Source of the DNA: Spiroplasma endosymbiont of Cantharis nigra
GTDB lineage: Bacteria; Bacillota_I; Bacilli_A; Mycoplasmatales; Mycoplasmataceae
Length of the DNA stretch: 64,000 bases
Reading direction: 5' to 3'
Assembly (NCBI RefSeq): GCF_964019925.1
Contig: NZ_OZ026470.1
Span: 248,001 to 312,000, forward strand
In this document: positions 1 to 64,000 of the stretch, in pieces
Numbering within the stretch: position 1 is the first letter of the stretch
Layout of the letters: every line of letters starts with the position of its first letter
Notes under the pieces: generated by a model
Seen by the model: only the letters and a program-made list of their open reading frames with translations
Databases searched by the model: none
What the model was told of the DNA's origin: nothing
Translations under genes and position numbers: made by a program

Positions 1-1
1 A

Positions 2-361
2 ATTCGCTCAGATAAAGGGGGAAAATGAACTGACATTCGTGAAGGTAAAAGTATGAGAAAAATTATGAAGAAATGACTAAGTGATTATTCAAATAATTTA
101 ATTGATGATTATTCAGTTAGTTGATCACATACTTCAAAACCTGAAACTTGAATAAAAAAATATAATAGACCAGTATTACTTTCATTTTTTGCTAAAGGAG
201 AGGCGCATTCAATTGTAATATATGGTTATAATAGTTCGACTGAAGAATATGCAGTTAATTATGGTTGACCTGGTATTGATAATGGGAAGCAAATAATTAA
301 AAAATCTGAAATATGATCATATTTCAGTATGGGCTTTTGATATGGTCTAAGAGATAAATAA
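2..361 (+). CDS. C-terminal part of a lipoprotein-family protein, cut by the window edge
   Basis: An open frame enters from the window edge and reads 119 codons to TAA, using TGA as Trp at several places. No start is visible, so the upstream part lies outside the window. The sequence is polar and rich in Trp and Tyr (for example VSWSHTSKPETW), with no recognised domain. A decayed copy of the last ~90 codons lies at 1140-1432, downstream of a lipoprotein start at 641. This probably is therefore the C-terminus of a similar secreted lipoprotein. The paralogy is seen; the lipoprotein assignment is inferred from that arrangement. Confidence 0.6.
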
Positions 362-403
362 AATTAAATAATTTATTTGTCCAAAATAGTCAGTCAAGAA
401 AAT

Positions 404-452
404 GGATAACTTTAAAAAGACTAAGCAGTTAATAGAAAGGTTGTCAATTTTT
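404..452. repeat. Copy 1 of a short palindromic element
   Basis: The stretch from GGATAACTTTAAAAAGACT to AGAAAGGTTGTC is a diverged version of the palindromic element at 50506-50560, with matching left and right arms. A left arm alone is seen near 34446. It lies in the 280-base gene-free stretch 362-640, which otherwise shows only AT-rich sequence and possible promoter boxes for the lipoprotein at 641. It could be an IS terminus or a terminator-like repeat. Confidence 0.45.
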
Positions 453-640
453 TCTGGCCAAATAATAGATCTTTTAAGAGTATTCTAACTTTTTATCATT
501 TTTAAATTCACAATAAATAGCACTTTTATATTTGAATTTTATACAATAAGTTATAAAATAATTATGTAATTAAATAAGCTATAATAATTTTTTAGTTTAT
601 AAAATTATAAAATAGGTATTAATAATGAAAGGGTAACATT

Positions 641-1018
641 ATGAAAAAATTATTAGGATTATTAGGGGCAAGCTGCTTATCAATTACAGCTAGTTCTAAC
701 GTAGTTTCTTGTTTTGATACTACACCAAAAATTAAACAAACATTTGCCGATGAATTTAAAGTTTTTGAGCTTGGTAATATTTCAGGAGAAGAAGAAGTAC
801 CAACTTTGGAAACAATATATGATGCTATATTAAAAGCTCATGAAAATATTACTGACTGAAGATTAACAGTTGATTTTGAATGAATTGTATTTGTAGATAT
901 ACCAACTAATGAATCTTGTACAATTAAAGTGATTGATAAATGAGCTATTCCTTTTTATACAGGAGAAGTCACATTTACATATAAATATCAAAAGATATTA
1001 GAACCTGAATTTTTTTAA
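641..1018 (+). CDS. Short lipoprotein, probably truncated by a poly-T frameshift
   Basis: 125 residues with TGA as Trp. The N-terminus MKKLLGLLG plus SNVVSC is a lipoprotein signal peptide with Cys as the lipidation site; the mature part is acidic and unrecognised. The gene stops just after a run of seven T at 1010-1016. One T fewer would let the frame continue to TAA at 1122-1124, adding about 35 residues, after which a decayed copy of the 2-361 C-terminus begins. The gene therefore looks like a paralogue shortened by a homopolymer slip and then eroding, or one that switches length. The upstream AAAGGG is a weak ribosome-binding site. Confidence 0.6.
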
Positions 1019-1139
1019 TTTATTTCTTGAACAAAGAGATATTAAAAGAAGAACTGTTTCTTTAGAAGAAATAAGTAAAATCTGAAATTTAGTCTCTAAT
1101 TGAAAATCAATAGCAAATTTATAATTAGTATCTCAATTA

Positions 1140-1432
1140 TCTTATACTGATTTGAAAAATTATGAAGAAATGACTAGGTGATTATTCAGTTAGTTGATCA
1201 CATACTTCAAAACCTGAAACTTGAATAAAAAAATATAATAGACCAGTATTACTTTCATTTTTTTAAGGGTGAGGCGCATTCAATTGTAATATATGGTTAT
1301 AATAGTTCAACTGAAGAATATGCAGTTAATTATGGTTGACCTTTCAGTGATAATCGAGTACAAATAATTAAAAAATTTGAAATATGATCATATTTCAGTA
1401 TGGGCTTTTAATATGGTCTAAGACATAAATAA
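1140..1432 (+). pseudogene. Decayed copy of the 2-361 lipoprotein C-terminus
   Basis: Long stretches match 60-361 nearly base for base (for example the segment encoding WSHTSKPETW and PVLLSF), but short deletions shift the frame. A TAA occurs after LLSFF where the first copy has FFAKGE, and a second stop replaces the Trp codon near 1410. It follows the lipoprotein at 641 and is probably the eroded end of that gene. Confidence 0.65.
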
Positions 1433-1500
1433 AATTAAATAATTTATTTGGCTTTTTTAAATTTTATATTTAATTTGAGAGTACTAAAAGTTTTCAATTT

Positions 1501-1530
1501 ACCAGTAGTTAAAATCTACTGGTTTTTTTA
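1501..1530 (+). terminator. Rho-independent terminator
   Basis: ACCAGTAG, a 7-base loop, CTACTGGT, then seven T: a perfect 8-bp stem with a U tract. A nearly identical hairpin occurs inside the left end of the IS at 57887, so this may be a relic of such an IS end reused as a terminator. Confidence 0.75.
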
Positions 1531-1670
1531 ATTTTTTTAAAATAAAAAAATATAAAAGAGATTTTGAATTACTAATTAGTTCTTATATGAGTGAAGTTAT
1601 TTTAATAACTAAAAGTCTAATAATTTATTATACTCCTTTAAATATAAACTTTACTTTTTTTATCTTTTGC

Positions 1671-1697
1671 TTGCTTTTTTTTTTTTTTTTCTATAAT
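1671..1697 (+). promoter_or_regulatory. Promoter with a 16-T spacer ahead of lipoprotein 1
   Basis: TTGCTT at 1671-1676 and TATAAT at 1692-1697 are separated by 15 bases made almost wholly of a 16-T run (1675-1690). Length change in that run would alter -35/-10 spacing. The homologous boxes at 6340-6369 and 19059-19088 are spaced by 18, so this copy may be in a weaker state. The boxes and run are seen; the switching is inferred from known mycoplasma lipoprotein promoters. Confidence 0.55.
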
Positions 1698-1736
1698 TAA
1701 CCTAGATTATTAACAATAATCAAAGGAGGAATAAAA

Positions 1737-3575
1737 ATGAAAAAATTATTAAGCTTATTAACTGCTTTTAGTTTAGTTGCAACAAGTAGTGTAACTGTAG
1801 TTGCTTGCGGAGACAAAACAGTTGAACCCCCAATTACTGAAGATAATAGTCAATTAATTAAGGAGTTAAAAACTGAAACTAATGAGATTTTTAAAAAGCA
1901 CTTAGAGAATAATGTTTATAAAAATTTAATTGGATTACCAGAAATGGAAGTAAATAATAAGTTCTTAACTAAAAACAAGATTAAACAATACCAAGGTAAA
2001 ACAGTAGGAGAAATTGATCCTTATGATCTACAACAATTAGAAATAGATATGAAAAAAGTTTTAGATATTAATGAGCTAACAAAGTCACTAAATCAATTAA
2101 AAAATGTAAACAAATATAAAATTCTTTTAAATGATGTTGAAAGTTTAATTAAAAATCTAATTTTTGATTGAGATACATTAGTAATTAAGGCTCATGAAGA
2201 AGATAAAATATATTTAGGAAATGTAATTATTGATTATAAAATTGAAGTTCAATATAAAGGAGTCAAAGATATTGAGACTTTTAATATCAATGATAATTTT
2301 AAGTATACTTCAACTAATAGTGAAGCCCTGAAAAAAGGAAGTGATGACTTTTATCAAAATATTGCTAGAGATTACTTATCTTCTGAAAATGCTATTGATA
2401 AAAAACATACAAATTTAAAATGAAATGATATTAAAGGTTCAAAAGATGAGTCAGATGGTTATGGAGTTTATGATGCTGAGTTTAAAAAATACTATCAAGA
2501 CAATGCAAAGACAAACGGATTTGAAGGCTCAATGACTAATTTTATTAAAAATAATTATTTCAGTGAAGTAAGTAGTTCATTGCCACTTTCTTTTGAAGGA
2601 GATTTAATCTACAGATCATCTGACATGAATAAATACTCAATGTTTAATTCAATAAACACTGTAAAAAGTTATGAAAATGCCAACTCAATTAAATTAGATT
2701 ATAAAACTGATGAGGGAAAGATATTGCTAAATACTATTTTTAGAAATGATCCAAATAAACCAGAAACTCAACAAGCATTAGTAAATAGTTATTTTACAAA
2801 TGATAATTATAAAACTTGAGAAGAGCAATATAATCTTGCAAAAGAAAATTTCTTAAAAGAATTATCAATTGATAAAGAATCTTCACTTGTCCAGACAAAT
2901 GAGTTTAAAAGTTCATTAGCATTAGGATATGTTAATTTAACTGGTCTATCAATTAATTTAGCAGATGGTAACTATATTCATGAATTACCTGATTTTAGAA
3001 TAGCTGTTAATTATTTAATTGATGTTCAACAACCAACAAGTAAAGTTTTAGATAACTTATCTAAGTTTTCTGTAAATAGTTTAAAAGCGTGACACAAAAC
3101 AATGGGAGTAAGTTATGGCTATGTATATCCAGAATATAATTCTGCTCAGGATTTTTTAATGGTTATTAAAAGTTCAAATCTAACTAATAGATTTGTAGAA
3201 AAAAATAAGACCACAGCTTGATACAATAATAACTCCTTCAATTTCTATTTAAATCTAGGCTTAAGCAACAGATTTGAATTTACAGAAGATAGATTAAATA
3301 TGCTAAATCAAGCTAAACTTTCTGAAACTTCAATATATTCTTTAGGATTGCAACAAAAAATACATTCAAGTTCAGATAATGTATGAAATTATACAGACTT
3401 TGATTGAATTACAGATAAAAATGGAATTAGTTTAAAATGAAATGATGGAAATAGGAATATAAATAATAGCATTATGCTTTGAGATTTAGGTTATATTAAT
3501 TTTTATATTGATTTAGATCAAATTACATTAGGTTCTAAAACTTTAGGTCAAAAGGACTTTATTAAATTTATCTAA
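1737..3575 (+). CDS. Large surface lipoprotein, unit 1
   Basis: 612 residues with TGA as Trp. The signal peptide MKKLLSLLTA ends in a VVAC lipobox, so the protein should be lipidated and held on the outer face of the membrane. The start follows CAAAGGAGG at a good distance. The mature protein is Lys/Asn/Asp-rich and recognised only as a family shared with 6400-8241 and 59967-61802. Shared blocks include the early NNVYKNLIGLPEMEVNNKF segment and a C-terminal DLDQITLGSKTLG motif. It is followed 16 bases later by the membrane protein and then by the ATPase, which suggests a transporter-associated substrate-binding or toxin-like lipoprotein; the function itself is unknown. Confidence 0.85.
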
Positions 3576-3591
3576 TGGAATTTAATAAATA

Positions 3592-5349
3592 ATGAAAAAA
3601 ATTATACCAGGCATTTGAATAATAAAATATAGTTTTAAATCTATTATAAAAGAGAGATCTTTTATAATATTTAATGGACTATATTTATTGTTTTCTTTTC
3701 TAATTGCAATTTATTCAGTTTTTCAAAGAAATAATAGTAATTTCTTGTTAATTTTTGATTACTTTGTTCTATTAACTATTTTTATAATATTATTTATTTT
3801 ATGTTTACGATTGGCTCAATATTTTTATGTTGTGAAAAGAGACGATAAGACTTTAAATATAATAGTCACTCAGCAATTATCAAGAGCTAAATTATTTAGT
3901 TATCAATTTATGGCATTTATTTTATTAATGTTTTTTAATATATTAATTACGTATTTATTGATAAATCTTATTAATATGCTTTTTTTAGTGCAAGTAAATT
4001 TCTTTTTACTAAGAGTTACAACAACTTATTTTGTTTATGCTTTTATAAGTTGCTTATTTTTAATTAATTTTTTTCTACTAATATCTTTATTTGCAAATAT
4101 TCAAGTTTCAACTATTATAGCAACTTTAATATTGGCAAGTTCTTTTATTAGTAATTTACCTTATACTTTTTTAATCCAAGGTGAAGAAAATAAAAGCATA
4201 ACTTTTTCTTATAAAAATGCAAATACCGCCATGTCAGTCAATGAGATATATGATTCTTATAATCTTAAAAATCATGTTTTAAATAAAAAAATTAAATACT
4301 CTAATTTGAGTTTTGAAATATATAACAATTTTATAGATAATCAATTTGAAACAGATCCAAATTCAATAAATAATAATTTTAGTAATGCTTCTAGCATTCA
4401 AAAAAGAATTAATTTTTGATTGGATTTGGGCATTGTAGAAGAAAAGCAACAGATAGTAGAATTAAATGAACCTACAAAAATTATTGCAGTAAATAATAAT
4501 TCACAATTATCAAAATGAAAAGGTGATGAAGTTAATTTAAAGTTTGAATTAAAGTATAGATTCTTAACAGTTGAAGAGTTAGAAAATAAAATTAAAGCAA
4601 ATTCCTTTAGTAAAGAACAAGAAAAAATTATTAAAGAGTTTATTGAATTTACAAATTTTATAATAAAAATTAATAATAATTTTCAAGATAAGTTCTATGA
4701 TTTATTTGATGTATTTATTTTTCTTAATGAAAAGGATAATATTGAGAAAAACTATATAAAAAATGTTACCAAGCCAGAGGAAGAAAAAATGTTATTAAAT
4801 GATAAAAACATAGTGGAAATTTATCAAAGCTATTTCTCATTTTCTGATAATAAATTGAGATTGGAAAGTTCTAAAGTAAGTAATTTAATACAAGAAACAT
4901 TATTTTTTCCAACAATGTTAAGTATTAGAATTTTAGAAAACTATTTTATACGTTATACAAATAATATGGTTATTTTTGAAAATAGCAGTGTAATTAAAAA
5001 CGAAAATTGAACAAAATATATTAAATCAAGAAATTTATATAATATTTCATTTCAATTTAATTTTATTTCCAATATGTTGCAAAATTATACATATTTTGGT
5101 GGGAGAAGCTATGATCATATATGATTTGAACCAGAGAGTTCAAGTAAAATATACTTTAATAAGCAAGATAACTTGTTTATTTCTCAGCCATCTTATGTGT
5201 TTAAAATTGATTCAGACAACAAATTAGATTCTCAAACATATAATAATTTCATTAAACCTTATTATTATGTAATTTTTCAAGCCATAATTACTATTATTAA
5301 TTATTATGTTGCAAAAAATAAATTTAGAAAGTTAGATTTAACAGGATAA
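3592..5349 (+). CDS. Multi-pass membrane protein (ABC transporter permease-like), unit 1
   Basis: 585 residues reading through many TGA codons. About four or five hydrophobic segments lie in the first ~190 residues and one more near the end (PYYYVIFQAIITIINYYVA). Between them is a soluble region of about 330 residues, presumably extracellular. This few-helices/large-loop/last-helix layout resembles ABC-2 or FtsX-like permeases. The next gene starts 3 bases after its stop and encodes an ABC ATPase, so the two very probably form one transporter. The start is the ATG after a weak GGA site; the same Met is used in copies 2 and 3, which have a better GGAG. Substrate unknown. Confidence 0.75.
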
Positions 5350-5352
5350 AGT

Positions 5353-6270
5353 ATGGAACAAATAATAAAATTTGAAAATTATATAAAAAAATTTAAAAAG
5401 AAAGTTATTGGTCCTTTGAATTGTTCAATTCAAAAAGGAAGAATAACAGCTTTGCTTGGAAGTAGTGGTAGTGGTAAAACTGTTGTAATCAATTCATTAT
5501 TAGGAATAATTAAGGAATTTAAAGGAGATATTAAAATTGAAAATATCTCTAGAAAAAAGGGCAGATACTTTTTAGTAAATAGTAAAATAGGTTATTATAC
5601 TCAAATGGATTTTTCATTATATGTTGTAAGTGCCTATAAGTTTTTATTGGATATGTGTATAGTGATGGGTCTAACTAAAGATACTTCAAAAAAAAGAATT
5701 GAATATTGAATGAAATATTTTGATATTTGAGAGTCAAGAAATAAGCCAATTAGAAGTTTTTCATGAGGAATGAAAAATAGAATGAATTTAATATTGTGTT
5801 TTATTAAAGAACCAGAAATTATTATTCTTGATGAACCGGGAGCTAATTTAGATTCGTATTGAAGAAATAAAATTAAAACATTATTGATGGACGCTAAAAA
5901 AGATGGCAAAACAATAATAGTTACTGTTCACAATATTGATGAAATAGCAGATATTATTGATGATTTTATAATTATTGATAATGGGCAAGACATATTTAAT
6001 GGTTCAGCTGAAAAATTAAATGTTTATTCAAAATATAAAGTATACATAAGTGAACAATTTGAAGTACAAAACTTCAGAAATTTCCTATTAAATAACAATA
6101 TCAAATCCTTTAAATATGATGATATTGAAAATTCTTTAGTAGTTGCAATTGAGAATTTCAAGCAACTAAACTTCTTATTTTTATATTTAATTAAAAATAA
6201 TTTGCCCTTAAAAAACTTGCTTAAATTACCCATTAATATGGAAGCTATTTATAAAGCTTTGGAAAATTAA
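5353..6270 (+). CDS. ABC transporter ATPase, unit 1
   Basis: 305 residues. Walker A is GSSGSGKT near residue 40, the Q-loop is YYTQMD near 80, the signature is an unusual SFSWGMKNRM in place of LSGGQ, Walker B is [12 protein letters not shown] near 160, and the switch His is in VTVHNIDE. The ~100 residues after the core are a C-terminal extension shared by all three copies. It should power the preceding membrane protein. The modified signature recalls ATPases of the drug/bacteriocin-export and lipoprotein-release type, but the substrate cannot be read from sequence. Confidence 0.88.
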
Positions 6271-6339
6271 TTTCATAGTTAACTTTAATTATGTAAGTAT
6301 TGATTATATTGACAAAATTATATTTTTTAAAAAAAGAAC

Positions 6340-6369
6340 TTGCTTTTTTTTTTTTTTTTAAAATATACT
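6340..6369 (+). promoter_or_regulatory. Poly-T spacer promoter ahead of lipoprotein 2
   Basis: TTGCTT at 6340-6345, a run of 16 T at 6344-6359 and TATACT at 6364-6369 give an 18-base spacer, close to optimal. The downstream sequence to the start codon (AAAATAGTTTTATGAAAAGG) is repeated base for base ahead of the spiralin-like gene at 19119, so the two unrelated lipoproteins share a promoter cassette. Confidence 0.6.
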
Positions 6370-6399
6370 AAAAATAGTTTTATGAAAAGGAGAAATAAA

Positions 6400-8241
6400 A
6401 TGAAAAAATTATTAAGTTTATTAGGTACATTAAGTCTAGTTGCTACAAGTAGTGCAACTGTAATAGCATGTGGTGGTGATAAAACAGTGGATCCAAAAAT
6501 ACCTGATGATAATAGTGAATTAATTAAGGAATTAAAGGTACAATCTAATGATATTTTTCAAAAACATTTACAAAATAATGTTTATAAAAATTTAATTGGT
6601 TTACCAGAAATGGAAGTAAACAATAAATTTTTAACTAAAAATAAAATTAAACAGTATCAAGATAAAACAGTAGAAGAAATTGACTCTTATGATTTACAAC
6701 AGTTAGAAATTGATGTAAATAAGGTTTTAGATATTCCCGAGTTGACAAAATCATTAAATGAATTAAAAACAATAAATAAATATAAAATTCTTTTAAATGA
6801 TGTTGATACTTTGGTTAAAAATGTAATTTTTGATTGAGAAACGTTAGTAATTAAAGCCTATGAAAAAGATGGTGTTTATTTGGGGAATGTAATTGTAGAT
6901 TATAAAATTGAAGTTCAATATAAAGGAACTACTAATATTGAATCTTTTAATATTAGTGATAATTTTAAATATACTTCAACTAATAATGAGGCTTTAAAAA
7001 AGGGAAGTGATGATTTTTATAAAGGAATTGCAAAAGATTATTTTTCATCAGAAGATGCTCTTGACAAAAAACATACAAATTTAAAATGAAATGACGTTAA
7101 GGGTTCAAAAGATGAATCAGATGGTTATGGTAATTATGATGCCGAGTTTAAAAAATATTATCAAGAGAATGCTAAGACAAATGGTTTTGAAACTTCAATG
7201 ACTAATTTTATTAAAAATAATTATTTTAGTGAAATAAGTAGTACATTGCCGCTTTCTTTTGAGGGAGATGTTATTTATAAATCTTCAGAAATGAATAAAT
7301 ATTCATTATTCAATACAATAAATACTGTAAAAAGTTATAATGATTCAAATTCAATTAAATTTGATTATAAAACTGATGAAGGAAGATTAATGCTGAATAC
7401 TGTTTTTAGAAATGATCCAAATAATTCAGAAACACAACAATCATTAGTAAATAACTACTTTACAAGTAATAACTATAAAATCTGACAAGACCAATATATT
7501 ATTTCAAAACAAAATTTCTTAAAAGAATTGTCAATTGATAAAGAATCTTCTATTGCTCAAACAAATGAGTTCAAAAGTTCATTGGCATTAGGATATGTTA
7601 ATTTAACTGGCTTATCAATTAATTTAGCAGATGGTAGTTATATTCATGAGTTACCAGATTTTAGAATAGCAGTTAATTATTTAATTGATGTTCAGCAATC
7701 AGATAGTAAAATTTTAGATAATATGGCTAAATTTTCTGTAAATAGTTTAAAGGTTTGACATAAAACAATGGGAGTTGCTTATGGTTATCAATATCCTGAA
7801 TATAATTCTGCTCAAGATTTTTTGATGGTCATTAAAAGCTCTAATTTAACTAGCAGATTTGTTGAAAAAGATAAAACAACAAGTGGAGGTAATAATAACT
7901 CATTTAATTTTTATTCAAATTTTGGTTTAAGTGATAGATTTGAATTTACAGAAGATAGATTAAATATGTTAAATCAAGCAAAACTTCCTGATAATTCAAT
8001 ATACTCAATAGGATTACAACAAAAAGGATTATCAAGTCCAACTAATGTATGAAACTATACAGACTTCGATTGAATTACAGGGAAAAATGGATTGAGCTTA
8101 AAATGAAATAATGGAACTGGAAATATAAATAATAGTCTTATGCTTTTTGATTTAGGTTTTATTAATTTCTATATTGATTTAGATCAAATAACATTAGGTT
8201 CAAAAACATTGGGTGAAAAAGACTTTATTAAATTTATATAA
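6400..8241 (+). CDS. Large surface lipoprotein, unit 2
   Basis: 613 residues, paralogue of the gene at 1737 along its whole length. The lipobox is TVIAC. The start chosen is the ATG after AAAAGGAGA at 6386-6393. An earlier in-frame ATG would prepend a poly-Phe stretch translated from the T-tract promoter and is not credible. Compared with unit 1 most differences are synonymous or conservative, so the protein is under constraint. The C-terminus keeps DLDQITLGSKTLG. The permease starts 17 bases after the stop. Confidence 0.85.
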
Positions 8242-8258
8242 TGGAGTTTTTGTAAACA

Positions 8259-10016
8259 ATGAAAAAAATCATACCAGGAATATGAATAATAAAATATAGT
8301 TTTAAATCAATTATAAAAGAGCGATCTTTTATAATTTTTAATGGACTATATTTATTATTTTCTTTATTAATAGCAATTTACTCAGTTTTTCAAAGGAATA
8401 ATAGCAGCTTCTTACTAATTTTTGATTATTATGTTTTATTAACTATTTTTATAATATTATTTATTTTATGCTTGCGATTAGCTCAATATTTTTATGTTGT
8501 AAAAAGAGATGATAAGACTTTAAATATAATAGTCACTCAACAATTATCAAGAGCTAAATTATTTAGTTATCAATTTATGGCATTTATTTTATTAATGTTT
8601 TTTAATATATCAATTACGTATTTATTGATAAATCTTATTAATATGCTTTTTTTAGTGCAAGTAAATTTCTTTTTACTAAGAGTTACAACAACTTATTTTA
8701 TTTATGCTTTTATAAGTTGCTTATTTTTAATTAATTTTTTTCTACTAATATCTTTATTTGCAAATATTCAAGTTTCAACTATTATAGCAACTTTAATATT
8801 GGCAAGTTCTTTTATTAGTAATTTACCTTATACTTTTTTAATCCAAGGTGAAGAAAATAAAAGCATAACTTTTTCCTATAAAAATGCAAATACCGCCATG
8901 TCAGTCAATGAGATATATGATTCTTATAATCTTAAAAATCATGTTTTAAATAAAAAAATTAAATACTCTAATTTGAGTTTTGAAATATATAACAATTTTA
9001 TAGATAATCAATTTGAAACAGATCCAAATTCAATAAATAATAATTTTAGTAATGCTTCTAGCATTCAAAAAAGAATTAATTTTTGATTGGATTTGGGCAT
9101 TGTAGAAGAAAAGCAACAGATAGTAGAATTAAATGAACCTACAAAAATTATTGCAGTAAATAATAATTCACAATTATCAAAATGAAAAGGTGATGAAGTT
9201 AATTTAAAGTTTGAATTAAAGTATAGATTCTTAACAGTTGAAGAGTTAGAAAATAAAATTAAAGCAAATTCCTTTAGTAAAGAAAAAGAAAAAATTATTA
9301 AAGAGTTTATTGAATTTACAAATTTTATAATAAAAATTAATAATAATTTTCAAGATAAGTTTTATGATTTATTTGATGTATTTATTTTTCTTAATGAAAA
9401 AGATAATATTGAGAAAAACTATATAAAAAATGTTACCAAGCCAGAGGAAGAAAAAATGTTATTAAATGATAAAAATATAGTAGAAATTTATCAAAGCTAT
9501 TTCTCATTTTCTGATAATAAATTGAGATTGGAAAGTTCTAAAGTTAGTAATTTAATACAAGAAACACTATTTTTCCCAACAATGTTAAGTATTAGAATTT
9601 TAGAAAACTATTTTATACGTTATACAAATAATATGGTTATTTTTGAAAATAGTAGTGTAATTAAAAACGAAAATTGAACAAAATATATTAAATCAAGAAA
9701 TTTATATAATATTTCATTTCAATTTAATTTTATTTCCAATATGTTGCAAAACTATACATATTTTGGTGGGAGAAGCTATGATCATATATGATTTGAACCA
9801 GAGAGTTCAAGTAAAATATACTTTAATAAGCAAGATAACTTGTTTATTTCTCAGCCATCTTATGTGTTTAAAATTGATTCAGACAATAAATTGGATTCTG
9901 AAACATATAATAATTTCATTAAACCTTATTATTATGTAATTTTTCAAGCCATAATTGCTATTATTAATTATTATGTTGCAAAAAGTAAATTTAGAAAGTT
10001 AGATTTAACAGGATAA
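8259..10016 (+). CDS. Membrane protein (permease-like), unit 2
   Basis: 585 residues, almost identical to the unit 1 copy; differences are a few conservative changes such as NSNF to NSSF and YFVY to YFIY. The start is preceded by AATGGAG. The high identity, including silent positions in the middle and 3' part, contrasts with the more diverged lipoproteins and suggests recent homogenisation between copies. Confidence 0.75.
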
Positions 10017-10019
10017 AGT

Positions 10020-10937
10020 ATGGAACAAATAATAAAATTTGAAAATTATATAAAAAAATTTAAAAAGAAAGTTATTGGTCCTTTGAATTGTTCAATTCAA
10101 AAAGGAAGAATAACAGCTTTGCTTGGAAGTAGTGGTAGTGGTAAAACTGTTGTAATTAATTCATTATTAGGAATAATTAAGGAATTTAAAGGAGATATTA
10201 AAATTGAAAATATCTCTAGAAAAAAAGGCAAATACTTTTTGGTAAATAATAAAATAGGCTATTATACTCAAATGGATTTTTCATTATATGTTGTAAGTGC
10301 CTATAAGTTTTTATTGGATATGTGTATAATGATGGGACTAACTAAAGATATTTCAAAAAAAAGAATTGAATATTGAATGAAATATTTTGATATTTGAGAG
10401 TCAAGAAATAAGCCAATTAGAAGTTTTTCATGAGGAATGAAAAATAGAATGAATTTAATATTGTGCTTTATTAAAGAACCAGAAATTATTATTCTTGATG
10501 AACCGGGAGCTAATTTAGATTCGTATTGAAGAAATAAAATTAAGACATTATTGATGGACGCTAAAAAAGATGGCAAAACAATAATAGTTACTGTTCACAA
10601 TATTGATGAAATAGCAGATATTATTGATGATTTTATAATTATTGATAATGGGAAAAACATTTTTAATGGTTCAGCTGAAAAATTAAATGTTTATTCAAAA
10701 TATAAAGTATACATAAGTGAACAATTTGAAGTACAAAACTTCAGAAATTTCTTATTAAGTAACAATATCAAATCCTTTAAATATGATGATATTGAAAATT
10801 CTTTAGTGGTTGCAATTGAGAATTTCAAACAACTAAACTTCTTATTTTTATATTTAATTAAAAATAATTTGCCCTTAAAGAACTTGCTTAAACTGCCCAT
10901 TAATATGGAAGCTATTTATAAAGCTTTGGAAAATTAG
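10020..10937 (+). CDS. ABC transporter ATPase, unit 2
   Basis: 305 residues with all ABC motifs of the unit 1 protein ([14 protein letters not shown] signature, [10 protein letters not shown]). It differs at a handful of positions, e.g. [10 protein letters not shown] for [10 protein letters not shown] and [11 protein letters not shown] for [11 protein letters not shown]. It starts 3 bases after the permease stop, so the pair is very likely translated together. Confidence 0.88.
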
Positions 10938-11004
10938 CTTTGTTTTAAATTTAATTATAGTGTATTGATTATATCGACCAAATTATATTTTCATAAAAAA
11001 TTTC

Positions 11005-11033
11005 TTGCTTTTTTTATTTATTTTTAGTATATT
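11005..11033 (+). promoter_or_regulatory. Promoter of unit 3, T tract interrupted
   Basis: TTGCTT at 11005-11010 and TATATT at 11028-11033 are spaced by 17 bases. The spacer is still T-rich but broken by A at two points and ends in AG, so it is no longer a slippery homopolymer. Unit 3 would then be fixed in one expression state. Confidence 0.5.
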
Positions 11034-11064
11034 AAAAATAGTTTTATATAAGGGAGAATATAAA

Positions 11065-11262
11065 GTGAAAAAAATATTAAGTTTATTAGGTACTGTATTA
11101 AACTATGCGTGTTTTGAAGGAATTACAACAAAAAATGAATTGAGCTTTAAATGAAATAATGAAACTGAAAATATAAACAATGCTTTTGTGCTTTTTGATT
11201 TAGATCAAATAACATTAGGCTCAAAAACATTGGATGAAAGCGACTTTATTAAATTTATATAA
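11065..11262 (+). pseudogene. Internally deleted lipoprotein of unit 3
   Basis: A GTG start after AGGGAG gives an in-frame product of only 65 residues. It joins the signal-peptide start (KKILSLLGT) directly to the last ~55 residues of the family (ITLGSKTLDESDFIKFI). About 540 codons are missing, and a second small deletion removes one of two nearby FDL/DLD copies. The normal lipobox is lost, although a YAC sits at about the right place. Because the deletion keeps the frame and the permease start is untouched, the transporter pair may still be translated. Confidence 0.85.
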
Positions 11263-11279
11263 TGGAGTTTTTCTAAACA

Positions 11280-13037
11280 ATGAAAAAAGTCATACCAGGA
11301 ATATGAATAATAAAATATAGTTTTAAATCAATTATAAAAGAGCGCTCTTTTATAATTTTTAATGGACTATATTTATTATTTTCTTTATTGATAGCAATCT
11401 ATTCAGTTTTTCAAAGGAATAATAGTAGTTTCTTACTAATTTTTGATTATTATGTTTTATTAACTATATTTATAATATTATTTATTTTATGTTTACGATT
11501 GGCTCAATATTTTTATGTTGTAAAAAGAGATGATAAGACTTTAAATATAATAGTCACTCAACAATTATCAAGAGCTAAATTATTTAGTTATCAATTTATT
11601 GCATTTATTTTATTAATGTTTTTTAATATATCAATTACATATTTATTGATAAATCTTATTAATATGCTTTTTTTAGTGCAAGTAAATTTCTTTTTATTAA
11701 GAGTTACAACAACTTATTTTGTTTATGCTTTTATAAGCTGTTTATTTTTAATTAATTTTTTTCTACTAATATCTTTATTTGCAAGTATTCAAGTTTCAAC
11801 TATTATAGCAACTTTAATATTGGCAAGTTCCTTTATTAGTAATTTACCTTATACTTTTTTAATCCAAGGTGAAGAAAATAAAAGCATAACTTTTTCTTAT
11901 AAAAATGCAAATACCGTTATGTCTGTCAATGAGATATATGATTCTTATAATCTTAAAAATCATGTTTTAAATAAAAGGATTAAATATTCTAATTTGAGTT
12001 TTGAAATATATAACAATTTTATAGATAATCAATTTGAAACAGATCCAAATTCAATAAATAATAATTTTAGTAATGCTTCTAGCATTGAAAAAAGAATTAA
12101 TTTTTGATTGGATTTGGGAATTATAGAAGAAAAGCAACAGATAGTAGAATTAAGCGAGCCTACAAAAATTATTGCAGTAAATAATAGTTCACAATTATCA
12201 AAATGAAAAGGTGATGAAGTTAATTTAAAGTTTGAATTAAAGTATAGATTCTTAACAGTTGAAGAGTTAGAAAATAAAATTAAAGCAAATTCCTTTAGTA
12301 AAGAAAAAGAACAAATTATTAAAGAGTTTATTGAATTTACAAATTTTATAACAAAAATTAATAATAATTTTCAAGATAAGTTTTATAATTTATTCGATGT
12401 ATTTATTTTTCTTAATGAAAAAGATAATATTGAGAAAAATTATATAAAAAATGTTACCAAACCAGAGGAAGAAAAAATGTTATTAAATGATAAAAACATA
12501 GTAGAAATTTATCAAAGCTATTTCTCATTTTCTGATAATAAATTGAGATTGGAAAGTTCTAAAGTAAGTAATTTAATACAGGAAACATTATTTTTTCCAA
12601 CAATGTTAAGTATTAGAATTTTAGAAAATTATTTTATACGTTATACAAATAATATGGTTATTTTTGAAAATAGCAGTGTAATTAAAAACGAAAATTGAAA
12701 GAAGTATATTAAATCAAGAAATTTATATAATATTTCATTTCAACTTAATTTTATTTCCAATATGTTGCAAAATTATACATATTTTGGTGGGAGAAGCTAT
12801 GATCATATATGATTTGAACCAGAGAGTTCAAGTAAAATATACTTTAATAAGCAAGATAACTTGTTTATTTCTCAGCCATCTTATGTGTTTAAAATTGATT
12901 CAGACTATAAATTAGATTCTCAAACATATAATAATTTCATTGAACCTTATTATTATGTAATTTTTCAAGCTATGATTGCTATTATTAATTATTATGTTGC
13001 AAAAAATAAATTTAGAAAGTTAGATTTAACAGGGTAA
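11280..13037 (+). CDS. Membrane protein (permease-like), unit 3
   Basis: 585 residues, intact despite loss of the lipoprotein in front. It has the same helix layout as units 1 and 2, with scattered substitutions (FIAF for FMAF, ANTVMSV for ANTAMSV). The start codon is 17 bases after the remnant's stop and carries the same GGAG site. Retention of an open frame argues that the membrane protein/ATPase pair works without its own lipoprotein, perhaps with those of units 1 and 2. Confidence 0.75.
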
Positions 13038-13040
13038 AAT

Positions 13041-13958
13041 ATGGAAGAAATAATAAAATTTGAAAATTATATAAAAAAATTTAAAAAGAAAGCTATTGGT
13101 CCTTTGAATTGTTCAATTCAAAAAGGAAGAATAACAGCTTTGCTTGGAAGTAGTGGTAGTGGTAAAACTGTTGTAATCAATTCATTATTAGGAATAATTA
13201 AGGAATTTAAAGGAGATATTAAAATTGAAAATATCTCTAGAAAAAAGGGCAAATACTTTTTGGTAAATAATAAAATAGGCTATTATACTCAAATGGATTT
13301 TTCATTATATGTTGTAAGTGCCTATAAATTTTTATTGGATATGTGTATAATGATGGGTCTAACTAAAGATATTTCAAAAAAAAGAATTGAATATTGAATG
13401 AAATATTTTGATATTTGAGAGTCAAGAAATAAGCCAATTAGAAGTTTTTCATGAGGAATGAAAAATAGAATGAACTTAATATTGTGTTTTATTAAAGAGC
13501 CAGAAATTATTATTCTTGATGAGCCTGGAGCTAATTTAGATTCGTATTGAAGAAATAAAATTAAAACATTATTGATGGAAGCTAAAATAGATGGCAAAAC
13601 AATAATAGTTACTGTTCACAATATTGATGAAATAGCAGATATTATTGATGATTTCATAATTATTGATAATGGGAAAAACATTTTTAATGGTTCAGCCGAA
13701 AAATTAAATGTTTATTCAAAATATAAAGTATATATAAGTGAACAATTTGAAGTACAAAACTTTAGAAATTTCTTATCAAATAATAATATTAAATGTTTTA
13801 AATATGATGATATTGAAAATTCTTTAGTGGTTGCAATTGAGAATTTTAAGCAATTAAATTTCTTATTTTTATATTTGATTAAAAATAATTTGCCCTTAAA
13901 AAACTTGCTTAAATTGCCCATTAACATGGAAGCTATTTATAAAGCTTTGGAAAATTAA
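13041..13958 (+). CDS. ABC transporter ATPase, unit 3
   Basis: 305 residues with intact Walker A, signature, Walker B and H-loop. It begins MEEIIKF instead of MEQIIKF and has MEAKIDGK where the others have MDAKKDGK. It closes the array; the region behind it carries the same TATTGATTATAT sequence found after the other two ATPases. Confidence 0.88.
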
Positions 13959-14049
13959 GTTTGTATTTAAATTTAATTAGATAAGTATTGATTATATTGA
14001 CCAAAGTACACTTATTTGCTAATATAAGTGAATAAGGGAGACAGATATT

Positions 14050-14535
14050 ATGATATTAACATCAGCTTCAAAATTACTGGCAAATGATATTCTTGGCTGA
14101 GTTGGTTTTGCAACAAGTTTTTCAATGCTATTGCCTCAAGTGATTAAGGTATGCGTGACTAAAAATACAAAAGCTCTATCTCCAATTATGTTCTTTTTAA
14201 CTTTTCTAAATGCTTGTATTTGAACTAGTTATGCATTTATTAAAGATCCTGTTGACTTACAAGTAGGTTGCGCTAATTTATCTGCAATGGTAGCTTCACT
14301 CTTCATATTGTCCTTTATTATTTCAAATAAAGTAAAAGATAAAATGACCTTGAATAGACTTAAAAAAGATAAAAAGACAAATGAAAATTTGGAAGAGATG
14401 TCAGCTATGAAAATAAAAAATGAAAATGAATTACTAAGTGAAGAGATAATTAATATGCAAGAGAAAATTGAAAAACTTCAAGAAAATGTTGAAATACTTG
14501 AAGATCAAGTTGAAGAATTGGAAGAAAAAGTTTAA
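14050..14535 (+). CDS. SemiSWEET-type sugar transporter with coiled-coil tail
   Basis: 161 residues with TGA as Trp. Residues ~10-95 form three hydrophobic segments with the PQ-loop hallmark (SMLLPQVIKV) and a WTSYAF second motif. This matches a SemiSWEET half-transporter, which dimerises to move small sugars down their gradient. The usual family length is about 85-95 residues. Here a charged tail of ~65 residues follows, with heptad-like Leu/Ile/Val spacing (EKIEKLQENVEILEDQVEEL), a probable cytoplasmic coiled coil that may fix the dimer. The start is preceded by AAGGGAG. It is separate from the ABC array. Confidence 0.82.
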
Positions 14536-14650
14536 TTATTATATATTAATAATACATTTTTTTTTTTTTTTTATCAAAAAATAAAATTAATTTTTTTGAT
14601 AAAAATATTTTTATGTTATAACCCACAAAAACAAAGTCCTTAAAGTAAAT

Positions 14651-14656
14651 TATAAT
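14651..14656 (+). promoter_or_regulatory. Probable -10 box of the spiralin-like gene
   Basis: TATAAT about 58 bases before the start codon. No convincing -35 box is seen. The ribosome-binding site is GGAGGAAT directly before the ATG at 14714. The 16-T run at 14557-14572 is too far upstream to be part of this promoter. Confidence 0.4.
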
Positions 14657-14713
14657 AATAGTAGCTTGAAATGTGTGTGGGGTGCTTTCAAAAAAAGTAT
14701 GGAGGAATAAAAA

Positions 14714-15388
14714 ATGAAAAAATTATTAAGTTTATTAGGAGCAGCTGGTTTAGTTGCTACAACAAGTGCAACAGTTGTTGCATGTGGTGGAGAAAAAGTA
14801 GTAGATAAATCTCTAGAAATTTCAAAACTTGAAGCAAAAACTATAACAATTAATGTTGGTACAAAAACTGATAAAGCAGTTGTTAAATCAGTATCTGATG
14901 CAAAAGATAAATCAATTTTAACAGTAGCTGCTGGTGAAGTTGCTGATAATGGTGATGTAGTAATTACTGTAACACCATCTGAATTACCAACTGAAAAAGA
15001 TGTTAAAGAAGTTTTAACAGTTACATATGGTGTTGAAAAAGATGGAAAACAAGAAGTTTTAACAACAACAAAAATTAACGTTACTGTTAAAAAAGAGGAA
15101 GCTACAGTTCCTACATTAGTAAAAATTGAAACTCATGTAACAGTTAATGAATTAAAAATTACTGAAGTTAAAACTGCAGAAGCTTACTTAACAGATGTTA
15201 AAGGAAAAAATGCTAAATTAGAAGTTGCAGAAGTAACAGCTACATTAACAAAAGCTCCTAAAGCAGCTGTTGAAGCTGAGGGAGAAAACCCAGTTGTACC
15301 AGCAGTAAATGGTGAATTAACAATTACAGTTAATGAAGGTTCAAAAGTTTATGAACAAGGGTCAATTAAAATCGCTTTAAACTGATAA
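14714..15388 (+). CDS. Spiralin-like lipoprotein
   Basis: 224 residues, ending in a TGA-encoded Trp before TAA. Signal peptide MKKLLSLLGAAG and lipobox VVAC. The mature part has a ~90-residue beta-rich module (ITINVGTKTDKAVVKSVS, then GDVVITVTPSELP and TTTKINVTVKK) followed by a Thr/Val/Ala-rich region. Size, Cys use and composition match spiralin, the abundant amphiphilic surface lipoprotein of spiroplasmas. The first module is shared with the two repeat-bearing genes downstream. Likely the constitutive surface coat member of this cluster. Confidence 0.72.
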
Positions 15389-15417
15389 TCAATTTTAAAT
15401 TAATACTTAGATTTTTA

Positions 15418-15449
15418 TAAAGAGATTCTTTAATTAGAGTCTTTTTTTT
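15418..15449 (+). terminator. Terminator of the spiralin-like gene
   Basis: An imperfect stem (AAAGAGATTCT against AGAGTCTTT) is followed by a run of T about 30 bases after the stop codon. Confidence 0.6.
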
Positions 15450-15618
15450 ATTTTTATAAATTAAACTCAAAAAAGTTGCAAAGTTAATAATATCTACTAA
15501 TTGAAAATAAAATTATTTTTCAGTGTTGTAATTTTTAAGTCACAAATTAGTTATAATAGAACTAGACTTGAGTGAGAAACAAGGTACTTTTATTATAAAA
15601 ATAATAAAAGGAGAAAGA

Positions 15619-17064
15619 ATGAAAAAATTATTAGGATTATTAGGAGCAGCTGGTTTAGTTGCTACAACAAGTGCAACTGTTGTTGCATGTGGTAAAGAAG
15701 ATGATGGGGAGAAAATTGAAAGCTTAGAGTTTTCAAATCTTGAGCCTAAAAAAATAACAATAAATTTAGGGAAAAAAACTGATAAAGCAGTTGTTAAATC
15801 AGTATCAAATGTAAAAGAATCAATTTTAACAGTTACTTTTGGTGAGGTTGGTGATAATGGTGATGTAGTAGTTACTATAACACCATCTAAATTACCAAAA
15901 GATAAAGATGTTAAAGAAACTATAACAATTACATATGGTATTGAAGTTGAAGGGAAACAAAATGTTTTATCAACAAAAAAAATTAATGTTACTGTTAAAA
16001 AAGATACTTCAGTAGAAGTTAAAGAAGTTTTAACAAATGAAGTTCAAAGCATTTTAGATGCAGCAGTAAAAGAAAAAGAATTTAGTACTAAACAAGAAGC
16101 TGTTAATGTTGTTAAAGCTGCTCAATTAGGAGAAGGTTTACAACTTGATGGTGAACCTACGACTAAGGGTGACACAGGTGATGTAACTGTTAATGTTGTT
16201 GTGAAAGCAAAAGATGGTTACAAAATTAAAGATGGAGAAGAAACTAAATTCTCTGTTATTGCAAAAGTTACTGGAGTTATAAAAGAAGTTTCAACAAGTG
16301 GTGTAAAAGCTGCATTAGAAGCAACCACAAGTGGAAAAGAATTTGACAATAAACAACAAGCTATTGATGCTGTTAAAAAAACTCAATTGGCAGAAGGTTT
16401 AGAGTTTGATGGTGATCCTACAAGTGAAGGTGAAACTGAAAATATAACAATTAATGTTGTTGTGAAAGCAACAGAGGGTTATAAAATTAAAGATGGAGAA
16501 GAAACTGAATTCTCTGTTAATGCAAAAATTAAAATCCCTTTAAAAGAAGTTTCAACAAGTGGTGTAAAAGCTGCATTAGATGCAACTACAAGTGGAGGAG
16601 AATTTGATAATAAACAAGCTGCTATTGATGCTGTAAAAGCAGCTAAATTAGCAGAAGGTTTACAAATTGATGGTGAACCTACAAGTGAAGGTGAAACTGA
16701 AGATATAACTATTAATGTTGTTGTGAAAGCAACAGAAGGTTATGTTATTAAAACTGGAGAAGAAACTAAATTCTCTGTTAATGCAAAAATTAAAGTGCCT
16801 TTAATTGAAGTTTCAACAAGTGGTGTTCAAAGTGCATTAGAATTAACTACAAGTGGAAAAGAATTTGGTAGTAAACAAGAAGCTATTGATGCTGTAAAAG
16901 TAGCTCAATTGGCAGAAGGTTTAGAAATTGATGGTGAACCTACAAGTGAAGGTGAAACTGAAGATATAACTATTAAAGTTGTTGTAAAAGCAAAAGATGG
17001 TTATGTTATTAAAACTGGAGAAGAAACTACTTTCTCAGTCGTTGCTAAAATTAAATCAGCTTAG
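15619..17064 (+). CDS. Spiralin-repeat lipoprotein with four 87-residue repeats
   Basis: 481 residues; start at the ATG after AAAGGAGA. Lipobox TVVAC, then the same ~90-residue module as the gene at 14714, then four repeats of exactly 261 bp beginning at 16024, 16285, 16546 and 16807. The unit runs from EVSTSGVxxALE through EGLxxDGEPTSEGETE to EETxFSVNAKIK. Its pattern resembles the C-terminal half of spiralin. The first repeat is the most diverged and the last ends in IKSA. Surface location is inferred. A stretched array of identical folds is typical of variable mycoplasma surface proteins. Confidence 0.82.
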   Translation: MKKLLGLLGAAGLVATTSATVVACGKEDDGEKIESLEFSNLEPKKITINLGKKTDKAVVKSVSNVKESILTVTFGEVGDNGDVVVTITPSKLPKDKDVKETITITYGIEVEGKQNVLSTKKINVTVKKDTSVEVKEVLTNEVQSILDAAVKEKEFSTKQEAVNVVKAAQLGEGLQLDGEPTTKGDTGDVTVNVVVKAKDGYKIKDGEETKFSVIAKVTGVIKEVSTSGVKAALEATTSGKEFDNKQQAIDAVKKTQLAEGLEFDGDPTSEGETENITINVVVKATEGYKIKDGEETEFSVNAKIKIPLKEVSTSGVKAALDATTSGGEFDNKQAAIDAVKAAKLAEGLQIDGEPTSEGETEDITINVVVKATEGYVIKTGEETKFSVNAKIKVPLIEVSTSGVQSALELTTSGKEFGSKQEAIDAVKVAQLAEGLEIDGEPTSEGETEDITIKVVVKAKDGYVIKTGEETTFSVVAKIKSA

Positions 17065-17099
17065 TTATACTAAATAAATATCAAAAAAAAGATTCCTTT

Positions 17100-18250
17100 A
17101 AGAATCTCTGAATATAATTCTCTAAGTATACAAATGATAAATAAAACATTTATTATTAATTTATACAAGGAGAATTTTTTATGTCAAGAACAGTTGGAAG
17201 TAAATCTACTCATCTAGACCCAAAAATTAAATTAGAAATAGTTAAAAAACATTATGAAAAAGGAGTAAATTATAGATTGCTAATAGCAGAATATCCATAT
17301 TCATATTCTGCTATTAGAAAGTAATGTGTTGATTATGAAATATTTGGTAGGAATTTATTAATTTCTAACACAGGTAAGCATAAAAATCATGTGGGGAATA
17401 ATGTAATTAAAGATCCAATATTGTGAGAGAACTTTTTACTTAAAAAAACAAGTAAAGGAAACTGAGTTAGAAAATGAAGTTTTAAAAAAGCTATGTGAAC
17501 TGATGTGCAAGTAAACACAAAAATTATAGTATATAAAAAGTATTTTGATATTTGAAAGTTAAAAAGTAGATTTACTATCATTTCATTATGCAAGAGATTT
17601 AATGTAACTAGAAGATCATATTATTTCTGAGTTAAAAATAATAAGCCTATTTTTAAGTATAAAGAGAATCTGGAATTTAATCGATTAGTATTAGAAGCGT
17701 ATAAGGCAGAAAAAGGTAAATATGGTTATCCACGCCTTACTCCTTTAATGGTTCATTTATATATTTGAGTATAATTAAAGATGTTTACTCAGTTTTTATT
17801 GTTTGTCATCAAGTTCCAATGAAAAATCATAATAAAATATATCAAGATACATAAAGAGAAGTAATCTCATATAAAAAGGAATTTGGTATAATAATAATTA
17901 ATTCTAATAATGGGTATCAATATACTTCAAATTGAGTAAGGCAATTTTGCAAAAAAAGAAAAAGAAAAAAATATTTTTATCAAGACCATGTAACTCAGTA
18001 GATAACGCTGTATGTTAAAAATTTTTTCACAAATTAAACTTGAGAGTCCCTAAACTTTAAAACAAACTGTTTTCATTGAGTTAAAAAGATAGATTGAAAA
18101 GTACAATGATTATTACAATTACTTAAGATTATCATTAAAAAATAAAGGAACATCCTTTGAAGAAGATTATAAGTCAGAAATAAAAAGACCAACAAATAAT
18201 GATTTGTTGGAAAGTAAAATTTTCAATAAATTGTTTGGTATACTTGACTA
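17100..18250 (+). pseudogene. Decayed IS3-type insertion sequence
   Basis: A start at 17181 after AAGGAGAA opens a small OrfA-like helix-turn-helix (MSRTVGSKSTHLDPKIKLEI), which stops early. The rest carries IS3 OrfB fragments in shifting frames, including a YRLSLKNKGTSFEEDYKS block near the end, with many stops. Its left ~140 bases recur in inverted orientation at 18440-18575. It separates two spiralin-repeat genes and has cut into the terminator of the first, whose hairpin lost its T tail. No intact ends were found. Confidence 0.7.
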
Positions 18251-18261
18251 ATTATATTTAT

Positions 18262-19018
18262 GCATGTAAAAATAAGTGTTTTGTTTTAACTCCACAATAT
18301 AAATATTTTTAAATTACACACCATCAACTCCAATCTTTTCTAAATATTTATTAGAACTATATTCTCCTTTTATAAGAACTAATGAGATATATTTCTTATG
18401 AGTACTTATTTCTATTCTTGTTTTTGATTTAACAGAAGTTATTTCTAATTTAATTTCTTGGTCTGCATGAACAAATTTACTTCCAACTGTTCTTGAAATA
18501 AAATTTTTTCTTGTATACAAAATAATAAATGTTTTATTTATCATTTTGTATACTTAGAGAATTATATTCATATTTTTACCTGCATATGGCTTTTGCTCTA
18601 ATGAAATTAGTTCATATTAAGTTTGTAACTCAATATAATAGTAACTTTTGAGATGTTAGAAGACTTAATAAGAAAAATGGATTTAGTTAGAATAGAGAAA
18701 TTATTATGCATAGTGATTTAGGTTCTGCATTTACAAGTAAAGAAACAGAAACATTTTGTATGCAACATAATATAATTAGATCAAATTCGGCTTCAGGATT
18801 TAAAGGAAATCAATTTGTAGAGCAAAGCCTTAGATAAGTCAAAAAATATTTTTATTTAATATTTGGTAATAAATTTAATAATGATCAGCATTTTGGAAGT
18901 AATATATATAAATTTGTTAAAATTTTTAATAATACAAATATGATCTTAAAAAATGAATGTACACCAAACAAAATGATTCAAAATTTTAGGAAATAATGTT
19001 ACTTAGCTCCCCAATACC
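18262..19018. mobile_element. Second IS remnant with an internal inverted segment
   Basis: Positions 18571-19018 on the plus strand match the right half of the IS at 62406-63849, including HSDLGSAFTSKE of the transposase and a right end with CCCCAATACC. Positions 18262-18570 match the preceding part of that same IS, but on the minus strand, fused to the OrfA-like SRTVGSK sequence. An inversion inside the remnant explains this. Its right end lies 40 bases from the poly-T promoter at 19059. Confidence 0.7.
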
Positions 19019-19058
19019 CAATATCATATTAACAAAGTTATATTTTTCAAAAAAGCAG

Positions 19059-19088
19059 TTGCTTTTTTTTTTTTTTTTTAAATATACT
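19059..19088 (+). promoter_or_regulatory. Poly-T spacer promoter of the seven-repeat lipoprotein
   Basis: TTGCTT at 19059-19064, a run of 17 T at 19063-19079 and TATACT at 19083-19088 (spacer 18). From the T run to the start codon it matches the promoter of the unrelated lipoprotein at 6400, so the cassette has been copied between lipoprotein families. Confidence 0.6.
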
Positions 19089-19118
19089 AAAAATAGTTTT
19101 ATGAAAAGGAGAAATAAA

Positions 19119-21347
19119 ATGAAGAAATTATTAGGATTATTAGGAGCAGCTGGTTTAGTTGCTACAACAAGTGCAACTGTTGTTGCATGTGGTAAAGAAG
19201 ATGATGGAGAAAAAATTGAAAGCTTAGAGTTTTCAAATCTTGAATCTAAAAAAATAACAATAAATTTAGGTAAAAAAACTGATAAAGCAGTTGTTAAATC
19301 AGTATCAAATGTAAAAGAATCAATTTTAACAGTTACTTTTGGTGAGGTTGGTGATAATGGTGATGTAGTAGTTACTATAACACCATCTAAATTACCAAAA
19401 GATAAAGATGTTAAAGAAACTATAACAATTACATATGGTGTTGAAGTTGAAGGGAAGCAAAATGTTTTATCAACAAAAAAAATTAATGTTACTGTTAAAA
19501 AAGATACTTCAGTAGAGGTTAAAGAAGTTTTAACAAATGAAGTTCAAAGCATTTTAGATGCAACAGTAAAAGAAAAAGAATTTAGTACTAAACAAGAAGC
19601 TGTTAATGTTGTTAAAGCTGCTCAATTAGGAGAAGGATTACAACTTGATGGTGAACCTACTACTAAGGGTGACACAGATGATGTAACTGTTAATGTCGTT
19701 GTTAAAGCAAAAGATGGTTACAAAATTAAAGACGGAGAAGAAACTAAATTCTCTGTTATTGCAAAAGTTACTGGAGTTATAAAAGAAGTTTCAACAAGTG
19801 GTGTAAAAGCTGCATTAGAAGCAACCACAAGTGGAAAAGAATTTGAAACTAAACAAGAAGCTATTGATGCTGTAAAAGCAGTTAAATTAGCAGAAGGTTT
19901 ACAAATTGATGGTGAACCTACAAGTGAAGGTGAAACTGAAAATATAACAATTAATGTTGTTGTGAAAGCAAAAGAAGGTTATAAAATTAAAGATGGAGAA
20001 GAAACTGAATTCTCTGTTAATGCAAAAATTAAAATTCCTTTAAAAGAAGTTTCAACAAGTGGTGTAAAAGCTGCATTAGATGCAACTACAAGTGGGAAAG
20101 AATTTGATAATAAACAACAAGCTATTGAAGCTGTAAAAGCAGTTAAATTAGCAGAAGGTTTAGAACTTGTTGGTGATCCTACAACTAAAGGTGAAACTGA
20201 AGATATAACAATTGATGTTGTTGTGAAAGCAAAAGAAGGTTATAAAATTAAAGATGGAGAAGAAACTGAATTCTCTGTTAATGCAAAAATTAAAATCCCT
20301 TTAAAAGAAGTTTCAACAAGTGGTGTTCAAAGTGCATTAGAAGCAACCACAAGTGGAAAAGAATTTGACAATAAGCAAAAAGCTATTGAAGCTGTAAAAA
20401 ATGCTCAATTAGTAGAAGGTTTAGAAGTTGTTGGTGATCCTACAACTAAAGGTGAAACTGAAGATATAACAATTGATGTTGTTGTGAAAGCAAAAGAAGG
20501 TTATAAAATTAAAGATGGAGAAGAAACTGAATTCTCTGTTAATGCAAAAATTAAAATCCCTTTAAAAGAAGTTTCAACAAGTGGTGTTCAAAGTGCATTA
20601 GAAGCAACCACAAGTGGAAAAGAATTTGACAATAAGCAAAAAGCTATTGAAGCTGTAAAAAATGCTCAATTAGTAGAAGGTTTAGAAGTTGTTGGTGATC
20701 CTACAACTAAAGGTGAAACTGAAGATATAACAATTGATGTTGTTGTGAAAGCAAAAGAAGGTTATAAAATTAAAGATGGAGAAGAAACTGAATTCTCTGT
20801 TAATGCAAAAATTAAAATCCCTTTAAAAGAAGTTTCAACAAGTGGTGTTCAAAGTGCATTAGAAGCAACCACAAGTGGAAAAGAATTTGACAATAAACAA
20901 AAAGCTATTGAAGCTGTAAAAAATGCTCAATTAGTAGAAGGTTTAGAATTCGATGGTGAACCTACAAGTGAAGGTGAAACTGAAAATATAACAATTAATG
21001 TTGTTGTGAAAGCAACAGAAGGTTATGCTATTAAGACTGGAGAAGAAACTGAATTCTCTGTTAGTGCAAAAATTAAAATTCCTTTAAAAGAAGTTTCAAC
21101 AAGTGGTGTTCAAAGTGCATTAGAATTAGCTACAAGTGGAAAAGAATTTGATAATAAACAACAAGCTATTGAAGCTGTAAAAAATGCTCAATTAGTAGAA
21201 GGTTTAGAACTTGTTGGTGAACCTACAAGTGAAGGTGAAACTGAAGATATAACTATTAAAGTTGTTGTGAAAGCAAAAGATGGTTATGTTATTATGACTG
21301 GAGAAGAAACTACTTTCTCAGTTGCTGCTAAAATTAAATCAGCTTAG
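19119..21347 (+). CDS. Spiralin-repeat lipoprotein with seven 87-residue repeats
   Basis: 742 residues, paralogue of 15619-17064; the first ~135 codons are nearly identical. The start is the ATG after AAAAGGAGA; an in-frame upstream ATG would translate the T-tract promoter. Seven 261-bp repeats begin at 19524, 19785, 20046, 20307, 20568, 20829 and 21090. The repeats at 20307 and 20568 appear identical at the DNA level, a recent duplication. The final repeat again ends IKSA. Repeat-number change would alter length without breaking the frame, and the promoter adds a second way to vary. Confidence 0.85.
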   Translation: MKKLLGLLGAAGLVATTSATVVACGKEDDGEKIESLEFSNLESKKITINLGKKTDKAVVKSVSNVKESILTVTFGEVGDNGDVVVTITPSKLPKDKDVKETITITYGVEVEGKQNVLSTKKINVTVKKDTSVEVKEVLTNEVQSILDATVKEKEFSTKQEAVNVVKAAQLGEGLQLDGEPTTKGDTDDVTVNVVVKAKDGYKIKDGEETKFSVIAKVTGVIKEVSTSGVKAALEATTSGKEFETKQEAIDAVKAVKLAEGLQIDGEPTSEGETENITINVVVKAKEGYKIKDGEETEFSVNAKIKIPLKEVSTSGVKAALDATTSGKEFDNKQQAIEAVKAVKLAEGLELVGDPTTKGETEDITIDVVVKAKEGYKIKDGEETEFSVNAKIKIPLKEVSTSGVQSALEATTSGKEFDNKQKAIEAVKNAQLVEGLEVVGDPTTKGETEDITIDVVVKAKEGYKIKDGEETEFSVNAKIKIPLKEVSTSGVQSALEATTSGKEFDNKQKAIEAVKNAQLVEGLEVVGDPTTKGETEDITIDVVVKAKEGYKIKDGEETEFSVNAKIKIPLKEVSTSGVQSALEATTSGKEFDNKQKAIEAVKNAQLVEGLEFDGEPTSEGETENITINVVVKATEGYAIKTGEETEFSVSAKIKIPLKEVSTSGVQSALELATSGKEFDNKQQAIEAVKNAQLVEGLELVGEPTSEGETEDITIKVVVKAKDGYVIMTGEETTFSVAAKIKSA

Positions 21348-21366
21348 TATACTAAATAAATATCAA

Positions 21367-21398
21367 AAAAAAGATTCCTTTAAGAATCTTTTTATTTT
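21367..21398. terminator. Bidirectional terminator between convergent genes
   Basis: AAAAAGATTC, a CTTTAA loop, GAATCTTTTT and further T. The preceding A run gives a U tract on the other strand too, so it can end both the lipoprotein transcript and the minus-strand nuclease, whose TAA lies at its right edge. The same stem after the four-repeat paralogue (around 17085) lost its T tail to IS material. Confidence 0.75.
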
Positions 21399-22728
21399 AT
21401 TCAAAAATGACATCCTTATTGATTCAAAATTCATATGCTGGAATTTCAAATTCTTTATCATTTACCTTATAAATTGTGTTATTTGCTTTTTTACTTTTTC
21501 TTAAATGAATAGCTAAGTTATCTTTAATTTTAGTAAAATTTGGATCAATATCTTTTGTTATACCAAGAGATATAATTCTTTGAATTTCTTTTCTTGCATT
21601 GTAAAAAACACTTTGAGCTTTTTTAATATTTTCGTCACTTAGTCTAAATAACTTAAAGTTTAAAACCTGGTTATTTGTCTTATCAATCATTATTACAATA
21701 TAGGTTTTTAAAATTATATCTTGATAAAATGTACTTTCTTCAAATTCATCATTTAAAATTTCAAAAGGATCTAATTCATAATTGGTTGAGATTTGTTCTT
21801 GAAGGTTACTATTATCAGTTAATTTATGAATTAACTTATAATTAGTTACTTTAATAAAGTCATACATTGCTCTATTATGTTCTTTTAAATAATTTTCAAA
21901 AGCCATTTGGTGTCATTGGTTAGCTTTTGATTGGGTATATTTAGAGATGTCTGTACCAATAATACTTGTTAGATACTCTTCAATTTGTTCATTTTTAAAA
22001 TCTGCAATATCATTAACTTCTTTTTCTTCAAATATTTCATTTAAATAATCAATCTTTCTGATTTTTTTTGAAATAATTTCTTTTAAGAAATTAATATTAA
22101 ATGAATAGTTTCTAAATCTTACTAAAACATTTGAATAGGGTTGTTTTTTTAAATCAATTCTATTTTGACTTTTTGTTGAAGCTGACAAAATATTTGTAAA
22201 TCCTTCATTTAAATCTTCAGCTTTACCTTTTTTAACTTTTTCTTGAATTGCTAATCAATCATTAACAATTAAAAAGAATTCTTTTTGTCGACTAATATCA
22301 ATAATAAAAGCATCTTTAATTTTATAATCTAAAAAGTCTTTTTCATAATCATGAATATAGGTCATGATTAGCAATAATTGATTTTTATTAATAAATCTAC
22401 TTGTTTTAAATGTTTCATTAACGATTTCATCGTAATAAATGTCATTTAATACCATTCTTTCTTTTACAATTAATTCCCCATATTTATTATATTTTAATGC
22501 AACTGGTTTTAATTCTAATTGTAGATCTTCAAAGGTATATTCCATTTTACTCATTAAACCAATGTCAAAAACAGCTTGTTGAATAACATGTTTTACTTTT
22601 TCTTTATTATAAAAGTATCTTATTCTATCTAAATTATTACCAGCTAATTCTCTTAATGTTTTGCCAATAGCTTTTTGTGCTACTTCAAAGACTTCTAATA
22701 AGTCTTGTTTATATTGTTTATCATCCAT
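21397..22728 (-). CDS. MutH/Sau3AI-family type II restriction endonuclease-like protein
   Basis: 443 residues with TGA as Trp. The first ~200 residues match the MutH/Sau3AI nuclease layout: IGKTLREL near the start, a core with DLQLELKPVALK that supplies the acidic-E-x-K catalytic signature, KERMVLNDI, and a later KGKAEDLNEGF segment. The remaining ~220 residues fit the second DNA-binding half of Sau3AI (usual length about 490). The start is the ATG preceded by AAAGAGGAAC; an in-frame TTG 23 codons upstream has no such site. Sau3AI cuts GATC, but the site here cannot be read off. No dedicated methyltransferase is adjacent; the nearest m5C enzyme is 24 kb away. Confidence 0.7.
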
Positions 22729-22846
22729 GATATTAAAGTTCCTCTTTACTACTTGATTATAAAGTAATTTTTTACTTAATGGTCTATCAATAAGCAATAT
22801 TTAGCTTTAATTTTCTATTTAGATTCAAGAGAATATAGAAACTTAT

Positions 22847-22870
22847 GCTTTAAAATAATTATTTTAAAGC
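22847..22870. promoter_or_regulatory. Perfect 24-bp palindrome between divergent genes
   Basis: GCTTTAAAATAA followed directly by its exact reverse complement, without a spacer. It lies in the ~290-base gap between the Sau3AI-like gene and the divergent ATPase gene, 120-150 bases from each start. Possible operator for both; there is no U tract to suggest a terminator. Confidence 0.5.
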
Positions 22871-23019
22871 ACTAGAAAATGTCAATAAGAAGTGGATTGT
22901 TGAAAATAAATTAATAATTGACTGAGAATAATTAATTTGTTAATAAAGGTATTTTTAATAAAGTTTTAGTTTGTATCTTTCTTTCAAATATAATATTTAT
23001 ATTGAATTGAGGGTAAAAA

Positions 23020-24414
23020 ATGCAAGTGAAAATAAAAGAATTTGGTCCAATTAGTAATTTATCTTTTATATCTGAAAAGAATTCAATGGTAATAATAACA
23101 GGAGATAATGCCACTGGAAAAACAACTTTATTAAAAATATTGAAAGTATATAATCAAACAATAGAGATTACATCTGACATAAATTTAGATAATCAAAAAA
23201 TGGATTTTATTGAAGCTATTATCAAAAGAATTAATGGCTTAAATAGAGAAATTGAGAGACTTTTAAATATTCAAATAGAAGATTTAAAAAATGACAATAA
23301 TTATGAAATTAGTAAATTTGAAGAAATTATAAATTATTTAGGAGGAATAATAAGTAACTATCTTAAAGTCATATTTAAAAATCCTATTGGAGCTCTTTTT
23401 AATGTTTTGCAAAACTTATCTAATATTTCTGAAAGAATAGAAAAAATTAAAGAAGAGTTTGATAAAATTGAAAATCTAGTTAATTTTTATATTGTAAATT
23501 ATGATAATAGAGAAAATTTACTTAATAGATTTGCTAAAATAATTTATAAAAAATTAATAGAGTTAAATTTTAAGGACTTTATTAAAAATGATGAATTTGA
23601 AATAGTTATTAAAGATGATAAAAATTCTCTTTATCATAATAAAGAGAATGTGGACTTTAGTATTTCATATTTTAATAAAATTACTGGAAGAGTAAAATAT
23701 ATATCAAATTTGAATGAAATAACAAATGGAATAGATATGATTGATAATAATATTAGACTAAGTTTTGTAGATAGCGAACTGGAAGGGTTTTTATTTGAGT
23801 TTGAGGAAAATAAAGGTAATTATTTTACAAAAGAAAATAAATTTATAGGAAGACATAGTCTTTCATTTAATAAAAATGGTTATGAATGATTAGCTGATGA
23901 AGATTCAAATGTAAAAAATAATGAACAAGAAAGAGAAAAGATACTAAAATTAATTAAGGACTTATTGTCTAAAATGGATCCAAATTTAGATCTTAATAAA
24001 CTTAAAACAAATGATAATATTTTTAATAAAGATAATGACTATAGTTTATCTAATGGATTAAAAACTGTTTTAGGCTTATATTTTTTCATTGAAAATGCAA
24101 GTGATTTAGTACTTAATGCCATGTTTTTTGATGAGATTGAAGTTTCATTAAATTCTTTTTCACAAATTGATTTAATTAACATTATTATTCAATTACAAAA
24201 AAATTTTTTCTCAGATTTATTTATAACAACTCATAGTCCTTATGTTGTTAGTGCCTTTAGAAAATTTGAGAAGCAAGAAGATAAAAATACTTATATATTT
24301 TTTGAACGCATTGAAGGTAAGAATTTTGCATATGTTTCAAATAATTGTTTAGAGATTTTGACAAGATTTTCTTCTACTTATGATTATATGGAGGATTTAA
24401 AAAATGAATATTAA
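23020..24414 (+). CDS. AAA_21/OLD-like ATPase of a two-gene module
   Basis: 464 residues with one TGA Trp in the middle. Walker A is GDNATGKTT near residue 30. A ~250-residue Lys/Glu-rich insert follows. Then come the C-terminal ABC-type motifs: SLSNGLKTVLGLYF (signature-like), MFFDEIEVSLN (Walker B) and TTHSPYVVSAF (switch His). This is the layout of SMC/RecF-like AAA_21 ATPases found in many defence modules; no Toprim domain is visible. The last 11 bases overlap the next gene, so the two proteins are probably made as a pair. Its position beside a restriction-type nuclease supports a defence role, which remains an inference. Confidence 0.7.
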
Positions 24415-24934
24415 ATTTCATAAAACCTTAGAGGTTTATAGAAGCTCTTGAAAAGTAGTATCTAAGACAACAGAAGAGGAAAGTGTTTTGTCTAGTGAAA
24501 ATCAAGAGGTAATAAATTTTGAGGAAGCTATGGAATTGGAAAAGAAATTTTTTAATCAAATTAAAAGATGTGATGCATTAAGTATTTATAATAAAAAGAC
24601 AATTGCTCTTATAGAATTCAAAATGCTTAAAAATTTTTTAAATTTTGATAAGGAATTTAAACTTAAAAAGGCCAAAGAAATATCTGAGCAATTAATCAAA
24701 TCTTGAGAGTCATTAAATTATCTTTCATGAGCAAATCATTTTGGCTCAGTAATATTCATATGTGCAATTTCTTCGGACTGAGATGAAAACCATTCAAAAA
24801 ATAGGCAAAAATTGGAAGAGTTTAAAGAAATGATTAATATTAATTTAGAAGAAGAGAAATTGAAAAATAAGATTGAAATTTATACAAGTAATACATTTAG
24901 GTATAAAAAATTCTCATTAAAATTTGAGCTTTAA
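24404..24934 (+). CDS. Unrecognised partner of the AAA ATPase
   Basis: 176 residues. Start ATG with a strong GGAGG inside the end of the ATPase gene, overlapping it by 11 bases. No known family recognised. The middle is Lys/Glu-rich helical (EFKLKKAKEISEQLIKSW) and the end has an FICAISSDWDENHSKN stretch whose Asp/Glu/His residues could be catalytic but match no motif I know. Two-gene ATPase plus small effector arrangements are common in phage defence. This one could be the effector. Confidence 0.55.
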
Positions 24935-25133
24935 ATTAATAATAAAACAAAAAGATATGAGCAATGCTTTTAAAAATTAGAAGTTAATATATAAAAACAT
25001 TTAATAAAGAGTCTAAAATATAAAATTTAAATCATATTAATTATTAACATTGAGTTTATTGTAATAAAAATTATAATAAGTATATATTATCTATTCAAAT
25101 TTGTTTGAAAGATAATAAGAGGAGAACAAAAAA

Positions 25134-26429
25134 ATGTTAAAAAATTTTAAAGGGTATCAACTAAATGAAATTGAAACAAGTGTGACAGAATTCATTAATA
25201 AAGAAAAATTTACATTAATGTATTTGAAAGAAACAGTATTCTTTCCAGAATCTGCAGGACAAATTAGTGATAAAGGAGTTATCATATTTAATAAAAAAGA
25301 ATATAAAGTCCTTGGACTAGCTATTAGTGAAGATAAAGTAGTACATAAAGTAGAGTTAATTAAAGATATTAAAGTAGGGTCACAAGTAATAGCCAAGTTA
25401 GATAAAAATCACAGAGATCTTGTTAGTCAAAATCACAGTGCAGCTCATTTACTTTTTGACACTTTACGTGAAATTTTTCCTACCAGTATTGGTAAAGGAT
25501 ATTTCAATGATGAAAGTGGTTTAAGAATGGATATGTATATTGAGCAAAAAATTTCTTGATCAAATATTTATGAACTAAATAATATAGTAAAACAGAAAAT
25601 GACAACTAATGCCAAAAAAGAAGAGTTTATTGTCGATGCAAAAACTGCAATAGAAAAATATAATTTAGCAATTGAATTTAATCAAAAACAATTAGAAGGT
25701 GACTTAAGAATTGTAAAGTTTGATAATGCTTCAATTCAACTTTGTAGTGGAACACATGTTAATTCTTTAAAAGATATTGAAGATTTTCTGATTACAAGTT
25801 ATGAATCAAAGGGAAGTGGTGTTTATCGTTTCTATGCTAAAACAAAAAACTTTGAAATTAACTTAGCATATAATAGTTTTTGTGAAACAGAATTTAAAGA
25901 AGTTGAACAACTTATTTTAAAATATAGTAATTTAAAAAAGCATGGCAAAGATGATAATGTCGAAATGATGTTAAGTGCATGAGTACACTTAACAAAAAAA
26001 TACAGTAAGCAAAAAGAAACTAGTTGACAAGATTATATAAAATTTAAATCATTGGCAACTGATTTAAAAATTCAAATCCCAGATTTTTTAAATGAAATTG
26101 ATTCTAAAAAGAAAGATTTACTATATAAAAAATATAAAGATATTAGTCCAACTTCATCACTAGATTATAATTTATTTTTAATAGAAGAATCTTTTTTAGA
26201 AAATAAGGATTTAAATTTTATTGCAGATTTAATTTTAAAAAATAATAGTAATGCCTTTGTTGAAGTATTTGATTTAACTTCAAAAATTTATTTATGTAAA
26301 TCAAACTCTAAAATTAATGCTTTAGAAAAAATGTTGAATCATTTAACTTTTGAAATTAAAGGTGGAGGAAATGATAAAACTGCCCAAGGAAAAATTATAA
26401 TTAAAAGTTTCAATGCACCACTTAATTAA
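25134..26429 (+). CDS. AlaX-type alanyl-tRNA editing protein
   Basis: 431 residues, start after AAGAGGAGAA. It resembles the editing and C-terminal parts of alanyl-tRNA synthetase without the aminoacylation domain. The zinc/editing site is seen as HSAAH near residue 100 and CSGTH near 207, and the C-terminus carries GGGNDKTAQGK, the DHHA1/C-Ala glycine-rich motif. The family deacylates Ser- or Gly-tRNA(Ala) in trans. The length fits the long AlaX type. It reads through several TGA codons with no frameshift. It stands alone with its own upstream gap of ~200 bases and seems unrelated in function to the defence genes around it. Confidence 0.82.
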
Positions 26430-26513
26430 AAACTCTTTACTAAAAACAATCTTTTCTATGAGTTTCTTAAACTAAAAGAAAAAATGCTTTTAATCTATTA
26501 GAGAATAAGATAC

Positions 26514-26545
26514 TTTTGTAGCATCAAGTAATTGATGCTACAAAA
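26514..26545. promoter_or_regulatory. Strong hairpin directly before a ribosome-binding site
   Basis: TTTTGTAGCATCAA, loop GTAA, and its exact reverse complement form a perfect 14-bp stem. The right arm runs straight into AAAAAGGAGAG, the ribosome-binding site of the next gene. On the plus strand there is no U tract, so it may act as an mRNA stabiliser or regulatory hairpin. On the minus strand the T-rich side could terminate. Confidence 0.6.
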
Positions 26546-26562
26546 AGGAGAGAAAGAAAAGA

Positions 26563-27651
26563 ATGAATTTATTATTAGGCTTTATTGCAAGCGTGGGGTT
26601 AACTTCTCCAAGCGTTGCTAAAATAGCAAATAATAACAACTTGAATAACACAATAGTATTAAATGAAAATGACCAAGAAAAAATACTACTGTCAAAGATA
26701 AAAACTAAAGATACTGTTAGTAATCTTAATTGAACTACATCAACAACAACTGAACAGGAAATTTTTGACTATGTAATAATGGATCTAATGTCATCAAATA
26801 TGGATAATGATATTATTTTAGATGCTTTAATGGATGCTTTTTACTATCCAGAAAATTGAAGATTGACTGGATTTCCAATTCAAGTACCTGAACCAAATAG
26901 TAAAATAACTAGAGAATTAAAATTTATGGCAAAATTAAATAATTCTAGTTTTGAGGGATTTTTATCATTTAAGGTAGAAATAATTAATGAACAAATAAGT
27001 AAAGAATTAGAGGATGCTGTTAAAAACAAAAATTTAGGAATTATAGAGAATCCAACTCAAGAAAAAGTTTTGAATAAGTTTTTCAAAGATAACTCTAATA
27101 TACAAAGAACAGATGTTAATGTAAAAGAACTAAACTATAAGACTTTATTATTGGAAGCAAGTAGTACAAGTAAATATATTGGTAGAGTATTAGTTACATA
27201 TGACGCCAAAGTAAAATTATATGAAACTTGAGAATCAGAAAAAATAGAAGTTGAAGCATATAATTCAACTCAAACTGATTCAAGACATTATCAAGTTGAA
27301 TATAGACCAGAATTTGGAGTTGATTATTTTCAACAAAAATTTAAAAAAATGGATCTTACTTATTCAGGAGAATACAAAATAAAGAATTATAATGAAGATA
27401 ACTGAATTAATGTAAAACAAATTACAGAGTCTATGAGTTTATCAAATGGTATGACAAATGATTTATGAAATGAAGGATATTTTGGAAGTGTTAATTGAAA
27501 TACTACTAAAGCTTGAACTTCAATAAAAATAGAAAATAATGTTATAACTATAAATTTTGATATTGAAGTTAAGGCTTATGCTAGTTGAATGAATGCCTAT
27601 TGATCAAGAGCAGGAGCACAATTGAATATTAAAAATATTGAATTTAGCTAG
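26563..27651 (+). CDS. Secreted protein of unknown function
   Basis: 362 residues. The N-terminus MNLLLGFIASVGLTSPSVAK is a plausible cleavable signal peptide without a lipobox Cys. The mature part is Trp/Asn/Thr-rich with beta-like alternation and several TGA Trp codons (such as near PENWRLTGF and AWTSIKIENN). No family recognised. The stop TAG is followed after 3 bases by the start of a lipoprotein gene, so the two form an operon. Start supported by AAAAAGGAGAG. Confidence 0.65.
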
Positions 27652-27654
27652 AGT

Positions 27655-28839
27655 ATGAAAAAAATATTCTTATTACTTAGTATAAATTCAATATTATTTC
27701 CATCTCTGTATACAATATCTTGTTCTTCATTTTATCCCTATTCAGGGGGTGAGGCACCACTACTAAAAGATTTTACTTTAATAAATTATTCAATAAATAA
27801 ATATAATAGTCCAGATGAAGAAAGAAATTTTATATCTTTCTTAAGAACAGGTGGAACAACTTATAATAATGAGTTTAGTATGGGTCGTGTATCTGAAATT
27901 ACTTATAAAGATCCAGAAACTATGAAAGCTAAATCAACAAATGAACATTTAGTTCATATTAAAGAAATTGAAAAATTTAATTATGATGTTTATAAATTTG
28001 AATTATCTATTTATACTTCTCAAATAGGTGGAAAATTTGTGTGAGTTGAATCAAGGCAATTTGAAGTGAAAATGATTTATGATCTAGAAAATTCAGAAGC
28101 TAAAAAAATCGTGAAAAATTATCAATTTTTCATAAAAGATTTCATTGGTATAAATATTCCATCAATAACTTATAAAAAGTTTTTTGATAGTTTTGAGTTA
28201 TATATAAAGGAACTAGCAAGTGAGTACTTTTTAAATAAATTTAAAACAGATTTTGATATTCTAAATACTTCAATTGATAATATAAATTTATGAGATAGGT
28301 ATGGCGAGAAAATAAGGAAGACTTCTGATGATAAATATATTTATTTAAAAGATGATGATTATTTTTATTTACAAAGTTTAAATTTTAAAAAAGAAAATGA
28401 GATAAATATTAGTTCACGAGTTTGAGGTAACCTTTATTTTAGTAAGTATCCTGGGGAACCAGAAATCCCACCAGAACCAAATATTATAGATGTTAGTGAT
28501 GTTGTTATTAAAGATATTGAGTCTTATAAACAAAGTAATATTTTATTCTTTATATTTAGACAAGAAACAATACCACCTGATATAAGTAAAATAGTATCTG
28601 ATTCAATTAAAGAGCAGAAGCAAATTAATGATGCAAATATAAATTGAAAAGATAATCGAAACTTCTTTTTGTGTTTTGATAAGGATGGCAAGAATTATTT
28701 TTCTTCTGAAGAAGATATGCAAGCTTACTTTGATAGTGGTGAAACAAAGATAGAACTTTATTTAGGGATAATGGAACATAATAATGACCCGGAATTAGTA
28801 GGAGAAATTCGAATTAATATTAACTGTGATAGGAAGTAA
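27655..28839 (+). CDS. Lipoprotein of unknown function
   Basis: 394 residues. The signal peptide MKKIFLLLSINSILF ends in a YTISC lipobox. It does not belong to the MKKLL families elsewhere in the window. The mature protein is charged, with no recognised domain. A Pro-rich stretch near residue 265 (YPGEPEIPPEPN) separates two parts, the second about 120 residues. It lies immediately after the secreted protein and is followed by a good terminator, so these two genes make one transcript. A complex between the two exported proteins is a guess. Confidence 0.68.
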
Positions 28840-28840
28840 A

Positions 28841-28866
28841 GATAAGTATTAGTACTTATCTTTTTT
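28841..28866 (+). terminator. Rho-independent terminator
   Basis: GATAAGTA, loop TTAG, TACTTATC and six T, immediately after the lipoprotein stop codon. Confidence 0.85.
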
Positions 28867-29184
28867 CAATTAATTTTATCTTTCTTAAAATTTACTTTAT
28901 ATCAAACTAAAAAATATTTAAAATATGAATTAAAGGCATAAGAGTTATAATAATGAGAGTAATAAATAGCAGAGGAAACTTTTTAAAAATGAAAATTTAT
29001 TTTATTAAAATTAATACTACTTATTTATAATAAGAAGTAATTAAATACCTTTGAATATTAAAATATAATTTACATGTTCTAAATTTGAAACTAGTATTAA
29101 TACTTTTATTCAAATGTTAAAATTGAATATGTACTTATAAAAAGTATATTATCCAATAATTAAATACGAAAGGAATATTATAAA
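28867..29184. other. Gene-free AT-rich stretch
   Basis: About 320 bases with no convincing gene. A 13-codon reading frame after AGAGGAAAC near 28970 starts like the next gene (ATGAAAATTTATTTTATT) and stops at once; it may be a chance AT-rich look-alike or a decayed copy of that start. The 3' end holds the AAAGGA site of the gene at 29185. Confidence 0.5.
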
Positions 29185-30222
29185 ATGAAAAATTTATTTT
29201 TTATTAAAACTATTTTTAATATTAGAAATAAAAAAGCAGAAATTGCTTTTAAGAAAAAAAATTTTTTAAATTTAGATTTATCTAATGATAATGAAATAGC
29301 AAATTTTTATTCCTTAGAACAAAGTTATAAATTTATGAAAGAAATTGGACCAAGAGGTGGAATAAAGAGATATACAATAAAAGAATCTAATAAAATAAAT
29401 CCTTTCATTGAAAGTTTAGAGTTTAATAAGTTTAATAATTTGAACGAATATAGTTCATATCAAATAGATAAAAGAAGACAAGCAAGTGATTTAGATCAAA
29501 AACTGGCAAAGGAAAATAAAAAGGGTGGTTTTATCCTTTTAACATCAATAATAAGTTTTCTACTTATATTTTTATTTGGCATTTCATTAATGATAAATCT
29601 TTCTAATGATAAACCTATGAACAATTTTTTACTTGTTATGTTACCACTCTCTTTTATAGTATCTTTATCATTTCTTATTTGATATTGTCTCTTATTAAAT
29701 TATTTACGTAATTTATTTCATAATTTTTATTGTAATATTGAAATAATAAATAAGGAAACATACTTTAATTTAAAGTATAAAGTACTTGAAAAAAATGATA
29801 ATTCTTTAGATATTTTTTTTAATATAAAAAGAGGTATTAGTTTTAATAATATAAAAAATGGCTTATATCAAAATAGTAATCAAGGTATTTATGGAATAAA
29901 AATTATAAATAATAATCAAAAAGATACTTATAAAATTCCAATCTATATTGGTCAAGCAAATAATATTTTTAGTAGATGAAAACAACATATTAATAGTATA
30001 GAAAAAGTTTTCTATCAGAATAGAAAAGATTTAGAACTAAAATATGAAAAAATAGTTGAGTATGTAAAACACTATGACTTAAAATTAGAAAACATTTACT
30101 TCTTTATTTTAGAAGAAAACTTATCACAGATAAGTTGATCAAGAGAAGAATTAAAGCAGTTAGAAACTAATTGAATAAAGGATACAAATTCTGGTTCAAG
30201 AGGTTTTAACGCTATTAGATAG
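29185..30222 (+). CDS. Membrane-anchored GIY-YIG nuclease-like protein
   Basis: 345 residues. After ~110 polar residues come two hydrophobic segments (about 113-135 and 147-175). A cytoplasmic domain then holds the GIY-YIG signature near residues 233-265: GIYGIKI, then IPIYIGQANNIFSRWKQHI, giving both Tyr, the Arg and the following His. Near the end LETNWIKDTNSGSRGFN supplies the expected Glu and Asn. All catalytic positions of the GIY-YIG nuclease superfamily are therefore present. Membrane-tethered members are unusual. Possible roles are cutting incoming DNA at the membrane or an effector of a defence module. It seems to be transcribed alone. Confidence 0.7.
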
Positions 30223-30287
30223 ACTTTTTAGGCCTAAAACTTTAAACTTTTATGTCTTTTTTATGTTTTTTTTGCTAGTATATAAGT

Positions 30288-30414
30288 GTTGCAATCAGCA
30301 ACACCAAAAATAATAGTAAAGTTTAAATTATTACTGATGGATAAATAGTTCCTGATGGGTAAGTATAACTTATTCCAGCTCCTCTCAAAGAAAGAAAAAA
30401 AGAGGAAATAAAAA
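30288..30414 (+). promoter_or_regulatory. Structured leader of the DUF2130 gene with an anti-Shine-Dalgarno segment
   Basis: After a TATATAA-like -10 the leader holds a clean hairpin GTGTTGC-AATCA-GCAACAC, then a weaker pairing in GGGTAAGTATAACTTATTCC. TCCTCTC at about 30379-30385 can pair with the ribosome-binding site AGAGGA at about 30401-30406. This could hide the site until something opens it. It matches no riboswitch or T-box consensus that I know. Confidence 0.4.
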
Positions 30415-31686
30415 ATGAAAAAATTACTAATAACTTGTTCAAATTGTAATCAAGAAATTGATTTAATGCAATTAGAAACTAGAGATAGTGAAAGTATCAA
30501 TGAGTTTAAAAAACACTTAGAAGAAGAGTTAACAAAAGCAATTGAAACTCAAATTACACAAAGACTGCAAAAAACTTACAGTCTTGAACTAGATTCTTAT
30601 AAAAAAGATTTGGAACTTCAAAATGAAAAAAACATTTCTGCTTTAAAAAACAATATTGATACATTAAATACAAGTATTGAAACTATTAAACTTAATAATC
30701 AAAGAGATTTAAAGGAATTAGAAGCAAATTTAAAAGCGAAATTCTTGGAAGAAAAACAAGTTGAAGTTACAGCTTTAATGAACAAAATTCAAAAATTGGA
30801 AGCTGAAGCAAATTCTTTAGATCAACTACATGAACAAAAAGTGGAAAAACTAAAATTAGAATTAGAAAGTAACTTTAATTTGCAAAGAGCACAATGAGAA
30901 GCTAAAACAAATCAAGCTCTTTTGGAACTGCAAAAAATTGAAAGTGAAAACAAATTAATTTTAAATCAAAAAGAGCTGGAGCTTAAAACAAAATATGAAG
31001 AAATTATTTCTTTAAAAGAAAAAGAAATAACTGATTTAAAAGTTGCTAATGCAACAAATAGAATTTTAAACAATAAAACAAAAGGTGAAAATTGAGAGAA
31101 TGAAGTAGAGTTAGAATTAAGAAAATTAGCTTCTTTAACAGGAGATGAAATAAATAAAATTACACGAACAGGTACTAAAGCTGACTTTTTACAAATAGTA
31201 AGAGAGAAGGAATTAGATCTTGGAAAAATAGTTTTTGAGTGTAAAAATGGTGAATGAAAAGATAGTTGAGAGCCAAAATTAACAGAAGATATGGCAAAGG
31301 AAGGTGCTAACTATGCTGTACTTGTTGCAACAAGTACAAATGAAAAATTTAAAGTGCCATTTTTAGTTTCACAAAAAAATAAAAATATTTTAATTGCAGA
31401 TCCTGATAGTTTTGTATTTGTGTCTTCAATGGTAAGGAAATTAATTTTAATTGAATCAAATTTAAGAGGCAAATCTGATAATAATGAAGCTTTTGATAAA
31501 TTTAATTCATGAAAACTTAAATCCTTTGAAACATTTAAAGGCATTATACAAAAGTCAATTGAAGGAATTGAAGCTAATGAAAGAACAATTGTAAATAAAG
31601 TTGAAGATATCAAAAAAAATCGTGAAAAATTATGAAGAAATTGACAGACATTAATGCTAGATTTCTTAGAAGGGTTTAATATATAA
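30415..31686 (+). CDS. DUF2130 family protein
   Basis: 423 residues. A short N-terminal Cys pair (CSNCNQEIDL) resembles a zinc-binding knob. A long coiled coil follows, from about residue 25 to 225. The C-terminal domain has the DUF2130 hallmarks, including GENWENEVELELRKL, TGTKADFLQIV, KIVFECKNGEWKDSW and EGANYAVLVAT. The E/D...ECK pattern is that of a PD-(D/E)XK nuclease fold, to which the family has been assigned. The role in bacteria is not settled. The stop overlaps the next start (TAATG), so it is coupled to the HNH/ABC-type trio that follows. Confidence 0.82.
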
Positions 31687-32576
31687 TGACTAACAATAGA
31701 GAAAATGAATTTTCTGAAAAAACAAAAAAGGAAATATACAAAAATGCAGAGAGCGTTTGCACCATTTGTATTAAACCAGTAATTATTGGATCATTAAAGA
31801 ATGACTCAAATAAAGATTTCTTTGAAAAAACTTATTACTCTTTTGGCGAAATTGCTCATATAATACCTGCATCTAAAAAAGAAGGCGAACCAAGAAATGA
31901 ATTTAGAGAGGAGTTTATTATAAAATACGGTGAAGATGCACTTAAAACTGAAATAAACGGATTATTAGTTTGTCAATCTTGCCATAAAATAATTGATAAA
32001 AACTTTCCTAAGGACTATTCTATGGAAAAATTAATGGAACTTAAAAAAACTTTGAATTATAGAATTTCAATTAAAAGTGATATGGATTGAATATTTAATC
32101 AGCAATTAGTTTATGCACTAATTTCAAAGTTGGAAATTGAGATCCATATGGGCGACGAACCTTATGAGACTTTAGAATATTACGAAAAAATGAAATTAAA
32201 TCACTTTGATATAGATATTGAAATATTTATAAATATCTCAATTAAAAATTTATTGACAAATGACTATAAAAAATTTAGAGAACTATTTGAGAATACTGAT
32301 AATGATTTTCAAAAAATAAGAGAGTTCTTTAAAAAAAATTATAAATATCACTGTGAAAATATAAAAGATACTGATAAAAGTGAGAAAAATAAAAAAGTAT
32401 TAATAGCAATATTTGAGGATTTTAAAAGTTTAATCATTAGGGACTTTAAAAAAGAATATAAGTTTATAAAGATAAATGATGCTGAGATACCAACTGATAG
32501 AATAAAATATTATTTATTAAAAATTATATGAATAATATTTGTGGAGTGTGATATATTTGAAACTAAAAAAGATTAA
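31686..32576 (+). CDS. HNH-nuclease component of an ABC-three-component-like system
   Basis: 296 residues, start overlapping the DUF2130 stop. The first ~135 residues are an HNH domain: CTIC near residue 25, EIAHIIPAS near 60 as the catalytic His-containing strand, and CQSCHKI near 97 completing a Cys4 zinc site. The remaining ~160 residues are helical and charged without a recognised family. It is followed by a small overlapping gene and a DUF2326-like ATPase, the order known for ABC-3C defence systems, where the first protein is the variable effector. The effector here would cut DNA. Confidence 0.75.
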
Positions 32577-32787
32577 AATTATTGGAATACTACCTAATAA
32601 AAATATAGATATAAAAAATAGTTTTCTTTACTTTATTTATTATATTAAAAAAAATAAAAGGATTAACTTAAAAAATTTTTCACTTACAAATAAAACAAAA
32701 CATTTTTTATGTTTAGCTTATTATTTGAATTTTATAGACTACATTAGAGAGGATGAAAATGAAGTATGTATTATATCAAAAATATAA
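32557..32787 (+). CDS. Small middle component of the ABC-three-component-like system
   Basis: About 76 residues if it starts at TTG 32557, ten bases after GGAG; in-frame TTG 32539 and GTG 32548 are alternatives. It overlaps the end of the HNH gene and, by 22 bases, the start of the ATPase gene, so the three are translationally linked. It is basic at the N-terminus with a hydrophobic/helical core (KTKHFLCLAYYLNFIDYI) that could be a winged-helix, as in ABC-3C middle components of this size. The assignment rests mostly on position and length. Confidence 0.6.
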   Translation: MKLKKIKIIGILPNKNIDIKNSFLYFIYYIKKNKRINLKNFSLTNKTKHFLCLAYYLNFIDYIREDENEVCIISKI

Positions 32788-34310
32788 AATCAAATTTTTC
32801 TGATTTAACTAATTTTTATTTTTCAAAGAGTTTAACAATAATTGCTTCAGGAAATTTTAATGATGATTCTAATGATGATTCTAATGATTCAGGAAAATCA
32901 ACTTTCTTTAATGTAATTGCATTATTATTAGGACGTGGAGAGAACAATAAAGTTAAAGTACTAACTTTAATAAAAGAAATAAATGAGCAAAAAAATAAAA
33001 TGGATCTAAATGATATTTACTTTCAAATAACTTTTAAAAATGATAGTACTAATATTGAAAGAATCTTTAAATTATACCTATTCTCAGAATTAAATTATAT
33101 TGATGGACAACTTGTTGAGTATAAGAAATATAAGAAAGAAATAAGTAATTTATATAACCTTAAAAATGATATATTGCTAGGTACTTTTTCAATTAGAAAC
33201 TTGGATGAGGATAAATATACTGTTTTTGAAAATTATAAAATAACAAAAAATGAAACAAAAGATTCTATTATTAGGAGTATTTTTGAATATGACAAAGTAT
33301 TATTTGATAGTAGTATCGCATTAGAGATTACAAATTTAGATATTCAGCTGAAAGTATTAGAAAAGAAGATTAAAATTAGTGAATTAAATAAGTTAAATAA
33401 GGAGTTAAAAAGTACTAATGAAAAGTATAATGAAGTTTATAATAATGAAGTTTATATAAATAATTTAGAAATGATTAATGAAATTATTTATCTAAAAAAT
33501 TATAAAAAAAGTCTCAAAAAAAATTTTGATACTAATACATTTGATGCTCTTTTAAAAGAATATGATACTTATTTTCTAAAAAAAAGTAGTTTAAAAAAAA
33601 TGGAAAGTGTAAAAAATTTTTTTAATATTATGAATTTAAATATTGAAAAATTTAAAATGAATAGTACAGAAATTGGGACTAGAGTTTCTGAATTAGAAAA
33701 AAATATTGAAAAAAACAAAATAGAATTAAAGAAAATAGGTTTAGTAAAAGATATTGAAGATAAGGCAATAATTGATACAAAAATTTTTCTAATAAGTAAA
33801 GAACTAGAGAAAATAGAAACTTTAGAAATTAAAAAAAATAATTTAAAGAACTCGCTTAATATTATGGAGAATTTTTCAATTAATTCTCTTATGAAAAAAT
33901 TTATTGATGAGTCATTAAAAAACTGAAAAATATTTTTTAAATATTCAATTAATAGAAATTTGAAAATTAATTTTAATTCTAAAAAAGGACTAATAAACTA
34001 TTCCATTAAAGCAGAAGCCCTAGAAACTAATAATCAGGCTTTTACAGGTAGAGGGAAGAGTCAAATAATTACAATTTTTTTAAAAGCTACTTTACTTGAA
34101 AGTACGGGTTTAAAAGTACCTTTAATAATAGAATCAGATATATTAGATAGCATAGATATTGAATATAAAAGAATATTATTTTCATATCTTAATCAGTTAA
34201 GCATTCAGACAATTATTTTCTATAGAAATCTTGAAAAAGAATTTTTAAACTATAAACTAAATAATAGAATATTAACGAGAGAAAATCCATTCTTGGGCTT
34301 TGCAATATAA
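32766..34310 (+). CDS. DUF2326-like ABC/SMC-type ATPase
   Basis: 514 residues with TGA Trp near residue 387. It begins MYYIKNIKSNFSDL, like DUF2326 proteins, and reaches a P-loop ending NDSGKST near residue 45. A coiled-coil middle of about 250 residues follows, then GRGKSQIITIFLKATLL and LIIESDILDSID, the signature- and Walker-B-like parts of this family, and IQTIIFYRN near the end. DUF2326 ATPases are the sensor/motor of ABC-3C systems. The P-loop is odd: it is lengthened by a 12-bp tandem repeat that encodes DDSN units and displaces the usual first Gly. Confidence 0.72.
32859..32890 (+). repeat. 12-bp tandem repeat inside a P-loop
   Basis: AATGATGATTCT occurs twice in a row (32859-32870 and 32871-32882), then partially (AATGATTC). 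It encodes NDDS units just before DSGKST of the ATPase. Copy-number change would keep the frame but resize the nucleotide-binding loop. Confidence 0.8.
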
Positions 34311-34439
34311 AATAAAAGAGATATACATTGTTAATAAAAAAAATTCTTATAGTAGACAAAAAGATAAAAAAAAAAAAAAAATCTTGTATATAAGACAAAT
34401 ATAATTTTTAAATTATACAAAATCTTTTTATAAAATAAA

Positions 34440-34960
34440 GCAAAGAATAGACAACCTTAAAGAGACTTGCACTTGATTTTAAATCAACTGTAAATAGTCT
34501 CTTTTTTATTATAAATATAATCTTGAAGATTATTTCTTTCTAAAATGAATTCTTTAAACTTAGTTCTAAAATTCCCCAATGAATTAAAATAATTTCTATA
34601 ATCTTTGAAGAAAATATATTTGTTTCATCCTTTTAAATACTCAGTAGCAAAATTGTGTTTAAATCCAACATCAGATATTGACAATGTAAGATTATTTCCT
34701 TCATCAAATAATTTTTAACAGTAAAAGAAGTATTGCAGTTCCTTTATTTGTTTGAATGATTGATTGCTCTACTAAATTAGCTTTGACAATTCTTTGAACT
34801 TGTGATAAACATTGTAAAACCTGTATTATTTTCTGAACTCTGAAAATAAAAATCTATTCTTTGTCTAATATTTATGGAGATACTTGCTTGTTTCTCATAA
34901 ATCATATAAATGTTTAAAAAAAATCTAAGATTTATTAGACTCAATTATGTGATATTATTT
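34440..34960 (-). pseudogene. Transposase remnant (IS3-type)
   Basis: Read on the minus strand this 500-base stretch is a broken copy of the transposase end also seen at 61990-62330. Shared pieces encode a DVGFKHNFATEYLKGWN block and FFKDYxNxFxSxxNFxTKF, in several frames with stops. The plus-strand left end has the AGAATAGACAACCTTAAAGAGACT arm of the palindromic element, then pairing AAAGAGACT...AGTCTCTTT and a T run. It fills the 740-base gap between the ABC-3C-like trio and the helicase operon. Confidence 0.65.
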
Positions 34961-34974
34961 TAAGAGTTAGAGAT

Positions 34975-35015
34975 ATTTATTTATTTTAAATTAACTTACT
35001 TTAAAATAAATAAAT
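34975..35015. promoter_or_regulatory. 16-bp inverted repeat ahead of the helicase operon
   Basis: ATTTATTTATTTTAAA and its exact reverse complement flank a 9-base spacer, 35 bases before the helicase start. It could be an operator or a transcript hairpin. The core TTTAAAATAA also appears in the palindrome at 22847. Confidence 0.5.
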
Positions 35016-35049
35016 TGCTTTAAAAACTTCTAAGGAGAAAATATAATTT

Positions 35050-38000
35050 ATGAATCTGCAATTTAAAATTTCGGAGAAAGAGTCAAATTTTGAAGAACTT
35101 AAACTTGAATTAGGTATTAAAAATTTTAATAAAAATAACATTACTTTATGTAGAGATATGGTTATTTCAAAAATTAAAAAAGTATTAGATTTAAGTTTTG
35201 AAACTGAAGAATTTATACTTACTAAATTTTTTGAATTATTAAATGAAAATAGTTTAATGGAGTTAATGTATTTAAACTTATCAACTTTTGATAATAATAT
35301 TAGTAAAGATAAAGCTAATAACTCAACTCTTAGAAATTTACATGCCTTTGAAAATAAATTAAAAGATTTGAAAGAAAATAATGGCACATTGATAACTGGA
35401 TTGGCCTTTATTTTTAAGTTTGATAAAAAAATTAATAAGAAATTTAATTTACTAAAAAACTCAATTATTATTTATGCAGATTTTTGCTATGAAAAAGAGG
35501 CAGATAATTCAGATACAAAACTTTGATTTGATATAACAAGGGTTGAGTCTATGGAGTTTAGTTATGAATCTGTTGATTCATTAAATATTAAAACAATAAC
35601 TAATTTAATTGATAGTGTAGAATTTCTTGAAAAAAATGAAATAGATATTTTAAAGCTATATGAAAATAAAGAAGACTTTTTTAACTTATTTAGATCCGTT
35701 TCAAGATCTGAAATTCTTACTGGAAAATCTGAAGAAGGTCTAAATTTAAGAGGTTGACATGACTTTATTATTGATTTTAAAAGATATTTAAGAGACAAAA
35801 AAAAGGTGTCTTCCCAAGCAAAACTTTTTTCACTTAAAGATTTTTCTTTAGAAGAAAACACAAATGCAAAAGAGAATTTGATATTAATGATTGATAGTAA
35901 GACAAAAATTTCAGAGGGAAAGTATAAAATTATCTCAAGTGAAAGAGATGATATAAAAACAACTACTTCAATAAAATCTTTATCAGGCTTTGATATAAAT
36001 GAATATATTAATCAACAAATTACTATTTTTAATGAAAAAATTACTCTAAATCTAGAGAAAATAAAATTAGATGAAACAAAAATTAACAAATTATTAGATG
36101 AAAAACGAGAATACACAATAACTTTAAGAGAATATGAAAAAAACTTAGATGGTGAACAAAGCAATAATAAAAGAGCCGTTGAAGAGGAACAAAAATTAAA
36201 AAAAGAAATATTAAATGTGGAAAAAAATATAGATATTTTTGAAAAAAGTAATAAAAAAAATAAAAAAATAAAAAAAGATAAAACATCTGATAATTTAAAA
36301 AATAATCAAGTTATTAAGGAATTGAAACAAGATTTACAGATTTTTAAAGAAAATTTAAAAAATATAAGTTTGTATTTAAAAAAAACAGTAGACCAATTAA
36401 AACTACATAATGAAGAAATAAATAAAAATAAAAATAAAATAGGTTTATTAGACGATAAATTAAATAAATTAAATGGTTCAAAGGAAGAATTAAACGAAGA
36501 TATTTTAAGTTTTGAAAAAGAAATTAGTGACTATAATAATTTAAAAAGTAATATTGAATTATCAACTGCTAGTTTTAAAAAAGTATCTTTAAAAACTGAC
36601 CCAAGAGATGACGAAGAAAAAATAATAAATTTTAATGAAATTGAATTATCATCTTTATTAAAAAATGATTATAAGGGAAAACAAATTTGATATTTATCAG
36701 ATTTTGATCAGGGTTTGTTAACTAAAATAAATAGGTATCATTCAGCAATTGTAATGCTGGAGAAAGGTATATACAGAAATCCGTATCTTGCAACTTCATT
36801 AGAATATCCTGAATTGATTAGAGTAAATAAATTCCCAGTTATTGATTTAGATAATATAAATTTAAACTTAAATTCTAAACAATATGAAGCATTGGAAATG
36901 GCTTTAACTTCGAACTCTTTAAGTTATTTACAAGGTCCACCAGGAACTGGAAAAACTCAAACAATTGCTGCAATAACTTATCTTAGTTGTAAAAAAAATG
37001 AAAACACTTTAATTACTTCATTTTCTCATGAAGCAATAAATAATGCCTTTGATAGACTTAAAGACTTTTTTAAAATCGATCCCAATATTATTTTTTACAA
37101 AAATACTTATATTAGAGATAAAGAAGAAGAATTGAGTAGTGAAGGATATGACTACAAGCATATGTATCAAAATTTTTTATACTCAATTGATAACTTTATA
37201 CTAAAAGATTTTGATAATCAAGATAATGATGAATTTGATTCATTTTCTGAACAATATAATTTTTCTAAGGGAGAAATAAATTTTGTTCCTACTTTTTTAA
37301 TGCAAATGATAAAAAATCAAGAATATGACAAATATAATTTAAAAAATTATAAGTGAATTTATTCAGAATCAATGGCAAAAAACTTAGAAGAAGAAATAAA
37401 AGAAGCTATTACATATGGTGGTTCAAAAGAAGAAGTTTTAGATAGTAAAACTATAATTCTAGAAAGAAAATATGAAAAAGAAATAAAAAATTACATTACT
37501 CTGGATAAACAAATATCTAAGTTTATTGAAAAGTATGGTAATTTTAAATCAGATGAAATTGTTTCAATTGATAAAATCATTGAAACGATAATAAAAAAAG
37601 TAAATATTAATTCTGAAAAAACTTATATAAACAAGATAAGAAATCTAAATAAAAATTTGAAAAATAGAGTTAATAATAGCACTCTTAATAAAAATGAAGT
37701 TGAAACTTTTGCATTAACAGCATTAAATAAAGAATTAATAAATGTTATAGGTATCACTACAACAGGTAAGCAAAGCATAACCTATTTAAATGAAACAAGA
37801 GATTTGTTTATTGAATATCCAGTTAACTTTGAAATAATTGATGAAGTATCTAAATCAACTACAATTGAAATTTTGAATACTGCTTTATTAGCTGATAAAA
37901 TTATGTTGGCAGGTGACTATAGACAATTACCTCCTAATTTATCTGATATAGATGAGAGTACTTTGAAAAAATATTTTCAATGAAAAACAAAAAAAGATGC

Positions 38001-38934
38001 AGATGACAAGACAAATGAAAGTGAATTTAAAATATTTAGAACTAAAATAGAAAAGTTATTTTTATTTCCCTTGTTTAAAAATCATGCGCAAAAGTTAAAA
38101 GGTATTGGAGATAAAGCTGCATATAAGTTCTTAAATATTCAACATAGATTTAATGAAGAAATTATGGATATAGTTAATTTTGTCTATGATGAAGAAGAAA
38201 AATTACAATTACCAAGTACTAAAAGAAATGAAATAATAGTTAAATTAAATTATGATAAAACATATAGTAATGCTGTAAATATTTTAGATACGTCTTACAT
38301 AAGCGAAAAGTTTGTCAAATATGTTAAAGAAAATTCAAAATACAGTCAAACATTAAATATTTTTCAAGGTCAGGTTTCTTTTGATCAGAAAATTTCTTTA
38401 TTTAATAACAGATCACTTGGATCAGCATTTAATGAGTACAATGCTTATTGCATTGTTGAACTAATAAAAAAAATAAAAGAAGACGTGTTAATTAATCCCA
38501 ATCAAATTGGAATTATTGCTGTAACTAAATCACAAAAAATTATTATTAGAGATATGTTAAGAGAGAGCATTAAGGATAATAATTATTTAAGTCAGATTAA
38601 AATAGATACGGTAGACAATTTTCAAGGAAGAGAAAAAGACATAATAATAGTTGATCTTGTAAGAGGTAAGCAACTGCTTACTGTAGATAGAATAATTAGA
38701 GATTTTAAATCAAGAAATATTGATTTTTATAAGTCAATTGAAAGATTAAATGTAGCCGTTTCAAGAGCAAGACACAAATTAATAATAGTTGGAGCTGTCG
38801 AAGATTATTTTAGAAGTGAAGTAAAACCACTAATTGATAATGAAAAAGGTGAACAAACACCTTTAAATATATTTGATTTGTGATTTGAAAAAGTAGAAGA
38901 TAATGAGGGTGTAATTAGAACATGAAAAATATAA
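35050..38934 (+). CDS. UPF1-like superfamily 1 helicase with coiled-coil insert
   Basis: 1294 residues, start after AAGGAGAAA. The N-terminal ~330 residues are unrecognised and followed by a charged coiled coil to ~530. The helicase core then has QGPPGTGKTQT (motif I, ~631), EIIDEVSKST (II, ~929), AGDYRQLPP (III, ~954), FQGREKDIIIV (V) and RLNVAVSRARHKLIIVG (VI, ~1232). These place it in the UPF1/DNA2-like SF1B group, which moves 5' to 3' on DNA or RNA. A further helical insert lies between motifs I and II. The last 13 bases overlap the next gene. Solitary helicases of this build occur in several defence systems, but this gene set matches none I can name. Confidence 0.85.
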
Positions 38935-40316
38935 TAAAAGTAAATATAAATATCCCTTATTTTTTACAAGAAATTGAAGTTAATGTTGCTTCATTAAAAC
39001 AATTAAATGATTTTAACTCAAGATTTTGCTTACTTTTGGCTTATAAAAACGAGTTAGAGGATTTACCTCCAATTATAGAATTGCAAGATTTTTTTAAGAA
39101 ATATTTTAATTTAGATTCAAAAATGCATATATTTATTGAAGACTCTTTTAAAGAGATATTTAAATCAAAAACAATAACTTTTAAATTTAATAATTATGAA
39201 GATATTAAAAATATTTGAGAGATAAATTTTAATGAATTAGTTTTAAATAAAAAGATAAAAGAAAAAATAAAAAATGAAGAGTATTTTTCCTTAACAGAAA
39301 ATCTACAAAAAAGAAAAAAAATATTTTTAAGTGAAATATTAAATAATAAAAGTCCAAAAGAGGTTGAATCAAAAATTGGTTATGAGAAAATTGAAAATAA
39401 TAATGAAACTTTAGACTCTCAAGTTAATAGATATTTAGATCAAAATTATTATGAGACACTAGGTGAGGCCAATGTTAAAATAGATCATTTATCACAAGAG
39501 ATTCAATCAATAGAATTATTAGATAGTTATTTAACTTATATAGATAAGGAACATGAATTCATTGTTGATGAATCCAAAAATTTATTAGCTAAAAATAGAA
39601 GAACTGAAAAATTAATTGAGCATATTAAAATTGGATTAATTGAAAAAGAAGACTTAAAAGAAACCATTAAGAAAAAATATAATTTAACTTTAAAGGAAAA
39701 TAACTTTAAAGAGAAACTAAACTCAGAAGTAATTTATCCAGAATATGATAACTATGAAATTTACTTAGAAAATATTTTAGAAGAAAATATTGGTATTGAA
39801 AGTGATCTTTGCCTTTATGAAAATAATATCTACTTAGTTAATCCTTATAAAGATAAATTGTTTATTCCAGATTTAAAAGAAGAAATTGAATTAACTAGTT
39901 TCTTTATTCAAAAATTTGAAACTAAGTACTTTAAATTCATTGATTTGCAATTAGTTAAAAATGAAAAACTTATTAAAATATTATTAGAGTGATTTGAAAG
40001 TAAAGAAGACTATACTAATTTAGAAATTAATTTTATTAAAAATAATATTAATTTAATTTCTATTAGTGAAGTGTGAACTGAAAAGCTTATCAAATACATT
40101 TTAGAAGATGATGAAATAAAAGAAATGGTTCATACTAATTCAATAGAATTAAACGAAAATGTAATTGAATTAATTACAAAGAATACTGACATTTCATATG
40201 AAGAGTTGTATCTAATTAAAAAATGAGAATATAAAAATAAGCAAATTTTTAGTAATTGAAATAAGGAAATAAATTTCTGAAAATTAATAAAAATGAAAGA
40301 ACAATTTGATGTATAA
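38922..40316 (+). CDS. Unrecognised large protein of the helicase operon, N-terminal part
   Basis: 464 codons from an ATG overlapping the helicase end to an in-frame TAA at 40314. Reading continues in the same frame for another 134 codons after that TAA, to 40721, in similar style, so the original gene was probably about 600 codons. It is rich in Glu/Lys/Asn/Ile and mostly helical, with Trp encoded by TGA (e.g. KLIKILLEWFESKEDYTN), and no known domain was found. Overlap with the helicase and 3' neighbours points to a structural or adaptor subunit. The TAA may be a nonsense mutation or a sequencing error. Confidence 0.6.
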
Positions 40317-40721
40317 CCAAAAGAAAATTTTACACTAGATGGTTTAAATCTTTTAAAAAATGAAGTAGAAAATATTGAAATATCACCAATTAAAGATATA
40401 AGAATTGATAATTTTTATAAAGAATTAAATAAACAAATTGAAGCGAATAAAATGCCCATTGAAGATAAATTTACAGTTAGAATTGTTAATTTGAGAAAAA
40501 AATTTGAAGATAAAATAGGTGTTACAAAGAAAAAAAGTTTCTCTAAACAGTTGAGTTCTAATTATGAAGAAGATGATACATATTCATTTTATAAGAATAG
40601 TTACAAATTTTTATCAGAGCATGTGCATGGAAGAAAAGAACTTCAAAATGAAGAAAACTTAAAAGAATTAGACCATATTGAAAGAACTATAGACTTAGTT
40701 AATTTAAAAAAGAAAGTATAG
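40317..40721 (+). pseudogene. C-terminal part of the split helicase-operon protein
   Basis: Same frame as the previous gene, open from just after the TAA to TAG. If translated separately, the first ATG is at 40452 (90 residues, starting MPIEDKFTV), but it has no ribosome-binding site. It ends with a Lys-rich stretch including FLSEHVHGRKELQN. It is more likely the tail of one ~600-residue protein interrupted by a stop than an independent gene. Confidence 0.55.
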
Positions 40722-40731
40722 GAGAAAATTT

Positions 40732-41757
40732 ATGAGTCATAATGCATCAATAACATTTGATATATGTAATAAAGATGAACTATTAGCATTATCACAAGTT
40801 AAAAAAGAAATTGCAGATTTAGAAAAGTTTGCACAGAAAAATAATTTTACAGATATTTTTAGTAAAGAAATTGAAAATATCTATACTCAATTAAATGAAT
40901 CAAATCTACGAATTGAAAAAATTGGTGGTTCTCATACAATTAGCAGTGAATTTTATATAATAAATCAAGAAAAAAATAAACAAATTGAAGCTTATTATTT
41001 AGAATTAGACAATATTATAAAAAAAGTTCAAAATATTAAATATACTTTAAACTTAGAAAATGAATTAGTTAATTTTATTAATCTGGAAAAAAATAAAATA
41101 GCGGAATTAATTAGTCAAAATGGATTTATAGCAAATCAAGCTATTAAAAATTTATTTGCCAATAATTCTGAAATAACTTACAATACAGTCAATAAAGAAA
41201 TAGAGAAAATTAGATTTAGAGAGTTTGATCAAGCAAATGCAAAGTTGTATAAAGAAAGCTTAAAGAAAGAACTAAATAATCTAGGTATTGAAAAAGAATT
41301 TAAAATTAAGTTATACTCTGATTTGGAAAAAATTCAAACTAATATTGAAATTATGGATTTCTCTGCATTAATAAAATCAATAGAATCAAACTTTTTCAAA
41401 ACGACTCTCCTTGTAAAAGATGTAGAAGAGGAATTAAAGAAAATTGGTTTTAAAACTTTGATTAAGAAATATACAGTTCTTAAAAGTTCAAATGATGATG
41501 TAGCTGATCAGTTTGTAATTTCTTTAAAAACCATTAATAATAAAAATAATAACATAGTAATTAATTTTGGTTTAAATGGAACAATGGATTATAAAATGGG
41601 TAACTATGTTGATCACTTATGTGATGCAGATGCAGAAAAGTTTATTACTGGATTACAAAACAAACAGAGATTTATTGCAACTCAAAAAATTACAAGAACT
41701 TCTACTACATCAAGACCAATTCAAAGAGCTAAAAAAATGAAAGTAAGAGAAAAATAA
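40732..41757 (+). CDS. Unrecognised coiled-coil protein of the helicase operon
   Basis: 341 residues, start after GGAGAAAA, 10 bases behind the previous stop. Residues ~15-235 are helical and charged; ~240-310 look like a small alpha/beta domain (VVINFGLNGTMDYKMGN style). The last 20 residues are strongly basic (TSRPIQRAKKMKVREK), which would suit nucleic-acid contact. No family recognised. One base separates its stop from the next start, so it is tightly coupled to the Clp-like protein and may be its adaptor or substrate-recognition partner. Confidence 0.6.
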   Translation: MSHNASITFDICNKDELLALSQVKKEIADLEKFAQKNNFTDIFSKEIENIYTQLNESNLRIEKIGGSHTISSEFYIINQEKNKQIEAYYLELDNIIKKVQNIKYTLNLENELVNFINLEKNKIAELISQNGFIANQAIKNLFANNSEITYNTVNKEIEKIRFREFDQANAKLYKESLKKELNNLGIEKEFKIKLYSDLEKIQTNIEIMDFSALIKSIESNFFKTTLLVKDVEEELKKIGFKTLIKKYTVLKSSNDDVADQFVISLKTINNKNNNIVINFGLNGTMDYKMGNYVDHLCDADAEKFITGLQNKQRFIATQKITRTSTTSRPIQRAKKMKVREK

Positions 41758-41758
41758 A

Positions 41759-43561
41759 ATGAAAAAATCAATTGAGCAATTAAAAGTTAAAATACAACAA
41801 AAAAATTTACTTTTAATTGGAGGAAATGTATATGATACTTTTTTGGAAAATGATCAAGATTCTAAAAAACAGTTTTGTAATTTAGATAATAAAATTATTC
41901 AAATTGCAAAAGAGATTGGTTATAAGGATGTTATTAAATTTTCACCATCAAAAGGAAAAATGTTTCTTTTGGGAGAACAAGAAATATTAGAAGAAGATAA
42001 TGAATTTGATGAATTTGAAAGTCATAGTATTAAACAAGTATTAGAAGAATTTATTAATGATTTAAAAAATGAAATTCAAGATAAAGATTTAAATAGAAAA
42101 ATTTATATTATAGATTTTTCTGATACCTTATTAAATCAAGAAAGTATCAAAGATTTAGTAGAACAAGCAGCTATTTTATTATCAACTATATTAGAAGATG
42201 ATGTAAAAAATCAATATGATATTATTAACATAAATAAATTAAGTAAAGTAATTTTTATTAGCAGAGATACAGGAAATATTGCAAGTGATTTTAGTACAAA
42301 AAATATAGAATTTGCTTCTGTTAATATTAATAAACCTAATAAAAATGAAAGAGCAGAAATATTTAATAAATTTTATCGTTCATTTAACGTAATTGATAGA
42401 GAAAAACTTAATACAGATTCAAAAGAACATAATGAAGCTGTTGGATTAACAGAAGGCTTTGCTGTAAAAGAAATTATGCAACTGGCAAGAATACAAACAG
42501 AAGATGATAATTATACTTTTAAAGAATTATTCTCATTAGCTCAATTTAATAAAAGAGATTCAGAATGAGAAAAGATGGACTTGAAACAATTAAATACTTC
42601 TGATGATATTTTAAATAAAGTAGTAAAAGGTCAAGAATTTGCAATTGCTAATGTTAAACAAACTCTAATAAATGCTAGCTTAGGACTTAATGGTATTATG
42701 CATTCTGAAAAACTTATTAAACCTAAGGGTATTTTATTTTTCTCAGGGCCAACTGGAACTGGTAAGACAGAATTAGCAAAACAAATAGCAAAACTTGTTT
42801 TTGGAGATGAAAATAAGTTAATTAGATTTGATATGAGTGAATATAATCATGAAGAATCTGATCAAAGACTTATAGGAGCCCCTCCAGGTTATATAGGTTA
42901 TGATTCAGGGGGAGAATTAACTAATGCTGTAAAGGAAAATCCTTTCTCTGTCTTATTATTTGATGAAGTTGAAAAAGCTCATGGAAGAATTTTGGATAAA
43001 TTTTTACAAATTCTTGAAGATGGTAGACTTACATCCTCTAAAAATGAACTAATTGATTTTTCTGAAACTTTTATAATTTTTACTTCAAATATAGGAGTAA
43101 TTGGCAATAACTCAAAAGCAAATCAAGACGAAATCAGAAAAAACTTTATTAAAGCTGTTGAAGACCACTTTATAAATGTTTTAAAAAGACCAGAATTATT
43201 AAATAGAATTGGAAAGAAAAATATAATTCCTTTCAATTACATTACAAGTAGAAAAATTTTTAAAGAGATAATTGAAAGTAAATTAATAAAATTAATAAGT
43301 GCTTTAAATAAAAAGCATAATGTAAAAATTTCATATAGTGAAGATGAATTAGAAAATCTTGTAGATCTTATTATGCAAGAAAAGGCAATTGAAGAAATGG
43401 GTGGAAGAGGAATTATTAACTCTTTATCTGAAAAAGTTATTAACTCATTGGCCTTATTTATTTTTGAAATGAAACTAAATAATAAATTAAGTGAGAAAGA
43501 TATTACTCACGTAAAGATGAAAGTAATAGTAAATAAGGAAAAAGTTGTATTTGAGTTATAA
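41759..43561 (+). CDS. Clp/Hsp100-like AAA+ ATPase with a degenerate first module
   Basis: 600 residues through one TGA Trp. The C-terminal module is a full ClpA/ClpB-D2-type AAA+: GPTGTGKTELAKQIA (Walker A, ~330), RFDMSEYNHEES, GAPPGYIGYDSGGEL (pore loop), VLLFDEVEKAH (Walker B, ~400), IIFTSNIG (sensor 1), RPELLNRIG (Arg finger) and GGRGI (sensor 2). The first ~270 residues keep an AAA-like shape (IYIIDFSDTLL, KVIFISRD) but have no Walker A. They lack the Clp N-domain, so it is not a housekeeping ClpB. It probably remodels or unfolds a partner of the helicase complex. Confidence 0.8.
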
Positions 43562-43705
43562 ATATTAAGAAGATTTAGTATAAATATTTTTTTATTACAA
43601 TAATTAATTTTCTTAAAAAAGTGTAGTGTAACCTTTTTTCAGACACATTTTAAAAATACTTTATATATTGATATAAAGTATTTGTGAACGAAGAGAGGTT
43701 TTAAT

Positions 43706-44002
43706 TTGACTAAGTATTCAATAAATCAAAAAATTGAATTAGTATTAAATTTTTATAAATCCAATTTGTTATTAGCACAGTATTCAAAAGCAGTAGTAAT
43801 TGATAAATCAAGATTGAAAAACTGAATAAAAATTTATGACGAAAATGGAAGAAGTGGATTTAAAAAGTCCTTTAAAGCCAATAATGAGAAGATTATAAAT
43901 TTAAAAAAAGACCTTAAAAAATCAAAAAGAGAGAATGAAGATTTAAAATTAAGAGATGAAATGTTTAAAGAATTAAGAGAAATGATTGATAGAAAGAAGT
44001 AA
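43706..44002 (+). CDS. IS3-type OrfA
   Basis: 98 residues from TTG after AGAGAGG. N-terminal helix-turn-helix (KYSINQKIELVLNFYKSN then LLLAQYSKAVVIDKSRLKNW), then a charged leucine-zipper-like region (KRENEDLKLRDEMFKELREM). This is the DNA-binding first product of IS3 elements. OrfB lies in the -1 frame from its end, as usual where frameshifting makes the fused transposase. Confidence 0.75.
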
Positions 44003-44846
44003 ATAAGTGAAAGTTAAGCACATTTAAATCAAAAGTAGTTTATAATTTTACAATTAAATACCCAAATATTGCAATTAGAAGACTTTGTAGACTAATTGTT
44101 TTAGCAAAAAGTATTTACTATGATTGAATATCAAAAGGTAAACCAAAAATTAAGGCTATTAATTGGGCTTTGGTTTTGAATATTAATGATGTTTATAAAA
44201 ATGAAGTTAAAATCTATTGATCTAGAAGAATATTGAAGTATTTAGATTTAAATTGTAGTCATAAAAAAGTTCTGCTAATAATGAAGTTTCTAAAGTTAAA
44301 ACCTAACAACTATAAAATACAAAAGAATAAATTAGGTAATCCAGAAAAAATTGGTAAGTATCCTAGATTATTTAAATATCAAACAAATTTGAAAAATTAT
44401 GGAGATAATTTCTCTGTAGATATTACAGAGAAAATAATAGCAGGATGCAAACTATACACTTGCGCCTTTTATCATGTAAACACTAAAAAAGTTTATGGTT
44501 TGGTAACTAAAAATATTAAAGGTATGAAATTAGTATTAGAGTCATTTTTTAATATGGTTAATGAATTTGGAACATTTAAGCCAAACTCAATTATTCACTC
44601 TGATAATGGATCAGAATTTAAATCTTATCAATATCGCTTAGCTACAATGTGATTTGTTTTTGGCTTAAGTATGTCTAGAATTGGTAGATCAACGTACAAT
44701 GGATATATTGAAGGTTTTGAAGTGCTTTTAAAAGAGAAGCAATTAAGGAGTATTATAAATACAATGTTGTAAATGAATATATTTATAATTTGAAAATGTA
44801 TCAATATTTTTATAATAATAATAATAGATTTAGTTATAAAATATAG
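43990..44846 (+). pseudogene. IS3-type OrfB transposase, frameshifted
   Basis: In the -1 frame relative to OrfA the sequence gives an IS3 transposase: VVYNFTIKYPNIAIRRLCRL, YYDWISKGKP, a core with FSVDITEK (first Asp), SIIHSDNGSEFKSYQY (second Asp) and NGYIEGF (Glu). Right after EGF a one-base slip near 44715 changes frame; the other frame continues with LKREAIKEYYKYNVVNEYI to the stop. The catalytic DDE is present but the C-terminus is lost, so it is probably inactive. Confidence 0.75.
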
Positions 44847-44960
44847 GTGTCCGAAAAAAAGGAACAGTACAACTCATACTATTACTTATAATTATAATAA
44901 ATTGACTATTTTTTATATTCTTATATAATTTATTATATATGTATTAAAATAAGGGGAAAT

Positions 44961-46136
44961 ATGAAAACTGATCTAGATATATGTAAATCAAGAAATTTAA
45001 AAACTTTAGCCGTAGTTATGTTTAATATTGTTAAGGAAGATAAGGAATTTTTTTATATAGGTAGTAACTATAAAAAAAGCAAGCACTCAAAATACAAAGT
45101 GGAAGATTTTTATTTAGAAAATAATAAACTTCTTGTGAAAGAAACAAGATTGCCATTCTTATTGAAAAATGGAAGATATATACATGAAGCAAAAATTAAA
45201 AAAACAATTTATAATAATTATGATGATTTTATAAATATTTTATATAAAAATATTTTGAAAGAAAGATATAAGTATTCTGATAATGAATATGAAAGCATTA
45301 TTTTTTCTTCATATTTTTCTTTAAGGGGTTCTATAGATATTTCAGTTAAATATATATCAATAGATTTTTTTAGAAAATTTGAGACTCCAAATTCTTTTGA
45401 TAAGATTTTTAAATTATTAACATGTATTAGTGATTTAAGACAATTAAACTTAAATTTTAGATATTTACAAAGTCAATATCTAAAAGGAAAAACAAGAAAT
45501 GATCAAATTAGAGTTAATTTAAAATATTTTTATGATAATTATTTAGAAGATTTAGAAAAATTAAATAAATATAAGGCTCTTTTATTAAAAGAAAATGGTA
45601 ATTTAATTAATTCTATGAATTATGTAAAAAAAATTAATATAGATATATACAAAAGAAAAAACTTTTATATTAATAATTATGTAGCAAATAATAATTATTT
45701 TGATTTTGAAGATATTCAAAATCAAAGACAAGAAATCTTTGGAATTGAGGAAAAGGACTCAAAGGGAAGGAATTATAGCATTGTAAATTATGCAAGAAAT
45801 TACTTAGAAGATATATGTTTTGGATGTTATAATGATTTTAATATTAAAGTAAGATCTTTTAAAAGAAAAGGTTCTGATTCTTACTATTTGGAAATTCATC
45901 ATGTATTAGCTTTTGCAAATAATGAAAAATTTGATCATATAGATAATCTAGTTAAGTTATGTCCTACATGTCACAAAGCTCTTACTCCAAATAGAGCTGA
46001 AGAAAATTTACAGAAGAAAATAATTTTATCAATTATAAACATTGCTGATTGAACTAGGAAATTTATTTATGAATTTCTTGAAGATGAAGTAGGTGAAGCT
46101 GAATTAGTTAATTTTATTTTTGAAAAACTTAAATAA
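44961..46136 (+). CDS. HNH endonuclease
   Basis: 391 residues, start after AAGGGGAAA with TATAAT-like boxes ~30 bases upstream. The N-terminal ~280 residues are unrecognised, helical and basic, probably for DNA recognition. The HNH domain lies near 290-350: CFGCYNDF, then YLEIHHVLAFANNEKFDHIDN (His-His and Asn), then LCPTCHKALTP. The Cys pairs and HH...N...H order match HNH enzymes of the McrA/type II restriction kind. It is followed 66 bases later by a double methyltransferase, so it may be the cutting enzyme of that restriction-modification set. Confidence 0.78.
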
Positions 46137-46202
46137 TATTATATTTTAGTGTATTATAATTATTGTGAGGAATAAAATATAATATCCTCAAAAGGAGTTT
46201 TT

Positions 46203-47984
46203 ATGTTTAAAATTCTCGATCTTTTTTGTGGAGCCGGTGGGTTTTCTTATGGAATAGAATTAAATAAAAATTTTAAAACAGTTGTAGCTTTAGATTTTAA
46301 TAAGTCTGCTAAGGATACTTTTACTAATAATTTTAAAAATGTTAAGGTAATATGTGATGATATTACAAGTGAACATGTAAAATCAAAAATTATTTCTTTA
46401 TCAAAGAGTGAAGGAGTAAATATGGTTATAGGTGGACCTCCATGTCAAGGATTTAGTCTTAAGGGGAAAAAAGCAGGTTTAGAAGATTCTAGAAATTTTC
46501 TATTTTTAGAATACTTTAATATAGTAAAAGAAATAAAACCTGAAGTATTTATAATTGAGAATGTTAAAGCATTAATAAATTCTTGTAATGGATATTTTAT
46601 TGATCAAATCATAAAAAAATTTAAAGAAATAGGATATTTTATTAATTATGGAGTCATGGACTCATCTAAGTTTGGTGTACCCCAAATAAGAGAAAGAACA
46701 ATTATTATAGGATCACTTAGTAAAAAACTTAGCTTGCCAAAAGAATTAGGAAAGAAAAAAATTACTGTAAGAGAAGCAATTTCTGATTTAGAGTTTTTAA
46801 ATTCTGCTGAAGGTAATTTTATATTGGATTATAAAATAAATCCCAAAAGTAGTTACCAAAAGATTATGAGAAAAAACTCATTGAATTTATATAATCACAT
46901 TTCTACAAAGCATAGTGAATTAGCTTTAAAAAAATTAAGTTTTATTCCAGCTGAAGGAGATAAAAGTAGTTTACCAATGAATTTAAGGGGAAAACAAAAG
47001 TTTCATACAACTTGATCAAGACTTATTTGAGATAAACCAAGTCCAACAATTGATACAAGATTTGATACACCTTCTAATGGAAGAAATTCTCACCCAATTT
47101 TAAATAGAGCAATTACTCCTAGGGAAGCTGCAAGATTACAAAGTTTTCCAGATACTTTTATCTTTTATGGAAATAAAACGGAGATCTGTAAACAAATAGG
47201 AAATGCAGTGCCCCCGTTAATGGCTAAATGTATTGCTGATTCTTTGATATCTCAATATAATTTTGAAAAAGTGGAAAGTGATTTTATAAAAATTTATAAT
47301 GAAGATGCATATGTATATATTGAAAAACTAAAAAAAGATAATATAAGGCCAAATCATATAATTACTGATCCACCATACAATATATCTACTGATAATAATT
47401 TTGATACTTTAAGAAAACCTAGGGTTGGATTAAAATTTGGCGATTGAGATACTAATTTTAATTTATATGGATGAATACCTAAGTATATTGAAATACTTGA
47501 TAAAAATGGAAGTATTATAATTTTTTGTTCTTATAGATTTATTAGTTATATAATTGAGGTTTTAGAAAAAAATAATGCAGTTGTAAAAGATGTTATAAAA
47601 TGAAAAAAAACAAATCCTATGCCGAGAAACATTGATAGAAGATATGTTCAGGATACTGAATTTGCAGTATGAGCAGTAAAAAAAAGTTCAAAATGAGTTT
47701 TTAATAGAAAAATAGATTCAAAATATCTGAGAGCAGAGTTTCAATCTTCAGTAGTTTCAGGTAAAGAAAAAACATTGCATCCAACTCAAAAAAGTCTTAA
47801 AATTTTAGAAGAAATTATTGAAATACATACAAATGAAGGTGATTTAATAATTGATCCTTTTATGGGAAGCGGCACCACAGGCGTTGCTGCAAAAAAATTA
47901 AAAAGAAAGTTTCTTGGGATTGAAATTGAAAATGAGTATTACAAGTTAGCAAAAGATAGAATATTTAAGGAAAATAAGGAGTAA
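46203..47984 (+). CDS. Fused DNA methyltransferase: C5-cytosine plus DPPY-class amino-methyltransferase
   Basis: 593 residues in one frame, start after AAAAGGAG. Residues 1-~340 are a complete m5C enzyme: LDLFCGAGGFSYGI (motif I), GGPPCQGFS (IV, catalytic Cys), FIIENV (VI), QIRERTIIIG (VIII), GNAVPP (X). Residues ~355-593 are a beta-class amino-MTase: ITDPPYNIS first (~390), then LHPTQKS and DPFMGSGTTGVAAKKL last (~550), the order of N6-adenine or N4-cytosine enzymes. No frameshift or stop divides them. Two activities on one chain suit a two-strand-asymmetric recognition site, each half protecting one strand. The restriction partners are probably the neighbours. Confidence 0.88.
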
Positions 47985-47993
47985 TTATTTAAT

Positions 47994-50450
47994 ATGTTTT
48001 TATCGGATAAAGACCATGAAAAACTAAAAAATATTTTTAGAGAGCTAATAAAAAGCTCTAAAGAAATTAATATAATTTCACCTTTTATTACTAAAAATGC
48101 ATTTAATATATTTAAAAATGAATTTAATTCTTTTTTTGATCAAGATGGGTCAATTAAAATATTAACTACAAATTTTGATAAGGATTCCAAAAATTTTAAT
48201 GTGTTAGATCTAAAAGAAATAAAAAATAATAACCCAGAAAATATTGAAATAAGCATTCAGATTATTGACGAATTAAATAAAAATCCTTTGCATATGAAAG
48301 CATATTTATTTAAAAATGATAACAAAACTCAAGCTATTGTTGGTTCTTCAAATTTTACTTTTAAGGGTATGAATCATGGAGAATGAAATTTTTTAATTCA
48401 CGACTCAATAACAATTGAAAAAATACAAAAAAGATTTTATGAAATGATAGATGAACAAGATTATAATTGAGTATCCATTGATGAATTAAATCCTAATGAT
48501 TTTCAAAATCAAAAATTATATTTAAATAAATATAATTTGAAAAAAAGTAGAACTAGTCTAATATTGAGAGATTATCAAAAAGAGATTATCAATTTATTTA
48601 ATAATGAAAAAAATAAAACTAAAAATCATTTGATAGTTTTGCCAACTGGAACTGGAAAAACTATTACTGCTTTATATATGTATAAAAATTTTGTAGAGTC
48701 TAACATCAACAATAGATTACTTTTTGTTGCACATAGAAGAGAAATAATTGAAAATGCATTTATAGTATTTGAAAATGAAAAGCATAGTAATCAATTGATA
48801 TTAAGTAGCAAGGAAGAAATATCTAAACTCTCGAATTTATTTATAACTACTAGTTTATTAAATAATTTAATTGAAAAGGGTTACTTTAAAAAAAATGAAT
48901 TTCAAATTATCATTTTTGATGAAGCACATCATATTAATAATGAATCAGAAGTAAATCAATTTAACAAAATATTTAATTTTTTTGAATCAATAAATAATAT
49001 AGCATTAACAGCAACACCGGAAAGAACAGATGGTTTAAATATTGAAAAAATATTTGGAAGTCCGCTTTATGAAATGAGAATTCATGAGGCCATTAATAAA
49101 GAATTAGTATCTGAATTTAATTATTTTCTTATTAGAGATCAAGATAGTGAAACTATTTTAAAAAATGATTTAAAAAATGATGAAATAATTTATAAAAAAT
49201 TAAATTCAAATAAAAGAAATCTGTTATTACTTGATAGTATTAAAAAATATGTATCTAATGTTGATAATAAGACTGTTGTTTTTTGCATAAATCAGCAACA
49301 TGCAAATGATATAAATAAATTACTAAATAGTAATGGGTACTATAGTGAAGTATTATTAAGTGATACTAATAATAGAAAAAATGTAATTGATAATTTTAAA
49401 AATGGTAGTATAAATTATATTTGTGTTGTTGATATTTTTAATGAGGGTATTGATATTCCTTATATTACGAACTTAATTTTTCTTAGACCTACACAATCAA
49501 AAATTGTTTTTTTACAACAACTTGGAAGAGGTTTAAGAAAAATTGAAAATAAGGTTCTAAATGTTTTGGATATAGTTAATAATATTGATAGAGAGAATTA
49601 CTGATTTGATAAATTATCTTGTTTTTTAACAGAACAAGATATAAAAAATTTAATTGATTTAAAGCTTGAAGATTTAAAAGTAAACATTGTATTTGATAAA
49701 TTATCAAAACAATTAATTCTTGAAAAATTAAAGAAATCATTTAATATGAAAAATGAGATAAAAGAAAAAAGCTATTACAAGTGAATTACTTCAGTTAGTT
49801 ATGATAATAAGAAGGAAGAAAACCTAATCTTTTTGATAAGTAGAAAAAATAATGAAATAGTCTCTATTTATATAATGGAAAGCGGCTTATATAAAAATAT
49901 AAATAGTACATTTTCAAATACAAAATATTTTTCAAATGTAAGAGAATTTGAGGGACTATTAATAAATAATTTAGTATCAAAATTTTCTAATCTTATTTCA
50001 TTAGATAAGGAAATTGATATTAATAATGTTAAATTAAATACAAAGGAATTTATTTATAATTATTTAAGGTTAAAAAAATCTGAAGCAATGAAACTGCAAT
50101 CTGATTTAATTCTTATTAAAAAATTTGAAGATGATAAAATAGCAAGGGTAAAAGTTTTGAAGGATGGCTATATTCTCTTAAAAAATTCATATGTTAAGGC
50201 TTTTGGACGAAAAATTCAAAGCCCTAATATAATAAAACTTTGAAAAAATGATGAGAATTTTATATTTGATAAAAGTGATTTAAATAGATTTAAAGTAACA
50301 TCAAAAGATATTTTTTTTAAAAAAAGCAACTGACTTATTTCATTTTTAATGGGTGGAAATGCTAGTTTTCCTATAGAGTTAAAAATAGAAAACGAAGATA
50401 TAACTGTAAATGAATATTACAAGAAATGAATTAAAAAATATTTAAGTTAA
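47994..50450 (+). CDS. PLD-nuclease/SF2 helicase restriction-type protein
   Basis: 818 residues, starting 9 bases after the methyltransferase. Residues 1-~170 are a phospholipase-D-type nuclease domain with one HxK block (LHMKAYLFKND, then IVGSSNFTFKG); such enzymes work as dimers. Residues ~180-540 are a DEAD-type SF2 helicase: LPTGTGKT (I, ~217), IFDEAHH (II, ~307), ALTATPERTDG (III), FNEGIDIPYI (V), QQLGRGLRK (VI). The last ~280 residues are unassigned, perhaps DNA recognition or a DUF3427-like tail. The order PLD-helicase is known from restriction-like proteins. Position behind a methyltransferase argues for ATP-dependent restriction. Confidence 0.85.
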
Positions 50451-50505
50451 TTAAAAAAAAAAAAAAAACTAAATTTAAAGAGTTATTATATAATTAATAA
50501 AATAG

Positions 50506-50560
50506 AGAATAGATAACTTTAAAGAGACTAATAGTCTCAAAAGAAAGGTTATCTATTCTG
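50506..50560. repeat. Nested palindromic element
   Basis: AGAATAGATAACTTT pairs with AAAGGTTATCTATTCT (one bulged G). Inside it GAGACT-AAT-AGTCTC makes a second perfect hairpin. Diverged copies are at 404-452 and, left arm only, at about 34446. It lies between the PLD-helicase and the SSB-like gene. It has no U tract, so it is more likely a MITE-like relic or IS end than a simple terminator. Confidence 0.6.
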
Positions 50561-50642
50561 TAGTATAAAAAATGTTAATATTATATATTTAAAAAGTATT
50601 AAAATTAATTTATAATATATCTTATTAAGAAAGGTACTTTAT

Positions 50643-50981
50643 ATGAATTTATTTATAGGAATGGGCTCAATTGAAAAAATAAGTGAAATTAAAATATCAA
50701 AAACAGGTAGTAGTTATGTTAATTTTACATTATGAACAAATAAAATTGGCTTATATAAAGAGGATAGAAATGTCATGGTGATATGTCAAGCATTTGATGA
50801 TATGGCATATGAGTTGTGTAAAATAAATGAAAATTTTTTGATTACAGATAATTTTATAGTTTTTGGGAGTGCCACAATAGCAAATAATTTTAAAGGAATA
50901 TCTATTCAAAAAATAGAAAAGATTAATAATGAATCTGAAATAAAAGATTTTTTTGAAAAAAATATATGAAAGATTTTTTAA
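50643..50981 (+). CDS. SSB-like OB-fold protein
   Basis: 112 residues with two TGA Trp codons, start after AAGAAAGG. The pattern GSIEKISEIKISKTGSSYV, FTLWTN, VMVICQAFDDMAYEL, IVFGSAT and GISIQKIEKI matches the strands of a single-stranded-DNA-binding OB fold in order. It is shorter than housekeeping SSB and has no acidic tail. The last 16 bases overlap the next gene. An SSB-like protein built into a motor/nuclease operon might load or protect unwound strands. Confidence 0.6.
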
Positions 50982-51469
50982 ATATAGATGAATTTATAGA
51001 TTTGATTAGAAAAAAGCATTCTCTTTTTGAAATTAACTCCGTTATTAATGAAAAAATTTATAAAAAGGAAATTTTTTTTAAAAACATCAATGAAGTTTAC
51101 TTAAAGAATTATATATTAGAAAAAGATAATATTAAGAATATTAAAAATTTTTTAGAGGAAATTAAAAGTATAGTAAATTATTCTTGTATCTTTTCAAAAA
51201 GCTTTTTAGTTAGTTTTAGAATTAAAATTAGCATTTTTGATCTTTTAATATATCTTCAACTTTATTGTGATTATAACTATGAAATAATAGGTTCTCCAAC
51301 AAATAATAACTTTAAGATTTTATTATATTTTTGCAAATACTCAAAAACAGAAATTATAAAAAAAATATTAAGCTCTTCAAAAACATTTGAACAGAAAAAA
51401 TATTGTCTAATTAGTGAATTAGGATTTAACAAATCTGAAGTAAGAAAGGTATTACAAAATGAAAGATAA
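50966..51469 (+). CDS. Unrecognised protein between SSB-like and Z1 genes
   Basis: 167 residues. Start ATG within the end of the SSB-like gene (16-base overlap), stop overlapping the Z1 gene by 11 bases. Lys/Ile/Asn-rich, mostly helical. The end (CLISELGFNKSEVRKVLQNER) looks like a small helix-turn-helix. No family recognised. Double overlap means it is made together with the OB-fold and Z1 proteins and probably bridges them. Confidence 0.6.
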   Translation: MKDFLNIDEFIDLIRKKHSLFEINSVINEKIYKKEIFFKNINEVYLKNYILEKDNIKNIKNFLEEIKSIVNYSCIFSKSFLVSFRIKISIFDLLIYLQLYCDYNYEIIGSPTNNNFKILLYFCKYSKTEIIKKILSSSKTFEQKKYCLISELGFNKSEVRKVLQNER

Positions 51470-53990
51470 AAAAGAGATATATCTTTATTATTTAGCTTTT
51501 AAGGAAAAAGGTATTAAAAATAGTAAAAAAACAAATGAGGAATTACTTGATATTTTTTCTGATTTATATGATATTGACATAGAATTACTTAAAGAAATTA
51601 TCACAACATATTCAAATCATAGTTTACTTAATTTTGAGGAAAATAATATTAAAAGATACTCAGCAGTTGACTTTGAAAAACTAAATTTATTTAGAAAATA
51701 CTTGTCAACTTTAAGTGATAGAACTTTCAATGATATTAAAAGGCTTGAGGATGAAACACTTTCAATTGCAAATCATTTAAATGTTAATAATGATGTTGAT
51801 AATTTTAAAATAAAAGGATTAGTTATAGGAGATATTCAGTCTGGTAAAACTTCTTCAATGATTGGATTAATGAATGCTGCATTTGACTTAGGATATAAAA
51901 GAGTAATAATTTTAACAGGACTAATTAATGAAATGAGAGAACAAACTAGTGAAAGAGTTAATGAGGCTTTTGAAATTGATGGAAAGAATATTGCAAATTA
52001 TTTTAAATTAAGTGATGAGATTGAAAATCAAACGATTGATGGAGAGATTAATTTAAAAAATATTAATAGATATAAAGTTAATGAAAAACGTAGCACTTTT
52101 TGAATAACAAAGAAAAATATCAATGCTTTAAATAATTTGAATACTCTTTTTTTAGATTATAAAGAAGACGTTACATTTTCTGAAAAATTAAATGAAAAAA
52201 CATTAATAATAGATGACGAAGCCGACTTAGCTTCTCAAGATAATTCAGCTAAAAAAAGTAGTGACGTATCTAAAACAAACAAAAAAATAATTGAATTAAT
52301 AAATAACTTTAGAAAAGTTGCTTATGTGGGTTATACTGCAACACCATTTGCTAATCTATTAAGCGATAGAAATAAAACTCACGATGATACTTCATTATAC
52401 CCTGATAACTTTATTTCTATAATCTCTCCGGGAGATTCATATACAGGGTTTAACACATATTTACAAAAATATGAAGAATCAAACTCTTTTTATTTTATTG
52501 ATGAATCAAAATTTGAAAAATTAAAAACTGAGGAGTTTAACGGACTACATAAAAATGAAAATTTTCTAAATACTATTATAAGTTATTTAGTTTCAGCTAC
52601 ACTACTAAAGTTGAAAGAAATAAGATATGAAAACTCAACACCAATATCATCTTTTAAAACTTTAATGATTAATATAGAAGTAAAAAATATAGTACAAAAA
52701 AATATAGAGAACGAAACTCTTAAAGTAATTAATATGTTCAAAAGTTCTGGTATTGAAGAATATAAAAAAATGATTAAATCAATGATTGCTAAAAATCTTA
52801 AATGAAATAATCTGTTTTATGAAAATCAAAATGAATTTTGAGACACTTTTAAAGATATTATTGAAAAAATAAATGTAGAACTTGTTAATAAAGATTCTGA
52901 CTCAAAAGTATTTATATTAGATAAATATGAAGAAGAAAAATATTTGATAGCAATTGGTGGATATAAATTATCTCGAGGTATTACAGTGCCCGGATTAATA
53001 ACAACTTTATTCTATAGAAGTACCAATACGTTTGATTCCGCTATGCAAATGTGTAGGTGATATGGATATAGAAATAAGTACATTGATTTCTCAACAGTAC
53101 ATTTAAGTTACGATTCATGAACAAATTATATTTCAATGTTTCAAGAGTATGAAGAATTTAAAAGAGATTTATTAAATCAATATGAAGAAGGACTGACAGC
53201 AGAAGATTTTATTATAAAAATTAGAACAATTAATAAATTAAATCCTACTCAATCAAATAAAATGAAGGGTGCAAAAATAATTAGAGATAAAATATCTAAG
53301 ACAGGAAGAAATCAAATTTTTAATTATATTCTTGATAAAAAAATACAAGAAGCTAATATTAAAAGTATTATTAGTAATATCAAAAAACTAGAATTTAAAA
53401 AGTATAATCCAAATTATATTTGCAAAGATGTTGATTTTTCTATTATAAAAAAAATAATGGAAGAGCAAGTCTATGAAGATAGAGCTAGAAAATTTATACG
53501 AGAAAAACTTTTAATGATTCATGAAGAAGAAAAAGAAAAAAAGTGAGATATTGTAATAAAAACAATTCATGATGAGAGTAATGGAAACCTATTCTTAGGT
53601 GAAAAAATTAATATAAATTTGTCAAGAAAAACATTTGATTATAGTACCAAAAATTTAAATAATAATAAGGAATATGAGATTGGTCACATTAAAACAGTAT
53701 TAACAACGGATATTGAAAATTATTCATTAGAAATAAATGGGGAAAACATTAGTCAACGAAATTCAACTAAAAGTACTTTATTAGATTCTCAAAAATCAGT
53801 TTTATTTTTAACTTTTAATAAGTTTGTTCATAGAAATGATAGGAATGAAGTAATTGAGTACCCAATAGTATGTTTTGGTCTATATACTCCAATTGATAGA
53901 CAAAAAAATAGTTTTTCACAAACTGTTTATATTAATGAATCTGGAACAGTAATGACTGAAAATGAATTTTCTAAAGATATGTTGCATTAG
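51459..53990 (+). CDS. Z1-domain helicase/ATPase
   Basis: 843 residues. IGDIQSGKTSSMIGL (Walker A, ~123), IIDDEADLAS (II, ~250), VGYTATPFANLL (III, ~290), and the Z1 hallmark near 505-545: YKLSRGITVPGL, then TFDSAMQMCRWYGYR. The DEAD-like half followed by Z1 is the motor layout of the CglI/NgoAVII restriction complexes; Z1 proteins also occur in other modification-linked defence clusters. C-terminal ~250 residues unassigned. It ends the cluster and has no obvious nuclease domain of its own, so cutting would fall to the HNH or PLD neighbours. Confidence 0.82.
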
Positions 53991-54113
53991 AGAACGTATT
54001 ATTTTTTAATAGTCCATAAGTAAAAACTAATGTATAACTATTTTTTTAAAATATTTTTTTATACAATTTAATCTTTATAATTAATTTATTAGTATTTTTT
54101 TAGTGAGGTTAAA

Positions 54114-54869
54114 ATGAAATTAAAAGACTTATTTTATATAAAAAGAGGAGCTGTTTTAAATAGAAGTGAGCATTTTATAAAGGAATGCAAAAACTGCTCT
54201 AGTAATAAATTTCAAACTATAAATGTTTTTCCAAATAATCAAAGAGACTTTTGTAAGGAAATAACAAAAGAAGTTTTTATTAAAGAAAATGATATATTAG
54301 TTTATTTAAATTATCCTTATACAATAAAAATTGCTGCAAAAGAAGATAATAATAAAATAATTTCATCAAACTATTTAATTTTAAGATCAATTAATAAAGT
54401 CAATATTAAAAAAAGTGTTCAAATTATCAAAGAGGGAATTATTGCTAACCAAGATAGAAGTAAAAAAGAAATCATTAAAATAGAAGAATTTAATGATTAC
54501 AATTTAAGAGATTATGAATATTTAATGATAACTTCAAAAGTAAGTTTGGATAGAAACTTAACTAACTTATTAAAATTAATAATTATTAATTTCACAATAT
54601 TGATGTTATGGTTGTTGCTTACTTCTGTTTTAGCAAGTATTGTTCAAGGAACAATAATCTTCACTTTTGTAATTGTTTCAATTTGTTTAACTATTACAAT
54701 AGGAGTTGAAATTATCGTATTTCTTGTTTTGTATTTTACAAATAAAAATCGAGTTAAAATCTCTAAGACAAGTAAACGCTTAATAAAGTTACAAGAACTA
54801 TATAAAAATGAGTTGATATCATTAGAAGAATATCAAAAACAACGTAAAGAAATTTTAAACTCAGTTTAG
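54114..54869 (+). CDS. Half-HsdS-like domain fused to membrane helices and a SHOCT tail
   Basis: 251 residues. Residues 1-~105 (MKLKDLFYIKRGAVLNRSEHF, then KENDILVYLNYPYTIKIAA and SSNYLILRS) resemble one target-recognition domain of a type I specificity subunit. Two hydrophobic segments follow at ~158-180 and ~184-208. The last ~35 residues (LIKLQELYKNELISLEEYQK) match a SHOCT motif. A DNA-recognition-like fold anchored to the membrane is unexpected. It could be a fusion between an hsdS fragment and a membrane protein, or an unrelated fold that imitates HsdS. The gene has its own promoter region and terminator. Confidence 0.6.
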   Translation: MKLKDLFYIKRGAVLNRSEHFIKECKNCSSNKFQTINVFPNNQRDFCKEITKEVFIKENDILVYLNYPYTIKIAAKEDNNKIISSNYLILRSINKVNIKKSVQIIKEGIIANQDRSKKEIIKIEEFNDYNLRDYEYLMITSKVSLDRNLTNLLKLIIINFTILMLWLLLTSVLASIVQGTIIFTFVIVSICLTITIGVEIIVFLVLYFTNKNRVKISKTSKRLIKLQELYKNELISLEEYQKQRKEILNSV

Positions 54870-54871
54870 AC

Positions 54872-54898
54872 ATGTCATTGTTTTTCAATGACATTTTT
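54872..54898 (+). terminator. Rho-independent terminator
   Basis: ATGTCATTG, loop of five T, CAATGACAT, then a T-rich tail, directly behind the stop codon at 54869. Confidence 0.85.
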
Positions 54899-54939
54899 AT
54901 TTATTTTTTTCCACTAAATTAATAGTGGAGGAACAAAAT

Positions 54940-55350
54940 ATGTCAAAATTTTGAATTAGTTTTTATACAAAAGTATTTTTCTGTTTTATTGTTATATCAA
55001 TTAAAAGTGTCATTATTATATCAACTGCTATAAATGGGGCAGTTAATGATAATATGCATTGAAGTGTAAAGTTCATCACTTCGCTGTTGTTAATGTTATT
55101 GTGAAGCTTGTGAGTCATTATTGATATTCTAGCTTGTATTTATTCAATTAAAGCAGAAAAGGCAAAAACTGCATTGAGTTGAAATATTGTGGGAATAGTT
55201 TTTAGCTCTATTAATTTTATTACAGCTATATCAGTATATTGTAATGATTATACTTATGATTACTTAATCTTAATGATTTGTTCATTGGGATTAATATTGA
55301 TGTATGGTTTAACAATTTATTTTGAAAAAAATAAAAAGCAGATTTGATAA
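54940..55350 (+). CDS. Small four-helix membrane protein
   Basis: 136 residues with several TGA Trp codons, so the frame is invisible under the standard code. Start after GGAGGAAC. Four hydrophobic segments (about 10-30, 45-65, 78-98, 108-125) with short loops and a Lys-rich end, KNKKQIW. No recognised family. A convergent terminator overlaps its stop codon. Confidence 0.7.
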
Positions 55351-55360
55351 TCTGCTTTTT
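55333..55360. terminator. Bidirectional terminator overlapping a stop codon
   Basis: AAAAAGCAGATT-TGAT-AATCTGCTTTTT: a 12-bp perfect stem that includes the end of the small membrane gene and serves the minus-strand aldolase from the other side. Confidence 0.8.
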
Positions 55361-55389
55361 ATAATTACAAAGTATAGTCTTTAAATAAT

Positions 55390-56235
55390 TTAAGCTTTAT
55401 TGTTTGAACCAAAAGCTCTAATTTTAATAATGGCTTGTTTTTTTACATTTTCAATTGCAAATCTACCATATTTTCTGGCATCAAAGTCATTTGGGTTTTC
55501 TGTAAAATATTGCTTTAATCCATCAGCACAAGCTATTTTTAAATCAGTGCCAATATTAATTTTTGTAATTCCTAATTTTATAGCTTTTTGTAAATCTTTT
55601 AATGGAACTTGACTAGACCCATGTAAAACTAGGGGAGTTTTAATTTTGCTAGCAATTTCTTTTAGTAAGTCAAATTGTAATTTAATTTCGCCTTTAAATA
55701 AACCATGACTTGTACCAATTGCAATAGCTAAAGCATCAACTTTTGTCAAATTGTTAAATTCAATTGCTTGATTAATATCACTATAACCATTTGACTTTGA
55801 ATTTCTATCATCTTCTTTACCACCAACATGACCAATTTCTGACTCTACTTCAACACCTTTAGTTCTTGCATAATTAACAACATCTAAAGTCTCTTTGACA
55901 TTTTCATCAAAGGGTTTTAAAGAAGAATCTAGCATTACACTAGAGAAACCAGCATCAATTGCTTTTTTTATTAAAGTAATATCAAAGCCATGATCTCAGT
56001 GTAAAACAATAGGTACTTTGGCTTTATTGCATGCTGTTAAAGCAAGGGCAAAGACATAATCAAGACCCATATATTTAGCAGCACTTTCAGTTACCATTAA
56101 AATTACTGGAGAGTTTTCTTCTTCAGCAGCTTCAATAATAGCTTTCATCATTTCAAGGTTATCAAAATTAAAAGCAGGTAAGGCATAACCTAATTTTTGC
56201 GCTTTTAACAGTTCTGTTTTTAAACTAGTTTTCAT
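55390..56235 (-). CDS. fba: Class II fructose/tagatose-bisphosphate aldolase
   Basis: 281 residues with TGA Trp in the zinc-binding HWDHG motif. The other landmarks are ESEIGHVGGKED, IAIGTSHGLF and LHGSSQVPLKDL, the metal- and phosphate-binding segments of class II aldolases. It splits fructose (or tagatose) 1,6-bisphosphate into dihydroxyacetone phosphate and glyceraldehyde 3-phosphate. It has the normal family length. It lies back to back with a DeoR-type regulator and near a PTS gene, so it may serve the sugar brought in by that transporter. A tagatose/GatY-like role cannot be excluded from sequence alone. Confidence 0.85.
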
Positions 56236-56275
56236 ATAACATCCTCATTCTTTCCTTTCACTAATATCTTACTAC

Positions 56276-56331
56276 CTTTTAAACTTTTTTAAACTTTTTT
56301 AAACTTTTTTAAACTTTTTTAACAATATAAT
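56276..56331. repeat. 10-bp tandem repeat array in the aldolase/regulator promoter region
   Basis: AAACTTTTTT occurs four times exactly at 56281-56320, with partial units on both sides, then TATAAT at 56326-56331. The repeats occupy the -35 region of the regulator gene. A 10-bp period equals one helical turn, so gain or loss of units would shift elements without changing face. They may be tandem operators of the DeoR protein. Confidence 0.75.
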
Positions 56332-56357
56332 GTACTATAAAAGTGGGAGGAATATTT

Positions 56358-57071
56358 TTGCTTAAAGATGAAAGAAGAAAATTAATTGTTGAATTAATTG
56401 ATAAACAAGGTTTTATGAAAAACATTACTTTATCTGAAATGACAGATTCAACAATACAAACAATTATTATGGATATAAAAGACTTAGACCAAGAGGGTCG
56501 TTTAATAAAAGTTTATGGAGGGGGTAAATCAATAAATAGTAATCAAAAAATAATTTCAAGAGAATCTTTTGATGAAGAAAAAGCTAGTTTAAATATAAAT
56601 GCCAAAAATAAAATTGGTGAAATAGGTGCTAGTTTAATTGAAGATGGTGATCTAATATTTATTGATACAGGAACAACCACCAAACAAATGATTAAGTTTT
56701 TAATAGGCAAACAAATAGAGGTTGTTACAAATGGTTACTCAATTGCTTTAGAACTTTTAGAAAACGATATTTCTGTTTGTTTAGTTGGGGGAACAATTAT
56801 AGCTTCAACTCATGCAACAGCAGGTGAATTAGCTTTAAAATTTTTAGATAACTTTTACTTTGATAAAGCTTTTGTTGGTATGAATAGTTTATATGGAAGA
56901 GATTTTTATACAACCAATATTGAAGAAGCTATGATAAAAGAAAAAGTTTTTAAAAACTCTGCAAAAGCCTATGTCTTAATGGATTCAACTAAATTTGAAT
57001 CACGCAATAGAATTAAAGTTGAGGTCTCAAAAGAGACAGTGCTAATCAGTGAAAATTTTCCTTCTAAATAA
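56358..57071 (+). CDS. DeoR-family transcriptional regulator
   Basis: 237 residues from TTG with GGGAGG at the right distance; an upstream GTG at 56343 overlaps that site and is less likely. N-terminal helix-turn-helix (LLKDERRKLIVELIDKQGF, then TIQTIIMDIKDL), then a sugar-phosphate-sensing domain with FIDTGTTTKQMI, VVTNGYSIALEL and VGGTI, typical of DeoR proteins. It probably controls the aldolase and the PTS gene that flank it, responding to a phosphosugar. Confidence 0.85.
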   Translation: MLKDERRKLIVELIDKQGFMKNITLSEMTDSTIQTIIMDIKDLDQEGRLIKVYGGGKSINSNQKIISRESFDEEKASLNINAKNKIGEIGASLIEDGDLIFIDTGTTTKQMIKFLIGKQIEVVTNGYSIALELLENDISVCLVGGTIIASTHATAGELALKFLDNFYFDKAFVGMNSLYGRDFYTTNIEEAMIKEKVFKNSAKAYVLMDSTKFESRNRIKVEVSKETVLISENFPSK

Positions 57072-57133
57072 AGAAAGGAATAATATTTTTTCATAGTTTA
57101 AAAATTGACATTAGTCTATGAAAAAATTTTAAA

Positions 57134-59808
57134 ATGATGAGTAAAGAAGAAAAAAATAAAATTTTAATAGAAAGTATTTTTAACAATGTTGGTGGAGTTG
57201 AAAATATTAAAGATGTTTATCATTGTGCTACAAGAATGAGACTTACTTTGTTTAATTCAAAAATAACAGATTTAAAAGAAATTAAAAAGCTAGAAAAGAT
57301 TAAGGGAGCACTTTGATCAAATGGAGAATTACAATTAATTATTGGTCAAGAAGTTTCTAAAATTACAAAACTTCTTAAGGAAAAATTAATTTTATTTAAA
57401 ACCAATAATATTGAATTCAAAGTTGAAAAGAAAGAGAATTTAACTAACTTTTCTTTAGGGAGAAAAGTTATCAAAGTCATCTCTGCTATTTTTGGACCAT
57501 TGATTCCTTTTTTGGTAGGTGTTGGACTAATTATTGCTTTTCAACAATTACTATTAGGAACAGGATTAGGAAATAATCCAATTTAGAGAATAGTATTCTA
57601 GGTCAAGATTACAATGTATTTGATGTTATATTAGACTTTATTGCTAACTCTGGTTTTAAAATGATGGGAGTTATTGCAATTTGATCAATAGTAAGATACT
57701 TAAATGGTAAAACACCAATTGCAATTGTTTTGGGGTTAACAATGATTACACGAATTATTCCTCAAGAGGGAATTGAGTTATTTAAAATTGGACAGTGAGA
57801 TATTTTTATAAAACCATTTTATTCAATAATATTAGTATTTATTGTTATGGGAATTATCATAGCTAAAAAAAGGTAACCTAAGTTTACCAGTAGTTTTACT
57901 ACTGGTTTTTTTAATGAAAGGAAAAAATGAGAAAAATAAAATACAGTAAAGAATTGAAAATAGAGGTTACAAAAAAGTTTAATCAAGGTCATACACCAAA
58001 AAAATTAGTAGAAGAATACAATTTAATTTCTGGAGTACAATTAGTTTATTTATGAAATAGAAAATACTCAAATTTAAACTATAATGATACTAACTTTTGT
58101 AAGGAGTTTAATATAGTGGCAAATAAATTGAAAAAAAGATTTTAAAGATAAAAGTATAAAAGAATATGAAAAAGAAATATCTAAATTAAAGAAACAATTA
58201 AAGGAGTCAAATGAATTAGTACTACTTTCAAATGCAAGATATGAAATTCTGGAAAAGTCCATTCCTTCTTGCACAACGGAAATGATCATCAACATGATGA
58301 AAATGAGCAAGAAGGACTTAATTCAGATAACAAAGACAAAAAATTATAAGCATTATTCTTTTTGCATAATATACAAATTTGAAGCGTTATATGGAATGGG
58401 AACTAATAAATTAATTAATTTCTTTTATGTATCTAAACAAGGTTATTCAAAATTTTAAAGAGGATTTGTTCTAATGTCACCAATAAAAATTTTCAAAGAA
58501 AATTATCATTGACTAATTTTCCAATTTTTTAAAGAAAAGTTTTAAAAAATGCTAATTTTTATATTGAAAAATACTTCAAAACCTTTAAAGGCTTTGTTTC
58601 AGGTGCTAATATAATTAATAAGTGAATTTTTGAAACTTATAATCTAAATATTTCAATTAGAGAAATAAGAAAAACTTAAAGAGAAAATATATTTAAAATG
58701 CCTACTTTTCAAAGAAATAAGATAAATAACTTAGGTATCAATAAAAGTAATAATTACATTAGAAAAGATTTAGTTATGAATAATTTTAAAAAGGAGAATG
58801 TTATTGGAATTGATGGAAGCCATATAAAAATAAGAATCAAAGGAGTATTAGAAAATCATGTTGTCATTTTTGGATACAATTGATCTAATAGCAATATAGT
58901 TTCTTATTCCTTCGATAGAACAGAAAATAGTAATAATGCTTTTAAAGTTTTTAATAGAATTAGAAATTATGTTAAGAACTTGTTAATATGTAAATTTTTA
59001 ATACAAACAGATAGAGGCACAGCATTTGCCAATAAAATGATATTTAGTTTTATTAATAAGAACAGTAATTTTTTAACTCATTCTATGTCTGAAGCGGGTT
59101 TTAAGCATAATACTCCAACCGAATCACTTAATGGATGAGTGAAAATAAATTTTATAAACAATATAGTAATGAATTTACTTCAATGAAGGATTTTCATAAT
59201 AAGTTCGCAAATTTTGTAGAAATGTGAAATTTAAATCATGATTTTAAATATAATATAAATAGAAAAGAACAGTTTGCAAATATTGCAAACTGGTAAACTT
59301 AGGCTATCGCATTCTGCTTATTTTCAAAAGTTCATTGAAAAGTATTTCAATCCTGTAGCAAATTTTATACATAATCCATTTTTAATATTATTGTTAGGTG
59401 GATTATTAGCATTTTTTATTATGGGACCAATAATGGGAATTTTAGAAAATTTACTATTAAATATTTTTAATTGATTTATGAATTGACCAATTGTTTTTAG
59501 GGGCGTTAATAGTTTGTTTAACTTGACAACCTTTGGTTGTCCTTGGAGTTCATAATATTTTATTTTTTACAGTAATTGCAGATCTTCCAAAAGGGAAATT
59601 CATCTTTATTTTTTGCACCAGCATTTGCACCAGCATTTGCAGCAACATGAGCACAAATGGGAGTAACAATTGCTGTTGGATTAAAATCTAAAATACTATA
59701 TATTAAAGACAAAAGCTGTTTGTTAAAATTAGAGCAAATTAAGGAAGTTGATTTAACTATAATATTATTAAGTAAAAATAAAAAGTTAACTCATGCTAGC
59801 TTAATATA
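57134..59808 (+). pseudogene. PTS EIIBC sugar permease, broken by a frameshift and an insertion sequence
   Basis: The start encodes an EIIB domain with the phosphorylated Cys in HCATRMRLTL, then the first EIIC helices (GPLIPFLVGVGLIIAF). A one-base loss near 57586 puts a TAG after GLGNNPI; the right frame resumes with SILGQDYNVFDVILDFI. At 57877 an IS cuts the EIIC region, which resumes at 59304 (LSHSAYFQKFIEKYFNPVAN) and ends, with more frameshifts, near 59808. The Cys/EIIC type is that of beta-glucoside/sucrose permeases. Uptake by this route should be lost, although the regulator is intact. Confidence 0.8.
57877..59303 (+). mobile_element. IS3-like insertion sequence inside the PTS gene, decayed
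   Basis: Ends are CCTAAGTTTACCAG at 57877 and its exact complement at 59290-59303. Just inside the left end is a hairpin ACCAGTAG-TTTTA-CTACTGGT followed by T, which would stop transcription into the element. OrfA starts at 57927 (MRKIKYSKELKIEVTKKFNQ) and breaks early. The transposase core shows IGIDGSHIKI (Asp), LIQTDRGTAFANK (Asp) and TESLNGWVK (Glu) but in several frames. Probably immobile now. Confidence 0.8.
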
Positions 59809-59889
59809 AAATAATTTAAGTATATTTTTTATTGTACTTACATTTTTGGATTCACTCTCTTTTTTATACAACCCATAAATGTTAAAAGT

Positions 59890-59918
59890 TTGAAAATTAA
59901 CTAATTTTAAAGTATAAT
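59890..59918 (+). promoter_or_regulatory. Promoter of the orphan lipoprotein
   Basis: TTGAAA at 59890-59895, a 17-base spacer and TATAAT at 59913-59918, an ideal layout with no poly-T spacer. Start codon 49 bases downstream after AAAGGGGAA. Confidence 0.65.
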
Positions 59919-59966
59919 AAGTGTAGTTTTGAATTGTCAAAACAAAGGTACAAAAGGGGAAAAAAC

Positions 59967-61802
59967 ATGAAAAAATTATTAAGTTTATTAGGAGCAGTTA
60001 GTTTAATTGCAACTTCAAGTGCAAGTGTAGTTGCTTGTGGTGATCCAACTGAACCAACTCTACCAATAATAGAATATGAAAAATTAGTTCAAGAACTTGA
60101 ACAAGATGTTAATAAAATTTTTGTAGATCATTTACAAAATAATGTTTATGATAAAATGATTGGTTTAATTGCTAATGACAATCACAACAAGTTTTTAAAT
60201 AGAACTACTATTAAAACATTTAAAGGTAAATCTGCAAGTGAAATTGGAGAAAAGAATCTAGCTAATTTAGTTGATGATATCAATAGAATATTAGATGTTA
60301 CTAAATTAGAATCTGAATTAAATAAATTAAAATTTGTTAATCAGTATAGTATTCTTTTAAATGATGTAAATACCTTATACAAGGGAATTATTTTTGATTG
60401 AAGTACTTTAAATATTAATACAAATGAAAATGAGGATTTGTATTTAGCTAATGTTTTATTAAATTATAAAATACAAGTTCAATACAAAGGCAAAAAAGAA
60501 GTTGAAGTTATAACAATTAGTGATTCATTTAAGTATACATTAACAAACAATGCAACTTTAAAGGAATCATCTGATAACTTTTTAAAAAATATTACAAAGG
60601 ATTATTTTTCATCACAAGATTCTGATGCTAAAAAATACTCAAATTTACTTTGAAATGATATTAAAGGTTCAAAAAGTAAATTAGATGGATATGGTAATAT
60701 TAATAAAGAATTGGACAATTACTGAAATAATACTGCGCAAATAAATGGATTTAAAGATTCTTTTACTAATTTTATTAAAACTAATTATTTTAGTGAATTG
60801 CCTACATTACCTCTAGGTTTTGAAACTGATAATTTTTATAAAGGTGAAGTTTTAAATAAGACATCTCTATTTTATTCTATTAATACACCAAAATCATTTG
60901 ATAATAATGAATCAATTAAATTTGATTATAAAACAGAAAATGGTCAATTAATGTTAGAAAGTATTTTTAGAAAAAATCCTGACGTTAATCCAACAAGTTC
61001 TATATTAAGAAATAATTATTTCGTAGAAGACAATCTTAAAGTTTGAACAAAAGATTATAAATTATTAAAAGAGGAGTTTATTAAAAATTTAAATATAGAC
61101 TCAAAGTTGCTTGAAGAAACTGAACAATATAAAAGTTCATTTTCAATGAGAATTGTTAATTTAACTGGACTTTCAATTAAATTTCCTGACCAAGATTATG
61201 TTCATTATTTACCTGACTTTAAAATAGCTACTAATTACATAATTGATTTAAATCAGTCTTCAGAAGAAATGTTGGATGATATGGCTGAATTTTCTGTAAA
61301 TTCAATTAAGGCATTTCATAAAGTTTATGGTGTAGATTATAATTATAAATATGCGGAAAAAAATAATACCAAAGAAGACATTTTAATGGCAATTAAGAAA
61401 TCTGATTTTACTAATGCAATTAATTTTCCACTATCTAGTATGGGTGGATTAGAATATGTGAACCCAACTCTTTCATTGGAAAATGCAATTACACTTTCTT
61501 ATAAAGAAGAAATGTTAGAATTAGCAAACTTGCCAATAAATTCATTATACATTTTTGATTCTAGAAAATCTTCTGATTCTTCAAATTATGCAACAAGAGG
61601 TAGCAGAAGTCAATATTTTAGAAATTATGATAGTCAAAGGGGAATCTTTTTAAGCGTCTGGCTTCAAGGTGCTAATCATATGAATGAAAAACTATTTTAT
61701 TGAAATTTAGGTTACTTAAATTTCCACTTTGATTTAGATCAAATAATTGATGGTATAAAAAAATCTCCAACAAGAGAAAAGGACTTTATTGTATTTTCAT
61801 AA
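59967..61802 (+). CDS. Large surface lipoprotein, orphan member of the array family
   Basis: 611 residues with TGA Trp. MKKLLSLLGAVSL and lipobox SVVACG. It aligns with the lipoproteins at 1737 and 6400 along its whole length: HLQNNVYDKMIGL early, LLNYKIQVQYKGKKEV in the middle and a FDLDQI near the end. It is clearly more diverged than those two are from each other. No membrane protein or ATPase follows it, so it either acts with the transporter 45 kb away or works alone. The promoter is conventional, unlike the poly-T promoters of its relatives. Confidence 0.83.
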
Positions 61803-61826
61803 AAAAATGGGATAATCTATGTTCAT

Positions 61827-61853
61827 CAGTCTGCAATATTTGCAGACTGTTTT
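61827..61853 (+). terminator. Rho-independent terminator
   Basis: CAGTCTGCAA-TAT-TTGCAGACTG followed by four T, 24 bases after the lipoprotein stop. Confidence 0.85.
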
Positions 61854-61989
61854 CTATTTAATTTATAGCTAAGAACGTTATTCAAATTTTAAAGTTTTAA
61901 GAATCTTGAAGTTAGGTAATTTTCAACTTTCAATATAACTCTTTTTGGAACACATTTCTAAAGTAATTTATATATTTATATAAAATACC

Positions 61990-62335
61990 TCCTAGCTGCG
62001 AATAGAAAAAGTAAAGTTTAATAGTACAGGTGTTTGCAATGTTTTATCACAAGTTAAAAAAAATGTCAGTGCTAATTTAGTAGAGCATTCAATCATTCAA
62101 TCAGATATAGGTGTTGCAAATACTTCTCTTATTGTTAAGAGATTATTTGATAAATAAAATAATCTTACACTGTCAATGCCCGATGTTGAATTTAAATACA
62201 ATTATCCTACTGAATCTTTAAATGGATGATACAAAGATATTTTCTTCAAAGATTATGGAAATAGTTTTCCTTCATTTGAGAATTTTATAACTAAGTTCAG
62301 AGAATTTATTTTATAAAAATAATCCTCAAGATTAT
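61990..62335 (+). pseudogene. Transposase remnant
   Basis: Broken pieces of an IS3-type transposase in shifting frames: NLVEHSIIQSD-like start, SMPDVEFKYNYPTESLNGW (with the Glu of the DDE set) and FFKDYGNSFPSFENFITKF. It matches the minus-strand remnant at 34440-34960. Confidence 0.65.
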
Positions 62336-62353
62336 ATTTATAATAAAAAAAAA

Positions 62354-62399
62354 AAAAAAAGAACTTGCACCTGATTTAAAATCAAGTGCAAGTTCTTTT
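62354..62399. terminator. Hairpin at an IS remnant end
   Basis: AAAGAACTTGCAC pairs with GTGCAAGTTCTTT, extended by the inner GATTT/AAATC. Flanking A and T runs make it terminator-like in both directions. A decayed relative with ACTTGCACTTGATTTT is at about 34465. Confidence 0.65.
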
Positions 62400-62405
62400 A
62401 AGTTG

Positions 62406-63849
62406 GGTATTGGGGGGCTAAGTACATAGGTCTCCCAATTTTTTCGTTTTATAATTCCGAACAAGATTATAATTGTATTAGCAAGAAAGGTTGTATCTAA
62501 ATGAAATATTCAAATGAGTTAAAAATTCAAGCTGTTAATGATTATATTAATGGAATTAAATTAAAAGATATTGCAATTAAATATAATATAAAAGCTAATT
62601 CAAGTATTTTAGATTGATATCAAAAATATCACGAGTCATCTGATATTAAAGTATTTGAGAGGAAAAAACGTAGTAAAACCAATGAAGTTAGACTTAAAAA
62701 TAAAGTTAGCAAATATAGTGAAGAGAATAAAGAATTGAAAAAGAGGCTTTTGAATTAGAATCACAAATTAAACGAAGTGCTGATTTAATAGAACTTAAGA
62801 AGGAAAAGAAGAAAAGAGAACAAGCAGAGAAGGAAGTTAAGTTATTAAAAAAGTCCATAGCATCATTTCTAATAGGTTATCAAAAGGTTAATAAAAGGGC
62901 ATATACAAAAAAAGATATAACTCAGATATATCAAACAGTATATGAATTATCATTAATGGGAAATGATGCAAAACAAACTATTCTAATTGATGGTGTTGGT
63001 TATCGTAGTTATACTAATTGAATTAAAAGAGGAAAACCCGAATATAAAAGACAATATCATATTCATGCAAAAGAAGCTGTAGAAAGTATTTATTCAAGGA
63101 AGGACGGTATATTTGGTGCTGAAAAAATGGACTCTATTAAAGATATTAAAAGACTTCAATATAAATCTTTCTAGAGAGACAATTATTGAACTTAGAAGAG
63201 AAATTTTATTAAAATTAAAAAAAGAAATAGCATCTTCTAAATCAAAAACAAGAATGGGAATAAGTACTCATAAGAAATATACCTCATTAGATCTTATAAA
63301 AGGAGATTATAGCTCTAATAAATATTTAGAAAAGATTGGAATCGATGGTACATGATTTAAAAATATTTAAATGCAGCAGTTAAAACAAAACGCTTATTTT
63401 TACCTGCATATGACTTTTACTCTAATGAAATTAGTTCATATTCAGTTGGCAACTCTGAAAATATACTAGTAACTCTTGAAATGCTAGAAGGTTTAGTAAG
63501 AAAAATGGACTTAGTTAGAATAAATAAAATTATTTATGCATAGTGATTTAGGTTCTGCATTTACAAGTAAAGAAACAGAAAAATTTTGTAAGCAACATAA
63601 TATAATTAGATCAAATTCAGTATCAGGATTTAAAGGTAATCAATTTGTAGAACAAACAAATAGATGAGTCAAAAAGTATTTTTATTTAATATTTGGTAAT
63701 AAATTTAATAATGATTAACATTTTAGAAGTTGTATATATAAATTTGTTAAAATTTTTAATAGTACAAATATAATCTTAAAAAATGGATGTACACCAAACG
63801 AAATGATCCAAAATTTTAGGAAATAATGTTACTTAGCCTCCCCAATACC
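62406..63849 (+). mobile_element. IS3-like insertion sequence with recognisable ends, decayed
   Basis: The left end GGTATTGGGGGGCTAAGTAC pairs with the right end, whose complement reads GGTATTGGGGAGGCTAAGTA, giving an element of 1,444 bases. OrfA runs 62501-62758 (85 residues, MKYSNELKIQAVNDYINGIK then a coiled coil). OrfB is cut by several frameshifts: one just after OrfA, one near 63128 and others near 63370 and 63540. HSDLGSAFTSKE and NQFVEQTNRWVKKYF are still readable. The same element left remnants at 18262-19018. Confidence 0.8.
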
Positions 63850-64000
63850 TTGTTAAATTTTCTTGGTTTATTGCCTTTAAATTTTTACATTTTTTTTTTT
63901 TTTTTGCTTTCCTGCTTTTTAGAGTATTAATTAAAATATTTTCCTCTATTAATATGTGTCTGATTGCAGAGTAACTTATTATACTATTTTATTTTAATTC
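63850..64000. other. Gene-free window end
   Basis: AT-rich sequence with a 16-T run (63891-63906) followed by GC, reminiscent of the lipoprotein promoter tracts but without a clear TTGC ahead of it. No gene is visible before the window ends. Confidence 0.5.

Follow-up and report, generated by a model that had tools for sequence, protein, structure and literature searches.

Mokosh type I consists of the helicase MkoA and the PLD protein MkoB, whereas type II is a fusion of helicase and PLD. Mokosh is an uncharacterised defence family, and the exchange of domains described below ties it to RNA-cutting domains and thereby makes its target testable. The window analysed here, a stretch of 64,000 nucleotides from a bacterium that has no cell wall and has reassigned one of its stop codons, contains a four-gene operon whose helicase and second protein point to this family. 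On balance, we read the operon as a Mokosh-like module for defence at the level of nucleic acids, in which the nuclease is a different one and a unit for protein remodelling has been added.

The operon and its reading frames

Translation with NCBI table 4 (TGA read as Trp) recovered all four frames of the original prediction at their coordinates (Table 1), and the helicase gene includes seven of these TGA codons. The first two genes overlap by 13 bases, and the two junctions that follow are steps of 11 and 2 bases. In 50 shuffles of the operon stretch the longest open frame had 130 codons, and a chance origin of the four frames is therefore excluded. The four genes are a real and conserved unit. 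The second gene had been described as encoding about 600 residues and being split by a TAA, and it does encode 464 residues up to this stop (38922-40316) and stays open for a further 134 codons until 40721.

Table 1. Operon genes and surrounding features (positions in the window)
Feature	Positions	Strand	Remarks
SF1 helicase (UPF1/COG1112-type), 1294 aa	35050-38934	+	Pfam AAA_11/AAA_12; PADLOC MkoA; intact motifs
Second protein (slot 2), frame of ~600 aa, in-frame TAA at 40314-40316	38922-40721	+	MkoB-like N-terminus, long helical middle, HEPN-like C-terminus (both assignments from sequence comparison)
Third protein, 341 aa	40732-41757	+	MSH-start, coiled coil, conserved C-terminal domain
ClpB/ClpA-like AAA+ remodeller, 600 aa	41759-43561	+	Degenerate first ring, active second ring (predicted)
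IS3-like transposase remnant	43682-44772	+	Identified by eye only
Variable exchange locus enclosing the operon, 22.4 kb	31672-54036

Helicase and AAA+ protein

All SF1 motifs of the helicase are intact (GPPGTGKT 629, IIDEVSKS 929, GDYRQLPP 955, VDNFQGREKD 1188, VAVSRARHK 1235), which together with the Pfam matches bears out its earlier description as UPF1-like. By PADLOC profile score, MkoA is the nearest named family (2.6e-64, 216 bits), and scores against it range from 216 to 320 bits when the core, Bacilli, and plasmid helicases are compared along with that of the window.

The AAA+ protein had been predicted to be of the Clp/Hsp100 type, with a first module devoid of Walker A and without the Clp N-domain. 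Its predicted fold covers both ATPase rings of ClpB/ClpC and lacks the N-domain (Z 25, with the structural alignment beginning at about residue 183 of ClpB), and each of the 31 AAA+ proteins of the family has a single Walker A. Thus, the first module has indeed lost its Walker A. By its predicted fold, the protein is a double ring of the ClpB/ClpA type, in which only one ring has a live Walker A. The D2 motifs are intact (GPTGTGKT 330, pore-loop GYIGYDSGG 377, LLFDEVEK 399, FTSN 441, GGRGI 548). Searches of viral contigs and phage records gave only Clp-like D2 matches, and those of E. coli genomes only clpB/Clp fragments.

The second protein and its nuclease domain

The second protein probably combines an MkoB-like N-terminal domain with an interchangeable C-terminal nuclease domain. 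The PADLOC model for MkoB matches the N-terminus of the Acinetobacter protein (1.1e-5), and a profile built from the N-termini of the plasmid PIN proteins recovers the Bacilli proteins (7e-10 to 7e-7) as well as a PLD protein encoded at the place of MkoB (3e-7), and none of 535 decoys. In hhalign, this profile reaches 93% to the MkoB-position set, while the comparison of the plasmid PIN N-terminal/Bacilli set with the mollicute proteins gives a moderate 75%. In Bacillota, the MkoB profile itself mostly matches the PLD half of that protein, and this search was set aside.

The nuclease domain differs by lineage. It is PLD in Mokosh, PIN on the proteobacterial plasmids (PIN_4 in three proteins at 1.5e-19 to 7e-24 and in a fourth at 3e-6), and a HEPN-like domain (DUF4145, RNxxxH) in the Bacilli and several mollicutes; a domain profile search found no PLD in any of the second proteins, whether from the window, the core copies, the Bacilli, or the plasmids. 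DUF4145 belongs to HEPN (PMC3710099), and the HEPN profile match holds at the level of the protein family: one member (L088) scores 24.0 bits with a cut-off of 23.1, and four out of 23 have a match with an E of at most 0.1. A C-terminal R[ND]xxxH is present in eight of 20 relatives (0.24 expected), but in this motif survey of 20 relatives it is absent from the core copies of the genus. In the clade of the window only the conserved His of the HEPN Rx4-6H motif is found, and the catalytic Arg is missing. The C-terminal fragment of the window protein matches DUF5677 only at 0.007, which is under the cut-off, and its single-sequence model is all-helical, poor (pLDDT 56), and has no recognised HEPN in its list of matched structures. 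For this clade the HEPN assignment is a putative one, taken from the family alignment. Against PDB sequences, the second and the third protein gave only coiled-coil or chance matches. For the second protein, an unknown in the original prediction, the N-terminus thus appears related to MkoB and the C-terminus HEPN-like.

The third protein and the fifth gene

The C-terminal domain of the third protein is conserved (LDG...Y..G.Y.G..C..D...L), and its profile has matches in 68 of the 320 genomes of the order. Two proposed relationships were rejected: a resemblance to DUF1257/DUF2997 has no Pfam match behind it, and the comparison with the 'MSGPK' protein reached 1% in hhalign. A link of a Y-x-G motif in the third protein to the radical-SAM gene was also discarded since clade membership confounds it and exceptions exist (L046, L036).

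A fifth gene, encoding an NrdG-like radical-SAM protein, is located 3' of the operon in one large clade and is often present in related operons. It is absent from the window copy, and the IS3-like remnant occupies its usual place. However, the loss is not confined to the window copy. The entire four-gene clade lacks the fifth gene, and its absence is therefore not a sign of decay. This bears on the possible, if doubtful, reading of the window copy as a dead or dying relic, which would explain the in-frame TAA and the transposase remnant behind the operon. Decayed copies are indeed known, most clearly in G004 and further at L040 and L041. However, the other three genes are of full length with intact motifs, and constraint is equal on both sides of the TAA (dN/dS of 0.18 before and 0.19 after the stop), so that any inactivation must have been recent. 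In G001 (L028), the nearest relative, the second protein runs through without a stop over 598 aa. With its TAA, the window copy may be a failing one. A second protein with a stop and without the catalytic Arg also counts against defence.

Two copies and their distribution

The genome holds two copies, the four-gene window copy and a five-gene core copy. The latter occurs in each of the 20 genomes of the genus and also in many further members of the family, is located near leuS in several of them, and has a dN/dS of 0.05-0.14. Given such a close paralogous operon fixed throughout the genus, the set of genes does not by itself indicate defence. That the core copy is fixed near leuS, housekeeping-like, and without the HEPN signature is an observation counting against defence.

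The window copy, in turn, occupies a swap-out defence locus. At the place of its 22.4 kb the sister genome (G009) has 7.7 kb of different content with other restriction genes. Restriction genes are found within 15 kb of eight of the 22 four-gene copies (3.7 expected, p 0.017), a modest enrichment, and of none of the 20 core copies. The proposal of a candidate undescribed defence system is partly supported, namely by the locus and by the lack of a named match for the whole; the relatedness to Mokosh qualifies the word undescribed, and the fixed core paralogue qualifies the reading as defence.

It seems somewhat unlikely that the operon performs housekeeping quality control of RNA and protein, in which the helicase, an RNase-derived adaptor, and the Clp-like unfoldase would clear stalled or damaged RNA-protein complexes and the window copy would be a fast-evolving extra paralogue. 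The fixation and the dN/dS of the core copy argue for it, as does genus g8, where the core AAA+ and third genes are retained together even if unlinked (L045, L031) and are both missing in one genome (G054). Defence, in turn, is favoured by the dN between G000 and G001, which is 0.184 for the window-type helicase compared to 0.049 for the core paralogue at similar dS, a difference of about fourfold; dN of the AAA+ protein is the same for both types. Against housekeeping, the four-gene form is patchy and sits amid restriction genes in a swap-out locus, the nuclease type has been swapped between lineages, and relatives are borne by plasmids next to ArdA, integrases, and TA genes. Some of these plasmids are conjugative, namely those of Moellerella and Leisingera. 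Plasmids of Polaromonas and Photobacterium carry intact five-gene operons in the standard code.

The original prediction had been staked beforehand on the four genes occurring together elsewhere, and their order does recur in at least 30 loci, which belong to mollicutes, to other Bacilli, and to plasmids of proteobacteria. The pairwise distances are correlated among the helicase, the third protein, and the AAA+ protein (Mantel r 0.94), and the tree of the AAA+ protein has the same main clades as that of the helicase. The operon genes have a common inheritance.

Proposed mechanism

For the Mokosh-like defence module we infer RNA as the target, a function in defence, and every coupling step. The UPF1/MkoA-like helicase would bind and scan nucleic acid, probably RNA, that is foreign or aberrant, and dock the second protein via the MkoB-like N-terminal domain of the latter. 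The C-terminal RNase domain of the second protein, HEPN here and PIN in proteobacteria, would then cut the RNA. The coiled-coil protein might deliver the AAA+ protein, whose single working ATPase ring and threading pore could serve to unfold or release either one of the subunits or a phage protein attached to the complex, so that the nuclease is switched or reset. Where the fifth gene is present, its NrdG-like radical-SAM product may modify one of the partners. On this reading the window copy is one such system, possibly disabled recently by the TAA.

An abortive system resembling toxin-antitoxin pairs, with a HEPN or PIN toxin held by the helicase or the coiled-coil protein and freed by the AAA+ ring on infection, is unlikely. 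Unfoldases of the Clp type are able to release a toxin from its binding partner. Both HEPN and PIN are typical domains of RNase toxins (PMC3710099, PMC13092281). However, there is no small labile antitoxin, and the nuclease is part of a helicase-paired protein of 600-820 aa with a conserved MkoB-like N-terminus.

Comparison with named systems

No named system matching the whole four-gene combination was found in PADLOC, NCBIfam, and papers. The original prediction was right in this respect for the complete set, but not for the helicase and the N-terminus of the second protein, which are related to MkoA and MkoB. With Dodola (DolB, 3e-15) and the PADLOC candidate PDC-M37 (M37B, 8.6e-28) the operon shares only the Clp-like match of its AAA+ protein. 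PADLOC found no DolA partner among the neighbours of the operon in the window, and the M37B model (PDLC04606) also matches Clp proteins of 700-870 aa in 295 genomes of the phylum; PDC-M37 was rejected as identity because the match is generic. The AAA+ protein resembles ClpB, ClpA, and ClpC (Hsp100) in its predicted two-ring fold, the active D2, the pore-loop Tyr, and a C-terminus that is weakly ClpB D2-small-like. In contrast to them it is operon-encoded, has only 600 aa, and lacks the Clp N-domain, the M-domain, and an active D1.

Mokosh type I has the same SF1 helicase family, and the N-terminal domain of the second protein is the only part shared with MkoB. The operon differs by HEPN or PIN instead of PLD, by the added coiled-coil protein, Clp-like AAA+ protein, and often radical-SAM protein, and by a helicase without kinase domain. 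Because it has no PLD, whether as MkoB or as a type II fusion, the operon does not belong to Mokosh proper. Its relatives, carried by plasmids in distant bacteria, point to a so far unnamed variant of a known system against viruses, with an unfoldase of the Clp type and an enzyme of the radical-SAM type as regular partners of the Mokosh-like helicase.

Clusters with kinase, FHA, PP2C, and DUF4011 (Hhe-like helicase; L108, L109, L112-L114, L270) contain full-length relatives of the AAA+ protein (about 363-508 bits), in most cases adjoined by an NrdG-like radical-SAM protein and the coiled-coil 'MSGPK' protein. They differ in their DUF4011-type, kinase-fused helicase and in other regulators. Tentatively, the coiled-coil protein, the one-ring-active AAA+ protein, and the NrdG-like radical-SAM protein could be a general unnamed control module acting on at least two helicase-nuclease effectors, the Mokosh-like PIN/HEPN and the kinase-Hhe-like type, of which one copy became a core cellular machine in the genus of the window. 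The genus-wide copy may be a domesticated machine of the defence type, or the reverse may have happened.

Organisation of the operon

The four genes claimed in the original prediction are found close-packed (see the table) when their frames are read with TGA as tryptophan, as in the whole genome, a single contig of 1.24 Mb. In shuffles of the operon DNA the longest open frame has at most 130 codons. The motifs are intact in the SF1 helicase and in the second ring of the AAA+ protein. The second gene, here called slot-2, is indeed split by a TAA, at codon 465, and 134 further open codons follow. The related genome G001 has an uninterrupted copy (L028). Because dN/dS between the two genomes is alike before and after the stop (0.18 vs 0.19), the interruption is recent.

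The predicted AAA+ model (pLDDT 75, nine alignment rows) matches both rings of ClpB and ClpC (Z 25). The proposed absence of a Clp N-domain holds because the alignment begins only at about residue 183 of ClpB, and the lack of a Walker A in the first module extends to the family: each of 31 members has a single one, in the second ring. The pore-loop GYxGxxxGG is conserved in the family, and inspection by eye did not reveal a ClpP-docking loop. The third protein, a coiled coil, matched no family, its C-terminal domain is conserved in all lineages of the operon, and we only infer that it is an adaptor.

An AAA+ relative is also encoded at L108, L109, L112, L113, L114 and L270, in most cases together with radical SAM and a coiled-coil protein named 'MSGPK'. 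These clusters also contain FHA, PP2C, kinase or DUF4011 helicase in varying combinations, and could possibly represent a second branch in which this AAA+ module is employed.

Coordinates of the operon, its paralogue and further features
Feature	Location	Remarks
Helicase	window 35050-38934 (+)	
Slot-2	window 38922-40721 (+)	
Coiled-coil third protein	window 40732-41757 (+)	
AAA+ protein	window 41759-43561 (+)	
Flanks aligned to sister genome G009	window 20500-31671, 54037-57865	95% in alignment
HNH protein	window insert 31686-32576	resembles HNH parts of CBASS SAVED effectors (PADLOC, 4.6e-14)
Type II restriction-modification pair	within window 44961-50450	HNH restriction enzyme (REase_II, 2.6e-76) and fused C5 and N4/N6 methylase
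PLD(NgoFVII)-ResIII helicase protein	window insert, within 44961-50450	
Z1-domain protein, MzaC-like	window insert 51459-53990	two small genes upstream
Core five-gene operon (L007)	G000:C1:881938-891576	near leuS; paralogue of the window operon
Tandem gene pairs	window 3592-6270, 8259-10937, 11280-13958	membrane protein and ABC-type ATPase, three copies of 96-98% DNA identity between lipoprotein genes
Nostoc plasmid helicase cluster	L289 5188-11936	inside a BREX cluster

Distribution and inheritance

The co-occurrence of the four genes extends well beyond this genome. The same succession of helicase, slot-2, coiled-coil and AAA+ genes is repeated across the order of the host and in standard-code families of its class, and also in Proteobacteria, where plasmids of Acinetobacter, Photobacterium, Moellerella, Polaromonas and Leisingera, some of them conjugative, carry all five genes with the order kept. 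The exceptions are genus g8, in which the AAA+ and radical-SAM genes are unlinked from the others (L031, L045), and G025 (L032), in which the coiled-coil gene is absent between slot-2 and AAA+. The main clades agree between helicase and AAA+ trees, a branch with full support separates copies with the radical-SAM gene from those lacking it, and pairwise distances of the helicase, coiled-coil and AAA+ proteins correlate with r 0.94. The agreeing trees and this correlation therefore argue that the genes travel as a unit. A five-gene copy in a mollicute using code 4 (L033, G101) is nested among non-mollicute Bacilli copies, with slot-2 and third protein about 55-66% identical to theirs, which is consistent with a transfer between lineages of different genetic codes.

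A search with the window AAA+ protein revealed a paralogue of 38% identity elsewhere in the same genome. The core operon there encodes a helicase of 1285, a slot-2 of 757, a coiled-coil protein of 363 and an AAA+ protein of 603 residues, and the product of its fifth gene is a Fer4_12/radical-SAM protein with 198 residues. All 20 genomes examined from the genus have the core AAA+ gene, as do several further genera of its family; this count is one of AAA+ genes, the full set having been inspected in those loci that were retrieved.

Genomic location and selection

Between the aligned flanks the window contains 22.4 kb, an insert that carries the operon together with the HNH protein, the restriction-modification pair, the PLD-helicase protein and the Z1 protein of the table. 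G009 has other content of 7.7 kb at that place; inspected by eye, it includes transposases of IS type and a D12-like methylase accompanied by a partner gene. No cyclase is visible beside the HNH protein of the insert. Methylase or specificity genes lie within 15 kb of 8 of 22 four-gene copies against 3.7 expected (p 0.017), a lower bound because a number of contigs could not be scored for lack of length, with approximate genome sizes behind the expectation; for core copies the count is 0 of 20.

Between G000, the window genome, and G001, with window-type and core genes at similar dS, helicase dN is 0.184 in the window type vs 0.049 in the core, and AAA+ dN is equal (0.045, 0.046). The faster change of the sensor and nuclease parts, not of the motor, fits an arms race, and relaxed constraint could contribute to this change.

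Relation to known systems

No paper was found on this gene combination, which is weak evidence given a search mostly outside subscription papers and bioRxiv, and keyword checks of PMC7159879, PMC12839542, PMC13092281 and PMC10853773 did not reveal it. The operon is real and conserved. Its function and mechanism are ones that we infer: it is probably anti-invader, and doubt about this role arises mainly because the core copy is genus-wide.

The helicase contains AAA_11/AAA_12 domains, and in every lineage of the operon its top PADLOC match is MkoA of Mokosh (216-320 bits). In the Nostoc plasmid cluster the genes after such a helicase encode a DarT-type protein and an ADP-ribosylglycohydrolase, apparently another effector pairing of the same helicase family.

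The N-terminal 150-200 residues or so are common to the slot-2 forms. A profile of the N-termini of the plasmid PIN proteins matched Bacilli slot-2 at 7e-10 to 7e-7 but none of 535 decoys, and it also detected, at 3e-7, a PLD-like protein adjoining an MkoA-like helicase. In hhalign these N-termini score 93% against three MkoB-position proteins and 75% against the mollicute slot-2 set, and residues 8-191 of the Acinetobacter protein match PADLOC MkoB. The C-terminus is a PIN_4 domain in the plasmids and HEPN-like in Bacilli and several mollicutes. R[ND]xxxH occurs C-terminally in 8 of 20 relatives (0.24 expected from shuffles), and L088 slot-2 matches DUF4145 above cut-off, a family counted among HEPN, where N, D or H typically directly follows the Arg (PMC3710099). 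The clade of the window retains the His column and has lost the Arg, and the core copies of the genus are without both. Because the N-terminus is common and the C-terminus is PIN or HEPN, slot-2 would hence be an MkoB-like adaptor with an exchangeable nuclease domain.

Mokosh appears among the systems of unknown mechanism in a 2026 review (PMC12926258), and PMC10952713 gives PLD as its domain. L288 has the Mokosh-type layout of a kinase-helicase and then a PLD protein. Of the proposed undescribed defence system, the conserved and probably anti-invader operon stands, but it is related to a named system. MkoB carries a PLD nuclease, whereas slot-2 carries PIN or HEPN-like domains, and the operon is kin of Mokosh and not a member.
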